Shown piece after piece: positions 1 through 64,000 of a stretch of 64,000 bases of DNA. This DNA comes from Strigamia acuminata. Taxonomy: Eukaryota; Arthropoda; Chilopoda; Geophilomorpha; Linotaeniidae. Each line of letters begins with the position of its first letter. Position 1 is the first letter of the stretch. Below the pieces are notes generated by a model. That model saw nothing but the letters and a program-made list of their open reading frames with translations, was not told where the DNA came from and ran no database searches. The position numbers and the translations under genes were made by a program. The DNA is taken from positions 9,176,001 to 9,240,000 of the forward strand of contig OX442322.1 of assembly GCA_949358305.1 (NCBI GenBank). Reading direction: 5' to 3'.

Positions 1-2954
1 TACCCAAAGCCATGACCACCTAGCTAACATGATCACGCCAGAAGGAGGAAAAAGAGGAACGAGAAGGCATGAAGCTCAGGCAATGCAAACCATTCGCAGC
101 AACTGCCACGCAAAGGCGTTGACAGCACCCTGACTTGACATGAACCCACGAAACCGCTAAGAGCAGAGAATAAAGAAAAAAGGAAAGACTTAGTCAGATG
201 ACTGTGCAAGCCAACTGCGACCTCTTGTCCACAGTGACAATGAAACACGCGCACACTGACCCATCGACCACAACTTTATCTAACTAATAAGAGAAAAACG
301 GTTCAATTATCTAAAAAAAACGAACACGTTCCGTGCAAATAAATATCGGCAAAAACGTCAATATTATCACTAAAGCTATTGGCCAAGTATGGCCTCACAA
401 GGGAAACTAACAAACTGGAACTGTGAAAACCAGCAAGAATTCCAAAACACTAAACTTCCTGCTTTTTTTCGAAGAGGGAATAAGTCCGTACCCAAATAAT
501 CAATCCATTTCCTCCCCACGAGAAAAGAAAGGAAAGGGGCCTGCTTCTTTTTGAAGATCAACAGGTGTCAAACGATACTGAAAAACGTTGGAAGCAGTGC
601 AACTGCAACCAAATGAAGCGAAGCTACACTTCCTGCACGAAAACTAATCACGTCGTTGAAAAGAAATTAAAACCGGTCGCTTTCTTTCAACCGAGCTGCG
701 CTTTACGAATGCGCCTTGAACAAGGAGGTACCCGATGGACTGCACGTCCGCACTCGGGCCACCGTGTAGCCTGTTGTGAGCAGACTACCACGAAGACTGA
801 AACTTCTTTAACCGAGGGGGAAATAGAAACTAGATCTAGTTAAAACCCCATGCTCCAATAAGGAGGCTACCGTATGAACGCTTGGCCCACCCCGAGTCGG
901 AACCAATATGATTGAACCGAGAAACGAGAGAAGAGGGAGGGTTGCTTGACGTCCCTGATTACGAGGGGCGTCACACATAGACATGAGCACAAGGACTTGC
1001 CAGTTGCCAACCGCATTCCTGGAACCGGTAAGCAACTGCAAGTCGACAATTGACTCGCTCACATACCCATTGACCACATCGTCGATCAGCAAGCCGACTT
1101 CCGGAAATCGCCACTCTACTGAAAGCACGTGTTGTCCAATGACTAAAACGTGTTGCCGAGTGCCGGCGCCAAGAAGGCCGCACACACACGTCCTTCGACC
1201 CATCCTAGAGTGGGCTCCCTGCCTAGTGCATGTCTGCCTCACTGCAGAGCTAGGGATGAAAGACTAACAACAACTACTTAGTCGCGGGAAGCAAACGTAG
1301 AAATAGGGGCCGCCAAGAGGCGCAGGGACTATGTCTCGGACACGACATCTGACAGAGTATGGCAGTGCAAACCTGCCCTCTGAAACACATCGAATGGCAG
1401 TCCTTGCTGTGCACAGCAAGAACGACCATCCAAAACAAGTACCTATACCCTACCGCCACGCCAGCTAGCCACAACCCAAAAATAGCAAGCAAGCTATTTC
1501 CTAAACGAATAAGCTAAAATGTCCAAATTCTAAGGTTGCCCCAAAGAACTAGAATAACTAAACTCCCTTTTTTAAACGATAAAAGGCGAGACTAATCACT
1601 AATGAAGACTCATGAAACGCTACGGACGTTTCCACGAAGAGACAGTGAAAATGCAGAACGTACATCACCAGCGGTAGACACTGGGTGCAGCGGTCAGCAA
1701 CAAAAACTGGACTTGTCCAGTGGGCGGTGCGGATCGGCTGCTCTAAACTTCCAGCACCGACAGAAGTCACACGCCTTTCTAAATCCAAACCCACTTGCAA
1801 ACAAGTTGTGTAACAACCTAAACTAACAGAGATTGACGGACAGGTAAGAACCGACTGACCTCGCGGGCCAGTGCTTTCCCTGCAAAACACGAGCAGCAAG
1901 AGAACGAATCTCGTTCTAAAAACAAGAAACGTTCTACAAACACACGAATACAAACGGGTGTGCCCTCTCCCGGAGCGGAGAGATGACCGACACCAGAGCT
2001 CACGAGGAAACTCGAGCGGCACACAAAACTAAAACCGAGAACGGCGGGCTTCAACCGCCTCGCTGGTCCCGGACTGGCCTCATAACACCAGCGTCCGATC
2101 ACCAATGACTAGCGGAAACCCCCAACTGAAAGGACCCCGAGCTGTGAACCCGGACCTTCTTGAAACAGACAAAGGCAAAAACAGATAGAGCCCCTTATAG
2201 AAGGCGGGACTCTGCAATAAGACGCAACATCATGAAAAAAAGGAGAGAGCAGATCACGAGGTATGACTCGTGCATCGCTACTCCGGCCACAAGAGCCATG
2301 GGACAGATTTCCCATCTCAACACGAAATCCCCTTTTTAACGGTAAAGGAGAAATTCGATTAACAACTGCTAAACGAACTAAACGAAAAAGCCAAACGAAT
2401 ATAAGGCTAGCGGCAGAACATACTGGCGAACTCGTCTACAAGGGACCTGACAATCAAAACTTGAAGAGAACTAACTATATTAAGCATGAATCGGACTGAA
2501 AATCTCACCAAACGTGAGCAAATCGAGTAAAGCTAATAAATATACACGGGTTAAGTATAAACTATCAAAGATGCAAACTCTAACTAGACCCAAATAGAAA
2601 ACGCCAGCAAAATTATACCAGCCACCTTATTTTATCTCAAAAGGGAAACGTGAAACAAGATCACAGTAAATCGTAAGAAAAAGGACAACAACTGTTACAG
2701 GGAATCTAAAGGGACTTTGCCGACAGCTCTACATAATAGACTATCGCCACAAGGCGCGAACATGCGAGGAAAACTAGAGAAAATGAGCTAAAAACGACCC
2801 TTATCCACTGTAAAAACCTAACGCCCCTTAAAACCCCAAAACGACCACAATTTCCCCCAAAAACCTTAAAATTAACAATAAAAGCGAGAAAATATTCGAT
2901 AAAAACGAAAATGATCGACAAAAAACGAAATCTTCATTGCCGACTCTTGTACAT

Positions 2955-2963
2955 TGCGTTGTG
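2955..2963 (-). promoter_or_regulatory. CACAACGCA box in the E-a leader
   Basis: Sense-strand CACAACGCA followed by ATG, about 640 nt downstream of the primer site. The same nonamer occurs in the leaders of E-d, LARD-3, BEL-1 and BEL-TK. It is complementary to UGCGUUGUG of the tRNA-His anticodon arm (human-type stem; the loop part UUGUG is general for tRNA-His). Confidence 0.6.
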
Positions 2964-3596
2964 TTTAACTGGACTACAGGCGGCGTAACTGTCGCTTGAA
3001 CATCCGAAGCTCGCAAGTTGCGTTGCAGCTTGGCGGATCCGTCTGGACACGTGGCACGCCAACACCTGACTGACGACAAGACGAGACCAATCTTGACTCG
3101 GCGGCAAAACTGTTCGACCGATGAGCGCATTGGGCAGTCCTATCATGTTGCACAAGTGGCGCTGCTTCTTTCTGCTCGGTGAAAGATCGTCAATTGATCC
3201 CGGAGTGGCCACTGGAAACGGCAGACTCGATGATCGCCAACTTGACTGACGGCGCTCAGGTACGAACTGCATGGACGGCGACGGCGACCCACAGACTCGC
3301 ACACGACCCACTGGAAGCTCCCGAGACAAATTTCGCCATCCTGTGCGGCGATTCTCGTCCCGCTTGTCAGCAATACACGCAGCGCTGGCCTCTCGCAACG
3401 AGGCGGTCACCACCTCATGCTGTGGCGCAAATCGCTTGTCTCCGTTGCATTTGACGACCACTCGCTGCCTAAGCACCTGACGTACTCGCACACGATGCGC
3501 CTGAGAGTGTTTGAGCACACTCGAAACTCGCTTGATGACCATCTGCACGGCGGCATTCGAATATGGCGGACTTGCCTTTTCATCTCGAAATTCGGC

Positions 3597-3619
3597 CGAC
3601 ATCGTGGTCAACGGCACCA
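3597..3619 (-). promoter_or_regulatory. Primer-binding site of E-a, tRNA-His type
   Basis: The sense strand reads TGGTGCCGT, one extra T, then GACCA, CGAT and GTCG. This follows the complement of an arthropod-type tRNA-His 3' end (TGGTGCCGTGACCAGGATTC) with small insertions and substitutions. It lies 4 nt inside the LTR. Confidence 0.7.
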
Positions 3620-3623
3620 ACTT

Positions 3624-4396
3624 TGTTTCTAGCAGTGCTTGAAGACCGTGTTGCACTCTAGAAGACATTAGAAAATGGTTAAAATAAATAACCCTATTTA
3701 CCAGAACTTGTAAAGAATCCCAAAGAAGAAAGTCCATTACAGGAAAAACCTTGATGTGAAACCTGTAAAGTGAGCTGCTGAACATGTTGGGATAATTCAA
3801 TACTATTGTGCTCAAGTTAGCACACAAAAACGAATTTATTGTAAAGTTAAAATCTATCAAAACATTACACATAAGAGAGGAGAAAATCAACGTTACTTAG
3901 GACTAGAAAAACTATATAACAAGTCAGTGTAGTTGCTGCGCAACCTACAACAATTAGAGCAGCAGCTCTTAGCAACGAGTGGCAACAATCGCTCGCAAGA
4001 GGCGAATTGTCCCTCTAGTGACAAAATGATAAAGCGTATACAAGAAAATACACAGTTTCGAGTATAAAATCATTACAAAAGGCACAAAACCGTAATAAAT
4101 TAAGACAAAGTGTTTCAAATAAATAAACTAACTTAGGAACTAACAACAGCAACTCTTTGGACGAATCCAAGCAGTAAAACTCCAAAGAATCAAAGAAAAG
4201 ATGCAAGATTACCTTAAGAAAGACAGCTTAAATCAGGTAATTCACCACTCACACGTCACAAACTACACGAAATTCATTTAACCTTTAGCCAAAACTTAAG
4301 CTGCACTATTAACTAAACACAAACTTAAATTAATGATTAATCAAAGCAAATCCGCTATTGCGATAGCAAAAATCCATGTTGCGCGTGCTCGCAACA
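3624..4396 (-). repeat. 5' LTR of E-a
   Basis: 773 bp, an inverted relative of the two E-d LTRs (772 bp). On the plus strand it begins TGTTTCTAGC and ends GCTCGCAACA, so in sense orientation it starts TG and ends CA. The primer site adjoins it at 3619, which makes it the 5' LTR of a minus-strand element. Confidence 0.9.
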
Positions 4397-4765
4397 CGGT
4401 TAAAGAAGTTTCAGTCTTCGTGGTAGTCTGCTCACAACAGGCTACACGGTGGCCCGAGTGCGGACGTGCAGTCCATCGGGTACCTCCTTGTTCAAGGCGC
4501 ATTCGTAAAGCGCAGCTCGGTTGAAAGAAAGCCACCGGTTTTAATTTCTTTTCAACGACGTGATTAGTTTTCGTGCAGGAAGTGTAGCTTCGCTTCATTT
4601 GGTTGCAGTTGCACTGCTTCCAACGTTTTTCAGTATCGTTTGACACCTGTTGATCTTCAAAAAGAAGCAGGTCCCTTTCCTTTCTTTTCTTGTGGGGAGG
4701 AAATGGATTGATTATTTGGGTACGGACTTATTCTCTCTTCGAAAAAAAAGCAGAAAGTTTAGTGT
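4397..4765 (+). mobile_element. E-b: 369-bp fragment of the outermost E copy
   Basis: This segment is collinear and near identical with E-d 8376-8745, but is bounded on the left by the E-a LTR end and on the right by the E-c LTR end. In E-d the sequence runs on across both boundaries. It is therefore interior of an older plus-strand E copy into which E-a and E-c inserted. The rest lies outside the window. Confidence 0.8.
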
Positions 4766-4945
4766 TGTTTCTAGCAGTGCTTTGTGGCCGTGTGGCACTC
4801 TAGAAGACAATCGGAAATGGTTATAACAAATAAACCTACTTACTAAAACTTGTGATGAGCTCCAAAAAAGATGATGCAAAGCAGGAGAAATCCTGCTTGA
4901 AATCCCTGCAAAGTGGCCTAACAAGTGTCTGGAAGAACTCACCCC
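4766..4945 (-). repeat. 3' LTR of E-c, outer part
   Basis: 180 bp, inverted match to the last part of the E LTR, beginning TGTTTCTAGCAGTGC on the plus strand. It stops at CCCC, where E-d is inserted, and continues at 10899. Confidence 0.88.
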
Positions 4946-5717
4946 TGTTGCGAGCACGTGCAACATGGATTTTTGCTATCGCAATAGCGGATTTGCTTTA
5001 ATTGATCAATTATTTAAGTTTGTATTTAGTTAATAGTGCAGCTTAAGTTTTGGCTAAATGTTAAATGAATTTCGTGTAGTTTGTGAAGTGGGAGCGGTGA
5101 ATTACCTGATTTAAGCTGTCTTTTTTAAGGTAATCTTGTATCTTTTCTTTGATTCTTTGGAGTTTTACTGCTTGGATTCGTCCAAAGAGTCGCTGCTGTT
5201 AGTTCCTAGGTTAGTTCATTTATTTGAAACACTTTGTCTTAATTTATTACGGTTTTGTGCCTTTTGTAATGATTTTATACTCGAAACTGTGTATTTTCTT
5301 GTATACGCTTTATCATTTTGTCACTAGAGGGACAATTCGCCTCTTGCGAGCGATTGTTGCCACTCGTTGCTAAGAGCCGCTGCTCTAATTGTTGTAGGTT
5401 GCGCAGCAACTACTCTGACTTGTTATGTAGTTTTCTAGGGTTAAGATATGTAATTTTCTCCTCTCTTTTTCTGTGTATTTTGATAGATGTTAACTTTACA
5501 ATAAATTCGGTTTGTTTATGTGTTATTTAACACATTAGTGGTGAGTTCTTCCAGACACTTGTTAGGCCACTTTGCAGGGATTTCAAGCAGGATTTCTCCT
5601 GCAATGCATCATCTTTTTTGGAGCTCATCACAAGTTTTAGTAAGTAGGTTTATTTGTTATAACCATTTCCGATTGTCTTCTAGAGTGCCACACGGCCACA
5701 AAGCACTGCTAGAAACA
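4946..5717 (+). repeat. 5' LTR of E-d
   Basis: 772 bp, TG...CA. It opens with the inverted repeat TGTTGC...GCAACA (4946-4965). An AATAAA at 5500-5505 is a candidate polyadenylation signal. Confidence 0.92.
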
Positions 5718-5721
5718 TTTT

Positions 5722-5746
5722 TGGTGCCGTTTTGCTTGACCAGGAT
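5722..5746 (+). promoter_or_regulatory. Primer-binding site of E-d, tRNA-His type with an insertion
   Basis: TGGTGCCGT, then seven extra bases, then GACCAGGAT. Both blocks match the complement of an arthropod-type tRNA-His 3' end. It starts 4 nt after the LTR. Confidence 0.7.
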
Positions 5747-6288
5747 GCAAGCCAGATGTGAAGTTGTCGTGAGTTTGACAATGGCGGCAGTGGGCGCCAT
5801 TTTACAAAACAAGAACGACATGTGCAGGACCAACTGTATCGAGAGTTGCCTGGACAGTGTTACGTCCACCACATCGTGTGCCACCAGCGCAGCGAGTGTG
5901 GCTGCCACACACATCGGGAATCATCACACGGGATGGCGAAATTTGTCTCAGGGACATCCAGTGGGTCAGGTTCGAGTCTGTGGGTCGCCGATGCCGTCCA
6001 TGCAGTTCGTACTTGGGCGCCGCCAGTCAAGTTGGCGGTCATCGAGTCTGCCGTTTCCAGTGACCACTCCGGGATCGATTGACGATCTTTCACAGAGCAG
6101 AAGGAGGCAGCACCACTTGTGCAACATGCTAGGACTGCCCGATCCGCCCATCCGAGTCAGGAGTGGTATCGTCTTGTTGTCAGCTGGGTGTTGGCGTGCC
6201 TCGTGTTCCGACGGATCCGCCAAGGGAGCTGTGCTGTCGGATCAGAGTCTCAAGCGTCAGTTACGCCGCCTGAAGTCTATTTTCGAAA

Positions 6289-6297
6289 CACAACGCA
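6289..6297 (+). promoter_or_regulatory. CACAACGCA box in the E-d leader
   Basis: Conserved nonamer followed by ATG, 567 nt downstream of the start of the primer site. Complementary to the tRNA-His anticodon arm. Confidence 0.6.
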
Positions 6298-7769
6298 ATG
6301 TACTGGAGTCAGCAATGAAGATTTCATTTATTGTTGATTAATTTCTTTATATGAAATGAAATGTTAGATTTTAAGGTTTTTTTTGGGGGAAATTGTGATC
6401 GTTTTGGGTTTTTTAAGGGGCGTTAGATTCTCACAGTGAATAAGGGTCGTTTTTAGCTCATTTCTCTAGAATTCTTTGCATGTTCGCGCCTTGTCTACCA
6501 TGTTGAGCTGTCGGCAAGGTCCCTTTAGATTCCCTGTAACAGTTTTTGCCCTTTTTCTTACGATTTACTGTGATCCTGTTTCACGTTTCCCTTTTGAGAT
6601 AAAATAAGGTGGCTGGTATAATTTTACTGGCCTTTTTTATTTAGGGTCTAGTTAGAGAGTTTGTATCTTTGATAGTTTATACTTAACCCGTGTATATTTA
6701 TTAGCTTTACTCGATTTGCTCACGTTTGGTGAGATTTTCAATCCAATTCATGCTTAATATAGTTCTCTTCAAGTTTTGATTGTCAGGTCCCTTGTAGACG
6801 AGTTCGTCAGTAGGTTCTGCCGCTAGCCTTATATTTGTTTGGCTTTTTAGTTTAGTTCGTTTAGCAGTTGCTAATCGAATTTCTCCTTTACCATTGAAAA
6901 GGGGATTTCGTGTTGAGATGGGAAATCTGTCCCATGGCTCTTGTGGCCGGAGTTGAGATGCACGAGTCATATCTCGTGATCTGCTCTCTCCTTTTCTCGT
7001 GATGTTGCGTCTTATTGCAGAGTCCCGCCTTCTATAAGGGGCTCTATCTGTTTTTGCCTTTGTCTGTTTCAAGAAGGCCCGGCTTCACAGCTCGGGGTCC
7101 TTTCAGTTGGGGGTTTCCGCTAATCATTGGTGATCGGACGTTGGTGTTATGAGGCCAGTCCTTGACCAGCGAGGCGGACGAAGCCCGTCATTCTTGGTTT
7201 TAGTTTGTGTGCCGCTCGAGTTTCCTCGTGAGCTCTGGTGTCGGTCATCTCTCCGCTTCGGGAGAGGGCACACCCGTTTGTATTCGTGTGTTTGTAGAAC
7301 GTTTCTTGTTTTTAGAACGAGATTCGTTCTTTTGCTGCTCGAGTCTAGCAGAGCGAGCGCTGGCCCGCGAGGTCAGTCGGTTCTTACCTGTCCGTCAATC
7401 TCTGTTAGTTTAGGTTGTTATACAACTTGTTTGCAAGTGGGTTTGGATTTAGAAAGGCGTGTGACTTCTGTCGGTGCTGGAAGTTTAGAGCAGCCGATCC
7501 GCACCGCCCACTGGACAAGTCCAGTTTTTGTTGTTGACCGCTGCATCCAGTGTTTACCGCTGGTGATGTACGTTCTGCATTTTCACTGTCTCTTCATGGA
7601 AACGTCCGTAGCGTTTCATGAGTCTTCATTGGCTATTCTAATTCTTTGGGGCAACTTTAGAATCTGGACATTTTAGCTTATTCGTTTAGGAAATAGCTTG
7701 CTTGCTATTTTTTGGTTGTGGCTAGCTAGCGTGGCGTTAGGGTATAGGTACTTGTTTTGGATGGTCGTT

Positions 7770-7787
7770 CTTGCTGTGCACAGCAAG
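7770..7787. repeat. 18-bp perfect palindrome CTTGCTGTGCACAGCAAG, conserved in E copies
   Basis: Also at 1403-1420 (E-a) and 63024-63041 (E-c). As RNA it folds into a short stem with a self-complementary GUGCAC apex, the form of a kissing-loop dimerisation site. Function is inference. Confidence 0.6.
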
Positions 7788-7947
7788 GACTGCCATTCGA
7801 TGTGTTTCAGAGGGCAGGTTTGTACTGCCATACTCTGTTAGATGTCGTGTCCGAGACAATGTCCCTGCGCCTCTTGGCGGCCCCTATTTCTACGTTTGCT
7901 TCCCGCGACTGAGTAGTTGTTGTTAGTCTTTCATCCCTAGCTCTGCA

Positions 7948-8382
7948 GTGAGGCAGACATGCACTAGGCAGGGAGCCCACTCTAGGATGGGTCGAAGGAC
8001 GTGTGTGTGCGGCCTTCTTGGCGCCGGCACTCGGCAACACGTTTTGGTCATTGGACAACACGTGCTTTCAGTAGAGTGGCGATTTCCGGAAGTCGGCTTG
8101 CTGATCGACGATGTGGTCAATGGGTATGTGAGCGAGTCAATTGTCGACTTGCAGTTGCTTACCGGTTCCAGGAATGCGGTTGGCAACTGGCAAGCCCTTG
8201 TGCTCATGTCTATGTGTGACGCCCCTCGCAATCAGGGACGTCAAGCAACCCTCCCTCTTCTCTCGTTTCTCGGTTCAATCATATTGGTTCCGACTCGGGG
8301 TGGGCCAAGCGTTCATACGGTAGCCTCCTTATTGGGGCATGGGGTTTCAGCTAGATCTAGTTTGAATTTCCCCTTCGGTTAA
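7948..8382 (+). other. 144-codon open frame shared by three E copies, no known domain
   Basis: The same frame is open in E-a (808-1242, minus) and E-c (62429-62863, minus). Most of the differences I see change the amino acid, so it does not look selected as protein. I recognise no family. Listed because it is the longest frame shared by all copies. Confidence 0.15.
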
Positions 8383-9207
8383 AGAAGTTTCAGTCTTCGT
8401 GGTAGTCTGCTCACAACAGGCTACACGGTGGCCCGAGTGCGGACGCGCTGTCCATCGGGTACCTCTTTGTTCAAGGCGCATTCGTAAAGCGCAGCTCGGC
8501 TGAAAGAAAGCCACCGGTTTTGATTTCTTTTCAACAACGTGATTAGTTTTCATGCAGGAAGTGTAGCTTCACTTCATTTGGTTGCAGTTGCACTGCTTCC
8601 AACGTTTTTCAGTATCGTTTGACACCTGTTGATCTTCAAAAAGAAGTATCTCCCTTTCCTTACTTTTCTCGTGGGGAGGAAATGGATTGATTATTTGGGT
8701 ACGGACTTATTCCCTCTTCGGAAAAAAAAGCAGAAAGTTTAGTGTTTTGGAATTCTTGCTGGTTTTCACAGTTCCAGTTTGTTAGTTTCCTTTGTGAGGC
8801 CATACTTGGCCAATAGCTTTAGTGATAATATTGACGTTTTTGCCGGTATTTATTTGCACGGAACGTGCTCGTTTTTTTTTTAGATAATTGAACCGTTTTT
8901 CTTTTGTTAGTTAGATAAAGTTGTGGTCGATGGGTCAGCGTGCGCGTGTTTCCTTGTCGCTGTGGACAAAAGGTCGCAGTTGGTTTACACAGTCACCTGA
9001 CTACGTCTTTCCTTTCTTTCTTTATTCTCTGCTCTTAGCGGTGTCGTGGGTTCATGTCAAGTCAGGGTGCGGTCAACGCCTTTGCGTGGCAGTTGCTGCG
9101 AATGGTTCGCATTGCCTGAGCTTCATGCCTTCTCGTTCTCTTTTTCCTCCTTCTGGCGTGATCATGATAGCTAGGTGGTCATGGCTTTGGGTAAGTTGTT
9201 AGTTAGT

Positions 9208-9226
9208 CACTCTTTGCGAAAGAGTG
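9208..9226. repeat. 19-nt hairpin CACTCTTTGCGAAAGAGTG in E
   Basis: Eight-bp perfect stem with a GCG loop. The inverted copy is at 12392-12410 in E-c. Confidence 0.55.
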
Positions 9227-10100
9227 GTGCCTAGGTCTTGACGGCATTTTCTAGTTCTTCGTACGAATGCTGGGTGGTTGGTCAGACGATAGGTCTGGGT
9301 CAACGCATTCATTCCCTTAGTTTGTATTTTTTTTGTTTTCTATAAAAGGTTCGTCTTTAGTAGTTTAATAAGTTTAAGTTCGCAGCTCGTGTTTTAGTGC
9401 GGATGGAGGTTTCCGTGGTACGCTGTCACTTGAGCGCTGGCTCGAGGACAACGAGGCAGTGAAGCCTGCCGTGTCTCAAGTCCGTTCTCTTTTGCGTTCC
9501 AAGTTTTCTTTCTAGTCTTCATGTATGTCATGTTCCTTGCGAGGCCATGCTCGGTCAAGAGTTTTTTGTGACAGTTTTCTTTTTTCGATGACGTTTAGTT
9601 CTCGGTATTGAGATTTTGAACCTCGGTGTGTGGTCAGGCAAGTGTTATTGACCAGCACCCCTTCCTCTTTGACGAGGATTCTCGTTTTCCTGCTTCTAGT
9701 TTCCATTAGTTTAAGCGTCTGTCTACGAGTTGACAGACTGAGCTTTCGGACAAGCTCCCGCAATGTTCTCACGTCGTTTTGGTTAGAAAACCCGTTCAGT
9801 CGGATTTTCTAAAGGTTTTTTGCGTGTGCGCCACGTGGGTATTGGCGACGCCGTGGCCCCTTGGTGTCTGGACTAGGGCATCATGGCACGGCCCTTCTCT
9901 TTCTTCTCTCCGGTGTTTTTGGGTCACAATCCGATTTCGACGCTCTTGGTTCCGTGACGCTTCTAGAGGTCCCGGATGTTTAGGTTACAGCTTTTTGCCT
10001 TTGCGACTTTCACAAAGTCGAGTTTGGTTTCGGTACTTTTTCTTCCCGTGCTCTTGGTTTTGATGGGGAATTTCTTCAACGGTTTTCTGCCTTGCCTTCC

Positions 10101-10122
10101 CTTCTTCTTTGGCCGGCAACGC
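10101..10122 (+). promoter_or_regulatory. Pyrimidine tract and GGCCGG motif before the E-d 3' LTR
   Basis: CTTCTTCTTTGGCCGGCAAC plus GC directly precedes the 3' LTR, where a polypurine tract is expected. The same kind of motif occurs in E-c (11479-11500, inverted), LARD-3, BEL-1 and BEL-TK. Confidence 0.55.
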
Positions 10123-10894
10123 TGTTGCGAGCACGTGCAACATGGATTTTTGCTATCGCAATAGCGGATTTGCTTTAATTGATCAATTATTTAAGTTTGT
10201 ATTTAGTTAATAGTGCAGCTTAAGTTTTGGCTAAATGTTAAATGAATTTCGTGTAGTTTGTGAAGTGGGAGCGGTGAATTACCTGATTTAAGCTGTCTTT
10301 TTTAAGGTAATCTTGTATCTTTTCTTTGATTCTTTGGAGTTTTACTGCTTGGATTCGTCCAAAGAGTCGCTGCTGTTAGTTCCTAGGTTAGTTCATTTAT
10401 TTGAAACACTTTGTCTTAATTTATTACGGTTTTGTGCCTTTTGTAATGATTTTATACTCGAAACTGTGTATTTTCTTGTATACGCTTTATCATTTTGTCA
10501 CTAGAGGGACAATTCGCCTCTTGCGAGCGATTGTTGCCACTCGTTGCTAAGAGCCGCTGCTCTAATTGTTGTAGGTTGCGCAGCAACTACTCTGACTTGT
10601 TATGTAGTTTTCTAGGGTTAAGATATGTAATTTTCTCCTCTCTTTTTCTGTGTATTTTGATAGATGTTAACTTTACAATAAATTCGGTTTGTTTATGTGT
10701 TATTTAACACATTAGTGGTGAGTTCTTCCAGACACTTGTTAGGCCACTTTGCAGGGATTTCAAGCAGGATTTCTCCTGCAATGCATCATCTTTTTTGGAG
10801 CTCATCACAAGTTTTAGTAAGTAGGTTTATTTGTTATAACCATTTCCGATTGTCTTCTAGAGTGCCACACGGCCACAAAGCACTGCTAGAAACA
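10123..10894 (+). repeat. 3' LTR of E-d
   Basis: 772 bp, same sequence as 4946-5717 where compared. Candidate AATAAA at 10677-10682. Followed by the TSD CCCC. Confidence 0.92.
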
Positions 10895-10898
10895 CCCC

Positions 10899-11478
10899 TA
10901 ATGTGTTAAATAACACATGAACAAACCGAATTTATTGTAAAGTTAACATCTATCAAAATACACAGAAAAAGAGAGGAGAAAATTACATATCTTAACCCTA
11001 GAAATCTACATAACAGTCACAGTGTAGTTGCTGCGCAACCTACAACAATTAGAGCAACGAGTGGCAACAATCACTCGCAAGAGGCGAATTGTCCCTCTAG
11101 TGACAAAATGATAAAGCGTATACAAGAAAATACACAGTTTCAAGTATAAAATCATTACAAAAGGCACAAAACCGTAATACATTAAGACAAAGTGTTTCAA
11201 ATAAACGAACTAACTTAGGAACTAACAGCAGCGACTCTTTGGACGAGTCCAAGCAGTAAAACTCCAAAGAATCAAAGAAAAGATACAAGATTACCTTAAA
11301 AAAGACAGCTTAAATCAGGTAAAACATAACTCCCACGTCACAAACTACACGAAATTCATTTAACCTTTAGCCAAAACTTAAGCTGCACTATTAACTAAAC
11401 ACAAACTTAAATTAATGATTAATCAAAGCAAATCCGCTATTGCGATAGCAAAAATCCATGTTGCGCGTGCTCGCAACA
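10899..11478 (-). repeat. 3' LTR of E-c, remaining part
   Basis: 580 bp continuing the LTR interrupted at 4945, ending GCTCGCAACA. The adjoining GCGTTGCCGGCCAAAGAAG is the inverted form of the end-of-interior motif of E-d, so this is the 3' LTR of a minus-strand element. Confidence 0.88.
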
Positions 11479-13203
11479 GCGTTGCCGGCCAAAGAAGAAG
11501 GAAAGGCAAGGTAGAAAACCGTTGAAGGAATTCCCCATCAAAACCAAGAGAACGGGAAGAAAAAGTATCGAAGCCAAGCTCGACCTTGTAAAAGTCGCAA
11601 AGGCAAAACCATAGACACGAAGGCAAAAAGCTGTAACCTAAACATCCGAGACCTCTAGGAGCGTCCCAGGGTCAAGGGCATCGAAGTCGGATCGCGGCCC
11701 AAAAACACCGGAGAGACGAAAGAAAAGAGAAGTTGCGTTGCGGCGCACTTCCTATCAACAACCAACAAAAACTAAAAGAAACTTAAAACACGAGAGAAGA
11801 AAGAGAAGGGCCGTGCCACGATGACCTAGTCCAGACACCGAGGGGCTACGACGTCGCCAATAGACACGTGGCACACACACAAAATACCTTTAGAAAATCT
11901 GACTGAACGGGTTTTCTAACCGGAACAACGTGAGAACATTGCGGGAGCTTCTCAGAAAGCTCAGTCTGTCAACCCGTAGACAGACGCTCAAACTAATGAA
12001 AGCTAAAAACAGGAAAACGAGAATCCTCGTCAAAGAGGAAGGAAAACTGTCACAAAAGCTCTTGATCGAGCATGGTCTCGCAAGGAACAAGACATGCATG
12101 AAGACTAGAAGAAACTTGGAACGCAAAAAGGAACAAACTTGAGACACGGCAGGCTTCACCGCCTCGTTGTTCTCGAGCCAGCGCTCAAGTAGCAACGTAC
12201 CACGGAAACCTCCGTCCGCCTGAAAACACGAGCTGCGAACTCAAACTTATTAAACTATTAAAGACGACCCTTTTCTAGAAAACAAGAAAAATGCAAAATA
12301 AGGGAATAAATGCGTTGACCCAGACCTATCGTCTGACCAACCACCCAGCATTCGTACGAAGAACTAGAAAATGCCGTCAAGACCTAGGCACCACTCTTTC
12401 GCAAAGAGTGACTAACTAACCACTTACCCAAAGCCATGACCACCTAGCTAACATGATCACGCCAGAAGAAGGAAAAAGAGAACGAGAAAGCATGAAGCTC
12501 AGGCAATGCGAACCATTCACAGCAACTGCCACGCAAAGGCGTTGACCGCACCCTGACTTGACATGAACCCACGAAACCGCTAAGAGCAGAGAATAAAGAA
12601 AAAAGGAAAGACTTAGTCAGATGACTGTGCAAGCCAACTGCGACCTCTTGTCCACAGTGACAATGAAACACGCGCACACTGACCCATCGACCACAACTTT
12701 ATCTAACTAATAAAAGAAAAACGGTTCAATTATCTAAAAAAAAAAACGAGCACGTTCCGTGCAAATAAATACCGGCAAAAACGTCAATATTATCACTAAA
12801 GCTATTGGCCAAGTATGGCCTCACAAGGGAAACTAACAAACTGGAACTGTGAAAACCAGCAAGAATTCCAAAACACTAAACTTTCTGCTTTTTTTTCGAA
12901 GAAGGAATAAGTCCGTACCCAAATAATCCATCCATTTCCTCCCCACGAGAAAAGAAAGGAAAGGGGCCTGCTTCTTTTTGAAGATCAACAGGTGTCAAAC
13001 GATACTGAAAAACGTTGGAAGCAGTGCAACTGCAACCAAATGAAGCGAAGCTACACTTCCTGCACGAAAACTAATCACGTCGTTGAAAAGAAATTAAAGC
13101 CGGTGGCTTTCTTTCAACCGAGCTGCGCTTTACGAATGCGCCTTGAACAAGGAGGTACCCGATGGACTGCACGTCCGCACTCGGGCCACCGTGTAGCCTG
13201 TTG
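11479..13203 (-). other. E-c interior next to its 3' LTR, non-coding
   Basis: Inverted, closely similar copy of E-d 10122 back to about 8412. It holds the conserved 19-nt hairpin CACTCTTTCGCAAAGAGTG at 12392-12410. No frame shows a known protein. It ends at GTTG (13200-13203), the target duplicated by BEL-1. Confidence 0.8.
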
Positions 13204-14663
13204 TGTTGCTAGCAACAAATGGAGTTGTCAAAACGTTTACCGGCTAGGAAGAAAATCTATACATGTGGCAATTTCCTGGAAATACAGACAAAACGTTTTT
13301 AATAATATTCTTGTGTGTTTGAGTTCGAATTTGTCAATTATCTGAATATTTCCCCGTATAAAAGCGTTTGCCATGTGAATTAATTATCTGAAATGTCAAA
13401 ATATTGCTTTGTAAGTTTTTGTTGTCACTTATTAACGTTTTGTGCAAATTTTACCTGTTTCTTGAGTGTTATCTATTTCCAGTTCATTAGTGTAAGCAGT
13501 CCGACAAGCTGGATGCATCTCGCTCAATTCAAATGTGGACTGGAAGAGATCTAACTGTTATTATTAATGTTTAAATGCATTCAGTGCATTTTATCAGTTT
13601 ATTAGCAATTTTCCTACCTTGTTTAATGTCCTGTGTGTCTATTGTGCGCATGTGAGTTCAACACCGCTCGTTTCAGGTGTGAAAACGTCCAAAATGCGTG
13701 CAAATGATCGCCTCCCATGCGTGTCCGCCTCTGGACAGCTGGTAGAAATGTTCCAGGTCCTGTCACGGATTAAAAACCACTTATATTAGTTGTTTGTATG
13801 CCTATTAATTAATTTGTTACCTTAAAATGCCTCTCACTTGTCCTGGAAGGTTAATTGGATTGCTTTTGTGCTCATATGAGCAATCTCTCTCTCCTTGTCC
13901 GCCATTGCTGTGGGCGTGGCTTAAGTGTCTCTGTAAAGATGTATTTAAAATTACCTTTTTGTGGGTTTTATGAGGTATTTGTGAGTAATTGAGCATTTGT
14001 GTAATTAGCAATGTAATAGTATTAAGTTTTATTGCATGATGATAATGCTTTCTGATGTAAATACTGCACTCACTGTAGAGCTGCAATTTGATTGGTAGAA
14101 AACCTCTATATTTATTCTTTTTCTTGTGTTTCATGAATATTTACTAGGATTTAATGCATTTCTAATGGGTTCTTGAATATAGCATCTAAAGATTGATTGT
14201 AAAACTGATTTATTACATTTAATGTAGGTTTTCAGTTGTTAGGCTTAAGCAAATGTACTTGATGCCCTGTACGGTAGTCTATTTGTATCAGATGGTTTAT
14301 TTCCTCCCTTTTTTAGGGACCTAAGGCTTCCTTACTTTCAAGTGCATATGTCCTTATACAATGCTTATGTGATTGCACTTGTTATAGTTTATTGTTTTAA
14401 GTGTAACTGCTTTGTTTCTGCTCTCGCGCTGCATTGTATCTGTGTTATTCATGTTTTCAATGATATTAAACGATGTTTATTTTTACTCCCGTGGATTTTA
14501 ACAGAATGAGTGAGGAGTAAAAACTCCTTGTTTCCTCCAAAGTACCTGCTGTTCTGGATGCCTGACAGATGGACATTGAATCTTCAAAGCCACTATACAA
14601 AATCAGCGGTCAAAAAGAAGGTCCTTAGTTTCATAATTGGCCCAGCCCAGGCCAGTTGCAACA
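13204..14663 (+). repeat. 5' LTR of BEL-1
   Basis: 1460 bp, opens with the 14-bp perfect palindrome TGTTGCTAGCAACA and ends GTTGCAACA. A TATAAAAG at 13357-13364 is the best promoter candidate. Confidence 0.93.
13357..13364 (+). promoter_or_regulatory. Candidate TATA box in the BEL-1 LTR
   Basis: TATAAAAG in a GC-flanked context (CCCCG before, CG after), 153 bp into the LTR. Copied at 61087-61094. Confidence 0.4.
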
Positions 14664-14667
14664 TTTT

Positions 14668-14686
14668 TGGTCCCAGTGACCAGGAT
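14668..14686 (+). promoter_or_regulatory. Primer-binding site of BEL-1, tRNA-His type
   Basis: TGGTCCCAGTGACCAGGAT, 4 nt after the LTR. It equals the complement of an arthropod-type tRNA-His 3' end (TGGTGCCGTGACCAGGAT) with one substitution and one inserted A. Confidence 0.7.
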
Positions 14687-14881
14687 ACTTCGTGTCATCG
14701 CGAATTCGAGTCTGTGCCAGGTTTATTGTGTGATTTATGATTTGCTCTCATTTCAAGTGACAAGCATCAGTGCTTTTTGTATGCGTGTCGTCCGTGCGCC
14801 GTTGTACGCCTGTATTTCCGGTCAGTTGCGGTCACGTATCTTGTGAAAGTGCCAAAAGGTGTGTTTCAAGTGCATCAGGTG

Positions 14882-16387
14882 TGTTGCGAGCAAGGACGCA
14901 ACAAAAAGATTAGAAGACTCGCGTTTCACCTCTGAAAATGGTAGAAGATCTTTTTAATTTTAGTCCATAGTTTTGACCATGAGTTTGGGACATATCTGAG
15001 ATGTCCAGTTGCCGGTTTTGACCGACGGTCGCATGCAGAGCAGACCTCGGCGGTTGTCGTGTTGTCGATCGCACCTGGAATTGGTCAGGGGATATGTCTT
15101 TGATCGTTTTGTGGTTGTTTTAGTATTTGTTATTAGTTGTTTACCTCTGTTATTTGCTTTTGAGACGTTTTTGTGTTCGGTTCGGGTTCCAGTACACTTG
15201 TGAATGAGCTGAGTGTATATTCTCAGCATAATCGCCATAGCATAGGTCAACTGGATTCAGGAAACTGTGTATTTATTAGTTTTAAAGAGGTTTTACATAT
15301 TGTTTTGACGGTTGCTAACCTTTGCTGGATGTTTTAGTGTTTTGATGCTCATTGGAGACGTGGGACAGCAAGAAACAAACGGTTTTGGGTGTCCTTGGCA
15401 TTTGAGTGCACATGAGCGCATTGGGATCGTGTTCGGGAGAGAGAGAGACCAGGAAACGCCTCGTTTGGCTTCCCTGCAACGTCCCCACACTGAGTTTGGA
15501 AGTCCCAGCGCTGTTGTCATGCCTTGGTCGACCCTGGAAGTCTGTTTGACTCGTTTCTGCTCTCATTCACGGCAGTTAGCAACTGCCTGGCCGCCATTTT
15601 GGAAAGGAGCGGTTCTCTTTGTGTTTGAGCACTGCTGGGAGATTTTCCTAGAACATAGCAAGCTGGGTAGCAATATTTATTTTAATACTTTGTGATTTTA
15701 TAGAAGTGTTTTAACTGTACATTTGTTAATTTCACTTAACTTTACAAACAAGTGCAGAGATGAGTATTGAGGTAGGCTGCCTTGCCATTGGTTGTTAATC
15801 TTCTTTTTGCTTTGTTAATTGTTAAGTATATTTTAGATTGAGTTTTGCCTTGGTTTCATTGCTTTATTTTGTCTAAATTCTATTTATGTTTTAAGAACAA
15901 ATGTACATAGGTTTTAAGCTATTTTAGTTCAGATTGAATTACGCCATTGTTGCATCATTGCATTGTAGCTTGTTGTTGCTATGATTTAGTTGCTAGGCGC
16001 ACTGTTGTTAGAGTAGGTTGCTAAAGAAGCAATAGTTGTTATCTGTTGTTAAGAATAAAGCCAGTTGATGTGTTTTTACTCTGCTTTGGGTGAATCATTT
16101 CTGATCTGGTTTTCTGCTACAAGAAACATGATAATGAGTGAGTAGAGAGTTTTGCATGCTCTCCTCCTCACTGAAGGCACAAGGTTTTTTCCCCAGTATC
16201 CAGAGAGCTGCTTTAATCACTTCAACTAAATGCAGTTGGGCCTAATTTCTCCAGATGCATTTAGGCCTACAACTTGGGCTGAGAATTCAACTTGTTTCAT
16301 CATCCACTATACAGTCTCGGGCGGTTTCCAGAGTTTGGTGACCAATTCGCCAGTCTTTTCCTGTGAGATCCAAGGTTGTTTGCTACA
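14882..16387 (+). repeat. 5' LTR of LARD-3
   Basis: 1506 bp, begins with an inverted repeat TGTTGCG...CGCAACA (14882-14903, 8-nt loop), ends GCTACA. Candidate polyadenylation signal AATAAA at 16054-16059. Confidence 0.93.
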
Positions 16388-16400
16388 GGGAGCTGTTTTT

Positions 16401-16420
16401 TGGTGCCGTGATTCCAGGAT
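16401..16420 (+). promoter_or_regulatory. Primer-binding site of LARD-3, tRNA-His
   Basis: TGGTGCCGTGATTCCAGGAT. The first 11 bases match the complement of the tRNA-His 3' end exactly; after a short insertion CCAGGAT matches too. It lies 13 nt after the LTR, further than in the other families. Confidence 0.75.
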
Positions 16421-16609
16421 TTCGTGCGCGTGTGTACAGCGCGCATGGAAAAGAGGTCATTTGGACGTTCAGCAAGTGATTCAAGTGGTTTGGTGCGTGC
16501 CAGTTGGTTCGTTTGTGCAGCTGGTTCTGTGAGCGACCTGCATCAAGTGCGCACGCCAGAGAGTCACGTGAGAGCGGCCATTGACGTCCTGAGTCTGCCA
16601 AGTCGTCAA

Positions 16610-16618
16610 CACAACGCA
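16610..16618 (+). promoter_or_regulatory. CACAACGCA box in LARD-3
   Basis: Conserved nonamer followed by ATG, about 210 nt from the primer site, the shortest distance of the five copies. Confidence 0.6.
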
Positions 16619-16659
16619 ATGTGCAAGTTGGACAGCTGCCTGAAGAAGAAGAACATTTA

Positions 16660-19600
16660 GTTGTTTATGCTTAGTGTTTTTGGTGGGCTGTTACTGGGTG
16701 ATTGGTTGTGCCCTCTTGGGGGGAGGATAGTGTGTACATTTTTTTGCTTTGTAATTTTACTTTAAGTGCGTTTTGACTCCATTATAACTGCTTTAAGCAG
16801 GGGAGTTTTTTCTTGTTTGATTTAAGTTAGTTTAAGTGTTGGCTCACCTGTTGTTGAGTTTACACAAGAGTCAGTCATGTTGGGCGGGACATTACAGTTG
16901 TCTTTGATTCTTAGAACTTCCAATATGCGCTTTGTCATCAAGTGGTCGACAGTGAAGGGCGACGCAAGGTTTTGGTCTCATCAGGCGAGATGGAGATGCA
17001 TGCAGCTGTGGTTTCCACACGTCAAGCACGATGATTCCACATCTGCACAGCGCCTGAACTGTCCAAGATGTAGGTTGACTGTTGGTTGGCGCAGACGGGC
17101 CAAGGGACAAGTCACCCAGCTGTACAGGAAGGTGGACGCTTGCCATCAGAGCAGAGGAGAAAGCAGCTTGTTTGGTCAAGTTTCGTCATTGAAAGGGAGC
17201 CCACAGTTCGGGCCCAAGATCGAGAGTACAAGTCACAATGTTGAGAAAAAGAGTGCCAATCAGCAAAGACGAATCATATCACCAGCCAAGACAAGCTCAA
17301 GGAGCTGGACAATGGTTGCTTGACTGCAGCAAAGTTTCAAGCCAATTCGTCTTTTTTCTTTTGTTCTTTGTTAGTAGTTTAAGTAAAAGAATTTTGTTAA
17401 GTTTAAGAGTTGATTAAGTTTGTGCGGTCAGTTCTATTGTGAACTGCGAGGGTTTCGGACTGCTGCGGAGCCGCCAGGTTTGAGGCTTGTTGGAAAGAGG
17501 TCCCGCGCTCGTTTGCTTGGTTTTTTGGTTGTCGCAAGCGAGTGGTCGCTCCTTCTCCTTTAATACACTCAGCCTGCTATTTGGGTTGTGTGGGAGAGTG
17601 GAGGCGAGGGATTCCGCCTCAAAGGGCTGCCGTGTTTGTCCGACAACCTTTCAGTGGGCTGACCACCCGTAGAAGTGTTTTGAGTCTGTTTTGGGGAATT
17701 TCCGCGTTATTTCGCAGTTTTTAAGCAAGTTTTGGTGTGTGAGGTTTTTAGAATTACCTGTGCGTGGGTTGAGATAAGAGAAGCCACACTAGCTGTTTGG
17801 AAAGAGAAGGCGGAAAGTTAGAAATCAGTCCTCCAATCAGTTTCATTTTGTGATAAAAGGTTTTTTGAGAAGTTACTGCTAAGAATTTGTAGACGTTCCC
17901 ACTGCCAGCTTGTTGTACCTTTAGTTTGTGATTGGAGTAAGCTCGTTTTTTCGGTTGTTTTTTGGGATTTAGGGCAGAACGACTGCTTTAAGCAAGCCAA
18001 ATCTCGTTTTAGTGCGTCCACAATTTGGTTAAGATGTTTGGATACGTTACTGGGTTCGTCATTATTTTTCTTAGTGTAAACCTTTTAGTTATAAGTTAGT
18101 TTTCAGAGTTTTGGAGAAAATTGCTTGTTAAGTTCGCAGCCACCAAGCCTCTTTGCGAGGGCGCTTGTGGATCAGTTGGGTGGGTACCCCCTTTTTTGGA
18201 AAGTTAGTCACTGTATGGTGGGGCTTGTTCAGGGTGAAACGACCGCCCATTAGAGTCAGTCTTTCAAATTCGAGACAATTGATGATAGTAAGTGCAGTCT
18301 CCACCTTGCACATTGTGTGGTTGGAAGGGGTATAAGGGCGCTTAATTGATCAGATCAGGGTTGTAAGAGCATTTTTCGAGACTCCACAGTTGTAGAATTT
18401 AGATATTAGAGGTTAACAGTCTTTAAATTTATTTTTATTGAAAGTTGTCTCTATAAGAAATAGAAAGTTACATATTCGGGTTTTTTTGTGCGATTAGTTG
18501 ACCTGCTTGTTCGAGCACCCATTTGGCACTAGGCCATTTGCGGTTGGCGGAGCAGAGTGCCGCATTGACGAATGGAACAATGGTTGGTCAGCAAAGCCAG
18601 CGAGAGAGGTAGTGTTTGAGGATGTTGTAGAATTTCATTTTTGGAAAGAGAAACTCAGCACTTCTCTCTCTTTTGAAGACTTGTTGTTCCTGCGGTTTAA
18701 GTTAAGATAGTTTTCCGAATTTGTTTCTTAGGGAATTTAGTTATAGCATAGTTAAGTAGTCCACTCACAATGGATTCCAGTGTTGTCCCACACTCAGTTC
18801 TTGGATACATTCTGGGACTGGGGTTCAAAGGGCCAAGGCCTATTGCCTTGCAGTCAGAGTGGCAGTAGGAGAAGAAAGAGGACAATAAGCCCCGTTGGTT
18901 CGGATTAAGGTTAGAAAGAGCCAAAGAGAGATAAGTCTTATTTGTCAAAACAGAAAAGAGAGGTTGTTGAAGTACGTCGATAGGGCGGGGCGTTCGTCAG
19001 TCAACCCTCAAATTCCCAAAGCAGCCTCGTGACGTTGCAATGTGTAACGTGATAAGCATGAGAGATCTCGTTACAAGAGTCGCGTTGGATAGGGAATTAG
19101 CATTAACATGTGAGTGTTGAGTTAAGAGTCACTTGCATAGGTTCATTTTTGCACTGCTAACCAAAGTCAGTCGAACTGAACAATAGAAAAAGGGCTTTAG
19201 TCGGTTAACAGTTGGTCCGTCGAACCCCGAGTTGAAAAAAAAAAACGTTTAGTTGGTTAACGGTGGCCCAACAAACCCAAAGAAAAAGGCTTTAGTTGGT
19301 TAACGGTGGCCCAACAAACCCAAAGAAAAAGGCTTTAGTTGGTTAACGGTGGCCCAACAAACCCATAGAAAAAGCAATTAGAGAGTCTTAAGCGGATGAT
19401 AGTTAAGTCCGTCAGACTTAAGCAATTAAGAGGTTTTTTAAGCGGATGATAGTTCAGCCAGTCAGGCTTAAGCGAATTGGAGGTTCTTAAGCAATTGATA
19501 GTTCAGTCTATCAGGCTTAAGCAAGCACTTTTGTGCAAGCATTAGGGTTAGTGAAAGGTTAGGAGCCCAGAAGCAGAGTTCTTTCACTTTCTCGGTTGTT

Positions 19601-21887
19601 CAAGGACAGGGTACACTCGCCCTTAGTGACAAGGTGCGAGTCCAACAACCTTGATGTGAGAAAGGGCCAGGGATTCTATATTCTTTTCTCTTTTATGCAG
19701 AGCCAGGCGCTCCTTTTTTAGGTTTAGTTTCGTATACTCACTCAGGGTGCATGGGGTAAAGTTCTTGAGGGTCCTCGTCAGTCGGGGCATGGTTTCGGTC
19801 TCGCGGGGGATGGAACGGAACAGTTTTTTGAGCGTGTCGGTTCTCTGGTGGACACTCGTGTTATTGGACCCAATACACGAGGAGCTAATCGGTTTTAGAG
19901 GGTGAGCTTCTTCACCATACTTTAATTCCTGTTGCTCACGTTCTCCTGAGCTTCTGCGCACTGTTCAACTTTCAGTCTTGTCCATTGCTCCTCCGAGATA
20001 GGCAGTAAGCTTTGCCTTGGTACTTAGATTGTGCAAGGAAGTCTTCTCCTCCTTTGGATCCGGGTTTCTTTTACCTATGCACGAAATTGAGTCAGTTAAT
20101 TCGTCAAATGCGTCAAGCATTGGGAGATGTGCGATCAAGGTTGAGCGGATCGCAACTTGTTTTCACGCCCCCTCCTACCCAAAGTTTTGAGCACAGAAGC
20201 ACAAGTGTTTTGGCTGAACACAGGTGCACAACTGTTTTTTTTGGGGTTCCTGAGAGAAAAGGTCGAGGGTTAGATCTAAAGAGTAAGTCGTGATTTCGAG
20301 TTCCCTTGGGCTAGCTTCCGATAGGAGGACGTAGAGGCGACGATATAGTAGAAATTAGTAATTAGTCTTTTTTTTTTTAGTGTTTGAGTTCAGAGCTTTT
20401 TGCGACGAGTCTGACGGTCACACGTCCATGGGGTTTGGGTTAGTGGCGTGTCAGATACTCGCGGAAGTCTTCTGAAACAAAAGCTTAGTTAGTCAAAGGT
20501 TAGTTAATTCATAGTTTTTACCTTTAAAAAGTGGTTTTCTCTCACAAAGAAATCCACAGGTGTTGTTTTTTCCAAGCTTTTTTGGCTCTGGCATTAGTGG
20601 TTTAAACGCCGTGGCAGCTTTCTTTTTCTGTCGGGAGGAAAATGGGTTATGATAGAAAGGAAGGTTTAGCTGAGATATTAGCCAGAGAGAAGGTCGAATT
20701 GAAGAGAAAGCATTGAGGATAATTCGCGGTGTCAGGGGATACCCCTAGTTTTTTGTTAAAAAAGGGAATTATGTGTTGTGCTCTTAGATTCAAATTTTTG
20801 GCTTGTCTTGCGTTAGTTTAGCAGAGCCCTGCTTGTAGTAGAAAAAAAATGAGAAAAGATTTTGTACTAGTAGTCGGGTGGGGCACGATTGAAGTTACCT
20901 GTCTTAAATTTAAGTGGCCGCTTCTCGTTGTGAGAGTTCTAGAGAGGTTTGAATGGAGATTTCACTAAGGGAGGGGTTTCGTTTTCTGCAATGTCAACGG
21001 GTAACTGTTTTTAAAAGTGAGCACAATTTTCTTAATTTTTCAAGTGTATTTAGACTGGGGGTGTGTTCTTTGACATTGCGCGTTATTGGTTCCAATTGGT
21101 TTTTTGGTTCATTACACAGTTTAGTTTAGTTCTTTCTAGTTGAAGATATTTTAGTTTAAAGGAAATTGGGCACGAGTTTACCTTTGCGGTGAGTTGCCGC
21201 CTGATTGGACGGTCGATGGCTTGGCTGATTGTTTGTCATCAAGTCGTGAGTTGATCGCCTGTTTAGGTTGGTCGCTTGGTGTCCCAACGGTGAATTGGTT
21301 GTCTTTGTTTAGTTAGATAGGAATTTTCTTTAGCTTTCTGCGGCATTTTCGTTTCAGTTTGATGTCAACTTTGGCAGGCTTCCTGATTGGATCAATGGCT
21401 GAGCTCAGGTGCTTGCGTGCGTCGGTGTCTTTAGAAGCGAATTTTGTCTGAGGATTCAAACTACCTCTTAAAGGAAGTGTATGAGAAGTAGGTTTGTTAA
21501 TTTAGCTTTAAGGTTATTCGTGGTTTAGTGGTGTCTTGTCTTTGACTGACCCCCTTGGTTGTGGGTCTCAGTTTCCCAAGGTTGACTGCAGGTCAATCTT
21601 TATGGGAGAGACAAGCTCCTTTTTTTTTGTGATTGTTAGTCGTTTCTTTGTATTACGGGTTGCAAGTTAGAGTTCTGTTATTTTGCAGTATGCCTAGGGT
21701 CTTCTCGTCTCAAGGGACCCGCTCCTGTTCGTGTTAATGTATTGTTAACAGAAGAGTCAATATATTTTCGTTTGGGAAAAGGGGTTCTATGATTCGTTGT
21801 GGATTCTTGCCAAAAGATATAGGCAAGGTGAAAGTCAAGCTGCTCGGTCTTTTCTTCTTGGGTGCGGTTCCTTCAGGGCGGCTGCTC
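16660..21887 (+). other. LARD-3 interior, no recognisable gene
   Basis: About 5.2 kb of T/G-rich sequence. The longest frame (16877-17323, 148 codons, plus) shows no domain I know. The only striking structure is the hairpin array at 19195-19525. No remnant of gag, protease, kinase or RT was seen. Confidence 0.65.
19195..19525 (+). repeat. Array of seven hairpin-forming repeats
   Basis: Units 2-4 (from 19248, 19291 and 19334, 43-bp period) are near-identical copies of TTTAGTTGGTTAACGGTGGC followed by CCAACAAACCC; GTTGG pairs with CCAAC. Units 5-7 (about 19386-19423, 19435-19473, 19496-19522) share another stem, CTTAAGC...GCTTAAG. In unit 7 the stem is extended by TGATAG/CTATCA. Unit 1 (from 19195) is a diverged first-type copy. 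RNA structure is inferred from the inverted repeats. Confidence 0.75.
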
Positions 21888-21911
21888 TCTTCCTTTTTCG
21901 GCCGGGAGCGA
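21888..21911 (+). promoter_or_regulatory. Pyrimidine tract and GGCCGG motif before the LARD-3 3' LTR
   Basis: TCTTCCTTTTTCGGCCGGGA then GCGA, directly before the LTR. Same signature as BEL-1, BEL-TK and E. Confidence 0.55.
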
Positions 21912-23417
21912 TGTTGCGAGCAAGGACGCAACAAAAAGATTAGAAGACTCGCGTTTCACCTCTGAAAATGGTAGAAGATCTTTTTAATTTTAGTCCATAG
22001 TTTTGACCATGAGTTTGGGACATATCTGAGATGTCCAGTTGCCGGTTTTGACCGACGGTCGCATGCAGAGCAGACCTCGGCGGTTGTCGTGTTGTCGATC
22101 GCACCTGGAATTGGTCAGGGGATATGTCTTTGATCGTTTTGTGGTTGTTTTAGTATTTGTTATTAGTTGTTTACCTCTGTTATTTGCTTTTGAGACGTTT
22201 TTGTGTTCGGTTCGGGTTCCAGTACACTTGTGAATGAGCTGAGTGTATATTCTCAGCATAATCGCCATAGCATAGGTCAACTGGATTCAGGAAACTGTGT
22301 ATTTATTAGTTTTAAAGAGGTTTTACATATTGTTTTGACGGTTGCTAACCTTTGCTGGATGTTTTAGTGTTTTGATGCTCATTGGAGACGTGGGACAGCA
22401 AGAAACAAACGGTTTTGGGTGTCCTTGGCATTTGAGTGCACATGAGCGCATTGGGATCGTGTTCGGGAGAGAGAGAGACCAGGAAACGCCTCGTTTGGCT
22501 TCCCTGCAACGTCCCCACACTGAGTTTGGAAGTCCCAGCGCTGTTGTCATGCCTTGGTCGACCCTGGAAGTCTGTTTGACTCGTTTCTGCTCTCATTCAC
22601 GGCAGTTAGCAACTGCCTGGCCGCCATTTTGGAAAGGAGCGGTTCTCTTTGTGTTTGAGCACTGCTGGGAGATTTTCCTAGAACATAGCAAGCTGGGTAG
22701 CAATATTTATTTTAATACTTTGTGATTTTATAGAAGTGTTTTAACTGTACATTTGTTAATTTCACTTAACTTTACAAACAAGTGCAGAGATGAGTATTGA
22801 GGTAGGCTGCCTTGCCATTGGTTGTTAATCTTCTTTTTGCTTTGTTAATTGTTAAGTATATTTTAGATTGAGTTTTGCCTTGGTTTCATTGCTTTATTTT
22901 GTCTAAATTCTATTTATGTTTTAAGAACAAATGTACATAGGTTTTAAGCTATTTTAGTTCAGATTGAATTACGCCATTGTTGCATCATTGCATTGTAGCT
23001 TGTTGTTGCTATGATTTAGTTGCTAGGCGCACTGTTGTTAGAGTAGGTTGCTAAAAAAGCAATAGTTGTTATCTGTTGTTAAGAATAAAGCCAGTTGATG
23101 TGTTTTTACTCTGCTTTGGGTGAATCATTTCTGATCTGGTTTTCTGCTACAAGAAACATGATAATGAGTGAGTAGAGAGTTTTGCATGCTCTCCTCCTCA
23201 CTGAAGGCACAAGGTTTTTTCCCCAGTATCCAGAGAGCTGCTTTAATCACTTCAACTAAATGCAGTTGGGCCTAATTTCTCCAGATGCATTTAGGCCTAC
23301 AACTTGGGCTGAGAATTCAACTTGTTTCATCATCCACTATACAGTCTCGGGCGGTTTCCAGAGTTTGGTGACCAATTCGCCAGTCTTTTCCTGTGAGATC
23401 CAAGGTTGTTTGCTACA
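21912..23417 (+). repeat. 3' LTR of LARD-3
   Basis: 1506 bp, one difference from the 5' LTR noticed. AATAAA at 23084-23089. Followed by the TSD GGTG. Confidence 0.93.
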
Positions 23418-23421
23418 GGTG

Positions 23422-24268
23422 TGTCCAGCTGCTTAGCGCCGTCTGTCTTCAAGTGCGCACTTGAGTTTGTGCCAAGTGACAGTGAGCCGTGCAGTGAATT
23501 CGCCTGTTTGGAGCAAATCGTCCTTTTCCCGTTTTGTGTCGTCGTGACAGTGGATCTCCTTCGAGTGGACAACGTCCTCAGTGTGGAGTTCAAGCCGCAG
23601 CGCACCACTGGTCGCGGACGTTCCTGGCTGTCAACTAGTCGTCAATCATCACACAACGCAATGCGATGTCCATCTGAAACAAAGATTTATATTTATAATT
23701 TTGTCTCAAATAAATTAAATATAATCTTCTTAAGTATATGTCCAGCATTCAGTCAGGTCTTTGGGGGAAAACAAATCGTTTATTTAGCAAAGTCTTATTC
23801 AAGTGATCAGTTTTGGTCTAATAAGAAAAGATTTTCGAAAATAATTCAGTTTGGAGTTGTTTGTTTGCAATTTGGTTGTTAAATCTACAATTGAATCTGG
23901 GCAAATACTCAAGTTCGCTCGCCATTACTGCATTAGGCAGAGAGCAATTGTCGCTTAAATACGCCAGAGTGCAATTCCGTACAGATAAGCGTATCGAAAT
24001 TTATTGTGACTCGAGGGTTTTGGGGGTCTTTGTCATCTCCAAAATCAATAGTTAGCTCACATAAATTAAGCGCTGTCGCATCGATCCTTGAACGTGGGAT
24101 TTCGAGGTCGAAATTCGAGTGTGTAAGTCAAATCCGTCCTTTTTGTTTGTTGGTGTCTCTGCTTTGCCCTTAGTGTGTCGTCCGTTGGGTTGGGATCCAA
24201 CTGGAAAAGGAGATTTTATTTTTACACAAAGAATCAATTCCTGTTGTCAAAGTTTACTTATCTGAAAA
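23422..24268 (+). other. BEL-1 leader, part after LARD-3
   Basis: Continues the leader that broke off at 14881. It holds the CACAACGCA box at 23652-23660. A frame open from 23406 passes through the box. The rest is AT-rich up to the gag ATG at 24269. Confidence 0.65.
23652..23660 (+). promoter_or_regulatory. CACAACGCA box in the BEL-1 leader
   Basis: Conserved nonamer followed by ATG, about 445 nt from the primer site once LARD-3 is removed. Complementary to the tRNA-His anticodon arm. Confidence 0.6.
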
Positions 24269-25713
24269 ATGTCACTTCCAGTAACCACTCCAGTCGCGCC
24301 GCCGTCCGCAGATCAGATAGAAGAATGGGAAATCTTATGGAAATCGAAGATAGGGAACATAGAAGACTTGTTGGGAACGTCAACAAACATGCAGGATTTT
24401 GGGGAGTTGGATGCCATTTCCCAATCAATTCAGGAGCAACACGCTACATTGATAGATGATCTCACCGTTCTCCAACCGCACCTGGCAAGGGAGAAATATC
24501 TGGATTTCATCGTTCGTTTGGACAAGATTGGATCGAAGGTCAACCACTTGAAGAAGCGAGTGGAAGTCGCCCGGACCAGTTCAACCTCCTTGGGAGCTAG
24601 TGCCATTGCTTCACAGACGTTCAACACCGGATTCACATCGGTGTCGTCAAAGAAGCATAACTTACGCCTACCCAAGATTGAGATCACCAAATATGATGGA
24701 AGCCCACTGAAGTTCCAGTCATATATAGACATGTTCGATGCTGCTGTCGACAAGAACGATGAATTGTCGGACATCGAGAAACTACAATACTTGAAGTCAA
24801 CCTGTACCGGAGATGCGGAAAAGGTCGTTGGATCTTTTCCACTAACCAAAGACTCTTACTCTCTTGCATTGGCAGAGCTAAGAAGTCGTTATGGATCTGA
24901 AATTAATCAGAAGAATGCGTTGGTAAAGTCGATACGCGAACTCAAGGCGGTACACGAGATGTATCCAGTCCTGCCGGTCAAGCAATTGTTGACATCGATT
25001 TCATCCTCGTTAAAAACGCTCGATAAACTACATGTACCTATCCGAACAGCTGGTCTTTTCCTCGTGCCTGACCTTCTGGAAAAGTTTTCACCTGACATAG
25101 CGAAACGTTACCACCGCACCAACCAGGGTCGCATGGACAACGTACTAAAGTTTGTGGACTTTGTTGCGGAAGAACTGCGGATTGCTGAGCTCGCTGAAGA
25201 AACGGTTCTGAAAGCAAAAGCATCTAAGAAAAAACAAGAAAAATCAGAAAAGTCACCGAAAGAGTCGGATTTTGCGCGAAAAGGCACCATGTCAACCTGT
25301 TTCACCTCACAGTCAGGGAAGGACAAACCTAAACCATCCGGTCCAATGGGGTCGGGAAAAATCGTCTGCGTTTTTTGTGACGGATCACATTATAATGCGA
25401 AATGCGACGCTTCTCTTACTGTTGCGGAACGAACAGAAATCGCTAAACAAAAGCGCTTATGCTTTAATTGCCTCCGCAGAAATCATTCGGCGAAAGACTG
25501 CTTGGTAAGCTTCAGTTGCAGGAAATGTGGGGGTCGACATCACACGATAATCTGCTCCAAAGGTGAAGAGAAACCTGCTGAAAAGAAAGAAGAAATTCCC
25601 ACCCAATCCAGTGTCTCTGCAAATGTATCTTTAGCAGTTGCATCGAGTATTCAGTTGATGGTATTTTCAGCTCAATTAATCCGAAAAAACAAGGAGCCAG
25701 TTATCGTCCGAGG
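24269..25713 (+). CDS. gag: BEL-1 polyprotein, N-terminal half: BEL/Pao Gag with zinc knuckles (interrupted gene)
   Basis: Structural protein of a BEL/Pao element. The first 482 codons start at ATG 24269 (MSLPVTTPV), preceded by AAAA. A coiled-coil-like segment is followed by the BEL Gag core (LRLPKIEITKYDGSPLKFQS, about residues 130-150, to about 310), a basic linker, and cysteine motifs including CFNCLRRNHSAKDC (from residue 398) and CRKCGGRHHTIIC. These fit DUF1759-type BEL Gag followed by the protease-like domain. At 25713, within the codon before LLDPGS, BEL-TK is inserted and the frame runs into its LTR (VSGKVAG...). The frame is exactly restored at 59670. Seen: intact frame and motifs. 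Inferred: it was functional until the insertion. Confidence 0.9.
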
Positions 25714-26903
25714 TGTTTCTGGCAAGGTCGCAGGCGACAACCAGGCCAGAAGGAGGGGCGGCAATACTTGACTGCTGCTTGGCACAAATTGATAAACAGA
25801 AGTTGGCCAAAGACTTGAAGAAATGCAAACACTGGACTTGAACTTGCTGCTTCACATGATGATCTGCCACTGGTGAGTTCAAGGAGGAGGAAGGAGGATT
25901 TTTCTACTCACTGCACATTGCTTTCTGGTTGTATAGAGAAATGAGACTTGGAGAGAAATAAAAAGCAACCATTTTATTCTCTAAATTCTTAACAACACTA
26001 CTACAATTGAATCACGAGGATTTTACAAAGAAGTCACACTTTAACAATAATAAGAAACAACAAGTGTAACTATCTCCACATTGTATAAGGACACTTGCAC
26101 TTAAAGTTACAGAGGTCTCTAAGTGCTTGTAAAGAGAAATAAGTACTGCTGGCACAACAAAACTACCGTAGAAGTTAATAGTTGAAAACACATAAGCCTA
26201 ACAGCAAGTATTTGGCATTAAATGCAAAAGTATACATTAACAACAGTCTCTAAACACAATGCTCATTGAGAACTAAATTATTCACTCTAAAACACACTGA
26301 ACAACTCATAAAATAGAGAAAAGAATAAGTAAAGACATTTTAGACCAATGAGCTGGCAACTTTACAGTAAGTGCAGAAGTTAAGTTATAAATCAACACAG
26401 ATAAATCTCAAACTTAACACTTTTACATTGCATAATAATTAAGTGATTAATTATTAATCAGAACCCACAAAAACTCTTTGGGATTATACATTTTCTCCTC
26501 TCTTTACAGATACAAGTAGACCACTCCCACAGTAATGGCCGACAATGTAAACAGAGATCACTTGCAGGAGGATAAAAAGGCTTGAAATTAGCTCACTAGA
26601 CAGGCTACACACAATCTAAGTTAACAAAACGCTTAATTGGTTAGTAATATACAGAAAACTCACAGAAATTGATTGAAACAGCTTAAAACTGATAATAACA
26701 TACATTTCTCATTCTAGTACACTTTTGCTGTCTGAAAGCATCACTACACCTTGTCACTACATTGACAGTAGTGGACTGGAAACAGGAAAACACTTGGAAA
26801 CATCAAAACATGTATAACACAGGTAAACAAGATAGAAAATAAATTCTAAGTGGAAAAATAACTAATGTAAAACTCTTTTCTTCCCAGATTTATCCGGTCA
26901 GAT
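25714..26903 (-). repeat. 3' LTR of BEL-TK, first part
   Basis: 1190 bp identical with 58309-59498 apart from about one base. It ends at AGAT, the target duplicated by gypsy. Confidence 0.92.
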
Positions 26904-27899
26904 TGTCGCGCTCAACTCGGTCTGTCGCTAATACGTGGTATGAGTCACTCTCTAATCTCGCAATACTGCTTTACTCAAGCGGTTACCCAAATAATGTAAC
27001 ACGGCAAGACAATGTAAAAGGTAAATATAATAAATGTATTTATTATACGGGAATATACAGTTAAAAGGGAATAAAATATGTAAGGGAATAAAAAGGTAAA
27101 AGGAAAGGGGTGTGAAGTTGGCGGGAAACTGGTCGAGGTCGTCCTTTGTCGCTGTGGATCCAAGATGGCGTCCGCGTGGCAACGTGGTGTCGTCTTGGGC
27201 CGGCGTGGCAATGAATGGCGTCCTCGTCTCACGTTTCTCGTTCGGTCCTTCGGGCTCACGCTGGTCGGGCGCGAGTGAATGCCTGAAAGGTCTTACTTCT
27301 GGTCTGTTGTCTAGGTTTAGGGTTTTTTGTAGGTGTCCGGCGATCACACAGCGGCGGACGCTTGGTGGTTCCCGGCGATACACACAGCGGCGGGAACGCT
27401 CGTCGTGGTTACTGCAATTTAGGCTTGTGCGACCGTTTGTCTGCACAACTCGCTAAATTGGAGTAGGTTTACTATTTCTAGCTGGCTTGCTAAAATAGTG
27501 TGGTAATCTTGTTTCGCAGGTTACTCTGCGGAGGTTAACACAAATCAATCGTACTCACGTTGAAAGTCCCTTGTCCTAGGTCACTCCTGAAGTCTTTGTA
27601 CTTAGGCTTGATCGTTTTAGGACGTTTGGCTTTTACGTGTATCTTGGTTGATTTTTGTGTTGGTTCTGCCCGCTCAGTGCAAGGCGAATTCCTTTGCACA
27701 AAGCGGGGGGTGACAGGTGACTAAAGCCACCCAATAGTGGAGAAGACGAATCTCCCCCACTCCCCCAGGGCAGACGCCCGTCCATTGACTGGATGTCAAT
27801 GCTCTGAGGGAAGGGAGGCGCGCGTGCGACTCCCCTTCTTTACCCGTATGTAGGCCACGAGAGAAACTCTTCGTGCCCCACCCCAGTCGGGTCACCACA
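26904..27899 (-). repeat. 3' LTR of gypsy
   Basis: 996 bp, same sequence as 53281-54276 where compared, including identical translated frames. Preceded by AGAT. Confidence 0.95.
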
Positions 27900-27911
27900 C
27901 GTCCCCCTCCC
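27900..27911 (-). promoter_or_regulatory. Polypurine tract of gypsy
   Basis: The sense strand reads GGGAGGGGGACG directly before the 3' LTR. Confidence 0.8.
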
Positions 27912-27938
27912 AGCTCTGACCGCCGGTGTTCGGAGCGA

Positions 27939-29246
27939 TCAATCCTTCTTGCTGGGACCCGACGCTGGATCCATCGCCTGGGCGAAACTCACTCCAGGGA
28001 CGGGCGGCTCAGCGCCGGGCGGCACAACGCCGGGCGGCAAAACCAGATCTCCAACCAAGGCTGAAGACTGGTCGCGGGGGTCCTCGTGCTCGGAAATGAA
28101 GCACAATGCGTGGCCGCCGGCTGGCTCGTACGGGGCACGTCTCCTCTCATGCAGCCAAACCCGCGGAATGAACGCCGAAAACCCGGAATTGGTGTGCCGG
28201 ATCGCGTTCGCCTCCGCGGCCGTTCGAGGCGCACGGTGGGCCCTCAGCAAACGCTGATGGAGGATCAAATCGGTGGTCTGGCGCACCTGGTTGTGTAGCC
28301 AAACGAATACCGATTTCCCCTTGTCTCTCTGCGCGAGGATGAATTTGCGCGTCGCCGTCGTCATCGACAGCTGAGAGAACTCGTCACACAACTTCTCATA
28401 ATAGTTCGTCTGAAGCTTCGCCGCTTTCGCTGGCTTGGCGCTCTTCGGAACTACCGCTTGTTGGACAGTCTCTTCCCGCGCTTGTTGGGCTGCGGGAGGC
28501 GTCAGGCTCTGGCGAGCGGCGGACATCGTTGGTGGCGTCCGACATAACAAGCGTCTGGGCTTACCCGCCGCATTTGATAGGACGGGTGTCTGTGGTGTCG
28601 CCGCTGGTGGCATCGGTGGCGGCGGCGGAGGTGGAGTTGGGGCTCCACGTGAAGCAGTCGAAGAGGCGGCGTCGCTCTCCATCGGCTCTTCACTCGTGAC
28701 CATCATTGCGTGTGACTGCGCTGACGGTGTTGGCTCCCACGTGGTAACGGCGTGGCGGAAGGCCATGCTCCGCAACTTATACCCCTCCCATTCGGGGTTC
28801 ACCACGTCCCGGGTCAGCTCGAAGCGAGTCATCGCCGGGTTGGGGAGAATGGCGCTCCATTCTCCAACGAGTGCGCGAGGTATCTGCACACCCTCTCTGT
28901 CTACTACGGACCAACAGGCCATCGCCTGTCGTCCGACCCCAAAGAGCGAGGGGGTCAATAACTGGACCATGATTTTCGTCAAAGCCAGCTGTAGACTGCG
29001 CCGATTTACAGGGTTGCTGCGATCAGGATCTGCAGCGAACGCGCGCGAGTGGTGCCGCATCATCGAAATCCCCCACTCGATGAAATGGCGCTGAGTGACG
29101 TCGGCGCCCTGCAGAGCAGCGGCGGCGGCTCTCGGGTCCTCCATCACAAATGCGAAGGCCAAGAGCTCTTCGATCGATGGATTGGCTGCTTCTCGAGCCA
29201 GCCGTGCGTTTTCGTCACGCTGTTCATACCACATCGCGGTGCGGTC
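27939..29246 (-). CDS. Gypsy ORF3, segment 3 of 3 (C-terminal)
   Basis: Continues in frame after Copia-1 (DRTAMWYEQRDENARLAREA). About 435 residues: a helical domain (ELLAFAFVMEDPRAAAAALQ; HFIEWGISMMRHHSRAFA; QLALTKIMVQLLTPSLFGVG), a Pro/Ala-rich linker, and a C-terminal basic region (NYYEKLCDEFSQLS; VWLHNQVRQTTDLILHQRLL). The first part reminds me loosely of a capsid-like helical bundle, but I cannot assign it. The stop is 39 bp from the 3' LTR, just before the polypurine tract, so the ORF belongs to the element. Confidence 0.7.
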   Translation of the reverse strand, partial: DRTAMWYEQRDENARLAREAANPSIEELLAFAFVMEDPRAAAAALQGADVTQRHFIEWGISMMRHHSRAFAADPDRSNPVNRRSLQLALTKIMVQLLTPSLFGVGRQAMACWSVVDREGVQIPRALVGEWSAILPNPAMTRFELTRDVVNPEWEGYKLRSMAFRHAVTTWEPTPSAQSHAMMVTSEEPMESDAASSTASRGAPTPPPPPPPMPPAATPQTPVLSNAAGKPRRLLCRTPPTMSAARQSLTPPAAQQAREETVQQAVVPKSAKPAKAAKLQTNYYEKLCDEFSQLSMTTATRKFILAQRDKGKSVFVWLHNQVRQTTDLILHQRLLRAHRAPRTAAEANAIRHTNSGFSAFIPRVWLHERRRAPYEPAGGHALCFISEHEDPRDQSSALVGDLVLPPGVVPPGAEPPVPGVSFAQAMDPASGPSKKD

Positions 29247-29251
29247 GTGTC

Positions 29252-29721
29252 TGTAGGCCATTAAATCAATAAAGTGAGTCCAATCCTGATTTCAGTCTTT
29301 TGCATTACTAGCACAAATTGTGCCGCCATCTTTATTGCAGTGGAAAAACATAACATGTGGTTTGAGGTTATTTGACCTCACAAACTATAGGGAGAACAAA
29401 TCAATACTTCATTTAGTTGATTTGTCCTGTACACTATTAAAATATAAACACAACTTAGGACAGAACAAATTTCTATAATACACAATGCTCATTTGAGCAG
29501 ACGACGATTAAATAAGTCATTATATGGAGGGAAATCAGTTGTGGTACATACACACGCAATTTATAAAAACAATAGCAACTGATTTACAATTCCGGGACAT
29601 GATACAATGAAATACTAATCGCGTGACAATCGCGCTAATTCGGAAACGCACGAAGTAATCTCTCCATCGTAAATCGGAACTGACTGTGACAACACTTGTC
29701 CCTAAACTTTACATATCAATA
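29252..29721 (-). repeat. 3' LTR of Copia-1
   Basis: 470 bp, same sequence as 35609-36078 where compared. Confidence 0.94.
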
Positions 29722-29731
29722 CCCCCTCTGG
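29722..29731 (-). promoter_or_regulatory. Polypurine tract of Copia-1
   Basis: The sense strand reads CCAGAGGGGG directly before the 3' LTR. Confidence 0.8.
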
Positions 29732-29740
29732 ACAACTTTG

Positions 29741-32700
29741 TCACAGATCAAAGATGTGCTCACACAATTCGGTCAGACGTGGGCGAGCCAACCATTTGGT
29801 TAACAAATCGGCTACGTTCAGTTTTCCAGGAACGTGCCGGATATCAAAGATCTTGCTTTCATACAGATCGCGTAAATAATGGAAGCGAACCTCGATGTGT
29901 TTGTTCGCTTTATTTTCCACGCGGTTCTTACTATATTGTATTGCCGCTGTGCTATCAGCTAAGACACAGGGCTGCAAATTCCCAAAGTAGTCGAACATCA
30001 CCGACATGTTGAAAAGCCTCTTAAGCCATATCAGTTCCCTGACGCCATCAACAATGGCCACAAACTCCGACTCCATCACGGATAACGTGGTCATCTTCTG
30101 CTTTCTACACGACCACGAAACCGGAACACCGCCCAGGAAAACTACATGACCTCCGAAACTCCTTCGTTGGTCTACATCAGTAGCGTATGACGCATCGGTA
30201 AATACCGTCAGCAAAGCACTTTTGCATCTCGAGAGATCAATACAATAATCCTCAGTACTTTTCAGGTACCTGAGTACCTGCAATAACATATTAACATGTC
30301 TCTGAGAATGTCGCTCGTTGTATTGGGAGAGCACAATGGTGGAAAATAGTATGTCTGGTCTGGTTCGCGACGCCAAAAACAGAAGACTACCAACCAGCGA
30401 TCTGTAGGGGAACACGGTGTCAATTTGTTCGTCCTTCTTCACCCCCATTATCATAGTACCTACCGCCCCAGGTAAATGAACTTTATGCGACCCATCGATT
30501 TTGAAATGAGCACACAATCTCTCGATATACTTGCGCTGATGGATTAAGATCTTACCATTCACACGCGTAAATTCTATGCCTAGCAAAAGGGTCACTGGCC
30601 CAAGGTTTACCATTTGGAAATGGTCTGTTATCCAGGACAGGACATCTTTTTCGATCTTCTCGTTGCGTGAAAAGATGACTAAGTCATCGACATAGACGAC
30701 TAACACTACATCTCTGTCCATACAATAAACGCAGTTAAAACCAGGGACCGGTTTAAATCCTATGTGCAACAGTCTGTCGTGCAACCTTTCGAACCACATA
30801 CGGCCCGACTGGTGCAGGCCGTATAAAGCTTTATAAAGCTTCCAACACTTTCCAACATTCTGTTGCGTTTGGAACCCCTTTGGAATGCTCATATATTGGA
30901 CCTCGTCCAAGTCTCCATAGAGATATGCGGATTTTATATCCGCATGTGTGTCTCTCCAGTTCATGAGGACAACCAACATGCAAAATAACACCAAGATAAC
31001 AACAAAATTCACCACAGGTGAAAACACCTCGGTGAAATCTATACCCGGTCGCTGTTTGAAACCTTGGGCGACCAGTCTCGCTCGATGACGTCTTATAACC
31101 CCGGTATTATCTCTCTTGATCTTATAGATCCATTTGCTGCCTAGCAATTGTTGGTCTTTCTCACAATCAACTTCCTCGTAGACTTTCCTTTCGTTAAATA
31201 TGTCAATTTCCTCTTGCATTGCGTCAACCCATTCTGTCCTTCGTTCGCCTTTAATTGCCTCCTCGTAGGTGTTGGGCTCAAGCGCACAACAACCAGCAAA
31301 TGGGTTCGGAAGATCTTCATTTTGAGTTTTCCCCGAAAAATCAAACAAGTCCGCCGCAAACTCGTATCCGTTTGCTTGACACCAATGCAATGCCTCAATT
31401 CTGCTGCGGAGCCTTTTCTTGTCTGGCGCTACATAATGCGCATAGGTCGTCCCAGCATCTCTTCCCGTTTGTCTAACATATGGTCTCACATCCCAGTCAT
31501 TCATGTTCAATTTCAATAAAGGAACACCCCCAATTGTTACATCCCCTTGACCCCCTCTAACATTAGGAGAAGCCAACAATGCTTCCTGAAAAACCTCTTC
31601 ATCATCACTGGTTTCGTCAGTTGGTTCTCCAGTAAATTCGATTAACCGTGGTTTTTGAAAAACCGTGTGTTTTGGGGTCTGGGGTAATGGCAGTTTCGTG
31701 ACTGGCAATGCTGTTGATATAATGGGCACCGTTGGAGCAGGTAATCCGGCACCTGGAACAGGGGGAACTTGAACCGGGGGAACCAGACCCGGTGAAGGTT
31801 GGCTTGGTGTAGGAACAGGAACATGAACCGGTGCCAATCTCACTGGAATTGGTGTTTCATCGTCCGATTCGAGTCCCAAGTCACTCACATTAAAGTATTC
31901 AAAACTCTGTGACTGTTCCTTTCCTCTCCCATTAATGTTATTCCCCTTTTCATACCAGTATTCATTCTCATTAACGGTAACATGTTTCGACCCAAAAATC
32001 TTGTTACGCGATGGGTCCCAGATGCGGTATCCCTTTGTGTCAGTACAATAACCTACAAGGGCTCCAACCCAAGCTCTTGGCTCTAATTTGCTATGTCGTT
32101 GTTGGGCAGGGATATGTGTATAACACTTTGACCCAATGCATCTTAGATGCCTAACTGAAGCCCTTTTATTATAAAATACATTATAGGGGGAACGATTGTT
32201 CAATTTCGGATGTGGGTATAAGTTTTTAATATAAACAAGAGTTACCGCTAACTCTCCCCACAACCTCTTGGGAAGACCCGTTTCGATTAACATTGCTCTC
32301 ACCCCCTCTAAGATTAGGCGGTTGGCCCGCTCGGCCACAGAATTCATTTCGGGCGAATATGCATTCGTCCGCTCGCATTTAATTCCTTCTTGTTGAGCAT
32401 AGTCTTCCCATTCCTTGGATATAAATTCACCCCCTCTGTCAGTTCGTACCGCTTTGACCTTTTTAGATGTAGAGCGTTCGATCTCTTTTTGCCAAATCTT
32501 AAAAATCCCTAATACATCACTTTTCTTCTTCATGATGTATATCCACATAAAGCGTGAAAAATCGTCCACTATAAGTAGGAAATAATTCCCACCCCCAAGG
32601 GTTTTAGTTTGGCTTGCCCCCCAGACGTCCATATGAACAAGGTCTAATATGCCTTTGGTCAAAATTTGTCCGATCGGAGGAAACCCCGCACGCGTCTTTT

Positions 32701-34477
32701 TCGCTCTAATGCACGCGTCACACGGGTCCATGTCTTTATTAGACAATTTCACTCCAAAAATATCTGTTGACTTTTCCATGTCAACAATACCCTTCGTGTG
32801 TAAATGTGCCATCCGGCCGTGCCAATAACTAATATCTAACCCTTTATCTGCCTTTACATTAGGTTGAACCCCTTTAACTCTGTCGGCCGGAAGCGCACTC
32901 ACGTCAATTCCGCCGGAAACAGTTAAAGTCTTTGGAGTTTTACTGCCCTTAATGCCCTTCGGTGTTGTCAACACCTCACAGTAAGACGGTTTCGTAATTT
33001 CGCTCGCCTGCGTTACGCATTCACTCGGGTTAGTATTAGGTAAAACGCTATTATTTACAACATTAACACTTTCAGTAACATCTGATTGGTTAGTAATCGG
33101 ATTACTTATGCCAGGTGCTTCCGCATGCGTCGGAATTGCACTTGCATTTACAGAAGGAACCGCAATCTGACAAGAACTCTTGTACATTCTATCCGACTGA
33201 CGCATGGCGGTCAGTATTGGTTCCGTAATCCGTTGTTTGAAAATGACCATTTTCCCTTCACCAACTCGGGTTATATACCCAGCCTCATCAGTGCGACCGA
33301 GGGAAATCAAATTTTTAGTAAAATTTGGTGCATAAAACACATTCTTTAATATGAATGGGTGCCCTTGAGATTTATCCCTTGATTCGAGCTTTATATCTCC
33401 TACCCCATCAATTTTGGATGAACCCTCACCCAATCGCACTGAATAATTCGAAAGAGGCTTATAATTCACAAAACCATGTTTAGTGAAGGTAAAATGGTCC
33501 GTGGCACCAGTGTCCACGTACCACGCCATGTCTTGCACCCCCGATGATGTTACAAATGAAGACACGGTTGTCGTTGATTGTCCAATAGTCTGCTGAAGCG
33601 ATGTGTAGAATCCTTCCAGTTCCTCAGAAGAGCTCAGGTTAGCTTTCCTTCCCCGTGCACGGCCTCGGCCTTTGCCGCGCCCACGAGACTGAGAAATGTT
33701 CGATGCAGATTTGGTCGGCACAATCGTAAAGCCCTGTTTCGATGAAGGGCAATCGCGTGAAAAGTGTCCTTTTCCGCCGCAGTTATAGCAAACAGTTCCT
33801 TTTGGCTGTGACCGTTGTGGGTTCGTCGCATAAGCTCCCGTTGCAGATGCAGTCGCATCCCTCGGCGCAGTCCCACCATGGGTCCTGTTATACTCAGCAA
33901 GGAGCCTTTCTTTGACTTTCGCGACCGTGAAGTCGGCTTTGTCCCAGTGGTACACGATGGATTTTAGAGCCTCGTATTCAGGCCCGAGGAAATCCAAATA
34001 TTGGAACGCGATTTCCTTTTCCGTTAAAGTAATGTCCACGTCCTTTAACTCTATCGCCTTCCTGTCCACCCTAGACGTGAACACGACCATGTCGTCCCCT
34101 GGAAGCATTTGGAGCTGTAAAAACTCCCGGCGTAGCCTGGCTTGTCGCGCCATCGTGGTCGGCTGGTACGCCGTTTTTAACGCGTCCCACGCTCCCTTTG
34201 CTGTTTTATGTGCAACAGCAACCCCTTTTTGCGCTTCTGTGCAGCCAAGACAAATGGAGGAACGTGCACGGGATTCGCGTGCCTGAAAATCGCGTTTCTC
34301 CTTCGGAGAGGCCGTTACGGCCAATGCTGGCTCAGTTCCAACAACGTGGCTCCAGACTCCTTGGTGCTCTAAATAGAGCTGCATATCTACTGCCCATGAG
34401 TCATAATTGTTGCCATCAAGTTTGCGAATGTTTACATTGAATGGCTTGGAAAAATCTTCCATATTTTCACTAGCCAT
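29741..34477 (-). CDS. gag-pol: Copia-1 Gag-Pol polyprotein, 1578 aa
   Basis: Starts at ATG 34477 (MASENMEDFSKPFNVNIRKL). Gag of the copia type with zinc knuckle CYNCGGKGHFSRDC (about residue 230). Protease WYVDTGATDHF (about 319). Pre-integrase domain with CDACIRAKK. Integrase with Asp in HMDVWGAS (about 615), Asp in RTDRGGEF (about 681) and Glu in SVAERANR (about 717), a DD35E spacing. RT with GSKWIYKIKRD, LVAQGFKQRPGIDFTEVFSP, DIKSAYLYGDL and YVDDLVIF (about 1262). RNase H FTDASYATDVDQRRSFGGHV (about 1428) to HIEVRFHYLRD. Integrase before RT defines Ty1/copia. No stop or frameshift and all catalytic residues present, so it is probably active or was until recently. Confidence 0.97.
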   Translation of the reverse strand: MASENMEDFSKPFNVNIRKLDGNNYDSWAVDMQLYLEHQGVWSHVVGTEPALAVTASPKEKRDFQARESRARSSICLGCTEAQKGVAVAHKTAKGAWDALKTAYQPTTMARQARLRREFLQLQMLPGDDMVVFTSRVDRKAIELKDVDITLTEKEIAFQYLDFLGPEYEALKSIVYHWDKADFTVAKVKERLLAEYNRTHGGTAPRDATASATGAYATNPQRSQPKGTVCYNCGGKGHFSRDCPSSKQGFTIVPTKSASNISQSRGRGKGRGRARGRKANLSSSEELEGFYTSLQQTIGQSTTTVSSFVTSSGVQDMAWYVDTGATDHFTFTKHGFVNYKPLSNYSVRLGEGSSKIDGVGDIKLESRDKSQGHPFILKNVFYAPNFTKNLISLGRTDEAGYITRVGEGKMVIFKQRITEPILTAMRQSDRMYKSSCQIAVPSVNASAIPTHAEAPGISNPITNQSDVTESVNVVNNSVLPNTNPSECVTQASEITKPSYCEVLTTPKGIKGSKTPKTLTVSGGIDVSALPADRVKGVQPNVKADKGLDISYWHGRMAHLHTKGIVDMEKSTDIFGVKLSNKDMDPCDACIRAKKTRAGFPPIGQILTKGILDLVHMDVWGASQTKTLGGGNYFLLIVDDFSRFMWIYIMKKKSDVLGIFKIWQKEIERSTSKKVKAVRTDRGGEFISKEWEDYAQQEGIKCERTNAYSPEMNSVAERANRLILEGVRAMLIETGLPKRLWGELAVTLVYIKNLYPHPKLNNRSPYNVFYNKRASVRHLRCIGSKCYTHIPAQQRHSKLEPRAWVGALVGYCTDTKGYRIWDPSRNKIFGSKHVTVNENEYWYEKGNNINGRGKEQSQSFEYFNVSDLGLESDDETPIPVRLAPVHVPVPTPSQPSPGLVPPVQVPPVPGAGLPAPTVPIISTALPVTKLPLPQTPKHTVFQKPRLIEFTGEPTDETSDDEEVFQEALLASPNVRGGQGDVTIGGVPLLKLNMNDWDVRPYVRQTGRDAGTTYAHYVAPDKKRLRSRIEALHWCQANGYEFAADLFDFSGKTQNEDLPNPFAGCCALEPNTYEEAIKGERRTEWVDAMQEEIDIFNERKVYEEVDCEKDQQLLGSKWIYKIKRDNTGVIRRHRARLVAQGFKQRPGIDFTEVFSPVVNFVVILVLFCMLVVLMNWRDTHADIKSAYLYGDLDEVQYMSIPKGFQTQQNVGKCWKLYKALYGLHQSGRMWFERLHDRLLHIGFKPVPGFNCVYCMDRDVVLVVYVDDLVIFSRNEKIEKDVLSWITDHFQMVNLGPVTLLLGIEFTRVNGKILIHQRKYIERLCAHFKIDGSHKVHLPGAVGTMIMGVKKDEQIDTVFPYRSLVGSLLFLASRTRPDILFSTIVLSQYNERHSQRHVNMLLQVLRYLKSTEDYCIDLSRCKSALLTVFTDASYATDVDQRRSFGGHVVFLGGVPVSWSCRKQKMTTLSVMESEFVAIVDGVRELIWLKRLFNMSVMFDYFGNLQPCVLADSTAAIQYSKNRVENKANKHIEVRFHYLRDLYESKIFDIRHVPGKLNVADLLTKWLARPRLTELCEHIFDL

Positions 34478-35594
34478 GATGCGATGCGTAGCACAATACA
34501 CAAAATCACTTAGAATCACAACACTTGCAAAATATAACACTTAACCCACCAAAAATTAGGCGAAAAATAATACAATTCCACCCGGGGTACAGCTCAATAA
34601 GTGAGCACAACTTCTCCGACTAGTCGCTACAAGGACCTCCGACCGACACACCTGGGGTCGCGGGAAAATCCCCTTGCTTCGAGCAAGCCTAGCCGAAAAT
34701 AAGACGACACTAGGCGAATGCCTAAAGGGTGCCGAATATATTAAAGGGCCCAAACAAAACCTTAATAATATTCACAAATAATTTCGAACCCAAATATATA
34801 CACTTAAATGATGTGAAGATGGCAAGTTGTGATGTTTTCAGTGCTGGAAATCGTTGGCTTTCACTTGTGCACCTGGCACAAGGCTTAACCGGTCCCAGCG
34901 ATGCGCAGATACACTTCACGTGCAAATCCGCGATGCGTTCCGGCTCGTCGCACGAAACGCGTCCAAAAATGGAAAATATCGATCCAAATTGACCCGTACC
35001 GATGCTCTGGTCGTTGTACGAACGTCGTACGTTCGTATCCAACTCGTTATAGGCGAGCGACGTCTTGAAAACGTTGTGGAAATTAATTCCGGTCGCCGCT
35101 GGCGAAAAATGCTTCGTTTTCGACGAAAACCTCTTCAAATCGTCCCGAAACCAGTCCCAATCGATTCCTTGGGTCTGTTTCTGGTCCCCCGTCGTTAATT
35201 CCAGCGCTGGGATCCACACGTTGACTCGATGACAGCCCGAATCCGTCCTTAAACACAGGTCGCACTGGGCGCCGCCATTTTGAAATGACGCGTCATCGTG
35301 CGAATGAAAACAAGAAAAATGGCTTATAATACGCCGAAATAAATGCAAAAAGTACTTCACTGTGTTCCTGATATTTATACAGCTGATTCTACGGTGATTC
35401 AACACCGTTTGTGGTCGAAATTTGTCCGAAACGATCGATCCTGCTTCGGGTCGCAATTCGCGGACTTCACTGCTCGGCGACGTGCGGGAAACGTTTCGTA
35501 TCGCCCGCCCCTCGTTTTCCGTGCGTCGTGGCCGCTCCAGATGTGGAAAATCGCCGAGAAAGTATGAATTTCGACAGGAACTCACCCACGCAAG
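34478..35594 (-). other. Copia-1 leader
   Basis: About 1.1 kb between primer site and gag ATG. One frame is open for about 287 codons (35585-34722) but begins with GTG, not ATG. A GGTGAGTT string just after the primer site resembles a splice donor. No known domain. Confidence 0.5.
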
Positions 35595-35606
35595 CCTCTG
35601 CTACCA
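35595..35606 (-). promoter_or_regulatory. Primer-binding site of Copia-1, initiator tRNA-Met
   Basis: The sense strand reads TGGTAGCAGAGG, 2 nt after the LTR, equal to the complement of the last 12 bases of animal initiator tRNA-Met. Confidence 0.85.
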
Positions 35607-35608
35607 CT

Positions 35609-36078
35609 TGTAGGCCATTAAATCAATAAAGTGAGTCCAATCCTGATTTCAGTCTTTTGCATTACTAGCACAAATTGTGCCGCCATCTTTATTGCAGTGG
35701 AAAAACATAACATGTGGTTTGAGGTTATTTGACCTCACAAACTATAGGGAGAACAAATCAATACTTCATTTAGTTGATTTGTCCTGTACACTATTAAAAT
35801 ATAAACACAACTTAGGACAGAACAAATTTCTATAATACACAATGCTCATTTGAGCAGACGACGATTAAATAAGTCATTATATGGAGGGAAATCAGTTGTG
35901 GTACATACACACGCAATTTATAAAAACAATAGCAACTGATTTACAATTCCGGGACATGATACAATGAAATACTAATCGCGTGACAATCGCGCTAATTCGG
36001 AAACGCACGAAGTAATCTCTCCATCGTAAATCGGAACTGACTGTGACAACACTTGTCCCTAAACTTTACATATCAATA
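35609..36078 (-). repeat. 5' LTR of Copia-1
   Basis: 470 bp. The sense strand starts TATTGATATG and ends GGCCTACA, so the usual leading TG is absent; the limits are fixed by the TSD and the intact host frame. Confidence 0.94.
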
Positions 36079-37204
36079 GTGTCTTGCCTTGCTCGGGTAA
36101 TATTCTCCGAATCGGGCGTTATGGCATTCCCGCGCAATGCTCTGGTGAACGGGCAACATCACCGAGTCGTCGACGGCCAAGTTCGGCGTAGTGCTCGAAC
36201 CCGGCATCGGCGGCGACGGCGGCGGGGGCTGCGTCGGCGGCGGCAGCGGCTGTGTCGGCGGCGGCAGCGTCAGGGACTGCTGTGCTGGCAACGGTTGCGA
36301 CGTTGATGACTGCGTCGGCAACAGCAACGTCAAAGACTGTTGTGTTGGCGGCGGCAGCGTCGCTTGCACTCCAGTCGGCGTGACTTGGAGTGCCGGGAGC
36401 TGGCTTACAGTACTCGTCGGTGGAACGACGGCCGTAGGCGCGTTTTCTACACGCGGTCGCGAATTGACATATTCGCTTAACCACCGTGCCACTTCGTGTG
36501 GAATCACGGTACCATGCTCGACGACGCCCATCTTGCGAGCGAACTGCATCGCGGGGTCGAAACGAGACAATTTCTTGCGTTTCATCTGGGTGATGATCTC
36601 GCGAAGGTCCCGCGTGTCTGGCGCTAGGACGCGACGCTCCCCGGAAGATCGGCCACTCGACTTCGATCGTGCCTCTCTCGCTTCCTTCGCTTCGATTGCT
36701 TTGAGAGCGTGTTCGGGAAGGGGAATTCCTCGCGCCTCGCAGCGAGCGAAATACCGCTCTTTGCGGTCTCGTTTCCGCTGCTCACGATGAGTTAGCGGAT
36801 GTCTGCCGACACGGGGACGAGAGACTCGCTCTTCGTCACCCGAAATCCAGACTTCTCGAGTCTCTTTACCGTCTTTCATCTGACGGTTGACGAACACCCT
36901 TGGTCTGGTGTAATTCGCGGGGTCGCGCGGTGGCTGCGCTGACGTTCCCGCTCCATCGTTGACGGTCGAGTGCTGTTCGACGCACTGTTTCTTCGACCGT
37001 CCCGGGGAGCGCGATTCGCTGCCCCCGGTTCCCTTGGAGCGCTTGCGCTTCCTTGGGAAATTATATTTGGGGCCGAGAATTCCCAAATAGTGGAGTTGCC
37101 ACATTTCAGCTTGTGACGTGAGAATCCCCATTCTCGGTCGCCACTGTGGCGTAACTTCTCCCTGCCGAATCTGCTCGCACCACAGATGTATATCGGCGGT
37201 GCTC
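36079..37204 (-). CDS. Gypsy ORF3, segment 2 of 3 (between the two copia insertions)
   Basis: Continues in frame from segment 1 (MSTADIHLWCEQIRQGEVT). About 375 residues: a short ordered start, a basic cluster FPRKRKRSKG that could be a nuclear localisation signal, a highly charged middle (REQRKRDRKERYFARCEARG), then a Pro/Thr/Gln-rich tract with repeats of the type LPPPTQP. It ends ...YYPSKARH, where Copia-1 (TSD GTGTC) interrupts. No known domain, signal peptide or membrane segment was seen. Confidence 0.7.
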
Positions 37205-37209
37205 ATTCC

Positions 37210-37686
37210 TATTGAGTTGTGGTGGAAATATTGTGTGTTTGGTTGTTTGTCGCCATATTGTATAGTTTGTGAATATTTACATTACACACTTTCCGGATAT
37301 GTGTAATGAATGTGCTGCTATTTAATGTCTCGATGTCGCGTTCAATCGATCTCGATTTTTATTAATGCTGGTTCTGTACCGCGGTTGAACGTTTCCATTT
37401 AGCAGCATGCGCTGATAACATCGTCTGCTCAAAAGAGCGAGTCCTGTATTGTTATTATTGCTTAGTTATCGATTATGAATGTCATTGCTTTTATTTTATA
37501 ATGTAAAGGACAAATCATTGAAATCCAACAATGATTTATCCTATTTTTCCGAGTGCAGTTGTTAGCCTCGAAGCGTGTACACTTTTATGTGATATTAAAC
37601 ATGGCGCACGCATGTCGGTGTCGCGCACCTGTTTAGACACTCGTCAACTCCTTTCTAACCGATGTTTTGGCCAGGAAATCGCTTTA
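37210..37686 (+). repeat. 5' LTR of Copia-2
   Basis: 477 bp, TATTGAGTTG...CGCTTTA: neither end is the usual TG/CA. The limits are fixed by the TSD and by the restored ORF3 frame. Confidence 0.94.
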
Positions 37687-37688
37687 TA

Positions 37689-37706
37689 TGGTAGCAGAGG
37701 ATGGTT
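37689..37706 (+). promoter_or_regulatory. Primer-binding site of Copia-2, initiator tRNA-Met
   Basis: TGGTAGCAGAGGATGGTT, 2 nt after the LTR: an 18-base match to the complement of animal initiator tRNA-Met 3' end. Confidence 0.92.
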
Positions 37707-38887
37707 GTCGACGGCCTGACCAGTTTGTAAAGGATTTCCGACCTTTTTGGACGCGAGACGAAGCCAAGACGTCGCCCGACTTCGCCGCAAACGCGAACCG
37801 ACCGACGCAGACGGATTTTCTTCGCCAAATCGATTGGAAACGATCGGCAACGTGTGCGGACATTACTACGGACATTTTAGTGTGTAAGCAGCTTTATTTC
37901 GAAATTTTTCTGTGCGAAATAAGCACTTTTTCCGACGTCGTTGTGAAATTCTCCTGCGGCGGCCATTTTGGATTCGGCCGTGAAGCGAATCGCAGCCCAG
38001 ACGTGCATCTGAACCGATACACGCCAACACGACGTTATTTTGCCGAGGCAATCAGTATTGCCAGCGAGACGACGCCCATTCACGTCGACACGACGGAGTT
38101 TCGACGCAAAACGACCGATATTTGTCGTAGGATCGTCGAGGACGAAGATTTGTTCTGTGGCGACCATTTTGATCGTTTTTCATCGCCATCGACGGTGAAT
38201 ATTCGTTTTGGAGCTGTGTTTACGTGTAAGTCCACGTACACAGCCATATTTAGCACGAAGAGCCGTGATTTACACCCGACGTGGAATTACGAAGGCGCGG
38301 ACGTGCGCAACGACGATTTCAAGAGGAAACCCTGGTTTTGCACGCAGGGTGCACCAGTTGAGAGGGTTTCTCCTCACATTAGCACCCCGGCGTGCGTGTG
38401 AGTTAATTCGACACGTGAAGCCGACGTTGAACACACCGTGGGAACCGATTACGGCGCAAGGATCCCGTAATTGGCCAACTTCACATCTAGACTGTTTTGA
38501 TTTATTTGCATACTTTCGTGAAACTCTGTATAGTTTTAAGTTTTTGTTGTTGGTCCCTTGTTAGATTCGGTGCTACCCTACGTCCAGTCGGGCACGTAGC
38601 ACTGTATTCTTGGCTGGGCTTATCCAGGGCCCCCAACCATCCCGCGACCCCAGGAGGTCGGACGGAAGAGTTGGTGGATTGCCAGTCAAGGTTTTCCAAT
38701 CTCACTTATTGAGATTCCCCGGGTTGAAACTGTATTTTCGCCTTCCTTTTTGGTTTTTGGGACTAGAGACAATTGTGCATTGTGTGATTAAGTGCTCCTG
38801 TGAAGTGTGTGTGCGGAATAAATTCCGAAATTGTGTTCTCTCTGTGCATAACCAATTATTATTGTGCATTTTCCTGGTGTCGTCGTG
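37707..38887 (+). other. Copia-2 leader
   Basis: About 1.2 kb before the gag ATG. A frame starting at the ATG that overlaps the primer site (37688) stays open to 38401 (237 codons) without a known domain. The rest has only short frames. Confidence 0.5.
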
Positions 38888-41800
38888 ATGGCTTCAAAGC
38901 ACGACGATTACAAGGATATTAAAAAGCTCGATGGCACGAACTATGCCACCTGGTCCGTGCAGGTCCAGTTATTGCTCAAATACAACGGCGTTTGGGGACA
39001 TGTTAGTGGCTCTGAGCCACCACTGGCTGCAACAGCCACTGCAAAAGAGAAGCGAGAGTTTAACGCTCGAGAGGACAAGGCAATGTCCACTATCTGCATG
39101 AGTTGCGCTGAGCCGCAGCAAGTGATAGCTGTTGCCTGCCCCACCGCTGCGAAAGTTTGGGAAGCCCTAAAGGACGCTTATCAACCGACGACGAGGGCAC
39201 GTCGTGCTCGGTTGCGACGTGAATTCCTCAACATGAAACTTCGAGATAATGAGGAAATGCTAGTTTTCACCGGGCGGGTCGACCGCAAAATCGTCGAACT
39301 GAAGGACGTTAAAATTGAGGTCACCGATGAATTCCAGGCATTCCAATATTTAGATCTTCTGCCCCCACAATACGAGGCTGTGAAACAGACCGCGTATCAC
39401 TGGTCGGATACGGAATTCACAGCGAAAAACGTTAAAGAACGTTTACTTGGCGAGTACAATCGCCTTTATGAACAGACCAATGAATTTGGCGTCCCACCTG
39501 TATTGGCAGACAATACTACCGCTTTCTATACTAAAGGGAAATGGAAACCTCGTGGAAAAACCCCAAATTCCCCCGGAACTTCGCGTGGAACATGTTTTAC
39601 TTGCGGTGGGTCGGGACACTTCGCCAGGGAGTGCCCATCGCCGCCGAAACAGCAAGGGACTTTCCCCGCCAGCGCTGGCTCGCCAGCCCAATTGAATCGT
39701 GGAGGCACCCGTGGCAAAGGACGAGGCAGAGGGGGTCCACAGAGAGCAAATCTCACACAACTGGACCCCTATACAGATGAGCCCTACACTTTGTATTCTG
39801 CGGTGTCGGAAGAGAAGCCCACAGTGCCCTTATCTCTTGTGTCGCACGGAAACTACGATTCACAGTGGTACGTGGACACGGGAGCGACCGACCACTTTTC
39901 CTTCAACCGGAATTGGTTTTCAAACTTCAAACCGTTGTCTAACTTCAGCGTTCTACAAGGAGAAGGAAAATCGAAGATTGAAGGTGTGGGCAACATCGTC
40001 CTCACTTCGCTCTATGGACAAAGAACGAGGAAAATAACTTTGACGAATGTATTCTTCGCACCGAATTTTCGGAAAAACCTTATTTCGCTCGGGCGCACCG
40101 ATGAGGCTGGGTTGTGCACAATTGTTAAAGATGGGAAGATGAGTATTTTCAAAGATAAAATCGAGGAACCATTGATTTCGGCAGTTCGGACTAGCGACAG
40201 GCTGTACAAAGTCAACTGCCGGGTCGAGGTTAATTCTGTAAACACAGCTGCATTAACTGCGCAACAGGATACAGCTGCTGTCCTCGATTTAATCAAATCA
40301 TCCGTGAAGGATGAAAAATTTGTACAACCGCTACTAACCATTTTAGATTTTAAGTCAGCTTTACTAAAAAGTTTCTGTAAGCCGGATATGGGAAAATCCG
40401 CATCTAATTTGAGTACGCAAGTAAGCGAGCCAACCAAAGCGAATGCGCCTGCGGCGATTAATTTACAGAAAACAGTGAATGAGGTTCAGACACCTCCTGC
40501 TATTGTTCCCGAAGCTAATGCGACTGCGAAAGTTAACAAAAGCGGGGATACTGGGATCAAAATGAGAAAGAAAGAAATATCCCAGAGTATGGACACGTGG
40601 CATTCCAGAATGGGCCACCATAATGCTAAAGGCATTATTAAATTAACCGAATCCGAGGACGTTTTTGGGATCAATTTGTCTAACAAAGAATTATCCACTT
40701 GTGACGCATGTGCCCGTGCTAAGAGCACTAGGGCGAGTTTTCCCCCGATAATTACCATTTCCACTAAGGGAGTATTAGATTTAGTGCACATGGATGTTTG
40801 GGGGGCATCACAAGCTACTTCCTTGGGTGGGGCTAATTTTTACTTTATATTGGTTGATGATTATTCACGTTATATGTGGATCATAACGATGAAGACCAAA
40901 GGGGAAGTTTTGGGCCATTTTAAACGTTGGTTGACGGAAGTCGAAAGAACGACATCACGGAAAGTGAAATGCATTAAAACTGATAATGGAGGAGAATTTA
41001 TTTCGCGGAATTGGGATGATTATGCATCCAAAATTGGTTTGAAATGTATTCGTACGAATACATATAGCCCGGAAATGAATTCTGTTGCAGAACGTGCAAA
41101 CCGTACCATTGTCGGTGGCGTCAGAGCTTTAATGTTGGAAAATGATTTCCCCTATCCCCTTTGGGCTGAATTAGCGACGACCATAGTTTACTTAAAGAAC
41201 CGATTCCCCCATGAAGGGCTTGGAGGAAAAGTGCCCTATACCGTGTTTTTCGGCAAGAAATTGTCTTTGCGACACATCAGGTGTATTGGGTCGAAGACAT
41301 TTGTACATATCCCGTCCCAGGTCAGAAAGGGCAAACTGGAAGGAAGGGCTTGGGCGGGAGCACTCATTGGATACGCAATATCAACTAGGGGCTACAGGGT
41401 TTGGGATCCTGTACGGAATCAAGTTTTTGCGTCCAAACATGTCCGAATTTTCGAAGACTCATATTGGTATGAGATTGGCAAACGGCTACAACAGCCCATC
41501 AAGCAACCGCAGGGTGGCCAATTCAAACATTTTGGGGATTCTTCCTCGGACACCGAGGGAGATGATGATGATTCCGTTGCCCCTATCCCTGAAATTGTTG
41601 AGGAAGTGCAAGAGGCACTACCACCTCCTATTCCGCCCCCTGTTGAACCCCCGGTTCCGAAGGAGAAGCCTCCTTTACCCACAACCCCAAAGCCTGTTTT
41701 CAGACCTGAATTGAGGCCGCTTGTAAAACAAGCGATACAACAGCCTGCGATAGAAACTGTTGAAGGTGACTTGGTTGGGGATGCTGGTGCTGGGGATAAT

Positions 41801-43735
41801 CCAGTTGAAGAAATTGGTGGGGCGAAGGGGGATAACGGCGATGGCGAGAATTACTTCAATGTTTATCCTGACGACGATGAGGAGGTTGATCTTCCTCCTA
41901 CGATACAAGCTCGTCGTGGTTCGGGCAAAAAGGGAAAGAAGGTCAAAGATCCTTTGTCGCTGCCGCTGGATATGACTAAGTGGAGACGGGTCCAGTCTGT
42001 CCGGAAAGCCGGGGCAACGGCTGGGAAAATTGATGTGGTTTATTTCTCGCCCAATGAAGACAAACTTAGAAGTCGGACTGACGTTGCGCGATGGTGCGAC
42101 GCAGAGGGTTACCACTACGACCCAGATCTTTTTGACTTCAAAACCTTAGAGGGTGAAGAACCCGAACTCCCTTTTGCCGGTTTCTGTGCCGTAGAGCCTG
42201 ATACCTACGAGGAGGCAATGAGGCACACCAACAAACGGGACTGGGAAAAGGCGATGAAAGAAGAGACAGATATCTTCGACGATCGAACTGTCTATAAAGA
42301 AATTGATAAGCCCGAAGGAGAGTTGCTTTTGGGATCAAAATGGATTTATAAAATGAAAAGGGACCAGTCGGGTGCAGTCGCGCGCTACCGGGCTCGCTTG
42401 GTAGCACAAGGCTTCAAGCAGAGGCCGGGCATTGACTTTACGGAGGTATTTTCCCCCGTAGTCAATTTCGTCCTCGTTATAGTGTTTTTCTGTACCTTGG
42501 TGATACTGAAAGGTTGGAGAGATGTCCACCTTGACATCAAGGCCGCGTACTTGTACGGGGACCTTGATAAGGTCCAATTCATGGAGATTCCCAAGGGCTA
42601 CAGAACAGCCGAAAACCAACATAAGTGTTGGATGCTGTTGAAGTCATTATATGGACTACATCAGAGTGGACGGATGTGGTACCAAGCCCTCCACGACCGT
42701 CTACTCCAACTGGGATTTGTGCCCTTGTTGGGTCTTAACTGTGTTTATGCGTTAGACAACGACGCAATTCTTATCTTTTACGTGGACGACATAGTTCTCT
42801 TCTCCAAGGATGACTACGTCGAGGAATGCGTTGTTCGATGGATTAGGGAATCCTTTGACACGGTTGATTTGGGTCCCGTGACCCTCTTGTTAGGCATAGC
42901 CTTTGATAGGTCTGGGGGCCAAATTAGGATCCATCAAAGGGCATACATAGAAAAACTTTGTAAGTTGTATGGGGTCGACTCATGCCTTCGGATTAGAGTA
43001 CCTGGGACGCCAGGAACGATTATTCAGGGCGTGACGGAAAAGGAGCGGGTTGATTCCACTTTCCCCTATCGCAACTTAGTGGGAAGTCTCTTGTTCTTGG
43101 CGAGCAGGACAAGGCCAGACATCCTGTTCTCGGTCATTGTCCTCTCACAATACAATGAGAAACATTCGACGCGTCACATTAGTATGTTATTGCAAATTTT
43201 GCGATATCTGGCAAATACGTCGGATTATATGATTAATCTTTCCAATTGCCGAAATGATAATCTAACTGTGTATACCGACGCGTCGTTTGCCCTCGATGCA
43301 GACAAAAGGAGAAGCTTCGGGGGTCACATAGTCTATTTGGGTGGCGTTCCGATCATGTGGAACTGCCATAAGCAGTCAATGACTGCGTTATCGATCATGG
43401 AGAGTGAATTTCTGGCCGTGGTCGATGGCGTAAAGGAGATTATATGGCTAGAGAGGCTTTACGATGCCGACATCATGTTCAGCATCAATCGGAACACCCC
43501 ATGCGTGTACGCGGACAGTATGCCCGCGATACAATACGCCAAAAACCGAATAGAGAATAGGGCGAATAAACATATCGACGTAAAGCTTCATTTCCTCAGG
43601 GACTGGTTTGAGCGCGGAACGTTTGCTATTAAGCATATTCCAGGGGCCCTGAATGTCGCCGATGTGATGACCAAATGGTTACCCAAGCCCAGACTTAACA
43701 CCTTGTGTGAGCATTTATTTGTAAGGCGCAAATAA
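38888..43735 (+). CDS. gag-pol: Copia-2 Gag-Pol polyprotein, 1615 aa
   Basis: Starts at ATG 38888 (MASKHDDYKDIKKLDGTNYA), chosen over the in-frame upstream codons because it matches the Copia-1 start. Zinc knuckle CFTCGGSGHFAREC (about residue 235). Protease WYVDTGATDHF (about 328). Integrase Asp in HMDVWGAS (about 634), Asp in KTDNGGEF (about 697), Glu in SVAERANR (about 733). Acidic/proline-rich linker (about 890-1030). RT GSKWIYKMKRD, LVAQGFKQRPGIDFTEVFSP, YVDDIVLF (about 1297). RNase H YTDASFALDADKRRSFGGHI (about 1461). Intact throughout; Ty1/copia domain order. It ends 17 bp before the 3' LTR. Confidence 0.97.
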   Translation: MASKHDDYKDIKKLDGTNYATWSVQVQLLLKYNGVWGHVSGSEPPLAATATAKEKREFNAREDKAMSTICMSCAEPQQVIAVACPTAAKVWEALKDAYQPTTRARRARLRREFLNMKLRDNEEMLVFTGRVDRKIVELKDVKIEVTDEFQAFQYLDLLPPQYEAVKQTAYHWSDTEFTAKNVKERLLGEYNRLYEQTNEFGVPPVLADNTTAFYTKGKWKPRGKTPNSPGTSRGTCFTCGGSGHFARECPSPPKQQGTFPASAGSPAQLNRGGTRGKGRGRGGPQRANLTQLDPYTDEPYTLYSAVSEEKPTVPLSLVSHGNYDSQWYVDTGATDHFSFNRNWFSNFKPLSNFSVLQGEGKSKIEGVGNIVLTSLYGQRTRKITLTNVFFAPNFRKNLISLGRTDEAGLCTIVKDGKMSIFKDKIEEPLISAVRTSDRLYKVNCRVEVNSVNTAALTAQQDTAAVLDLIKSSVKDEKFVQPLLTILDFKSALLKSFCKPDMGKSASNLSTQVSEPTKANAPAAINLQKTVNEVQTPPAIVPEANATAKVNKSGDTGIKMRKKEISQSMDTWHSRMGHHNAKGIIKLTESEDVFGINLSNKELSTCDACARAKSTRASFPPIITISTKGVLDLVHMDVWGASQATSLGGANFYFILVDDYSRYMWIITMKTKGEVLGHFKRWLTEVERTTSRKVKCIKTDNGGEFISRNWDDYASKIGLKCIRTNTYSPEMNSVAERANRTIVGGVRALMLENDFPYPLWAELATTIVYLKNRFPHEGLGGKVPYTVFFGKKLSLRHIRCIGSKTFVHIPSQVRKGKLEGRAWAGALIGYAISTRGYRVWDPVRNQVFASKHVRIFEDSYWYEIGKRLQQPIKQPQGGQFKHFGDSSSDTEGDDDDSVAPIPEIVEEVQEALPPPIPPPVEPPVPKEKPPLPTTPKPVFRPELRPLVKQAIQQPAIETVEGDLVGDAGAGDNPVEEIGGAKGDNGDGENYFNVYPDDDEEVDLPPTIQARRGSGKKGKKVKDPLSLPLDMTKWRRVQSVRKAGATAGKIDVVYFSPNEDKLRSRTDVARWCDAEGYHYDPDLFDFKTLEGEEPELPFAGFCAVEPDTYEEAMRHTNKRDWEKAMKEETDIFDDRTVYKEIDKPEGELLLGSKWIYKMKRDQSGAVARYRARLVAQGFKQRPGIDFTEVFSPVVNFVLVIVFFCTLVILKGWRDVHLDIKAAYLYGDLDKVQFMEIPKGYRTAENQHKCWMLLKSLYGLHQSGRMWYQALHDRLLQLGFVPLLGLNCVYALDNDAILIFYVDDIVLFSKDDYVEECVVRWIRESFDTVDLGPVTLLLGIAFDRSGGQIRIHQRAYIEKLCKLYGVDSCLRIRVPGTPGTIIQGVTEKERVDSTFPYRNLVGSLLFLASRTRPDILFSVIVLSQYNEKHSTRHISMLLQILRYLANTSDYMINLSNCRNDNLTVYTDASFALDADKRRSFGGHIVYLGGVPIMWNCHKQSMTALSIMESEFLAVVDGVKEIIWLERLYDADIMFSINRNTPCVYADSMPAIQYAKNRIENRANKHIDVKLHFLRDWFERGTFAIKHIPGALNVADVMTKWLPKPRLNTLCEHLFVRRK

Positions 43736-43741
43736 CCAAAC

Positions 43742-43752
43742 AAAGGGGGATA
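43742..43752 (+). promoter_or_regulatory. Polypurine tract of Copia-2
   Basis: AAAGGGGGATA directly before the 3' LTR. Confidence 0.8.
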
Positions 43753-44229
43753 TATTGAGTTGTGGTGGAAATATTGTGTGTTTGGTTGTTTGTCGCCATA
43801 TTGTATAGTTTGTGAATATTTACATTACACACTTTCCGGATATGTGTAATGAATGTGCTGCTATTTAATGTCTCGATGTCGCGTTCAATCGATCTCGATT
43901 TTTATTAATGCTGGTTCTGTACCGCGGTTGAACGTTTCCATTTAGCAGCATGCGCTGATAACATCGTCTGCTCAAAAGAGCGAGTCCTGTATTGTTATTA
44001 TTGCTTAGTTATCGATTATGAATGTCATTGCTTTTATTTTATAATGTAAAGGACAAATCATTGAAATCCAACAATGATTTATCCTATTTTTCCGAGTGCA
44101 GTTGTTAGCCTCGAAGCGTGTACACTTTTATGTGATATTAAACATGGCGCACGCATGTCGGTGTCGCGCACCTGTTTAGACACTCGTCAACTCCTTTCTA
44201 ACCGATGTTTTGGCCAGGAAATCGCTTTA
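43753..44229 (+). repeat. 3' LTR of Copia-2
   Basis: 477 bp, same sequence as 37210-37686 where compared. Confidence 0.94.
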
Positions 44230-44663
44230 ATTCCGTCGTCTTGCAAAATCCGCTCTGCAACCGCCGGCGCAGTGTCGATTAGCTGCTGGCGGTAGTGTTG
44301 ATACACTTCTTCGCGGGCCTCCTCGGTCTCGGCCGCTTGCCACGCGAACAACACATGCTCCTCCGCCGGCCTGCCGGAGTATTGGCTCGACAGGGCCGGG
44401 TGGAAGATTGGTGACTTCGGGTCATCGATGCGAGCGAGCTCTGCAGCGACGACGTTTCGCACCGACTCCGGGAACGCGTCCAGGAGTGTACAATCGTTAA
44501 CCCAACGCTTGGCGAGGGCGCGCGAAAATAATACGCGCAGGCGGTATGGCTTCGCATCTTCGCCAAAGCAGCGGCGCAGAAAATCGGGCAGTACGCCTCG
44601 ATATATGCCCGCTCGCACTATGCATGCGGGGCTGAGCGCTCCCCATGTGTCTCGGAGCTCCAT
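44230..44663 (-). CDS. Gypsy ORF3, segment 1 of 3 (interrupted by Copia-2)
   Basis: The third gene of the gypsy element, unknown function. Taken from ATG 44663 (MELRDTWGALSPACIVRAG) after the splice-acceptor-like site. Joining 44663-44230, 37204-36079 and 29246-27939 gives an exact open frame of 956 codons (955 aa). This segment supplies about 145 residues, predicted mostly helical and soluble, ending ERILQDDG, where Copia-2 (TSD ATTCC) splits the codons Gly-Met. The frame is also open upstream to about 45050, so a longer start (for example MNRNRTRRAVARFSD) with a hydrophobic segment is possible. I recognise no domain. Its place after pol is where env lies in errantiviruses, but the protein does not look like an envelope. 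Confidence 0.7.
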
Positions 44664-44685
44664 CTGCAATGATGGAAACAAAATA
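44664..44685 (-). promoter_or_regulatory. Candidate 3' splice site in front of ORF3
   Basis: The sense strand reads TATTTTGTTTCCATCATTGCAG, immediately followed by ATGGAGCTCC. Pyrimidine tract and CAG touch the ATG, as expected for a spliced subgenomic mRNA. No donor was established. Confidence 0.5.
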
Positions 44686-46037
44686 ATTAATGAAATCGCC
44701 AATAACACGGAGATAAATAGGGGGTGGGCTCGAGGAACGTCGCTGAAACGTGCGACCGCTCGTCGAGTCCTATTCCTGTTCATTGATTCGTCCTTGTCAG
44801 GAAGAAAAGAGTCTTCTTGGCACATCTGGTTCACGTCCAATGATAACCACGAGACGGAATCGAGCGTATTAATCCGGAAATTTTTCTTCGGATTGTTTAA
44901 TTTAAAATTAAACTGTAAATTTGTATTTAAACCAATAAATTCGCGAAATCGTTCGTGAAAATCTCCAATAACAATTTTAGAACATGTAAACAAATGTTCT
45001 TGTCGTGAATTAACTTGTAAAGAAATAAATTTGTCTAATAATAACTCCAAAAATTCGGAGTTAAAGTCGAGTTAAAAAACGAATCTATAATAAATTAGTG
45101 TCATCGGGAAAAAATTCGCAAATAAAATAGCAAATAAAAATAGAAACAACGTTCTATAAATTCTTTCAAAATCCATCCAATAAATTATTCCCATTTCTGG
45201 AATATAAAAAGAAAGCTCGTTTCTTTTGTCTCGTTCGTGTCAATTGTCGTGAGTCATCTTCAAGGAGCGAGGCGACAGTTTGTCTGCTATCGCGTCCTTG
45301 AAGGCAAATAATAGGAGAAAATACAATCGCTCTCGCGATCGTGGATATTAGTATAATAATTATACACTATTTCGAACGCAGAGCGTTCATGTCAAGTATT
45401 AGTCAAGTGTATCTTTAATTCGACCGCACGGAGCTAAATCTCGTGCGGCGATGCCGACTACTACCTGATCGGGTGGAACTACGTTTATGTCCGGGTCCCA
45501 ATTCTCGTCATGATGCTGTATTTCAAGCATTTCCTCGTCCCCTCCTTCCTCATCCATCGTGAGGATTGCGCGTTCAGTCAGACCACGATTAAAAAACTTG
45601 AAAACTTCTCGTAAAATGGATCAAAAACTTGGTTAAAAATGCACTCGCTGTGTATCACGTGCGGACGACGATCAGCTGATTTTAGCGGAAGTCCGGGTGA
45701 AAACGAGGCAATCGTGGTGGGTTCTGGGTAATTTTACTCCAGAACCAGGTGTTTATGACTGTGCGCAACAGCCCGTGCGCATGTTACGCTACGGGGCTCC
45801 TTTGTTTCTACGCCCGTGCGCGATCGCTGCTACGGGGTCTTTTGCACGCGGTATCCGACCCGTGCCGATAATTTTGCTACGGGTCCCGCGTTTCCACGCC
45901 ATCTCGTGACGCGAATTCGACCGATATCCGCTTTGTTGGACTTAGCGAAATTTTCAGAGTCTTGGATTTTGATGGCTAGCGCTGTCGATCGGTCAATTTT
46001 TTTGTTTTTCAGCGTCGCCATCGACTCGTAACGTTTT
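44664..46037 (-). other. Gypsy spacer between pol and ORF3
   Basis: About 1.4 kb. The part near pol (45760-45900) holds three similar GCTACGGG(G)T/C strings in GC-rich sequence; the middle is AT-rich with no long frame. The last 390 bases before ORF3 are open in the ORF3 frame, including a hydrophobic stretch FISVLLAISLIILF coded by the pyrimidine-rich DNA in front of the splice-acceptor-like site. Confidence 0.6.
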
Positions 46038-49000
46038 CTACTCCTTTCCTACGACCTTTCCGTCTTTTATAAACGGATTACTTCCACGGGGCCGCAGGTG
46101 ATGAGTCGAGACAGGTACGATATTTTTTGTTGTTTTTTGTGTCTGTACCTCCTCATTACTGTTTTCTTTTTTATCCGTGTTTTTTGTGTTTGTTTCAGGA
46201 GTTTCTCCTGTTTCCCCCCCGACCAAAATTGGATCCGGAACGGATTCAACTATCTCGTTTACCGGTGGTGAAGGGGCGTCGAAATACTCCTCGTTGTCAC
46301 TTGGCGGTGCTTTTTCCGACTCGCCAGCGAACATATCGACGATTTGGCCGTCAGTTTTTGACTTGACTTGGCCCTTGGCCCACATTTCTTGCGGGAATTC
46401 CGGAATGTACGGAGTTAACTCTCGTACCTGGATCGATTTGTGCTCGGTATTGTCCTCGAGCTTACGTAATTTATACGCGTTACCGCCATGCTTGCCGATG
46501 ATCACATACGGACCGTCTCTTTTGTCGGCCAAGCTGGCGGTGATTCCTCTCGCTGCATTTGAGAGGATGTGTGTGTCCTTCCACACTAAATCATTAATCT
46601 CGAAATTCACGAATTTTCCACCGCTTTTATCTTGTAAAATGCGGTCGCGCATGTTAAAAATGTGCGCCATCATGTGCTTGTACGTGTTGGAGATGGTTTG
46701 CTCCAATTTATACACGTACTCATGTGGTTTCTCGGGGTCCACCACATTTACTGACTCTGCCACTCGTGGGTCCCAAGGCACTCGTAGCTCCCGGGCGAAG
46801 TTGAGGTAGGCCGGAGAAAAATCTCTCGTCCTCGAGACTGTTGTTCGTATGCTGAACGCGATCTCCCTCAAGTATTCATCCCACCTATTGTGGATGTCAG
46901 TGAATATGCTTAGTGCATATTTAATGTCCCTGTTGAGTCGCTCAACGGGATTTGTTCTGGGATTGTAGGTCGAAGTATGTGACGCCACAATCCCGAATTT
47001 CTCACAAAACTTACCCCAAATTTTCGAGATAAATTGGGGTCCGTTGTCGGATATCATTTTACGTGGAAATCCGTAACGTAACGCTACGTCGTAGATACAT
47101 TCAACGATTTTTTCTGCTGAAGGTCTAGCGACGGCGTACAACTCGGGCCAACGAGTCGCCACGTCCATTATAACGATAATGTACGCATTTTTATTTCCCG
47201 TAACGGGTTTTGGGCCCATCACATCGACACTTAAACAATCAAAAGGCGCGTAAGGCCCTAAGAAAATAGTTTCGAATGGTGATTTACTCCTCGGCTTGCA
47301 CGCTTGACATCGCTGACATTGGTGGACAAAAAGAGCAATATCTTTTTTCATCCCTGTCCAGTGAAAAAGCTGTGTAGCACGATAGAGTGTTCTGCTTACT
47401 CCCGCATGGCTCGCAAGCGGGTGCCCGTGTAACAACCACAGCACGCGACCGATTAAGGAAGCAGGTATTACTACCTTTACTGCGGTGTCCGATTCACTCA
47501 AGTCATCTTGGTGGTTTGGGTGATGTTTCACCAAAAGGCCGTCATCCAATAGGTAATCTATGGATTCGTGTGCATAACGACGCTTCTGCCTTCTGGTTAA
47601 GTTGGGCGGATATTTTCCTGTCAGTACGAATCTAGCTCTATCCTGACATTTCTTGTCTAATTTTTGTTGCACAATTATTTCCTCCCTTGTCGGGGGATTG
47701 CTTCGCATTTGCCTGCCGACATGAGCGTGGAAGGCGCTTAGAAGCGGGTCATTTATTCTCCGCTCTAGCTTAAATTCCTTCTTTGCATTTGGGTGATTGT
47801 CAGCAGCTGGTTGGTATAACCGCGTCCAGAATCCACAGAATTTTACATCTGCTGGAGACGCGGTGGGAATTTCATTTATCTTCCTTAAATCCCAACGGTG
47901 ACAACTCGTCGGGCAGTAAATGATGCGGGAATCATCCTCGCCATCATCGTCAGCGTCGATAGGATCTGACACTGGTGCCCTTGATAGAGCGTCAGCCACG
48001 ACGTTATATTTGCCGGGCTTGTATTGAATGGTCAAGTCGCATGCCATCAGTTCTAACTGCCATCTGGCTAGTCGACCGGCTGGCTCTTTTAATTTCATCA
48101 GCCATTGTAACGCTTGATGATCTGTGTGGACTACGAATTTGGTATATTCGAGATAATCTCTGAATTTTCTTATAGCCCACACAACTGCCAAACACTCCAA
48201 CTCTGTGGCGTTGTAATTTTTTTCAGCGCCTTGGAGTTTGCGACTTATAAACATGCACGGCAGGTCTTGTTCGACTCCGTCGCGCACGTGAGTTTGGAGC
48301 AACGCGGCTCCTAACCCAACTCTGCTGGCGTCCGTATGTAATATGAACGGCCGGTTTAAGTCGGGTAGAGGCATTACGCCGACTTCCGTCAGCATCCTCT
48401 TTATCGCATTAAATGCGATGTTGCACTCATTTGACCATACAAATTCGTTTTCATTCTTCAGGAGGTCGGTAACTGGGGCTGCCACTTCAGCTAGACCCGG
48501 TAGCAACCTGCCGAAGAAGTTTATCATTCCCATAAACCGTTGGACACCTTTAACGTCCTCGGGTGGTGGGAAACGATTAATCGCATCGATTTTTTCGGGG
48601 CCAATAGCTAAACCGTTGACTCCAATGCGATAACCCAGGAAGGCAAGCTCCTTTCGGCAGAACTTGCTCTTGCCCGGATGAACGTGTAACCCAGCTTTCG
48701 CCAGCCGGGTGAGCACTTGGTCGATGTGCTCAATGTGCTCTTCGAATGTTTTAGAGGCAATAACTATGTCATCTAGGTATGCCCACACGAACTGATGCAG
48801 GATATCACCCAATACGCTTTCGATTAGTCTCTGAAAGGTACTGGGAGCATTCACTAAACCAAACGGCATGACGTTGAACATCAACCGTCCAATTGGCGAG
48901 TAAAATGCTGTTTTTAGCTTATCCTCTGGCCTCATCTCAACTTGCCAGTATCCCTTCGACAGATCCATCGTCGTAACCCAAGAAAAGGGGCTAAGCTCTC

Positions 49001-50108
49001 TCAAAATGGATTCGATAGACGGCATCTGTATGGGATCTATCTCTGTCACCGCGTTTAATGGGCGGTAATCAATGCATAGGCGTGGGTCCGAGCCCGGGCG
49101 CATCACGAGCACAACTCGCGTCGCGTATTCTCCCTGGGCCTCGGAGACAATGCCACTGTCTAGCATTTCTTGGCACATTTTTTGTACTATTTCACGTTTT
49201 TGCGGGTTCATTCCCTTATACGCAACTCGTATAGGTTTATTATCCGTCAATTTAATTTCGTGAATAGCCCTATTCGTTCGGCCCGGTTTTTTCGACAGGA
49301 TCCCCTCATATTTAAGTAGGACCCTTCGTAGGGCTGCCGCTTCGTTTAATTCTAAAGCGGCGTCGGCGACAAGCGTTTCCACTACATTGTCCCGTTGCAA
49401 TTCTGCTACGAATGCTTTAAAATCGTAGTCTTGAACGAATTTCTTTAGGCCTTTCTCCCACTGTGTCTTGTCGGCCGCTTCTTTGATAAGAGCTGGTGGC
49501 ACGACAATTGCGGGTCTTTCTCTATCATTTCTGATATAATTCCAAGATTTCGTTATTGGATTTGGTTGTATTTCCATTGACGCCATGAGGTCTAAGCCCA
49601 ACAGAAAAATTCTGTCGCACGTGGGCAGGACCAGGAAAGGGTGCTGTTCTACCCCTCCGAGCCACTCCATGGTCAATAATATAACTCCTTTTGGACGCGC
49701 CATTCCGTTGGCGGTTTTTAGACGTACATTTTTATTAACGCCTTTTATCTTATCGGTGAGACCCAATGATGCTACTATGTCTTCGGAAACGAACGAGCGA
49801 TCTGCTCCCGAGTCTAGCAGTCCCATAATTTTTTCGCGTTCTATTGTCATGGGCAGCATACATAGGCGGCTGGTATATTCGACCGCCACGTTGCACATGA
49901 AAACACGAAATTCTTCTGTGTCTTCGACTACTTGAGGTAATTCTTCAAGCAGTAGGTTTGGTTCTTCCGCCTCAGCCTCAGCGTTTGCGGTAATTACCTG
50001 CAAAGCGTTGTTGGCCCTGTCTTGGATCTGGGCGTTAGCTATGTCACTACCCATTTCTTTGACTGGTGGCGGTTTATCGAACCCTTTGTTAAACCCCTTC
50101 TTCTTCAT
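46038..50108 (-). CDS. pol: Gypsy Pol: protease, reverse transcriptase, RNase H, integrase
   Basis: 1356 codons from the first ATG (50108); the frame is open further upstream and is probably entered by -1 frameshift from gag. Protease LLDSGADRSFV (about residue 95). RT with RLCIDYRPLNAV, MDLSKGYWQVEM and catalytic YLDDIVIA (about 442). RNase H ILHTDASRVGLGAALLQ (about 590) and VVHTDHQALQWLM. Integrase zinc finger ending CQRCQACK (about 930); catalytic Asp in SVDVMGP (about 958), Asp in SDNGPQF (about 1022), Glu in NPVERLNR (about 1056); GPY/F-type module RDGPYVI (about 1200). No chromodomain recognised. The domain order is Ty3/gypsy, and no stop or frameshift was seen. Confidence 0.96.
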   Translation of the reverse strand: MKKKGFNKGFDKPPPVKEMGSDIANAQIQDRANNALQVITANAEAEAEEPNLLLEELPQVVEDTEEFRVFMCNVAVEYTSRLCMLPMTIEREKIMGLLDSGADRSFVSEDIVASLGLTDKIKGVNKNVRLKTANGMARPKGVILLTMEWLGGVEQHPFLVLPTCDRIFLLGLDLMASMEIQPNPITKSWNYIRNDRERPAIVVPPALIKEAADKTQWEKGLKKFVQDYDFKAFVAELQRDNVVETLVADAALELNEAAALRRVLLKYEGILSKKPGRTNRAIHEIKLTDNKPIRVAYKGMNPQKREIVQKMCQEMLDSGIVSEAQGEYATRVVLVMRPGSDPRLCIDYRPLNAVTEIDPIQMPSIESILRELSPFSWVTTMDLSKGYWQVEMRPEDKLKTAFYSPIGRLMFNVMPFGLVNAPSTFQRLIESVLGDILHQFVWAYLDDIVIASKTFEEHIEHIDQVLTRLAKAGLHVHPGKSKFCRKELAFLGYRIGVNGLAIGPEKIDAINRFPPPEDVKGVQRFMGMINFFGRLLPGLAEVAAPVTDLLKNENEFVWSNECNIAFNAIKRMLTEVGVMPLPDLNRPFILHTDASRVGLGAALLQTHVRDGVEQDLPCMFISRKLQGAEKNYNATELECLAVVWAIRKFRDYLEYTKFVVHTDHQALQWLMKLKEPAGRLARWQLELMACDLTIQYKPGKYNVVADALSRAPVSDPIDADDDGEDDSRIIYCPTSCHRWDLRKINEIPTASPADVKFCGFWTRLYQPAADNHPNAKKEFKLERRINDPLLSAFHAHVGRQMRSNPPTREEIIVQQKLDKKCQDRARFVLTGKYPPNLTRRQKRRYAHESIDYLLDDGLLVKHHPNHQDDLSESDTAVKVVIPASLIGRVLWLLHGHPLASHAGVSRTLYRATQLFHWTGMKKDIALFVHQCQRCQACKPRSKSPFETIFLGPYAPFDCLSVDVMGPKPVTGNKNAYIIVIMDVATRWPELYAVARPSAEKIVECIYDVALRYGFPRKMISDNGPQFISKIWGKFCEKFGIVASHTSTYNPRTNPVERLNRDIKYALSIFTDIHNRWDEYLREIAFSIRTTVSRTRDFSPAYLNFARELRVPWDPRVAESVNVVDPEKPHEYVYKLEQTISNTYKHMMAHIFNMRDRILQDKSGGKFVNFEINDLVWKDTHILSNAARGITASLADKRDGPYVIIGKHGGNAYKLRKLEDNTEHKSIQVRELTPYIPEFPQEMWAKGQVKSKTDGQIVDMFAGESEKAPPSDNEEYFDAPSPPVNEIVESVPDPILVGGETGETPETNTKNTDKKENSNEEVQTQKTTKNIVPVSTHHLRPRGSNPFIKDGKVVGKE

Positions 50109-50113
50109 GAATG

Positions 50114-50177
50114 GCGCAGACGGTCGAGAAGTTATTTCTTCGCCGCCTGCGCTGACTCGTTTTTTGACTCGTTTTTT
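50114..50177 (-). promoter_or_regulatory. Gag-pol -1 frameshift signal: two slippery heptamers plus stem-loop
   Basis: In the gag frame the sense strand reads GCA AAA AAC GAG TCA AAA AAC GAG TCA, giving two in-frame A AAA AAC heptamers (50171-50177 and 50159-50165). Six nt after the second, GCGCAGGCGG (50143-50152) pairs with CCGTCTGCGC (50114-50123): ten bp with one G-U. An inner GAAG/CTTC stem is possible and the gag stop TAA sits in the loop. The -1 frame is open from the heptamers into pol. Confidence 0.85.
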
Positions 50178-53100
50178 GCCATGGCGAGTTTAATCTCTGC
50201 CATCTGCTTCATTATCGCGTCAAACTTAGCGTCTTCTTTCGCTGTTCTTGGGCACTCATTGGAATAGTGACCCGGTTGGTTACACTTAAAACAACGAATA
50301 TTTGATTTGTCTCTTGGGGCTTCAATCGATTTCTTTTTTTCAGGGTCTACTTTCGACGGTGGCGTGTAATTTTTTCGAAAATACTTCGGAATTCGGCCGG
50401 CATTTGGTTTTAACCTGGCGCGAAATTCTTCTACCGCTCTATCTCGATGGATGAGATGTACTAGCGGTCCTTCCTCATCGCAACCCGTTGATAAGGTATC
50501 GCGATAGCTTCGTATTTCTTCGTCCGTCGAATAATCGTCTTTTTCTTCTTTTTCGTCTGATTTTCCGACATTTTGTTCGGCTTCCTCCCCCTCCTTGACC
50601 TCCTCCAGTGTCGCTTGCATGGCTGACGCTGTCGGTGCCTTTTTAGGGGCGGCCAATGGGTTGGAAGGCAGCGTGGATGTCAGTTTATTTTTTATTTGTA
50701 AACCAACGCTAGCTTCTGCCAGCTCCATTATACCGCTAAGATATTCAGTAGGGCGCATGATTTTGTCTGTCGCCCCATATCTTTCCGCACTCAACTTGAG
50801 ACGTTTAGCGGTTGCTGCTTTCTCCGCTTCTGGTAAAGCGGAATAATATCTCTTCTCGATATCTATCGTGTTCTCGAACAGGAAGGCGCTCATTTCTTCG
50901 TAGCTGCCTCCTGTCGGTGCCCTTTCTTCAAGTAGCACCCGTTGCGAGTATTCCGACAAACCGCCGAGAAAGAAAAGGTTGAATCCCGTGGCATGAAATT
51001 CCATCGGGGCCTTTTCGAACAACAATCTGGCGCGAATGTCGTAATCCATTATGGTTTCACCAGGCATCTGGCGAAGACCTCGCATCTTTCGGCTCACCTC
51101 TTCGGGTGTCTCGCCGTAGCGCAGGTCGAATCTCATTAAAAAGTCGTCCCAATTGACGCCTTTCAATCCTTGGTACCACTCACGTGCCGAGCCTGTCATT
51201 AGCTCGACAATACCGTGGGTGAGCATGTCTCCTACGGTGGCTTTAGTGGCAGTCTTAATCCGAATTACTTCGTCAAGGAAGCGATCTCCCGCTTTCCATG
51301 ACCCGTCGAAACGGTTCTGAATATAAAATTGCCACCTAATATTCCCGGTAACACTCATGGTGTCACGTCGGGAGACAGCGTATTTTTTCTTTACGCGGTC
51401 ACCAGTGTTACGATTACGATCATTTCGTTTGCTCAGATCGATTCCTTCGGCTTTTAACGAGCCAAGCAGGGCTCTTCCAAGCTCTCCCATCGTATACTGC
51501 CGACCCGTCGAATCGGTAAACGCGCTTTGTCGGGGAAGGTCCTGAAACTCCTCCCGTCGGTGGTCGCTATTTTCCGATCGACGTCGTTTCTCTCTATCGC
51601 GCGGAGAGTTGGATCTCTTCCGGCGATTACTTGACTTATCATTTCGTCTGTCGTCGTTGGACGAGGGGTCGGAGCTGGGGTCGGGAGACGGTGAGCGGCG
51701 TGGCGGGTTGCGCCGTGAAGAGTTTGACTCTTTCCGGCCCCTACGACGGTCGTCACGTTCCCTTTCCCTGCGTTCATCGCGTTCTCTTTCCCTTCGTCTT
51801 TCTCCGGAACCTCTCTCCGAATCGTGATGACTGGGTGCATTCGACTCCAGTTCATCCGACGACGAATCACTGTTTCCGTAGTGATACTGTTGCTGTCCTC
51901 TTTCGCGTTGACGTTCCTCTCGTGACGATGTGCGGTCTTCGGAAGGTTTTCTCGAAGGTCCGTCGTCTTTGAGGATGGGTACCGGCTGTTGCCAGTCGTT
52001 ACCCCGCGGGTCGTCGCGTTGTCGGCTCGTGTGAGTCTGTTCTTCGTTACGACGCGCGTTGTTCGCATTTATTAATCGGTTGATAGCGTTGTTAGTGTTA
52101 TCGTCTAACGCCATCATGCGAGGTCGAACGCGTTGTTCGGTCGAGACTTCCCGTTTGCGTGGAGTGACTGGCACTTCCTTTTTTCGCTCGGGTTTGGGGC
52201 TGACCTTCGGCGTGCGCTTCGGGTCGCCTTCTACGCTCTCGTCGGACAATTCGGACGAGCTAACTTCTGGCTTGCGAACGGATTTTGGTTTGTCTCGTTG
52301 CAGCCTAGTCATGAAAGCTTGTTCAGCTTCTTGTTGAGAACGGAATGCATAACGATGTGCATGTAAGGCTCGATCAACTATTTCGACTTCTTCTGGAGTA
52401 GTCGGAACGCGCTGGGATTTGCCGTACTCGAGAGCTCGCGCTTCTCTTTCCGCCAGCTTCCGCTTTCTCTCGCGGATGGCTTGTCGGGCCTCATTCTCGG
52501 CATCCGCTTCGAATTGAGCGGAGTCTACCATTTGTTGAGCGTATGCGCCTTCAACAACGGTGATTTCCGGGGATAACCTGTGCGCTCTTAAAGCTGCACG
52601 TACGATTTGTAATGTTTCGTACACAGTTATTTTTCCCGTTGGCAGAGTGTATCGTACACCTTCTGCCTGTGCCAACTGCATCGTGTCAACCAATGTGGCC
52701 GAGACGCTGTAAGGCTGGCTCGGAACACGCTCAGTTTTTGACGCATTGGACTTGTGTCCTTCGGACCTGACCGAAGCTGGGCGGCTTTGCGTAATTGGCG
52801 TGTTTAGTGCCGAATTAGCTGTCGTGTTTGAGGCCGTCTTTTGTATCGGAGACGCCGCTTTCGGACTGCCCACCTCGGTGTCGTGCGTTAGACGAGGCGA
52901 TGGGTTACGGGATAAAACCTCGTTTCCGCTCGTCTCGCCGTCACGGTTAGAACGCGGCAGTTTGGAGTGAGATTGCTCTTCACCCCGCTCTGTCTCGTCC
53001 AATCGCTGCCTCGTCTCGGAACGAGACGGGTGCGATGCCTCTGATGCGCTTCTGCGATCGGGTTTAGGCTCGCGCCGTTTTTGCCTCGCTTCGTGCGCTG

Positions 53101-53212
53101 AGGCTTTGGGTAAGGGACCTCCAGATCGCAAATGATAATCGGCGCCTTTACGGCTACCGGCTCTCTTGTTTGCGTCGGAGTCGGAATCCGTTACTCGGAT
53201 ATTGTCTGCCAT
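50132..53212 (-). CDS. gag: Gypsy Gag, 1026 aa, with an RD/RS-rich region
   Basis: Starts at ATG 53212 (MADNIRVTDSDSDANKRAG) in the context CCAAAAATGG, only about 70 nt from the 5' LTR. The first 450 residues are charged and low in order. About 457-540 is an Arg/Asp/Glu/Ser-rich tract (RRERERDERRERERDDRR). The capsid-like retrotransposon Gag domain lies at about 635-720 (LMTGSAREWYQGLKGVNWDD). One zinc knuckle, CFKCNQPGHYSNEC, lies at about 973-986. Gag forms the particle and binds the RNA. It is two to three times the usual length because of the N-terminal extension. It ends 23 nt before the first pol ATG; the -1 frame is open across the join, and a frameshift signal lies just before the stop. 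Confidence 0.93.
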   Translation of the reverse strand: MADNIRVTDSDSDANKRAGSRKGADYHLRSGGPLPKASAHEARQKRREPKPDRRSASEASHPSRSETRQRLDETERGEEQSHSKLPRSNRDGETSGNEVLSRNPSPRLTHDTEVGSPKAASPIQKTASNTTANSALNTPITQSRPASVRSEGHKSNASKTERVPSQPYSVSATLVDTMQLAQAEGVRYTLPTGKITVYETLQIVRAALRAHRLSPEITVVEGAYAQQMVDSAQFEADAENEARQAIRERKRKLAEREARALEYGKSQRVPTTPEEVEIVDRALHAHRYAFRSQQEAEQAFMTRLQRDKPKSVRKPEVSSSELSDESVEGDPKRTPKVSPKPERKKEVPVTPRKREVSTEQRVRPRMMALDDNTNNAINRLINANNARRNEEQTHTSRQRDDPRGNDWQQPVPILKDDGPSRKPSEDRTSSREERQRERGQQQYHYGNSDSSSDELESNAPSHHDSERGSGERRRERERDERRERERDDRRRGRKESNSSRRNPPRRSPSPDPSSDPSSNDDRRNDKSSNRRKRSNSPRDREKRRRSENSDHRREEFQDLPRQSAFTDSTGRQYTMGELGRALLGSLKAEGIDLSKRNDRNRNTGDRVKKKYAVSRRDTMSVTGNIRWQFYIQNRFDGSWKAGDRFLDEVIRIKTATKATVGDMLTHGIVELMTGSAREWYQGLKGVNWDDFLMRFDLRYGETPEEVSRKMRGLRQMPGETIMDYDIRARLLFEKAPMEFHATGFNLFFLGGLSEYSQRVLLEERAPTGGSYEEMSAFLFENTIDIEKRYYSALPEAEKAATAKRLKLSAERYGATDKIMRPTEYLSGIMELAEASVGLQIKNKLTSTLPSNPLAAPKKAPTASAMQATLEEVKEGEEAEQNVGKSDEKEEKDDYSTDEEIRSYRDTLSTGCDEEGPLVHLIHRDRAVEEFRARLKPNAGRIPKYFRKNYTPPSKVDPEKKKSIEAPRDKSNIRCFKCNQPGHYSNECPRTAKEDAKFDAIMKQMAEIKLAMAKNESKNESAQAAKK

Positions 53213-53258
53213 TTTTGGGTATGAAAATGATCTCAAGTTCTATTCGAGTCGTTTAAAT

Positions 53259-53278
53259 CGATCCCGGACAGGCCCCCA
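53259..53278 (-). promoter_or_regulatory. Primer-binding site of gypsy, tRNA-Pro-like
   Basis: The sense strand reads TGGGGGCCTGTCCGGGATCG, 2 nt after the LTR. It resembles the tRNA-Pro complement used by some retroviruses (TGGGGGCTCGTCCGGGAT) with two differences. The tRNA identity is a moderate guess. Confidence 0.65.
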
Positions 53279-53280
53279 CG

Positions 53281-54276
53281 TGTCGCGCTCAACTCGGTCT
53301 GTCGCTAATACGTGGTATGAGTCACTCTCTAATCTCGCAATACTGCTTTACTCAAGCGGTTACCCAAATAATGTAACACGGCAAGACAATGTAAAAGGTA
53401 AATATAATAAATGTATTTATTATACGGGAATATACAGTTAAAAGGGAATAAAATATGTAAGGGAATAAAAAGGTAAAAGGAAAGGGGTGTGAAGTTGGCG
53501 GGAAACTGGTCGAGGTCGTCCTTTGTCGCTGTGGATCCAAGATGGCGTCCGCGTGGCAACGTGGTGTCGTCTTGGGCCGGCGTGGCAATGAATGGCGTCC
53601 TCGTCTCACGTTTCTCGTTCGGTCCTTCGGGCTCACGCTGGTCGGGCGCGAGTGAATGCCTGAAAGGTCTTACTTCTGGTCTGTTGTCTAGGTTTAGGGT
53701 TTTTTGTAGGTGTCCGGCGATCACACAGCGGCGGACGCTTGGTGGTTCCCGGCGATACACACAGCGGCGGGAACGCTCGTCGTGGTTACTGCAATTTAGG
53801 CTTGTGCGACCGTTTGTCTGCACAACTCGCTAAATTGGAGTAGGTTTACTATTTCTAGCTGGCTTGCTAAAATAGTGTGGTAATCTTGTTTCGCAGGTTA
53901 CTCTGCGGAGGTTAACACAAATCAATCGTACTCACGTTGAAAGTCCCTTGTCCTAGGTCACTCCTGAAGTCTTTGTACTTAGGCTTGATCGTTTTAGGAC
54001 GTTTGGCTTTTACGTGTATCTTGGTTGATTTTTGTGTTGGTTCTGCCCGCTCAGTGCAAGGCGAATTCCTTTGCACAAAGCGGGGGGTGACAGGTGACTA
54101 AAGCCACCCAATAGTGGAGAAGACGAATCTCCCCCACTCCCCCAGGGCAGACGCCCGTCCATTGACTGGATGTCAATGCTCTGAGGGAAGGGAGGCGCGC
54201 GTGCGACTCCCCTTCTTTACCCGTATGTAGGCCACGAGAGAAACTCTTCGTGCCCCACCCCAGTCGGGTCACCACA
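53281..54276 (-). repeat. 5' LTR of gypsy
   Basis: 996 bp; in sense orientation TGTGGTGACCC...GCGCGACA. Followed on the plus strand by the TSD AGAT. Confidence 0.95.
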
Positions 54277-54280
54277 AGAT

Positions 54281-54447
54281 CAACCAGTACTGAGAAATTC
54301 ACTCAAACTAACTCAAAGAAGACTTATATTCAGATAAGTGCCTAATTAAATTCCCAATCTAAGATAAATATTAAAAACCCTTTTTAATAATTCCAGATGA
54401 CTAATTTTTAAGACGTTTAGCAACTTTCCTTTATGTTGCTAGCAACA
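54281..54447 (-). repeat. 3' LTR of BEL-TK, second part
   Basis: 167 bp continuing the LTR after the second AGAT (54277-54280). It ends with the palindrome TGTTGCTAGCAACA at 54434-54447. Confidence 0.92.
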
Positions 54448-54472
54448 TAGATTGCCGGCGAAAAGAAAGTGC
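54448..54472 (-). promoter_or_regulatory. Pyrimidine tract and GCCGGCAA motif before the BEL-TK 3' LTR
   Basis: The sense strand reads CTTTCTTTTCGCCGGCAATC then TA directly before the LTR. Variant of the GGCCGG motif of BEL-1, E and LARD-3; no polypurine tract. Confidence 0.5.
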
Positions 54473-54482
54473 GAACAACCCA

Positions 54483-57400
54483 TCATTTAGTTTGATTACT
54501 TCTGGTCTTTGATGATAATATTTGGGAGACCTCTTTCACCTTTTTGTATTTCACTCTGGATGGCAAGATTCTTTGACGGATCAAATATGGTATCCACGGA
54601 GGTATTCTTCGGTTGACAATCATACAACTAAGTCGAATAATTCCGTTGATGATTTTCCTTTTTGTCTCTACTGACTCCATGGGCTTTGAGAAACATACTC
54701 GACAGGTTGGTTTGTATTTGTCGATCCCTCCTATCACCTTGACTCTGGTTTCGTGCGAAATTCGTCTTGAAAATTCAGCTTTATCTCCGCAAAAATAACA
54801 TTTTGCTTGTAGTTTCACAACAGACTCGGCTAGTGGAACTAACTTGGATATCTGATCAAATGGCTTCCTCTTGAAATCGACGTCTAATGCGGCGACTATT
54901 ACCTTTTTCTTTTGCTCAGCCATTTCATTTGAAAAAGTAAAAATGTCGGGAAAAAACTGTCCTTCATCAATTCCGATTGTCTTCATTAATTTCGTTTTTT
55001 TCACAGCATTGGTTAGGCTACTGGTCGCGATTGCTTCTCGTCGATGACCATCGTGGGTCACGACTTCGGATTTACTGTAACGTTCGTCATTGGAGTGCTT
55101 AATGAGCAAGGACGACGTCTTCTCTTCTTTTTCTAAGATCTTCAATAACTTGGTCGTTTTCCCGGCATACATTGGACCAAGGATAAGGTGAATTCCTCTT
55201 TGATTGTTCGATAAGACATTTTTCTTTTTCCAGAAATTGAAAATCAATTCTCCGGTCCATCTCAAGATTGCACACAATTTGGGTAAACTGGGCACTTGGT
55301 TTGCTTTCTTTCTCAGTGACTCCGACTGATTTCGCCCTCGTAATTCCGGCTTCATGTCCGAGCTTGAAGTTCTGTTGGCCAATCCTCCATCCTTGAACGA
55401 CTTTTTCGTTTTTTGGAGGGTGGTATCCAGTTCCTCTTTCTCCAGACCACTGGAGAGGCTCGCGGCAAAACAAGAAGGTGTGACGTCTGTCTGTTTATTC
55501 ACACCGGGTTCGCCATTCATGTCGGACGGTGATTTCGGAATTAACTGGACTATTTTGTTTTCGTCATTTTCAGGTTGATTTGAGATCACTTCTTCTTTGG
55601 ACTCGACCGCCATGCAAGAAATGTTGCATGCTGCCATGTTTTCTTCAAGCGGGTTGTTTGGTCTCAGTCGACCGTTTAGAATCCACCCAAAAATTGTCTG
55701 CATTAATCCCAACTCGTCGTTGATTTTTCGGCTTCCACCTTGACAAATCTTCCACCATGCGTTGCTTCCTAATAAGACGTCAATGTCTTCCGATTCTGAC
55801 GGATGTATCTCAGCCATCTCAAGTCCGAGTGATTGGACCTGCTTTATGGCTTCTGCTCCAATTATCCCTTTGACTTTCGGGAGCGTGTCGGTTTCTAATG
55901 CAAGGATTGATGTCTTTTCCGTTCCGTGTCTTGATTGCAGTTCGAATCTAAAGACATCATGTGTCGTCGGAACTGGCTTTTTGTTGAGCAGACACTGTGT
56001 CATCGTGTGTAGTGTCTCGATCTTTTGCATCCGGAATTTATTTACTAGTCTCTTCGTGACGTAGGAGCGATGGCTTCCTGGATCTAGTAATCCGCGGACG
56101 GGGTACATGTCTCCATTTTTCTTCACAAAAAGAGCAGTGAAGACCATCAGTTGAATCTCCACCGACTCGGTAAGCGATACATTAGTAGACACGTTTTCTT
56201 CTTTTGGTGTAATCGCTTTTTCTTTGTTGTTTTTGTTGCAGATCGATGTGTGATGTCTTCCACCACACAAGCGACAACAAAACTTCACGGTACATTCTTT
56301 GGCTGTGTGGTTATATCTCAAGCAGTTGAAACAAAGTCGTTTCTTCTTCACTATTTCGATCCTCGCCGGTACATCTAGATCGGCGTCACAGTTTGCGTGT
56401 GCGTGATCACCATCACAATAAGCGCAAGCGGGTTTGCGGTTTGGATTCGACTTGGAATTCATGCTTAATTTTCCATTCTCAGAAGTCACGAATGAGGACA
56501 TTGTTCCAGTTGGTCTTTCTCTTGTTTCCTTTGAAGTTTTCTCAAATTTTTCTGACTTCTTCAGATGAGCGCGCTTAAGGAGAACGCTTTCTTCCGACAA
56601 TTCAGCCAGTTGTATCTCGGTTGCTACGAAGTCCAGAAAAACGTTAACATCATCAACTTTTCCTTGATGCTTTCGGTAAAAACGTTGGGAGATCTCCGGT
56701 GGAAATTTTCTAAGTAGTTCTGGAATAAGGTACGTTCCAGTAGTGTCAACTGACACAGACAGTTGCGCCATGGTCCGGACAGCAGATGCCAATGACGTGA
56801 ATAGAGCTTTAAGTGGCTCGATTGGGTAGAGATCGAAAACGGGTTTCGACTCCCTAATCATCTTTGAAATCGCATTTCTCTGCGTGTTTTCAGATCCGAA
56901 TAGACTCTCCAATGTATTTTTCGCTAATGGGTAGGCGTCATCAGTTATTGGGTACGACTTGATTGCGGATTCTGCAGCCCCAGTGCAGCATGACCTCAGA
57001 TATATAAGCTTTTCCACGTTCGAAAGCTCCGTGTTCTGATCAACCGCTGATTCGAATAAATTCGCAAAGCCTCTATATTCAGTTGCATCGCCACTAAATT
57101 TGGCAATGTCGGTTTTCGGCAATCTCGTGTTTCTCCTAGATGAAGCGGACGTCTGGTTTAAACTGGAATTCTGTCCCGGATGGGAACCAAATTGCCCTGC
57201 CATTTTTCCAGACACTTTGGCTCTTTGTTTCAATAAATTAACTCTGGTTCTAATGTCTTCAATTCGTTGAAGCCCTGCTAAATAGTCCTCTCTTTTTGAC
57301 TCGTCTTTAAGAGCTTTCAATTCGTCGGCGAGATCACTCAATTGCTGGTCAACCGTTATTTGCATGGCTTCCAGCTCTCCTCCGTCTAGAATGTTGACTG

Positions 57401-57488
57401 AAGATCCCAGCAGATCCTCGGCTCCTTGAGCCTTTGCTTTCCAAATGACCTCCTTTTCCTCGAGATCAGCAGCGGATAATGTAGCCAT
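54483..57488 (-). CDS. BEL-TK polyprotein: Gag, aspartic-protease-like domain and thymidine kinase
   Basis: 1001 aa from ATG 57488 (MATLSAADLEEKEVIWKAKA). N-terminal helical region; BEL Gag core (about residues 120-320); cysteine motifs CFNCLRYNHTAKEC and CRLCGGRHHTSIC (about 380-415); protease motif LLDPGSHRSYV (about 465), proline in place of the usual serine, with the BEL tail DIDVLLGSNAWWKI...FGWILNG. At about residue 765, where BEL proteins enter RT, a complete type II thymidine kinase begins: P-loop GPMYAGKT (771-778), RYSKSEVVTHDG, catalytic DEGQFF (841-846, base Glu842), ALDVDFKRKPF, LVPLAESVVKL, zinc ribbon Cys897/900 and Cys929/932 around VIGGIDKY. It ends near 940, followed by a basic tail. 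TK1 enzymes phosphorylate thymidine using ATP; all key residues I can check are present. Kinase capture from an animal TK1 gene is inferred. The stop is 35 bp from the 3' LTR, so no RT can follow. Confidence 0.93.
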   Translation of the reverse strand: MATLSAADLEEKEVIWKAKAQGAEDLLGSSVNILDGGELEAMQITVDQQLSDLADELKALKDESKREDYLAGLQRIEDIRTRVNLLKQRAKVSGKMAGQFGSHPGQNSSLNQTSASSRRNTRLPKTDIAKFSGDATEYRGFANLFESAVDQNTELSNVEKLIYLRSCCTGAAESAIKSYPITDDAYPLAKNTLESLFGSENTQRNAISKMIRESKPVFDLYPIEPLKALFTSLASAVRTMAQLSVSVDTTGTYLIPELLRKFPPEISQRFYRKHQGKVDDVNVFLDFVATEIQLAELSEESVLLKRAHLKKSEKFEKTSKETRERPTGTMSSFVTSENGKLSMNSKSNPNRKPACAYCDGDHAHANCDADLDVPARIEIVKKKRLCFNCLRYNHTAKECTVKFCCRLCGGRHHTSICNKNNKEKAITPKEENVSTNVSLTESVEIQLMVFTALFVKKNGDMYPVRGLLDPGSHRSYVTKRLVNKFRMQKIETLHTMTQCLLNKKPVPTTHDVFRFELQSRHGTEKTSILALETDTLPKVKGIIGAEAIKQVQSLGLEMAEIHPSESEDIDVLLGSNAWWKICQGGSRKINDELGLMQTIFGWILNGRLRPNNPLEENMAACNISCMAVESKEEVISNQPENDENKIVQLIPKSPSDMNGEPGVNKQTDVTPSCFAASLSSGLEKEELDTTLQKTKKSFKDGGLANRTSSSDMKPELRGRNQSESLRKKANQVPSLPKLCAILRWTGELIFNFWKKKNVLSNNQRGIHLILGPMYAGKTTKLLKILEKEEKTSSLLIKHSNDERYSKSEVVTHDGHRREAIATSSLTNAVKKTKLMKTIGIDEGQFFPDIFTFSNEMAEQKKKVIVAALDVDFKRKPFDQISKLVPLAESVVKLQAKCYFCGDKAEFSRRISHETRVKVIGGIDKYKPTCRVCFSKPMESVETKRKIINGIIRLSCMIVNRRIPPWIPYLIRQRILPSRVKYKKVKEVSQILSSKTRSNQTK

Positions 57489-58282
57489 AATCCTCACCGA
57501 GAAATGAAGAATTCAAGGATCAGTTCAGGATTCAAACCCAACTTAACTGACTAAATTGGTTAACAAGAATTTGTCTAATTCTTTTACACTCTAGGATTTA
57601 CTGAACACACAAAAACAGGATGGATATCCACAAGCTGTTAACAGGATTGAAACACACGAGATGTTAAAAGGATTGGCAAATTAACCCCCAAAATTCAATA
57701 ATTAAAGGTAATTGACAATTCTCTTATTTTCACAATTGAGTTTCTGACTAGATACTCGTTTTAAATTGGGATACCAACACTAAAGCTTGGTATTATTCAC
57801 TAATTCACTGGATATTCTCTAAATTCCACAAACTGGAATCGAGAATTTATTCAAACTGTTAAGACTTAAACTTCTTCTCCCCCCAACTACACCAGTTTCT
57901 AATCAAAAACTCCTTTGAAATGATTACAGCAGCAAATTCGGATATTATTCTATTTAAATAATAATTCTTAATAATTATTTCTTCAAATCTTCTTGTAGGA
58001 TGTACATTGCGTTGTGTTTGGAATTGATTGTCGTGCAGGATCGCTCGTACTCTCGAAGCCTTGCTTGATCCAAGTTGAAAAACCTCTTGACCATCTTGAC
58101 AATTTGAGAATCCAACTTGAAAAACCCACTTTTTTGCCTGTGAAAGGCGGACGAGAGCATACACTTCACTGTAGTGGCACAGCTTCAATGGCACTTTACA
58201 CATAAAAGCTTTGCACAGCTTGAGAACAAAACCCACTGATGAATTTTGCAGCACACATGAAGGTCCACTGAGATAACTGGAA
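57489..58282 (-). other. BEL-TK leader
   Basis: About 800 bp between primer site and gag ATG. It is AT-rich in the half next to gag and holds the CACAACGCA box. A short frame (58169-57975, 64 codons) ends just past the box. No gene recognised. Confidence 0.6.
58008..58016 (-). promoter_or_regulatory. CACAACGCA box in the BEL-TK leader
   Basis: Sense-strand nonamer followed by ATG, about 290 nt from the primer site. Shared with four other elements in the window. Confidence 0.6.
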
Positions 58283-58305
58283 GAAATCCTTGGTTCACGG
58301 TACCA
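58283..58305 (-). promoter_or_regulatory. Primer-binding site of BEL-TK, tRNA-His type
   Basis: Sense strand TGGTACCGTGAACCAAGGAT, 3 nt after the LTR. It follows the complement of tRNA-His (TGGTGCCGTGACCAGGAT) with one substitution and two inserted A residues. Confidence 0.7.
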
Positions 58306-58308
58306 AAT

Positions 58309-59665
58309 TGTTTCTGGCAAGGTCGCAGGCGACAACCAGGCCAGAAGGAGGGGCGGCAATACTTGACTGCTGCTTGGCACAAATTGATAAACAGAAGTTG
58401 GCCAAAGACTTGAAGAAATGCAAACACTGGACTTGAACTTGCTGCTTCACATGATGATCTGCCACTGGTGAGTTCAAGGAGGAGGAAGGAGGATTTTTCT
58501 ACTCACTGCACATTGCTTTCTGGTTGTATAGAGAAATGAGACTTGGAGAGAAATAAAAAGCAACCATTTTATTCTCTAAATTCTTAACAACACTACTACA
58601 ATTGAATCACGAGGATTTTACAAAGAAGTCACACTTTAACAATAATAAGAAACAACAAGTGTAACTATCTCCACATTGTATAAGGACACTTGCACTTAAA
58701 GTTACAGAGGTCTCTAAGTGCTTGTAAAGAGAAATAAGTACTGCTGGCACAACAAAACTACCGTAGAAGTTAATAGTTGAAAACACATAAGCCTAACAGC
58801 AAGTATTTGGCATTAAATGCAAAAGTATACATTAACAACAGTCTCTAAACACAATGCTCATTGAGAACTAAATTATTCACTCTAAAACACACTGAACAAC
58901 TCATAAAATAGAGAAAAGAATAAGTAAAGACATTTTAGACCAATGAGCTGGCAACTTTACAGTAAGTGCAGAAGTTAAGTTATAAATCAACACAGATAAA
59001 TCTCAAACTTAACACTTTTACATTGCATAATAATTAAGTGATTAATTATTAATCAGAACCCACAAAAACTCTTTGGGATTAAACATTTTCTCCTCTCTTT
59101 ACAGATACAAGTAGACCACTCCCACAGTAATGGCCGACAATGTAAACAGAGATCACTTGCAGGAGGATAAAAAGGCTTGAAATTAGCTCACTAGACAGGC
59201 TACACACAATCTAAGTTAACAAAACGCTTAATTGGTTAGTAATATACAGAAAACTCACAGAAATTGATTGAAACAGCTTAAAACTGATAATAACATACAT
59301 TTCTCATTCTAGTACACTTTTGCTGTCTGAAAGCATCACTACACCTTGTCACTACATTGACAGTAGTGGACTGGAAACAGGAAAACACTTGGAAACATCA
59401 AAACATGTATAACACAGGTAAACAAGATAGAAAATAAATTCTAAGTGGAAAAATAACTAATGTAAAACTCTTTTCTTCCCAGATTTATCCGGTCAGATCA
59501 ACCAGTACTGAGAAATTCACTCAAACTAACTCAAAGAAGACTTATATTCAGATAAGTGCCTAATTAAATTCCCAATCTAAGATAAATATTAAAAACCCTT
59601 TTTAATAATTCCAGATGACTAATTTTTAAGACGTTTAGCAACTTTCCTTTATGTTGCTAGCAACA
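58309..59665 (-). repeat. 5' LTR of BEL-TK
   Basis: 1357 bp. In sense orientation it starts with the 14-bp palindrome TGTTGCTAGCAACA (59652-59665) and ends GCCAGAAACA. Confidence 0.93.
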
Positions 59666-59669
59666 TAGG

Positions 59670-60900
59670 TCTTCTTGACCCCGGGAGTCACCGGTCGTAC
59701 GTATCTACCAAATTGGTCGAATGCCTTCGGATGACAAAGAAGGGATCCGTAGCATACATGATGAAGCGATTGGATGATGAACATGCGGTTCCCGCTAATT
59801 ACGACGTAATTCCAGTAGAGCTACAGTCACGTCACGGAAATCAAAAGCTTACATTTGATGCGTTAAAAGCTAAAGCGTTGCCCACAGTCAGTGGACTGAC
59901 AAACGCCGAAACTATCAAGAAAATATTGGCGTTTGGATTGGAATTAGCTGAACCGCATCCGTCAGTCACGGATGAAATTGACTTCCTAATAGGAGGTGAC
60001 AACTTTTGGAAAGTTGCTCTCTGTGGAAGAAAACGAATTAGCAAAACATTTGGTTTGTCTCGCACGATATTTGGTTGGATTGCCAATGGTTCGATTGGAA
60101 ACACAAACCACGATTTGGATGAATATTCGGATACTAGCGCAGCTGTATCGTGTCTCTCGGTAGAACAAGGCCAAATTATCCGGAACAAATCAAAAAATCC
60201 GGTCCTAATCGCAACTCAAGCATCGGAAGTCGTCCATCGCAAGAAGTTGAGTCAAATTTCAGATGAAAGGTCAAGTTGTTTCTGCACAGTCAACTCAAAC
60301 CTTCCCAAATCATCAAAGACCATGCTTTCTCGAAAGGAAGGATCTGGAAATGCAGTCAAGAGCTGGCTACTTGGTTCTTTCGGCCGGGAAAATATTCCTC
60401 GTTACCGTGTGGAGAAGAGTTGGACTCGGAATTGGAGTGTAAGGTTATCCCACCCGGACTTTTTAAATTTCTGGGGCTCGATTCGAAGTAATCTAGAGGA
60501 AATTCAATCGATTAAAGGCCCAATGTTCTTGGGAAAAAAGGAAAAGCTTCTCGAGTTGCTGAAAATAGACAAAAAACCTTTACTATTCAGAAATACAAGA
60601 GACGTTTTGAGTCAAACTATTATCAAACAAGATCGAAATGTTGGCGCAGAAATCGAATTGGTAAAGGAAGCAGATGCACGTCGTCCTAAGTATCGATATA
60701 GATCGCCTTGCACAAAGATGAAGTCGTTTGTAGGCAAAAATCAGAAATTTTCTTTCACTCATCAAGACTATGGTTTCTATTCAAAAGATCCACTGAAACA
60801 GAAACAGATGATAAATACACTGGTCAAGTTAAGCTTGGTCGCTGTTGGTAAAAGAATACCTGAATGGATTTCAAACCTATTACGTCAAAGAATTACATAG
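59670..60900 (+). CDS. BEL-1 polyprotein, C-terminal half: protease-like region and degenerate thymidine kinase (interrupted gene)
   Basis: Continues the ORF from 25713 in frame; joined length is 891 aa. It opens with LLDPGSHRSYV, the aspartic-protease-like motif, and goes on with the BEL protease-domain pattern (PVELQSRHG, EIDFLIGGDNFWKV, GLSRTIFGWIANG). After a linker, the part aligned with the BEL-TK kinase follows: FLNFWGSIRS, then GPMFLGKK (about residue 765) where BEL-TK has GPMYAGKT. The P-loop threonine is lost, no DEGQF segment or zinc ribbon is present, and the region is about 110 residues shorter. The tail (RIPEWISNLLRQRI) matches the BEL-TK tail (RIPPWIPYLIRQRI). No RT follows: the stop is 33 bp before the 3' LTR. 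The frame stayed open although the kinase residues are gone, so the region may have kept another role, or decay is recent. Confidence 0.85.
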
Positions 60901-60910
60901 GATGTCGGTT

Positions 60911-60933
60911 TCTTTCTTTCGGCCGGCAATCTT
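60911..60933 (+). promoter_or_regulatory. Pyrimidine tract and GGCCGG motif before the BEL-1 3' LTR
   Basis: TCTTTCTTTCGGCCGGCAAT then CTT, directly before the LTR. There is no purine run on the sense strand here, although orientation is fixed by the ORF. Confidence 0.55.
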
Positions 60934-62393
60934 TGTTGCTAGCAACAAATGGAGTTGTCAAAACGTTTACCGGCTAGGAAGAAAATCTATACATGTGGCA
61001 ATTTCCTGGAAATACAGACAAAACGTTTTTAATAATATTCTTGTGTGTTTGAGTTCGAATTTGTCAATTATCTGAATATTTCCCCGTATAAAAGCGTTTG
61101 CCATGTGAATTAATTATCTGAAATGTCAAAATATTGCTTTGTAAGTTTTTGTTGTCACTTATTAACGTTTTGTGCAAATTTTACCTGTTTCTTGAGTGTT
61201 ATCTATTTCCAGTTCATTAGTGTAAGCAGTCCGACAAGCTGGATGCATCTCGCTCAATTCAAATGTGGACTGGAAGAGATCTAACTGTTATTATTAATGT
61301 TTAAATGCATTCAGTGCATTTTATCAGTTTATTAGCAATTTTCCTACCTTGTTTAATGTCCTGTGTGTCTATTGTGCGCATGTGAGTTCAACACCGCTCG
61401 TTTCAGGTGTGAAAACGTCCAAAATGCGTGCAAATGATCGCCTCCCATGCGTGTCCGCCTCTGGACAGCTGGTAGAAATGTTCCAGGTCCTGTCACGGAT
61501 TAAAAACCACTTATATTAGTTGTTTGTATGCCTATTAATTAATTTGTTACCTTAAAATGCCTCTCACTTGTCCTGGAAGGTTAATTGGATTGCTTTTGTG
61601 CTCATATGAGCAATCTCTCTCTCCTTGTCCGCCATTGCTGTGGGCGTGGCTTAAGTGTCTCTGTAAAGATGTATTTAAAATTACCTTTTTGTGGGTTTTA
61701 TGAGGTATTTGTGAGTAATTGAGCATTTGTGTAATTAGCAATGTAATAGTATTAAGTTTTATTGCATGATGATAATGCTTTCTGATGTAAATACTGCACT
61801 CACTGTAGAGCTGCAATTTGATTGGTAGAAAACCTCTATATTTATTCTTTTTCTTGTGTTTCATGAATATTTACTAGGATTTAATGCATTTCTAATGGGT
61901 TCTTGAATATAGCATCTAAAGATTGATTGTAAAACTGATTTATTACATTTAATGTAGGTTTTCAGTTGTTAGGCTTAAGCAAATGTACTTGATGCCCTGT
62001 ACGGTAGTCTATTTGTATCAGATGGTTTATTTCCTCCCTTTTTTAGGGACCTAAGGCTTCCTTACTTTCAAGTGCATATGTCCTTATACAATGCTTATGT
62101 GATTGCACTTGTTATAGTTTATTGTTTTAAGTGTAACTGCTTTGTTTCTGCTCTCGCGCTGCATTGTATCTGTGTTATTCATGTTTTCAATGATATTAAA
62201 CGATGTTTATTTTTACTCCCGTGGATTTTAACAGAATGAGTGAGGAGTAAAAACTCCTTGTTTCCTCCAAAGTACCTGCTGTTCTGGATGCCTGACAGAT
62301 GGACATTGAATCTTCAAAGCCACTATACAAAATCAGCGGTCAAAAAGAAGGTCCTTAGTTTCATAATTGGCCCAGCCCAGGCCAGTTGCAACA
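60934..62393 (+). repeat. 3' LTR of BEL-1
   Basis: 1460 bp, same sequence as 13204-14663 where compared. TATAAAAG at 61087-61094. Followed by the TSD GTTG. Confidence 0.93.
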
Positions 62394-62397
62394 GTTG

Positions 62398-64000
62398 TGA
62401 GCAGACTACCACGAAGACTGAAACTTCTTTAACCGAGGGGGAAATAGAAACTAGATCTAGTTAAAACCCCATGCTCCAATAAGGAGGCTACCGTATGAAC
62501 GCTTGGCCCACCCCGAGTCGGAACCAATATGATTGAACCGAGAAACGAGAGAAGAGAGAGGGTTGCTTGACGTCCCTGATTGCGAGGGGCGTCACACGTA
62601 GATATGAGCACAAGGGCTTGCCAGTTGCCAACCGCATTCCTGGAACCGGTAAGCAACTGCAAGTCGAGAATTGACTCGCTCACACACCCATTGACGACAT
62701 CTTCGATCAGCAAGCCGACTTCCGGAAATCGCCACTCTACTGAAAGCAAGTGTCGTCCAATGACTAAAACGTGTTGCCGAGTGCCGGCGCCAAGAAGGCC
62801 GCACACACACGTCCTTCGACCCATCCTAGAGTGGGCTCCCTGCCTAGTGCATGTCTGCCTCACTGCAGAGCTAGGGATGAAAGACTAACAACAACTACTC
62901 AGTCGCGGGAAGCAAACGTAGAAATAGGGGCCGCCAAGAGGCGCAGGGACATTGTCTCGGACACGACATCTAACAGAGTATGGCAGTACAAACCTGCCCT
63001 CTGAAACACATCGAATGGCAGTCCTTGCTGTGCACAGCAAGAACGACCATCCAAAACAAGTACCTATACCCTAACGCCACGCTAGCTAGCCACAACCAAA
63101 AAATAGCAAGCAAGCTATTTCCTAAACGAATAAGCTAAAATGTCCAGATTCTAAAGTTGCCCCAAAGAATTAGAATAGCCAATGAAGACTCATGAAACGC
63201 TACGGACGTTTCCATGAAGAGACAGCGAAAATGCAGAACGTAACATCACCAGCGGTAGACACTGGGTGCAGCGGTCAACAACAAAAACTGGACTTGTCCA
63301 GTGGGCGGTGCGGATCGGCTGCTCTAAACTTCCAGCACCGACAGAAGTCACACGCCTTTCTAAATCCAAACCCACTTGCAAACAAGTTGTATAACAACCT
63401 AAACTAACAGAGATTGACGGACAGGTAAGAACCGACTGACCTCGCGGGCCAGCGCTCGCTCAGCAAGACTCGAGCAGCAAAAGAACGAATCTCGTTCTAA
63501 AAACAAGAAACGTTCTACAAACACACGAATACAAACGGGTGTGCCCTCTCCCGAAGCGGAGAGATGACCGACACCAGAGCTCACGAGGAAACTCGTGCGG
63601 CACACGAAAAACATTGGACACAAAACGTAAAGACCAGAGGTCGTCCACATTCCAAACACAAGAGCAGGCTCACATGACGAGAAGAAGCTAGATCACTCAA
63701 GGACCCCCCTGACCGCCGCTCTGAAAGGCGGGAAGGACGAGAAGAGGGAACTGGTTGGTCCACAATAGCTAGTAATTTATTCGCAGCGTAAGAAATCTAA
63801 AAACGGAGGTTAATCGACCTCGAACCGGCGACTAAAAAACCAACACCACTAATAGGCTGTGAATGTGACGACGCTCCTGTCATTAAGCCTAAAAATTTCT
63901 TAAAAAGACTACACGTAAAAGGGAAAAACCCCGGGAGATCAAAGAACTCAAGTCCAAAGAGCTAATAACGTGACAAATTGGCAAACTCGTTTAAAAAGGG
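62398..64000 (-). other. E-c interior resumed after BEL-1, non-coding
   Basis: After the second GTTG (62394-62397) the E sequence resumes exactly where it broke off at 13203. It matches E-a 778-2010 in direct orientation and E-d 8411-7210 inverted, up to about 63607. The last 390 bases (63608-64000) match neither copy and hold no recognisable feature. The 18-bp palindrome CTTGCTGTGCACAGCAAG is at 63024-63041. Confidence 0.8.

Follow-up and report, generated by a model that had tools for sequence, protein, structure and literature searches.

A non-autonomous BEL/Pao retroelement of Strigamia acuminata with an in-frame thymidine kinase behind its protease-like domain

BEL/Pao retroelements (Belpaoviridae) duplicate 4-6 bp of target DNA on insertion, and plants harbor non-autonomous LTR elements, termed TR-GAG, that encode Gag but no pol. 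Retroviral dUTPase illustrates how poor nucleotide quality can hold back reverse transcription. Most studies are said to find the dUTPase of non-primate lentiviruses critical only in non-dividing cells (PMC4531489), and the dUTPase of bdelloid LTR elements is placed between protease and reverse transcriptase (RT) (PMC5408684). A Meloidogyne study names a thymidine kinase (TK) as a putative transferred gene. Searches over titles and abstract openings of open-access papers listed no retroelement with a TK, in agreement with an earlier sequence-only reading of this DNA, which knew of no such LTR element. Here we describe a TK-bearing BEL/Pao derivative in a 64,000-nucleotide stretch of Strigamia acuminata contig OX442322.1 (the window).

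Anatomy of the element in the window

A single minus-strand ORF of 1001 codons (54483..57488) runs from an ATG at 57488 to a stop at 54483, as the sequence-only reading had reported, and encodes a BEL Gag with zinc knuckles, followed in order by a protease-like domain, the linker behind it, a type II TK and a tail. We searched Pfam with a 1004-amino-acid frame that starts at a GTG upstream of the ATG, and found the BEL Gag domain DUF1759 (PF03564; 56673..57098, minus strand) at residues 134-275 (2e-17). The cysteines of CCHC-type zinc knuckles (CAYC, CFNC and CRLCGG; 56241..56429, minus), assigned by motif, and the LLDPGSHRSY of the protease-like domain (55668..56135, minus) were identified by reading the sequence. 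Pfam gave no protease match of its own in the window ORF, and matched the ORF at locus L009 only below the cut-off; the window ORF nevertheless aligns over residues 401-609 (213 columns, 43% identity) with an RT-bearing BEL ORF at locus L011 whose protease passes the DUF1758 cut-off, which places the domain among the BEL-type aspartic proteases. The earlier claim of BEL Gag knuckles and a protease-like domain is thus upheld.

Alignment to the copies L012, L013 and L014 delimits a 5′ LTR of 1357 bp with TG...CA ends (58309..59665, minus). A putative tRNA primer binding site, TGGTACCGTGAACCAAGG (58288..58305, minus), lies three bases inside this LTR, and a leader (57489..58287, minus) connects it to the ATG. 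The 3′ LTR is split into a first piece (54277..54447, minus), with no mismatch over a 174-bp match to the end of the 5′ LTR, and a second piece (25714..26903, minus), with one mismatch in 1190 bp. The ORF had been described as lying between two LTRs; these are real, but the 174-bp repeat pair is only the end of the 1357-bp LTR. LTRs, primer site and short target duplication are those of a BEL/Pao element, with an imperfect duplication in the window copy itself (GAGG versus TAGG).

The element is embedded in a nest of retroelements that spans 24269-60900. It sits within the Gag region of an older, plus-strand BEL element of family C, whose Gag (24269..25713, plus; DUF1759, 1.1e-19) is 45% identical to the window Gag and whose remainder (59666..60900, plus) comprises a protease, a decayed TK remnant and a tail. 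Its own 3′ LTR is in turn interrupted by a 27.4-kb insertion (26904..54276) with AGAT at both junctions and TG...CA ends, which contains a Ty3-type Gag and Pol ORF pair and two Ty1/copia-type ORFs. At L011 and L009, copies of the Gag-TK element appear to lie within RT-bearing BEL elements, at their integrase end.

The kinase domain (54690..55193, minus) matches PF00265 at residues 769-936 of the 1004-residue frame (1e-53; 182 bits against a cut-off of 20.6) over model positions 3-176 of 176, and retains the P-loop GPMYAGKT, DEGQFF and two CxxC pairs. An AlphaFold2 model of the domain (pLDDT 88) has the TK1 fold, with human TK1 (1xbt_D) as its best Foldseek match (rmsd 1.3; TM-score 0.80 by query and 0.94 by target). 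Both the profile search and the structure prediction thus bear out the proposal that a complete type II TK ends the polyprotein in the place of RT. Across 40 aligned TKs (four from BEL elements, three other TKs of this genome and 33 from a protein search), 28 columns are invariant, including G-P-M..G-K of the P-loop, DEGQFF and the four cysteines; from the TK1 literature we take the P-loop to bind phosphate, DEGQFF to serve catalysis and the cysteines to hold zinc. By its motifs and predicted fold, the domain resembles a working enzyme. It is preceded by a faster-evolving linker (55194..55667, minus), recognized by its dN/dS, and followed by a C-terminal tail (54486..54689, minus) whose first part is common to families B and C.

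The window ORF carries no RT, RNase H or integrase: none of these had a Pfam match in the 1004-residue frame at E values up to 0.01. The RT-bearing ORF at L011, whose start is lost at the end of the fetched stretch, encodes protease, RT, Pao peptidase and integrase, and the homology of the window ORF to it ends after the protease, at residue 609. Because these three functions are absent and the homology stops at this point, the TK element is a non-autonomous BEL/Pao derivative and not a complete BEL element. Gag and the protease-like domain have been kept, and the TK is fused in frame after the protease.

Copies, mobility and RT-bearing relatives

The 237.5-Mb genome contains at least 150 TK matches, all above the Pfam cut-off; this and the counts that follow are lower bounds because 150 of 205 candidates were scored. 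Judged by frame length and score, 92 belong to the Gag-TK type, and the remaining 58 are not BEL. Open frames of 995-1013 residues hold 84 of the 92, seven frames are shorter and one has a stop; a search with a Parascaris TK added one further Gag-TK place (C27, 991 residues), bringing the total to 93. Gag lies upstream of TK at each of the nine loci that were fetched at sufficient length (L009-L016 and L025). The examined copies form two families: family A, with the window copy and L012-L014, and family B, with L009, L011, L015, L016 and a more distant member, L010. The search for more Gag-TK copies between LTRs that the sequence-only reading had suggested thus had a positive outcome: the 92 places are spread over many contigs, and those examined are bounded by LTRs.

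In all eight copies that could be compared (the window, L009 and L011-L016, with L010 and L025 left out), the two LTRs are at least 99.9% identical: 99.93% in L012 and 100% in L009, L011, L013, L014, L015 and L016, some over partial LTRs. All four further copies inspected for target duplications have one (L012, TCAAC; L013, TCAC; L015, TTTG; L016, GGTC). A pattern of LTR end plus primer site occurs 81 times in the genome and not once in a reversed control; at 70 of these sites a listed TK follows 2.5-4.5 kb downstream, at 11 none does, and the exact pattern is missing at 23 of the 93 TK places. Overall, near-identical LTR pairs, short target duplications and a primer-like site behind the LTR show that the TK element multiplied recently by retrotransposition. 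At six of 16 distinct Gag-TK loci, the window included among the 16, the element adjoins a 140-bp satellite array (L003, L007, L008, L012, L014 and L015), which suggests that Gag-TK elements inserted into satellite DNA.

RT-bearing BEL elements are abundant in this genome. Family D, the L011 type, yielded 3921 candidates; among 36 scored, 31 lie in frames of 1750-1751 residues, three of which contain a stop. Family E, also RT-bearing, has a 2043-residue frame. The primer-like sites of D and E are similar but not identical to those of A and B. LTR stretches sampled from D and E gave no match to A or B LTRs or leaders at E 0.01, apart from very short D matches at E 0.005-0.014 in one comparison; as RT partners recognized by a common LTR, D and E gain no support from the sampled stretches. 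Eleven of the primer-like sites lack a TK; downstream of six of them, 2.2-kb stretches contained no RT and, at one site, a piece of Gag, and one of the other five looks like a chance match. An autonomous partner with an LTR matching A or B was not found among the sampled D and E stretches and these six TK-less primer sites. A further BEL family, F (L040 and L042), has a Gag-protease frame of about 822 residues with a short hydrophobic end and no RT in frame.

Constraint, origin and loss of the kinase

The TKs of families A and B are 51-54% identical, and both keep the motifs. Nei-Gojobori counts cover four pairs with countable synonymous change, of which two differ by just six and eight TK changes. 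In these pairs, dN/dS in the TK was 0.15 (window versus L012), 0.14 (L012 versus L013), 0.17 (L009 versus L015) and 0.13 (L009 versus L010), and in the linker 0.89, 0.39, 0.54 and 0.46, respectively. The corresponding synonymous and nonsynonymous TK differences were 17/10, 4/2, 5/3 and 68.2/49.8. In two additional close pairs, the TKs differ at no synonymous site (linker dN/dS 0.27 in L009 versus L011), and the comparison of A with B is saturated. In the divergent pair L009 and L010, TK dS is about 1.0 and dN/dS is still 0.13. At the sequence level, these values indicate that the TK evolves under purifying selection inside the element; it is apparently intact and looks to have been kept working by selection. 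Between the window copy and L012, nonsynonymous differences are absent from the first 320 residues of Gag but number ten in the TK, which suggests exchange between subfamilies.

The sequence-only reading had proposed the capture of an animal TK1, and here the tree disagreed: the kinase clusters with further multi-copy TKs from this genome, apart from the animal TK1s sampled. Families A and B form one group (95% ultrafast bootstrap) and the standalone TK types another (93%), and all included TKs of this genome split at 99% from 17 outside TKs (13 animal, two poxvirus, Parascaris and Trypanosoma, chosen from 121 proteins), a separation to which long-branch attraction may contribute. With these 17 sequences, the split speaks against the capture of an ordinary animal TK1. 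On the tree, the simplest reading would be that a TK of this host lineage was captured once. A Parascaris protein query did not recover a host TK1 gene, and returned only Gag-TK and repeat TKs among the 129 of 198 candidates scored.

By frame length, the 58 non-BEL matches fall into frames of 190 residues (40), 181 residues (13) and 221/239 residues (five), from which we fetched three, six and two loci, respectively. The 190-residue TKs (L026, L027, L028 and 37 more places) lie within a non-BEL repeat unit, of which the L026 and L028 copies are 99.7% identical over 8.2 kb; the other two types, sampled at L017-L024, are likewise multi-copy. In other species, the TK region as query, among proteins of 552-1757 residues, gave one match in 484 candidates, a tandem TK of a trypanosome. 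The whole ORF retrieved 17 relatives at 22-29% identity, none listed with a TK domain, among the best 7999 candidates by common words.

Family C lacks the catalytic and cysteine motifs and any Pfam TK match. It has a P-loop-like stretch and the tail in common with family A (pairwise E 5e-06 and 3e-07) and with family B (0.003 and 2e-05), values computed against 709 letters and without composition correction, and its LTR region has collinear stretches of 75-80% identity to the A LTR and one of 67.5% to the B LTR. Among 102 of 1023 candidates scored, at least 23 matches span the whole tail, and 19 of these lie in open 892-residue frames. Since the kinase motifs are gone and the family nonetheless multiplied, the TK is dispensable in the family C lineage, a result that counts against a need for it. 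In a Gag tree of seven sequences, family C groups with E and F, apart from A and B (98%); in a protease tree of eight, it pairs with F at only 72%. The tail and LTR of family C resemble those of A, but its Gag groups elsewhere, which implies that the TK-and-tail cassette either moved between Gag lineages or is older and was lost in some.

Role of the kinase and comparison with known systems

Beyond the fusion, copy number, recency and constraint observed for Gag-TK, we think it probable that this non-autonomous BEL/Pao retrotransposon uses its in-frame TK to support dTTP for reverse transcription, with RT acting in trans. RT and integrase would come from elsewhere, probably from an RT-bearing BEL family of this genome. 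The polyprotein would deliver the TK into or near the particle through co-packaging with Gag, where the predicted activity would phosphorylate thymidine to dTMP. By analogy with retroviral dUTPase, the dTMP may help to provide dTTP for reverse transcription in cells with little TK of their own. A wider reading, which we put forward tentatively, is that a nucleotide-salvage enzyme has replaced the polymerase, such that one element pays the dTTP and another supplies RT, and that TK is a recurrent cargo of repeats, in BEL and in three further multi-copy TK units.

The kinase could instead be retained for its structure. TK1-type enzymes form dimers and tetramers, and such a fold, which here closes a Gag polyprotein at its C terminus, could help particles to assemble while catalysis plays no part, a view that gains from the conservation of the post-TK tail in family C despite the loss of the TK. 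We consider this unlikely: an invariant P-loop, DEGQFF and zinc-type cysteines go beyond what would be expected of a scaffold, and family C does not require the fold. That the TK serves the cell, through more germ-line thymidine salvage from which the element profits indirectly, and not reverse transcription, seems improbable to us. With 58 of the 150 scored matches in multi-copy non-BEL units, high TK dosage may be tolerated or even useful; against this, the matches scored include no single-copy gene derived from a BEL TK, the window copy lies in a retroelement nest and six of the 16 Gag-TK loci adjoin satellite DNA.

Youth alone could also keep copies intact, and nearly identical LTR pairs together with the decay of family C are what a chance-captured passenger, now decaying, would produce. 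We give this very little credence, since L009 and L010 keep a TK dN/dS of 0.13 at a dS of about 1.0 and families A and B both retain the motifs across their divergence. Nothing found supports an assembly chimera or an insertion private to a single copy, and copy number refutes both, with LTR-bounded copies on many contigs and in two families. A young, multi-copy Gag-TK fusion under selection, beside the kinase-less family C, offers a natural test of whether retrotransposition is limited by dTTP, and the pair also bears on how a non-autonomous element can take on a metabolic role.

Compared with known systems, the element shares with BEL/Pao its TG...CA LTRs, primer-like site, DUF1759 Gag, zinc knuckles, homologous protease and 4-5-bp target duplications, but has a TK and a new tail after the protease in place of RT, RNase H and integrase. 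TR-GAG elements similarly bear Gag without pol and are presumably mobilized in trans, but they are plant elements, whereas Gag-TK adds a nucleotide enzyme. The dUTPase retroviruses and the bdelloid Juno, Vesta and TelKA (PMC4531489, PMC5408684) likewise encode an enzyme of nucleotide metabolism; theirs is a dUTPase with RT kept, and here it is a TK with RT absent. CrocERV29 and CrocERV31 also captured host-type coding sequence in an LTR element, but the captured genes are reported to be KIT-ligand and nectin3, not a nucleotide kinase (PMC4299795). With cellular TK1 and poxvirus TK, finally, the window kinase has enzyme family, motifs and predicted fold in common, but it resides within a retroelement polyprotein and is 37-50% identical to the 33 outside TKs aligned.
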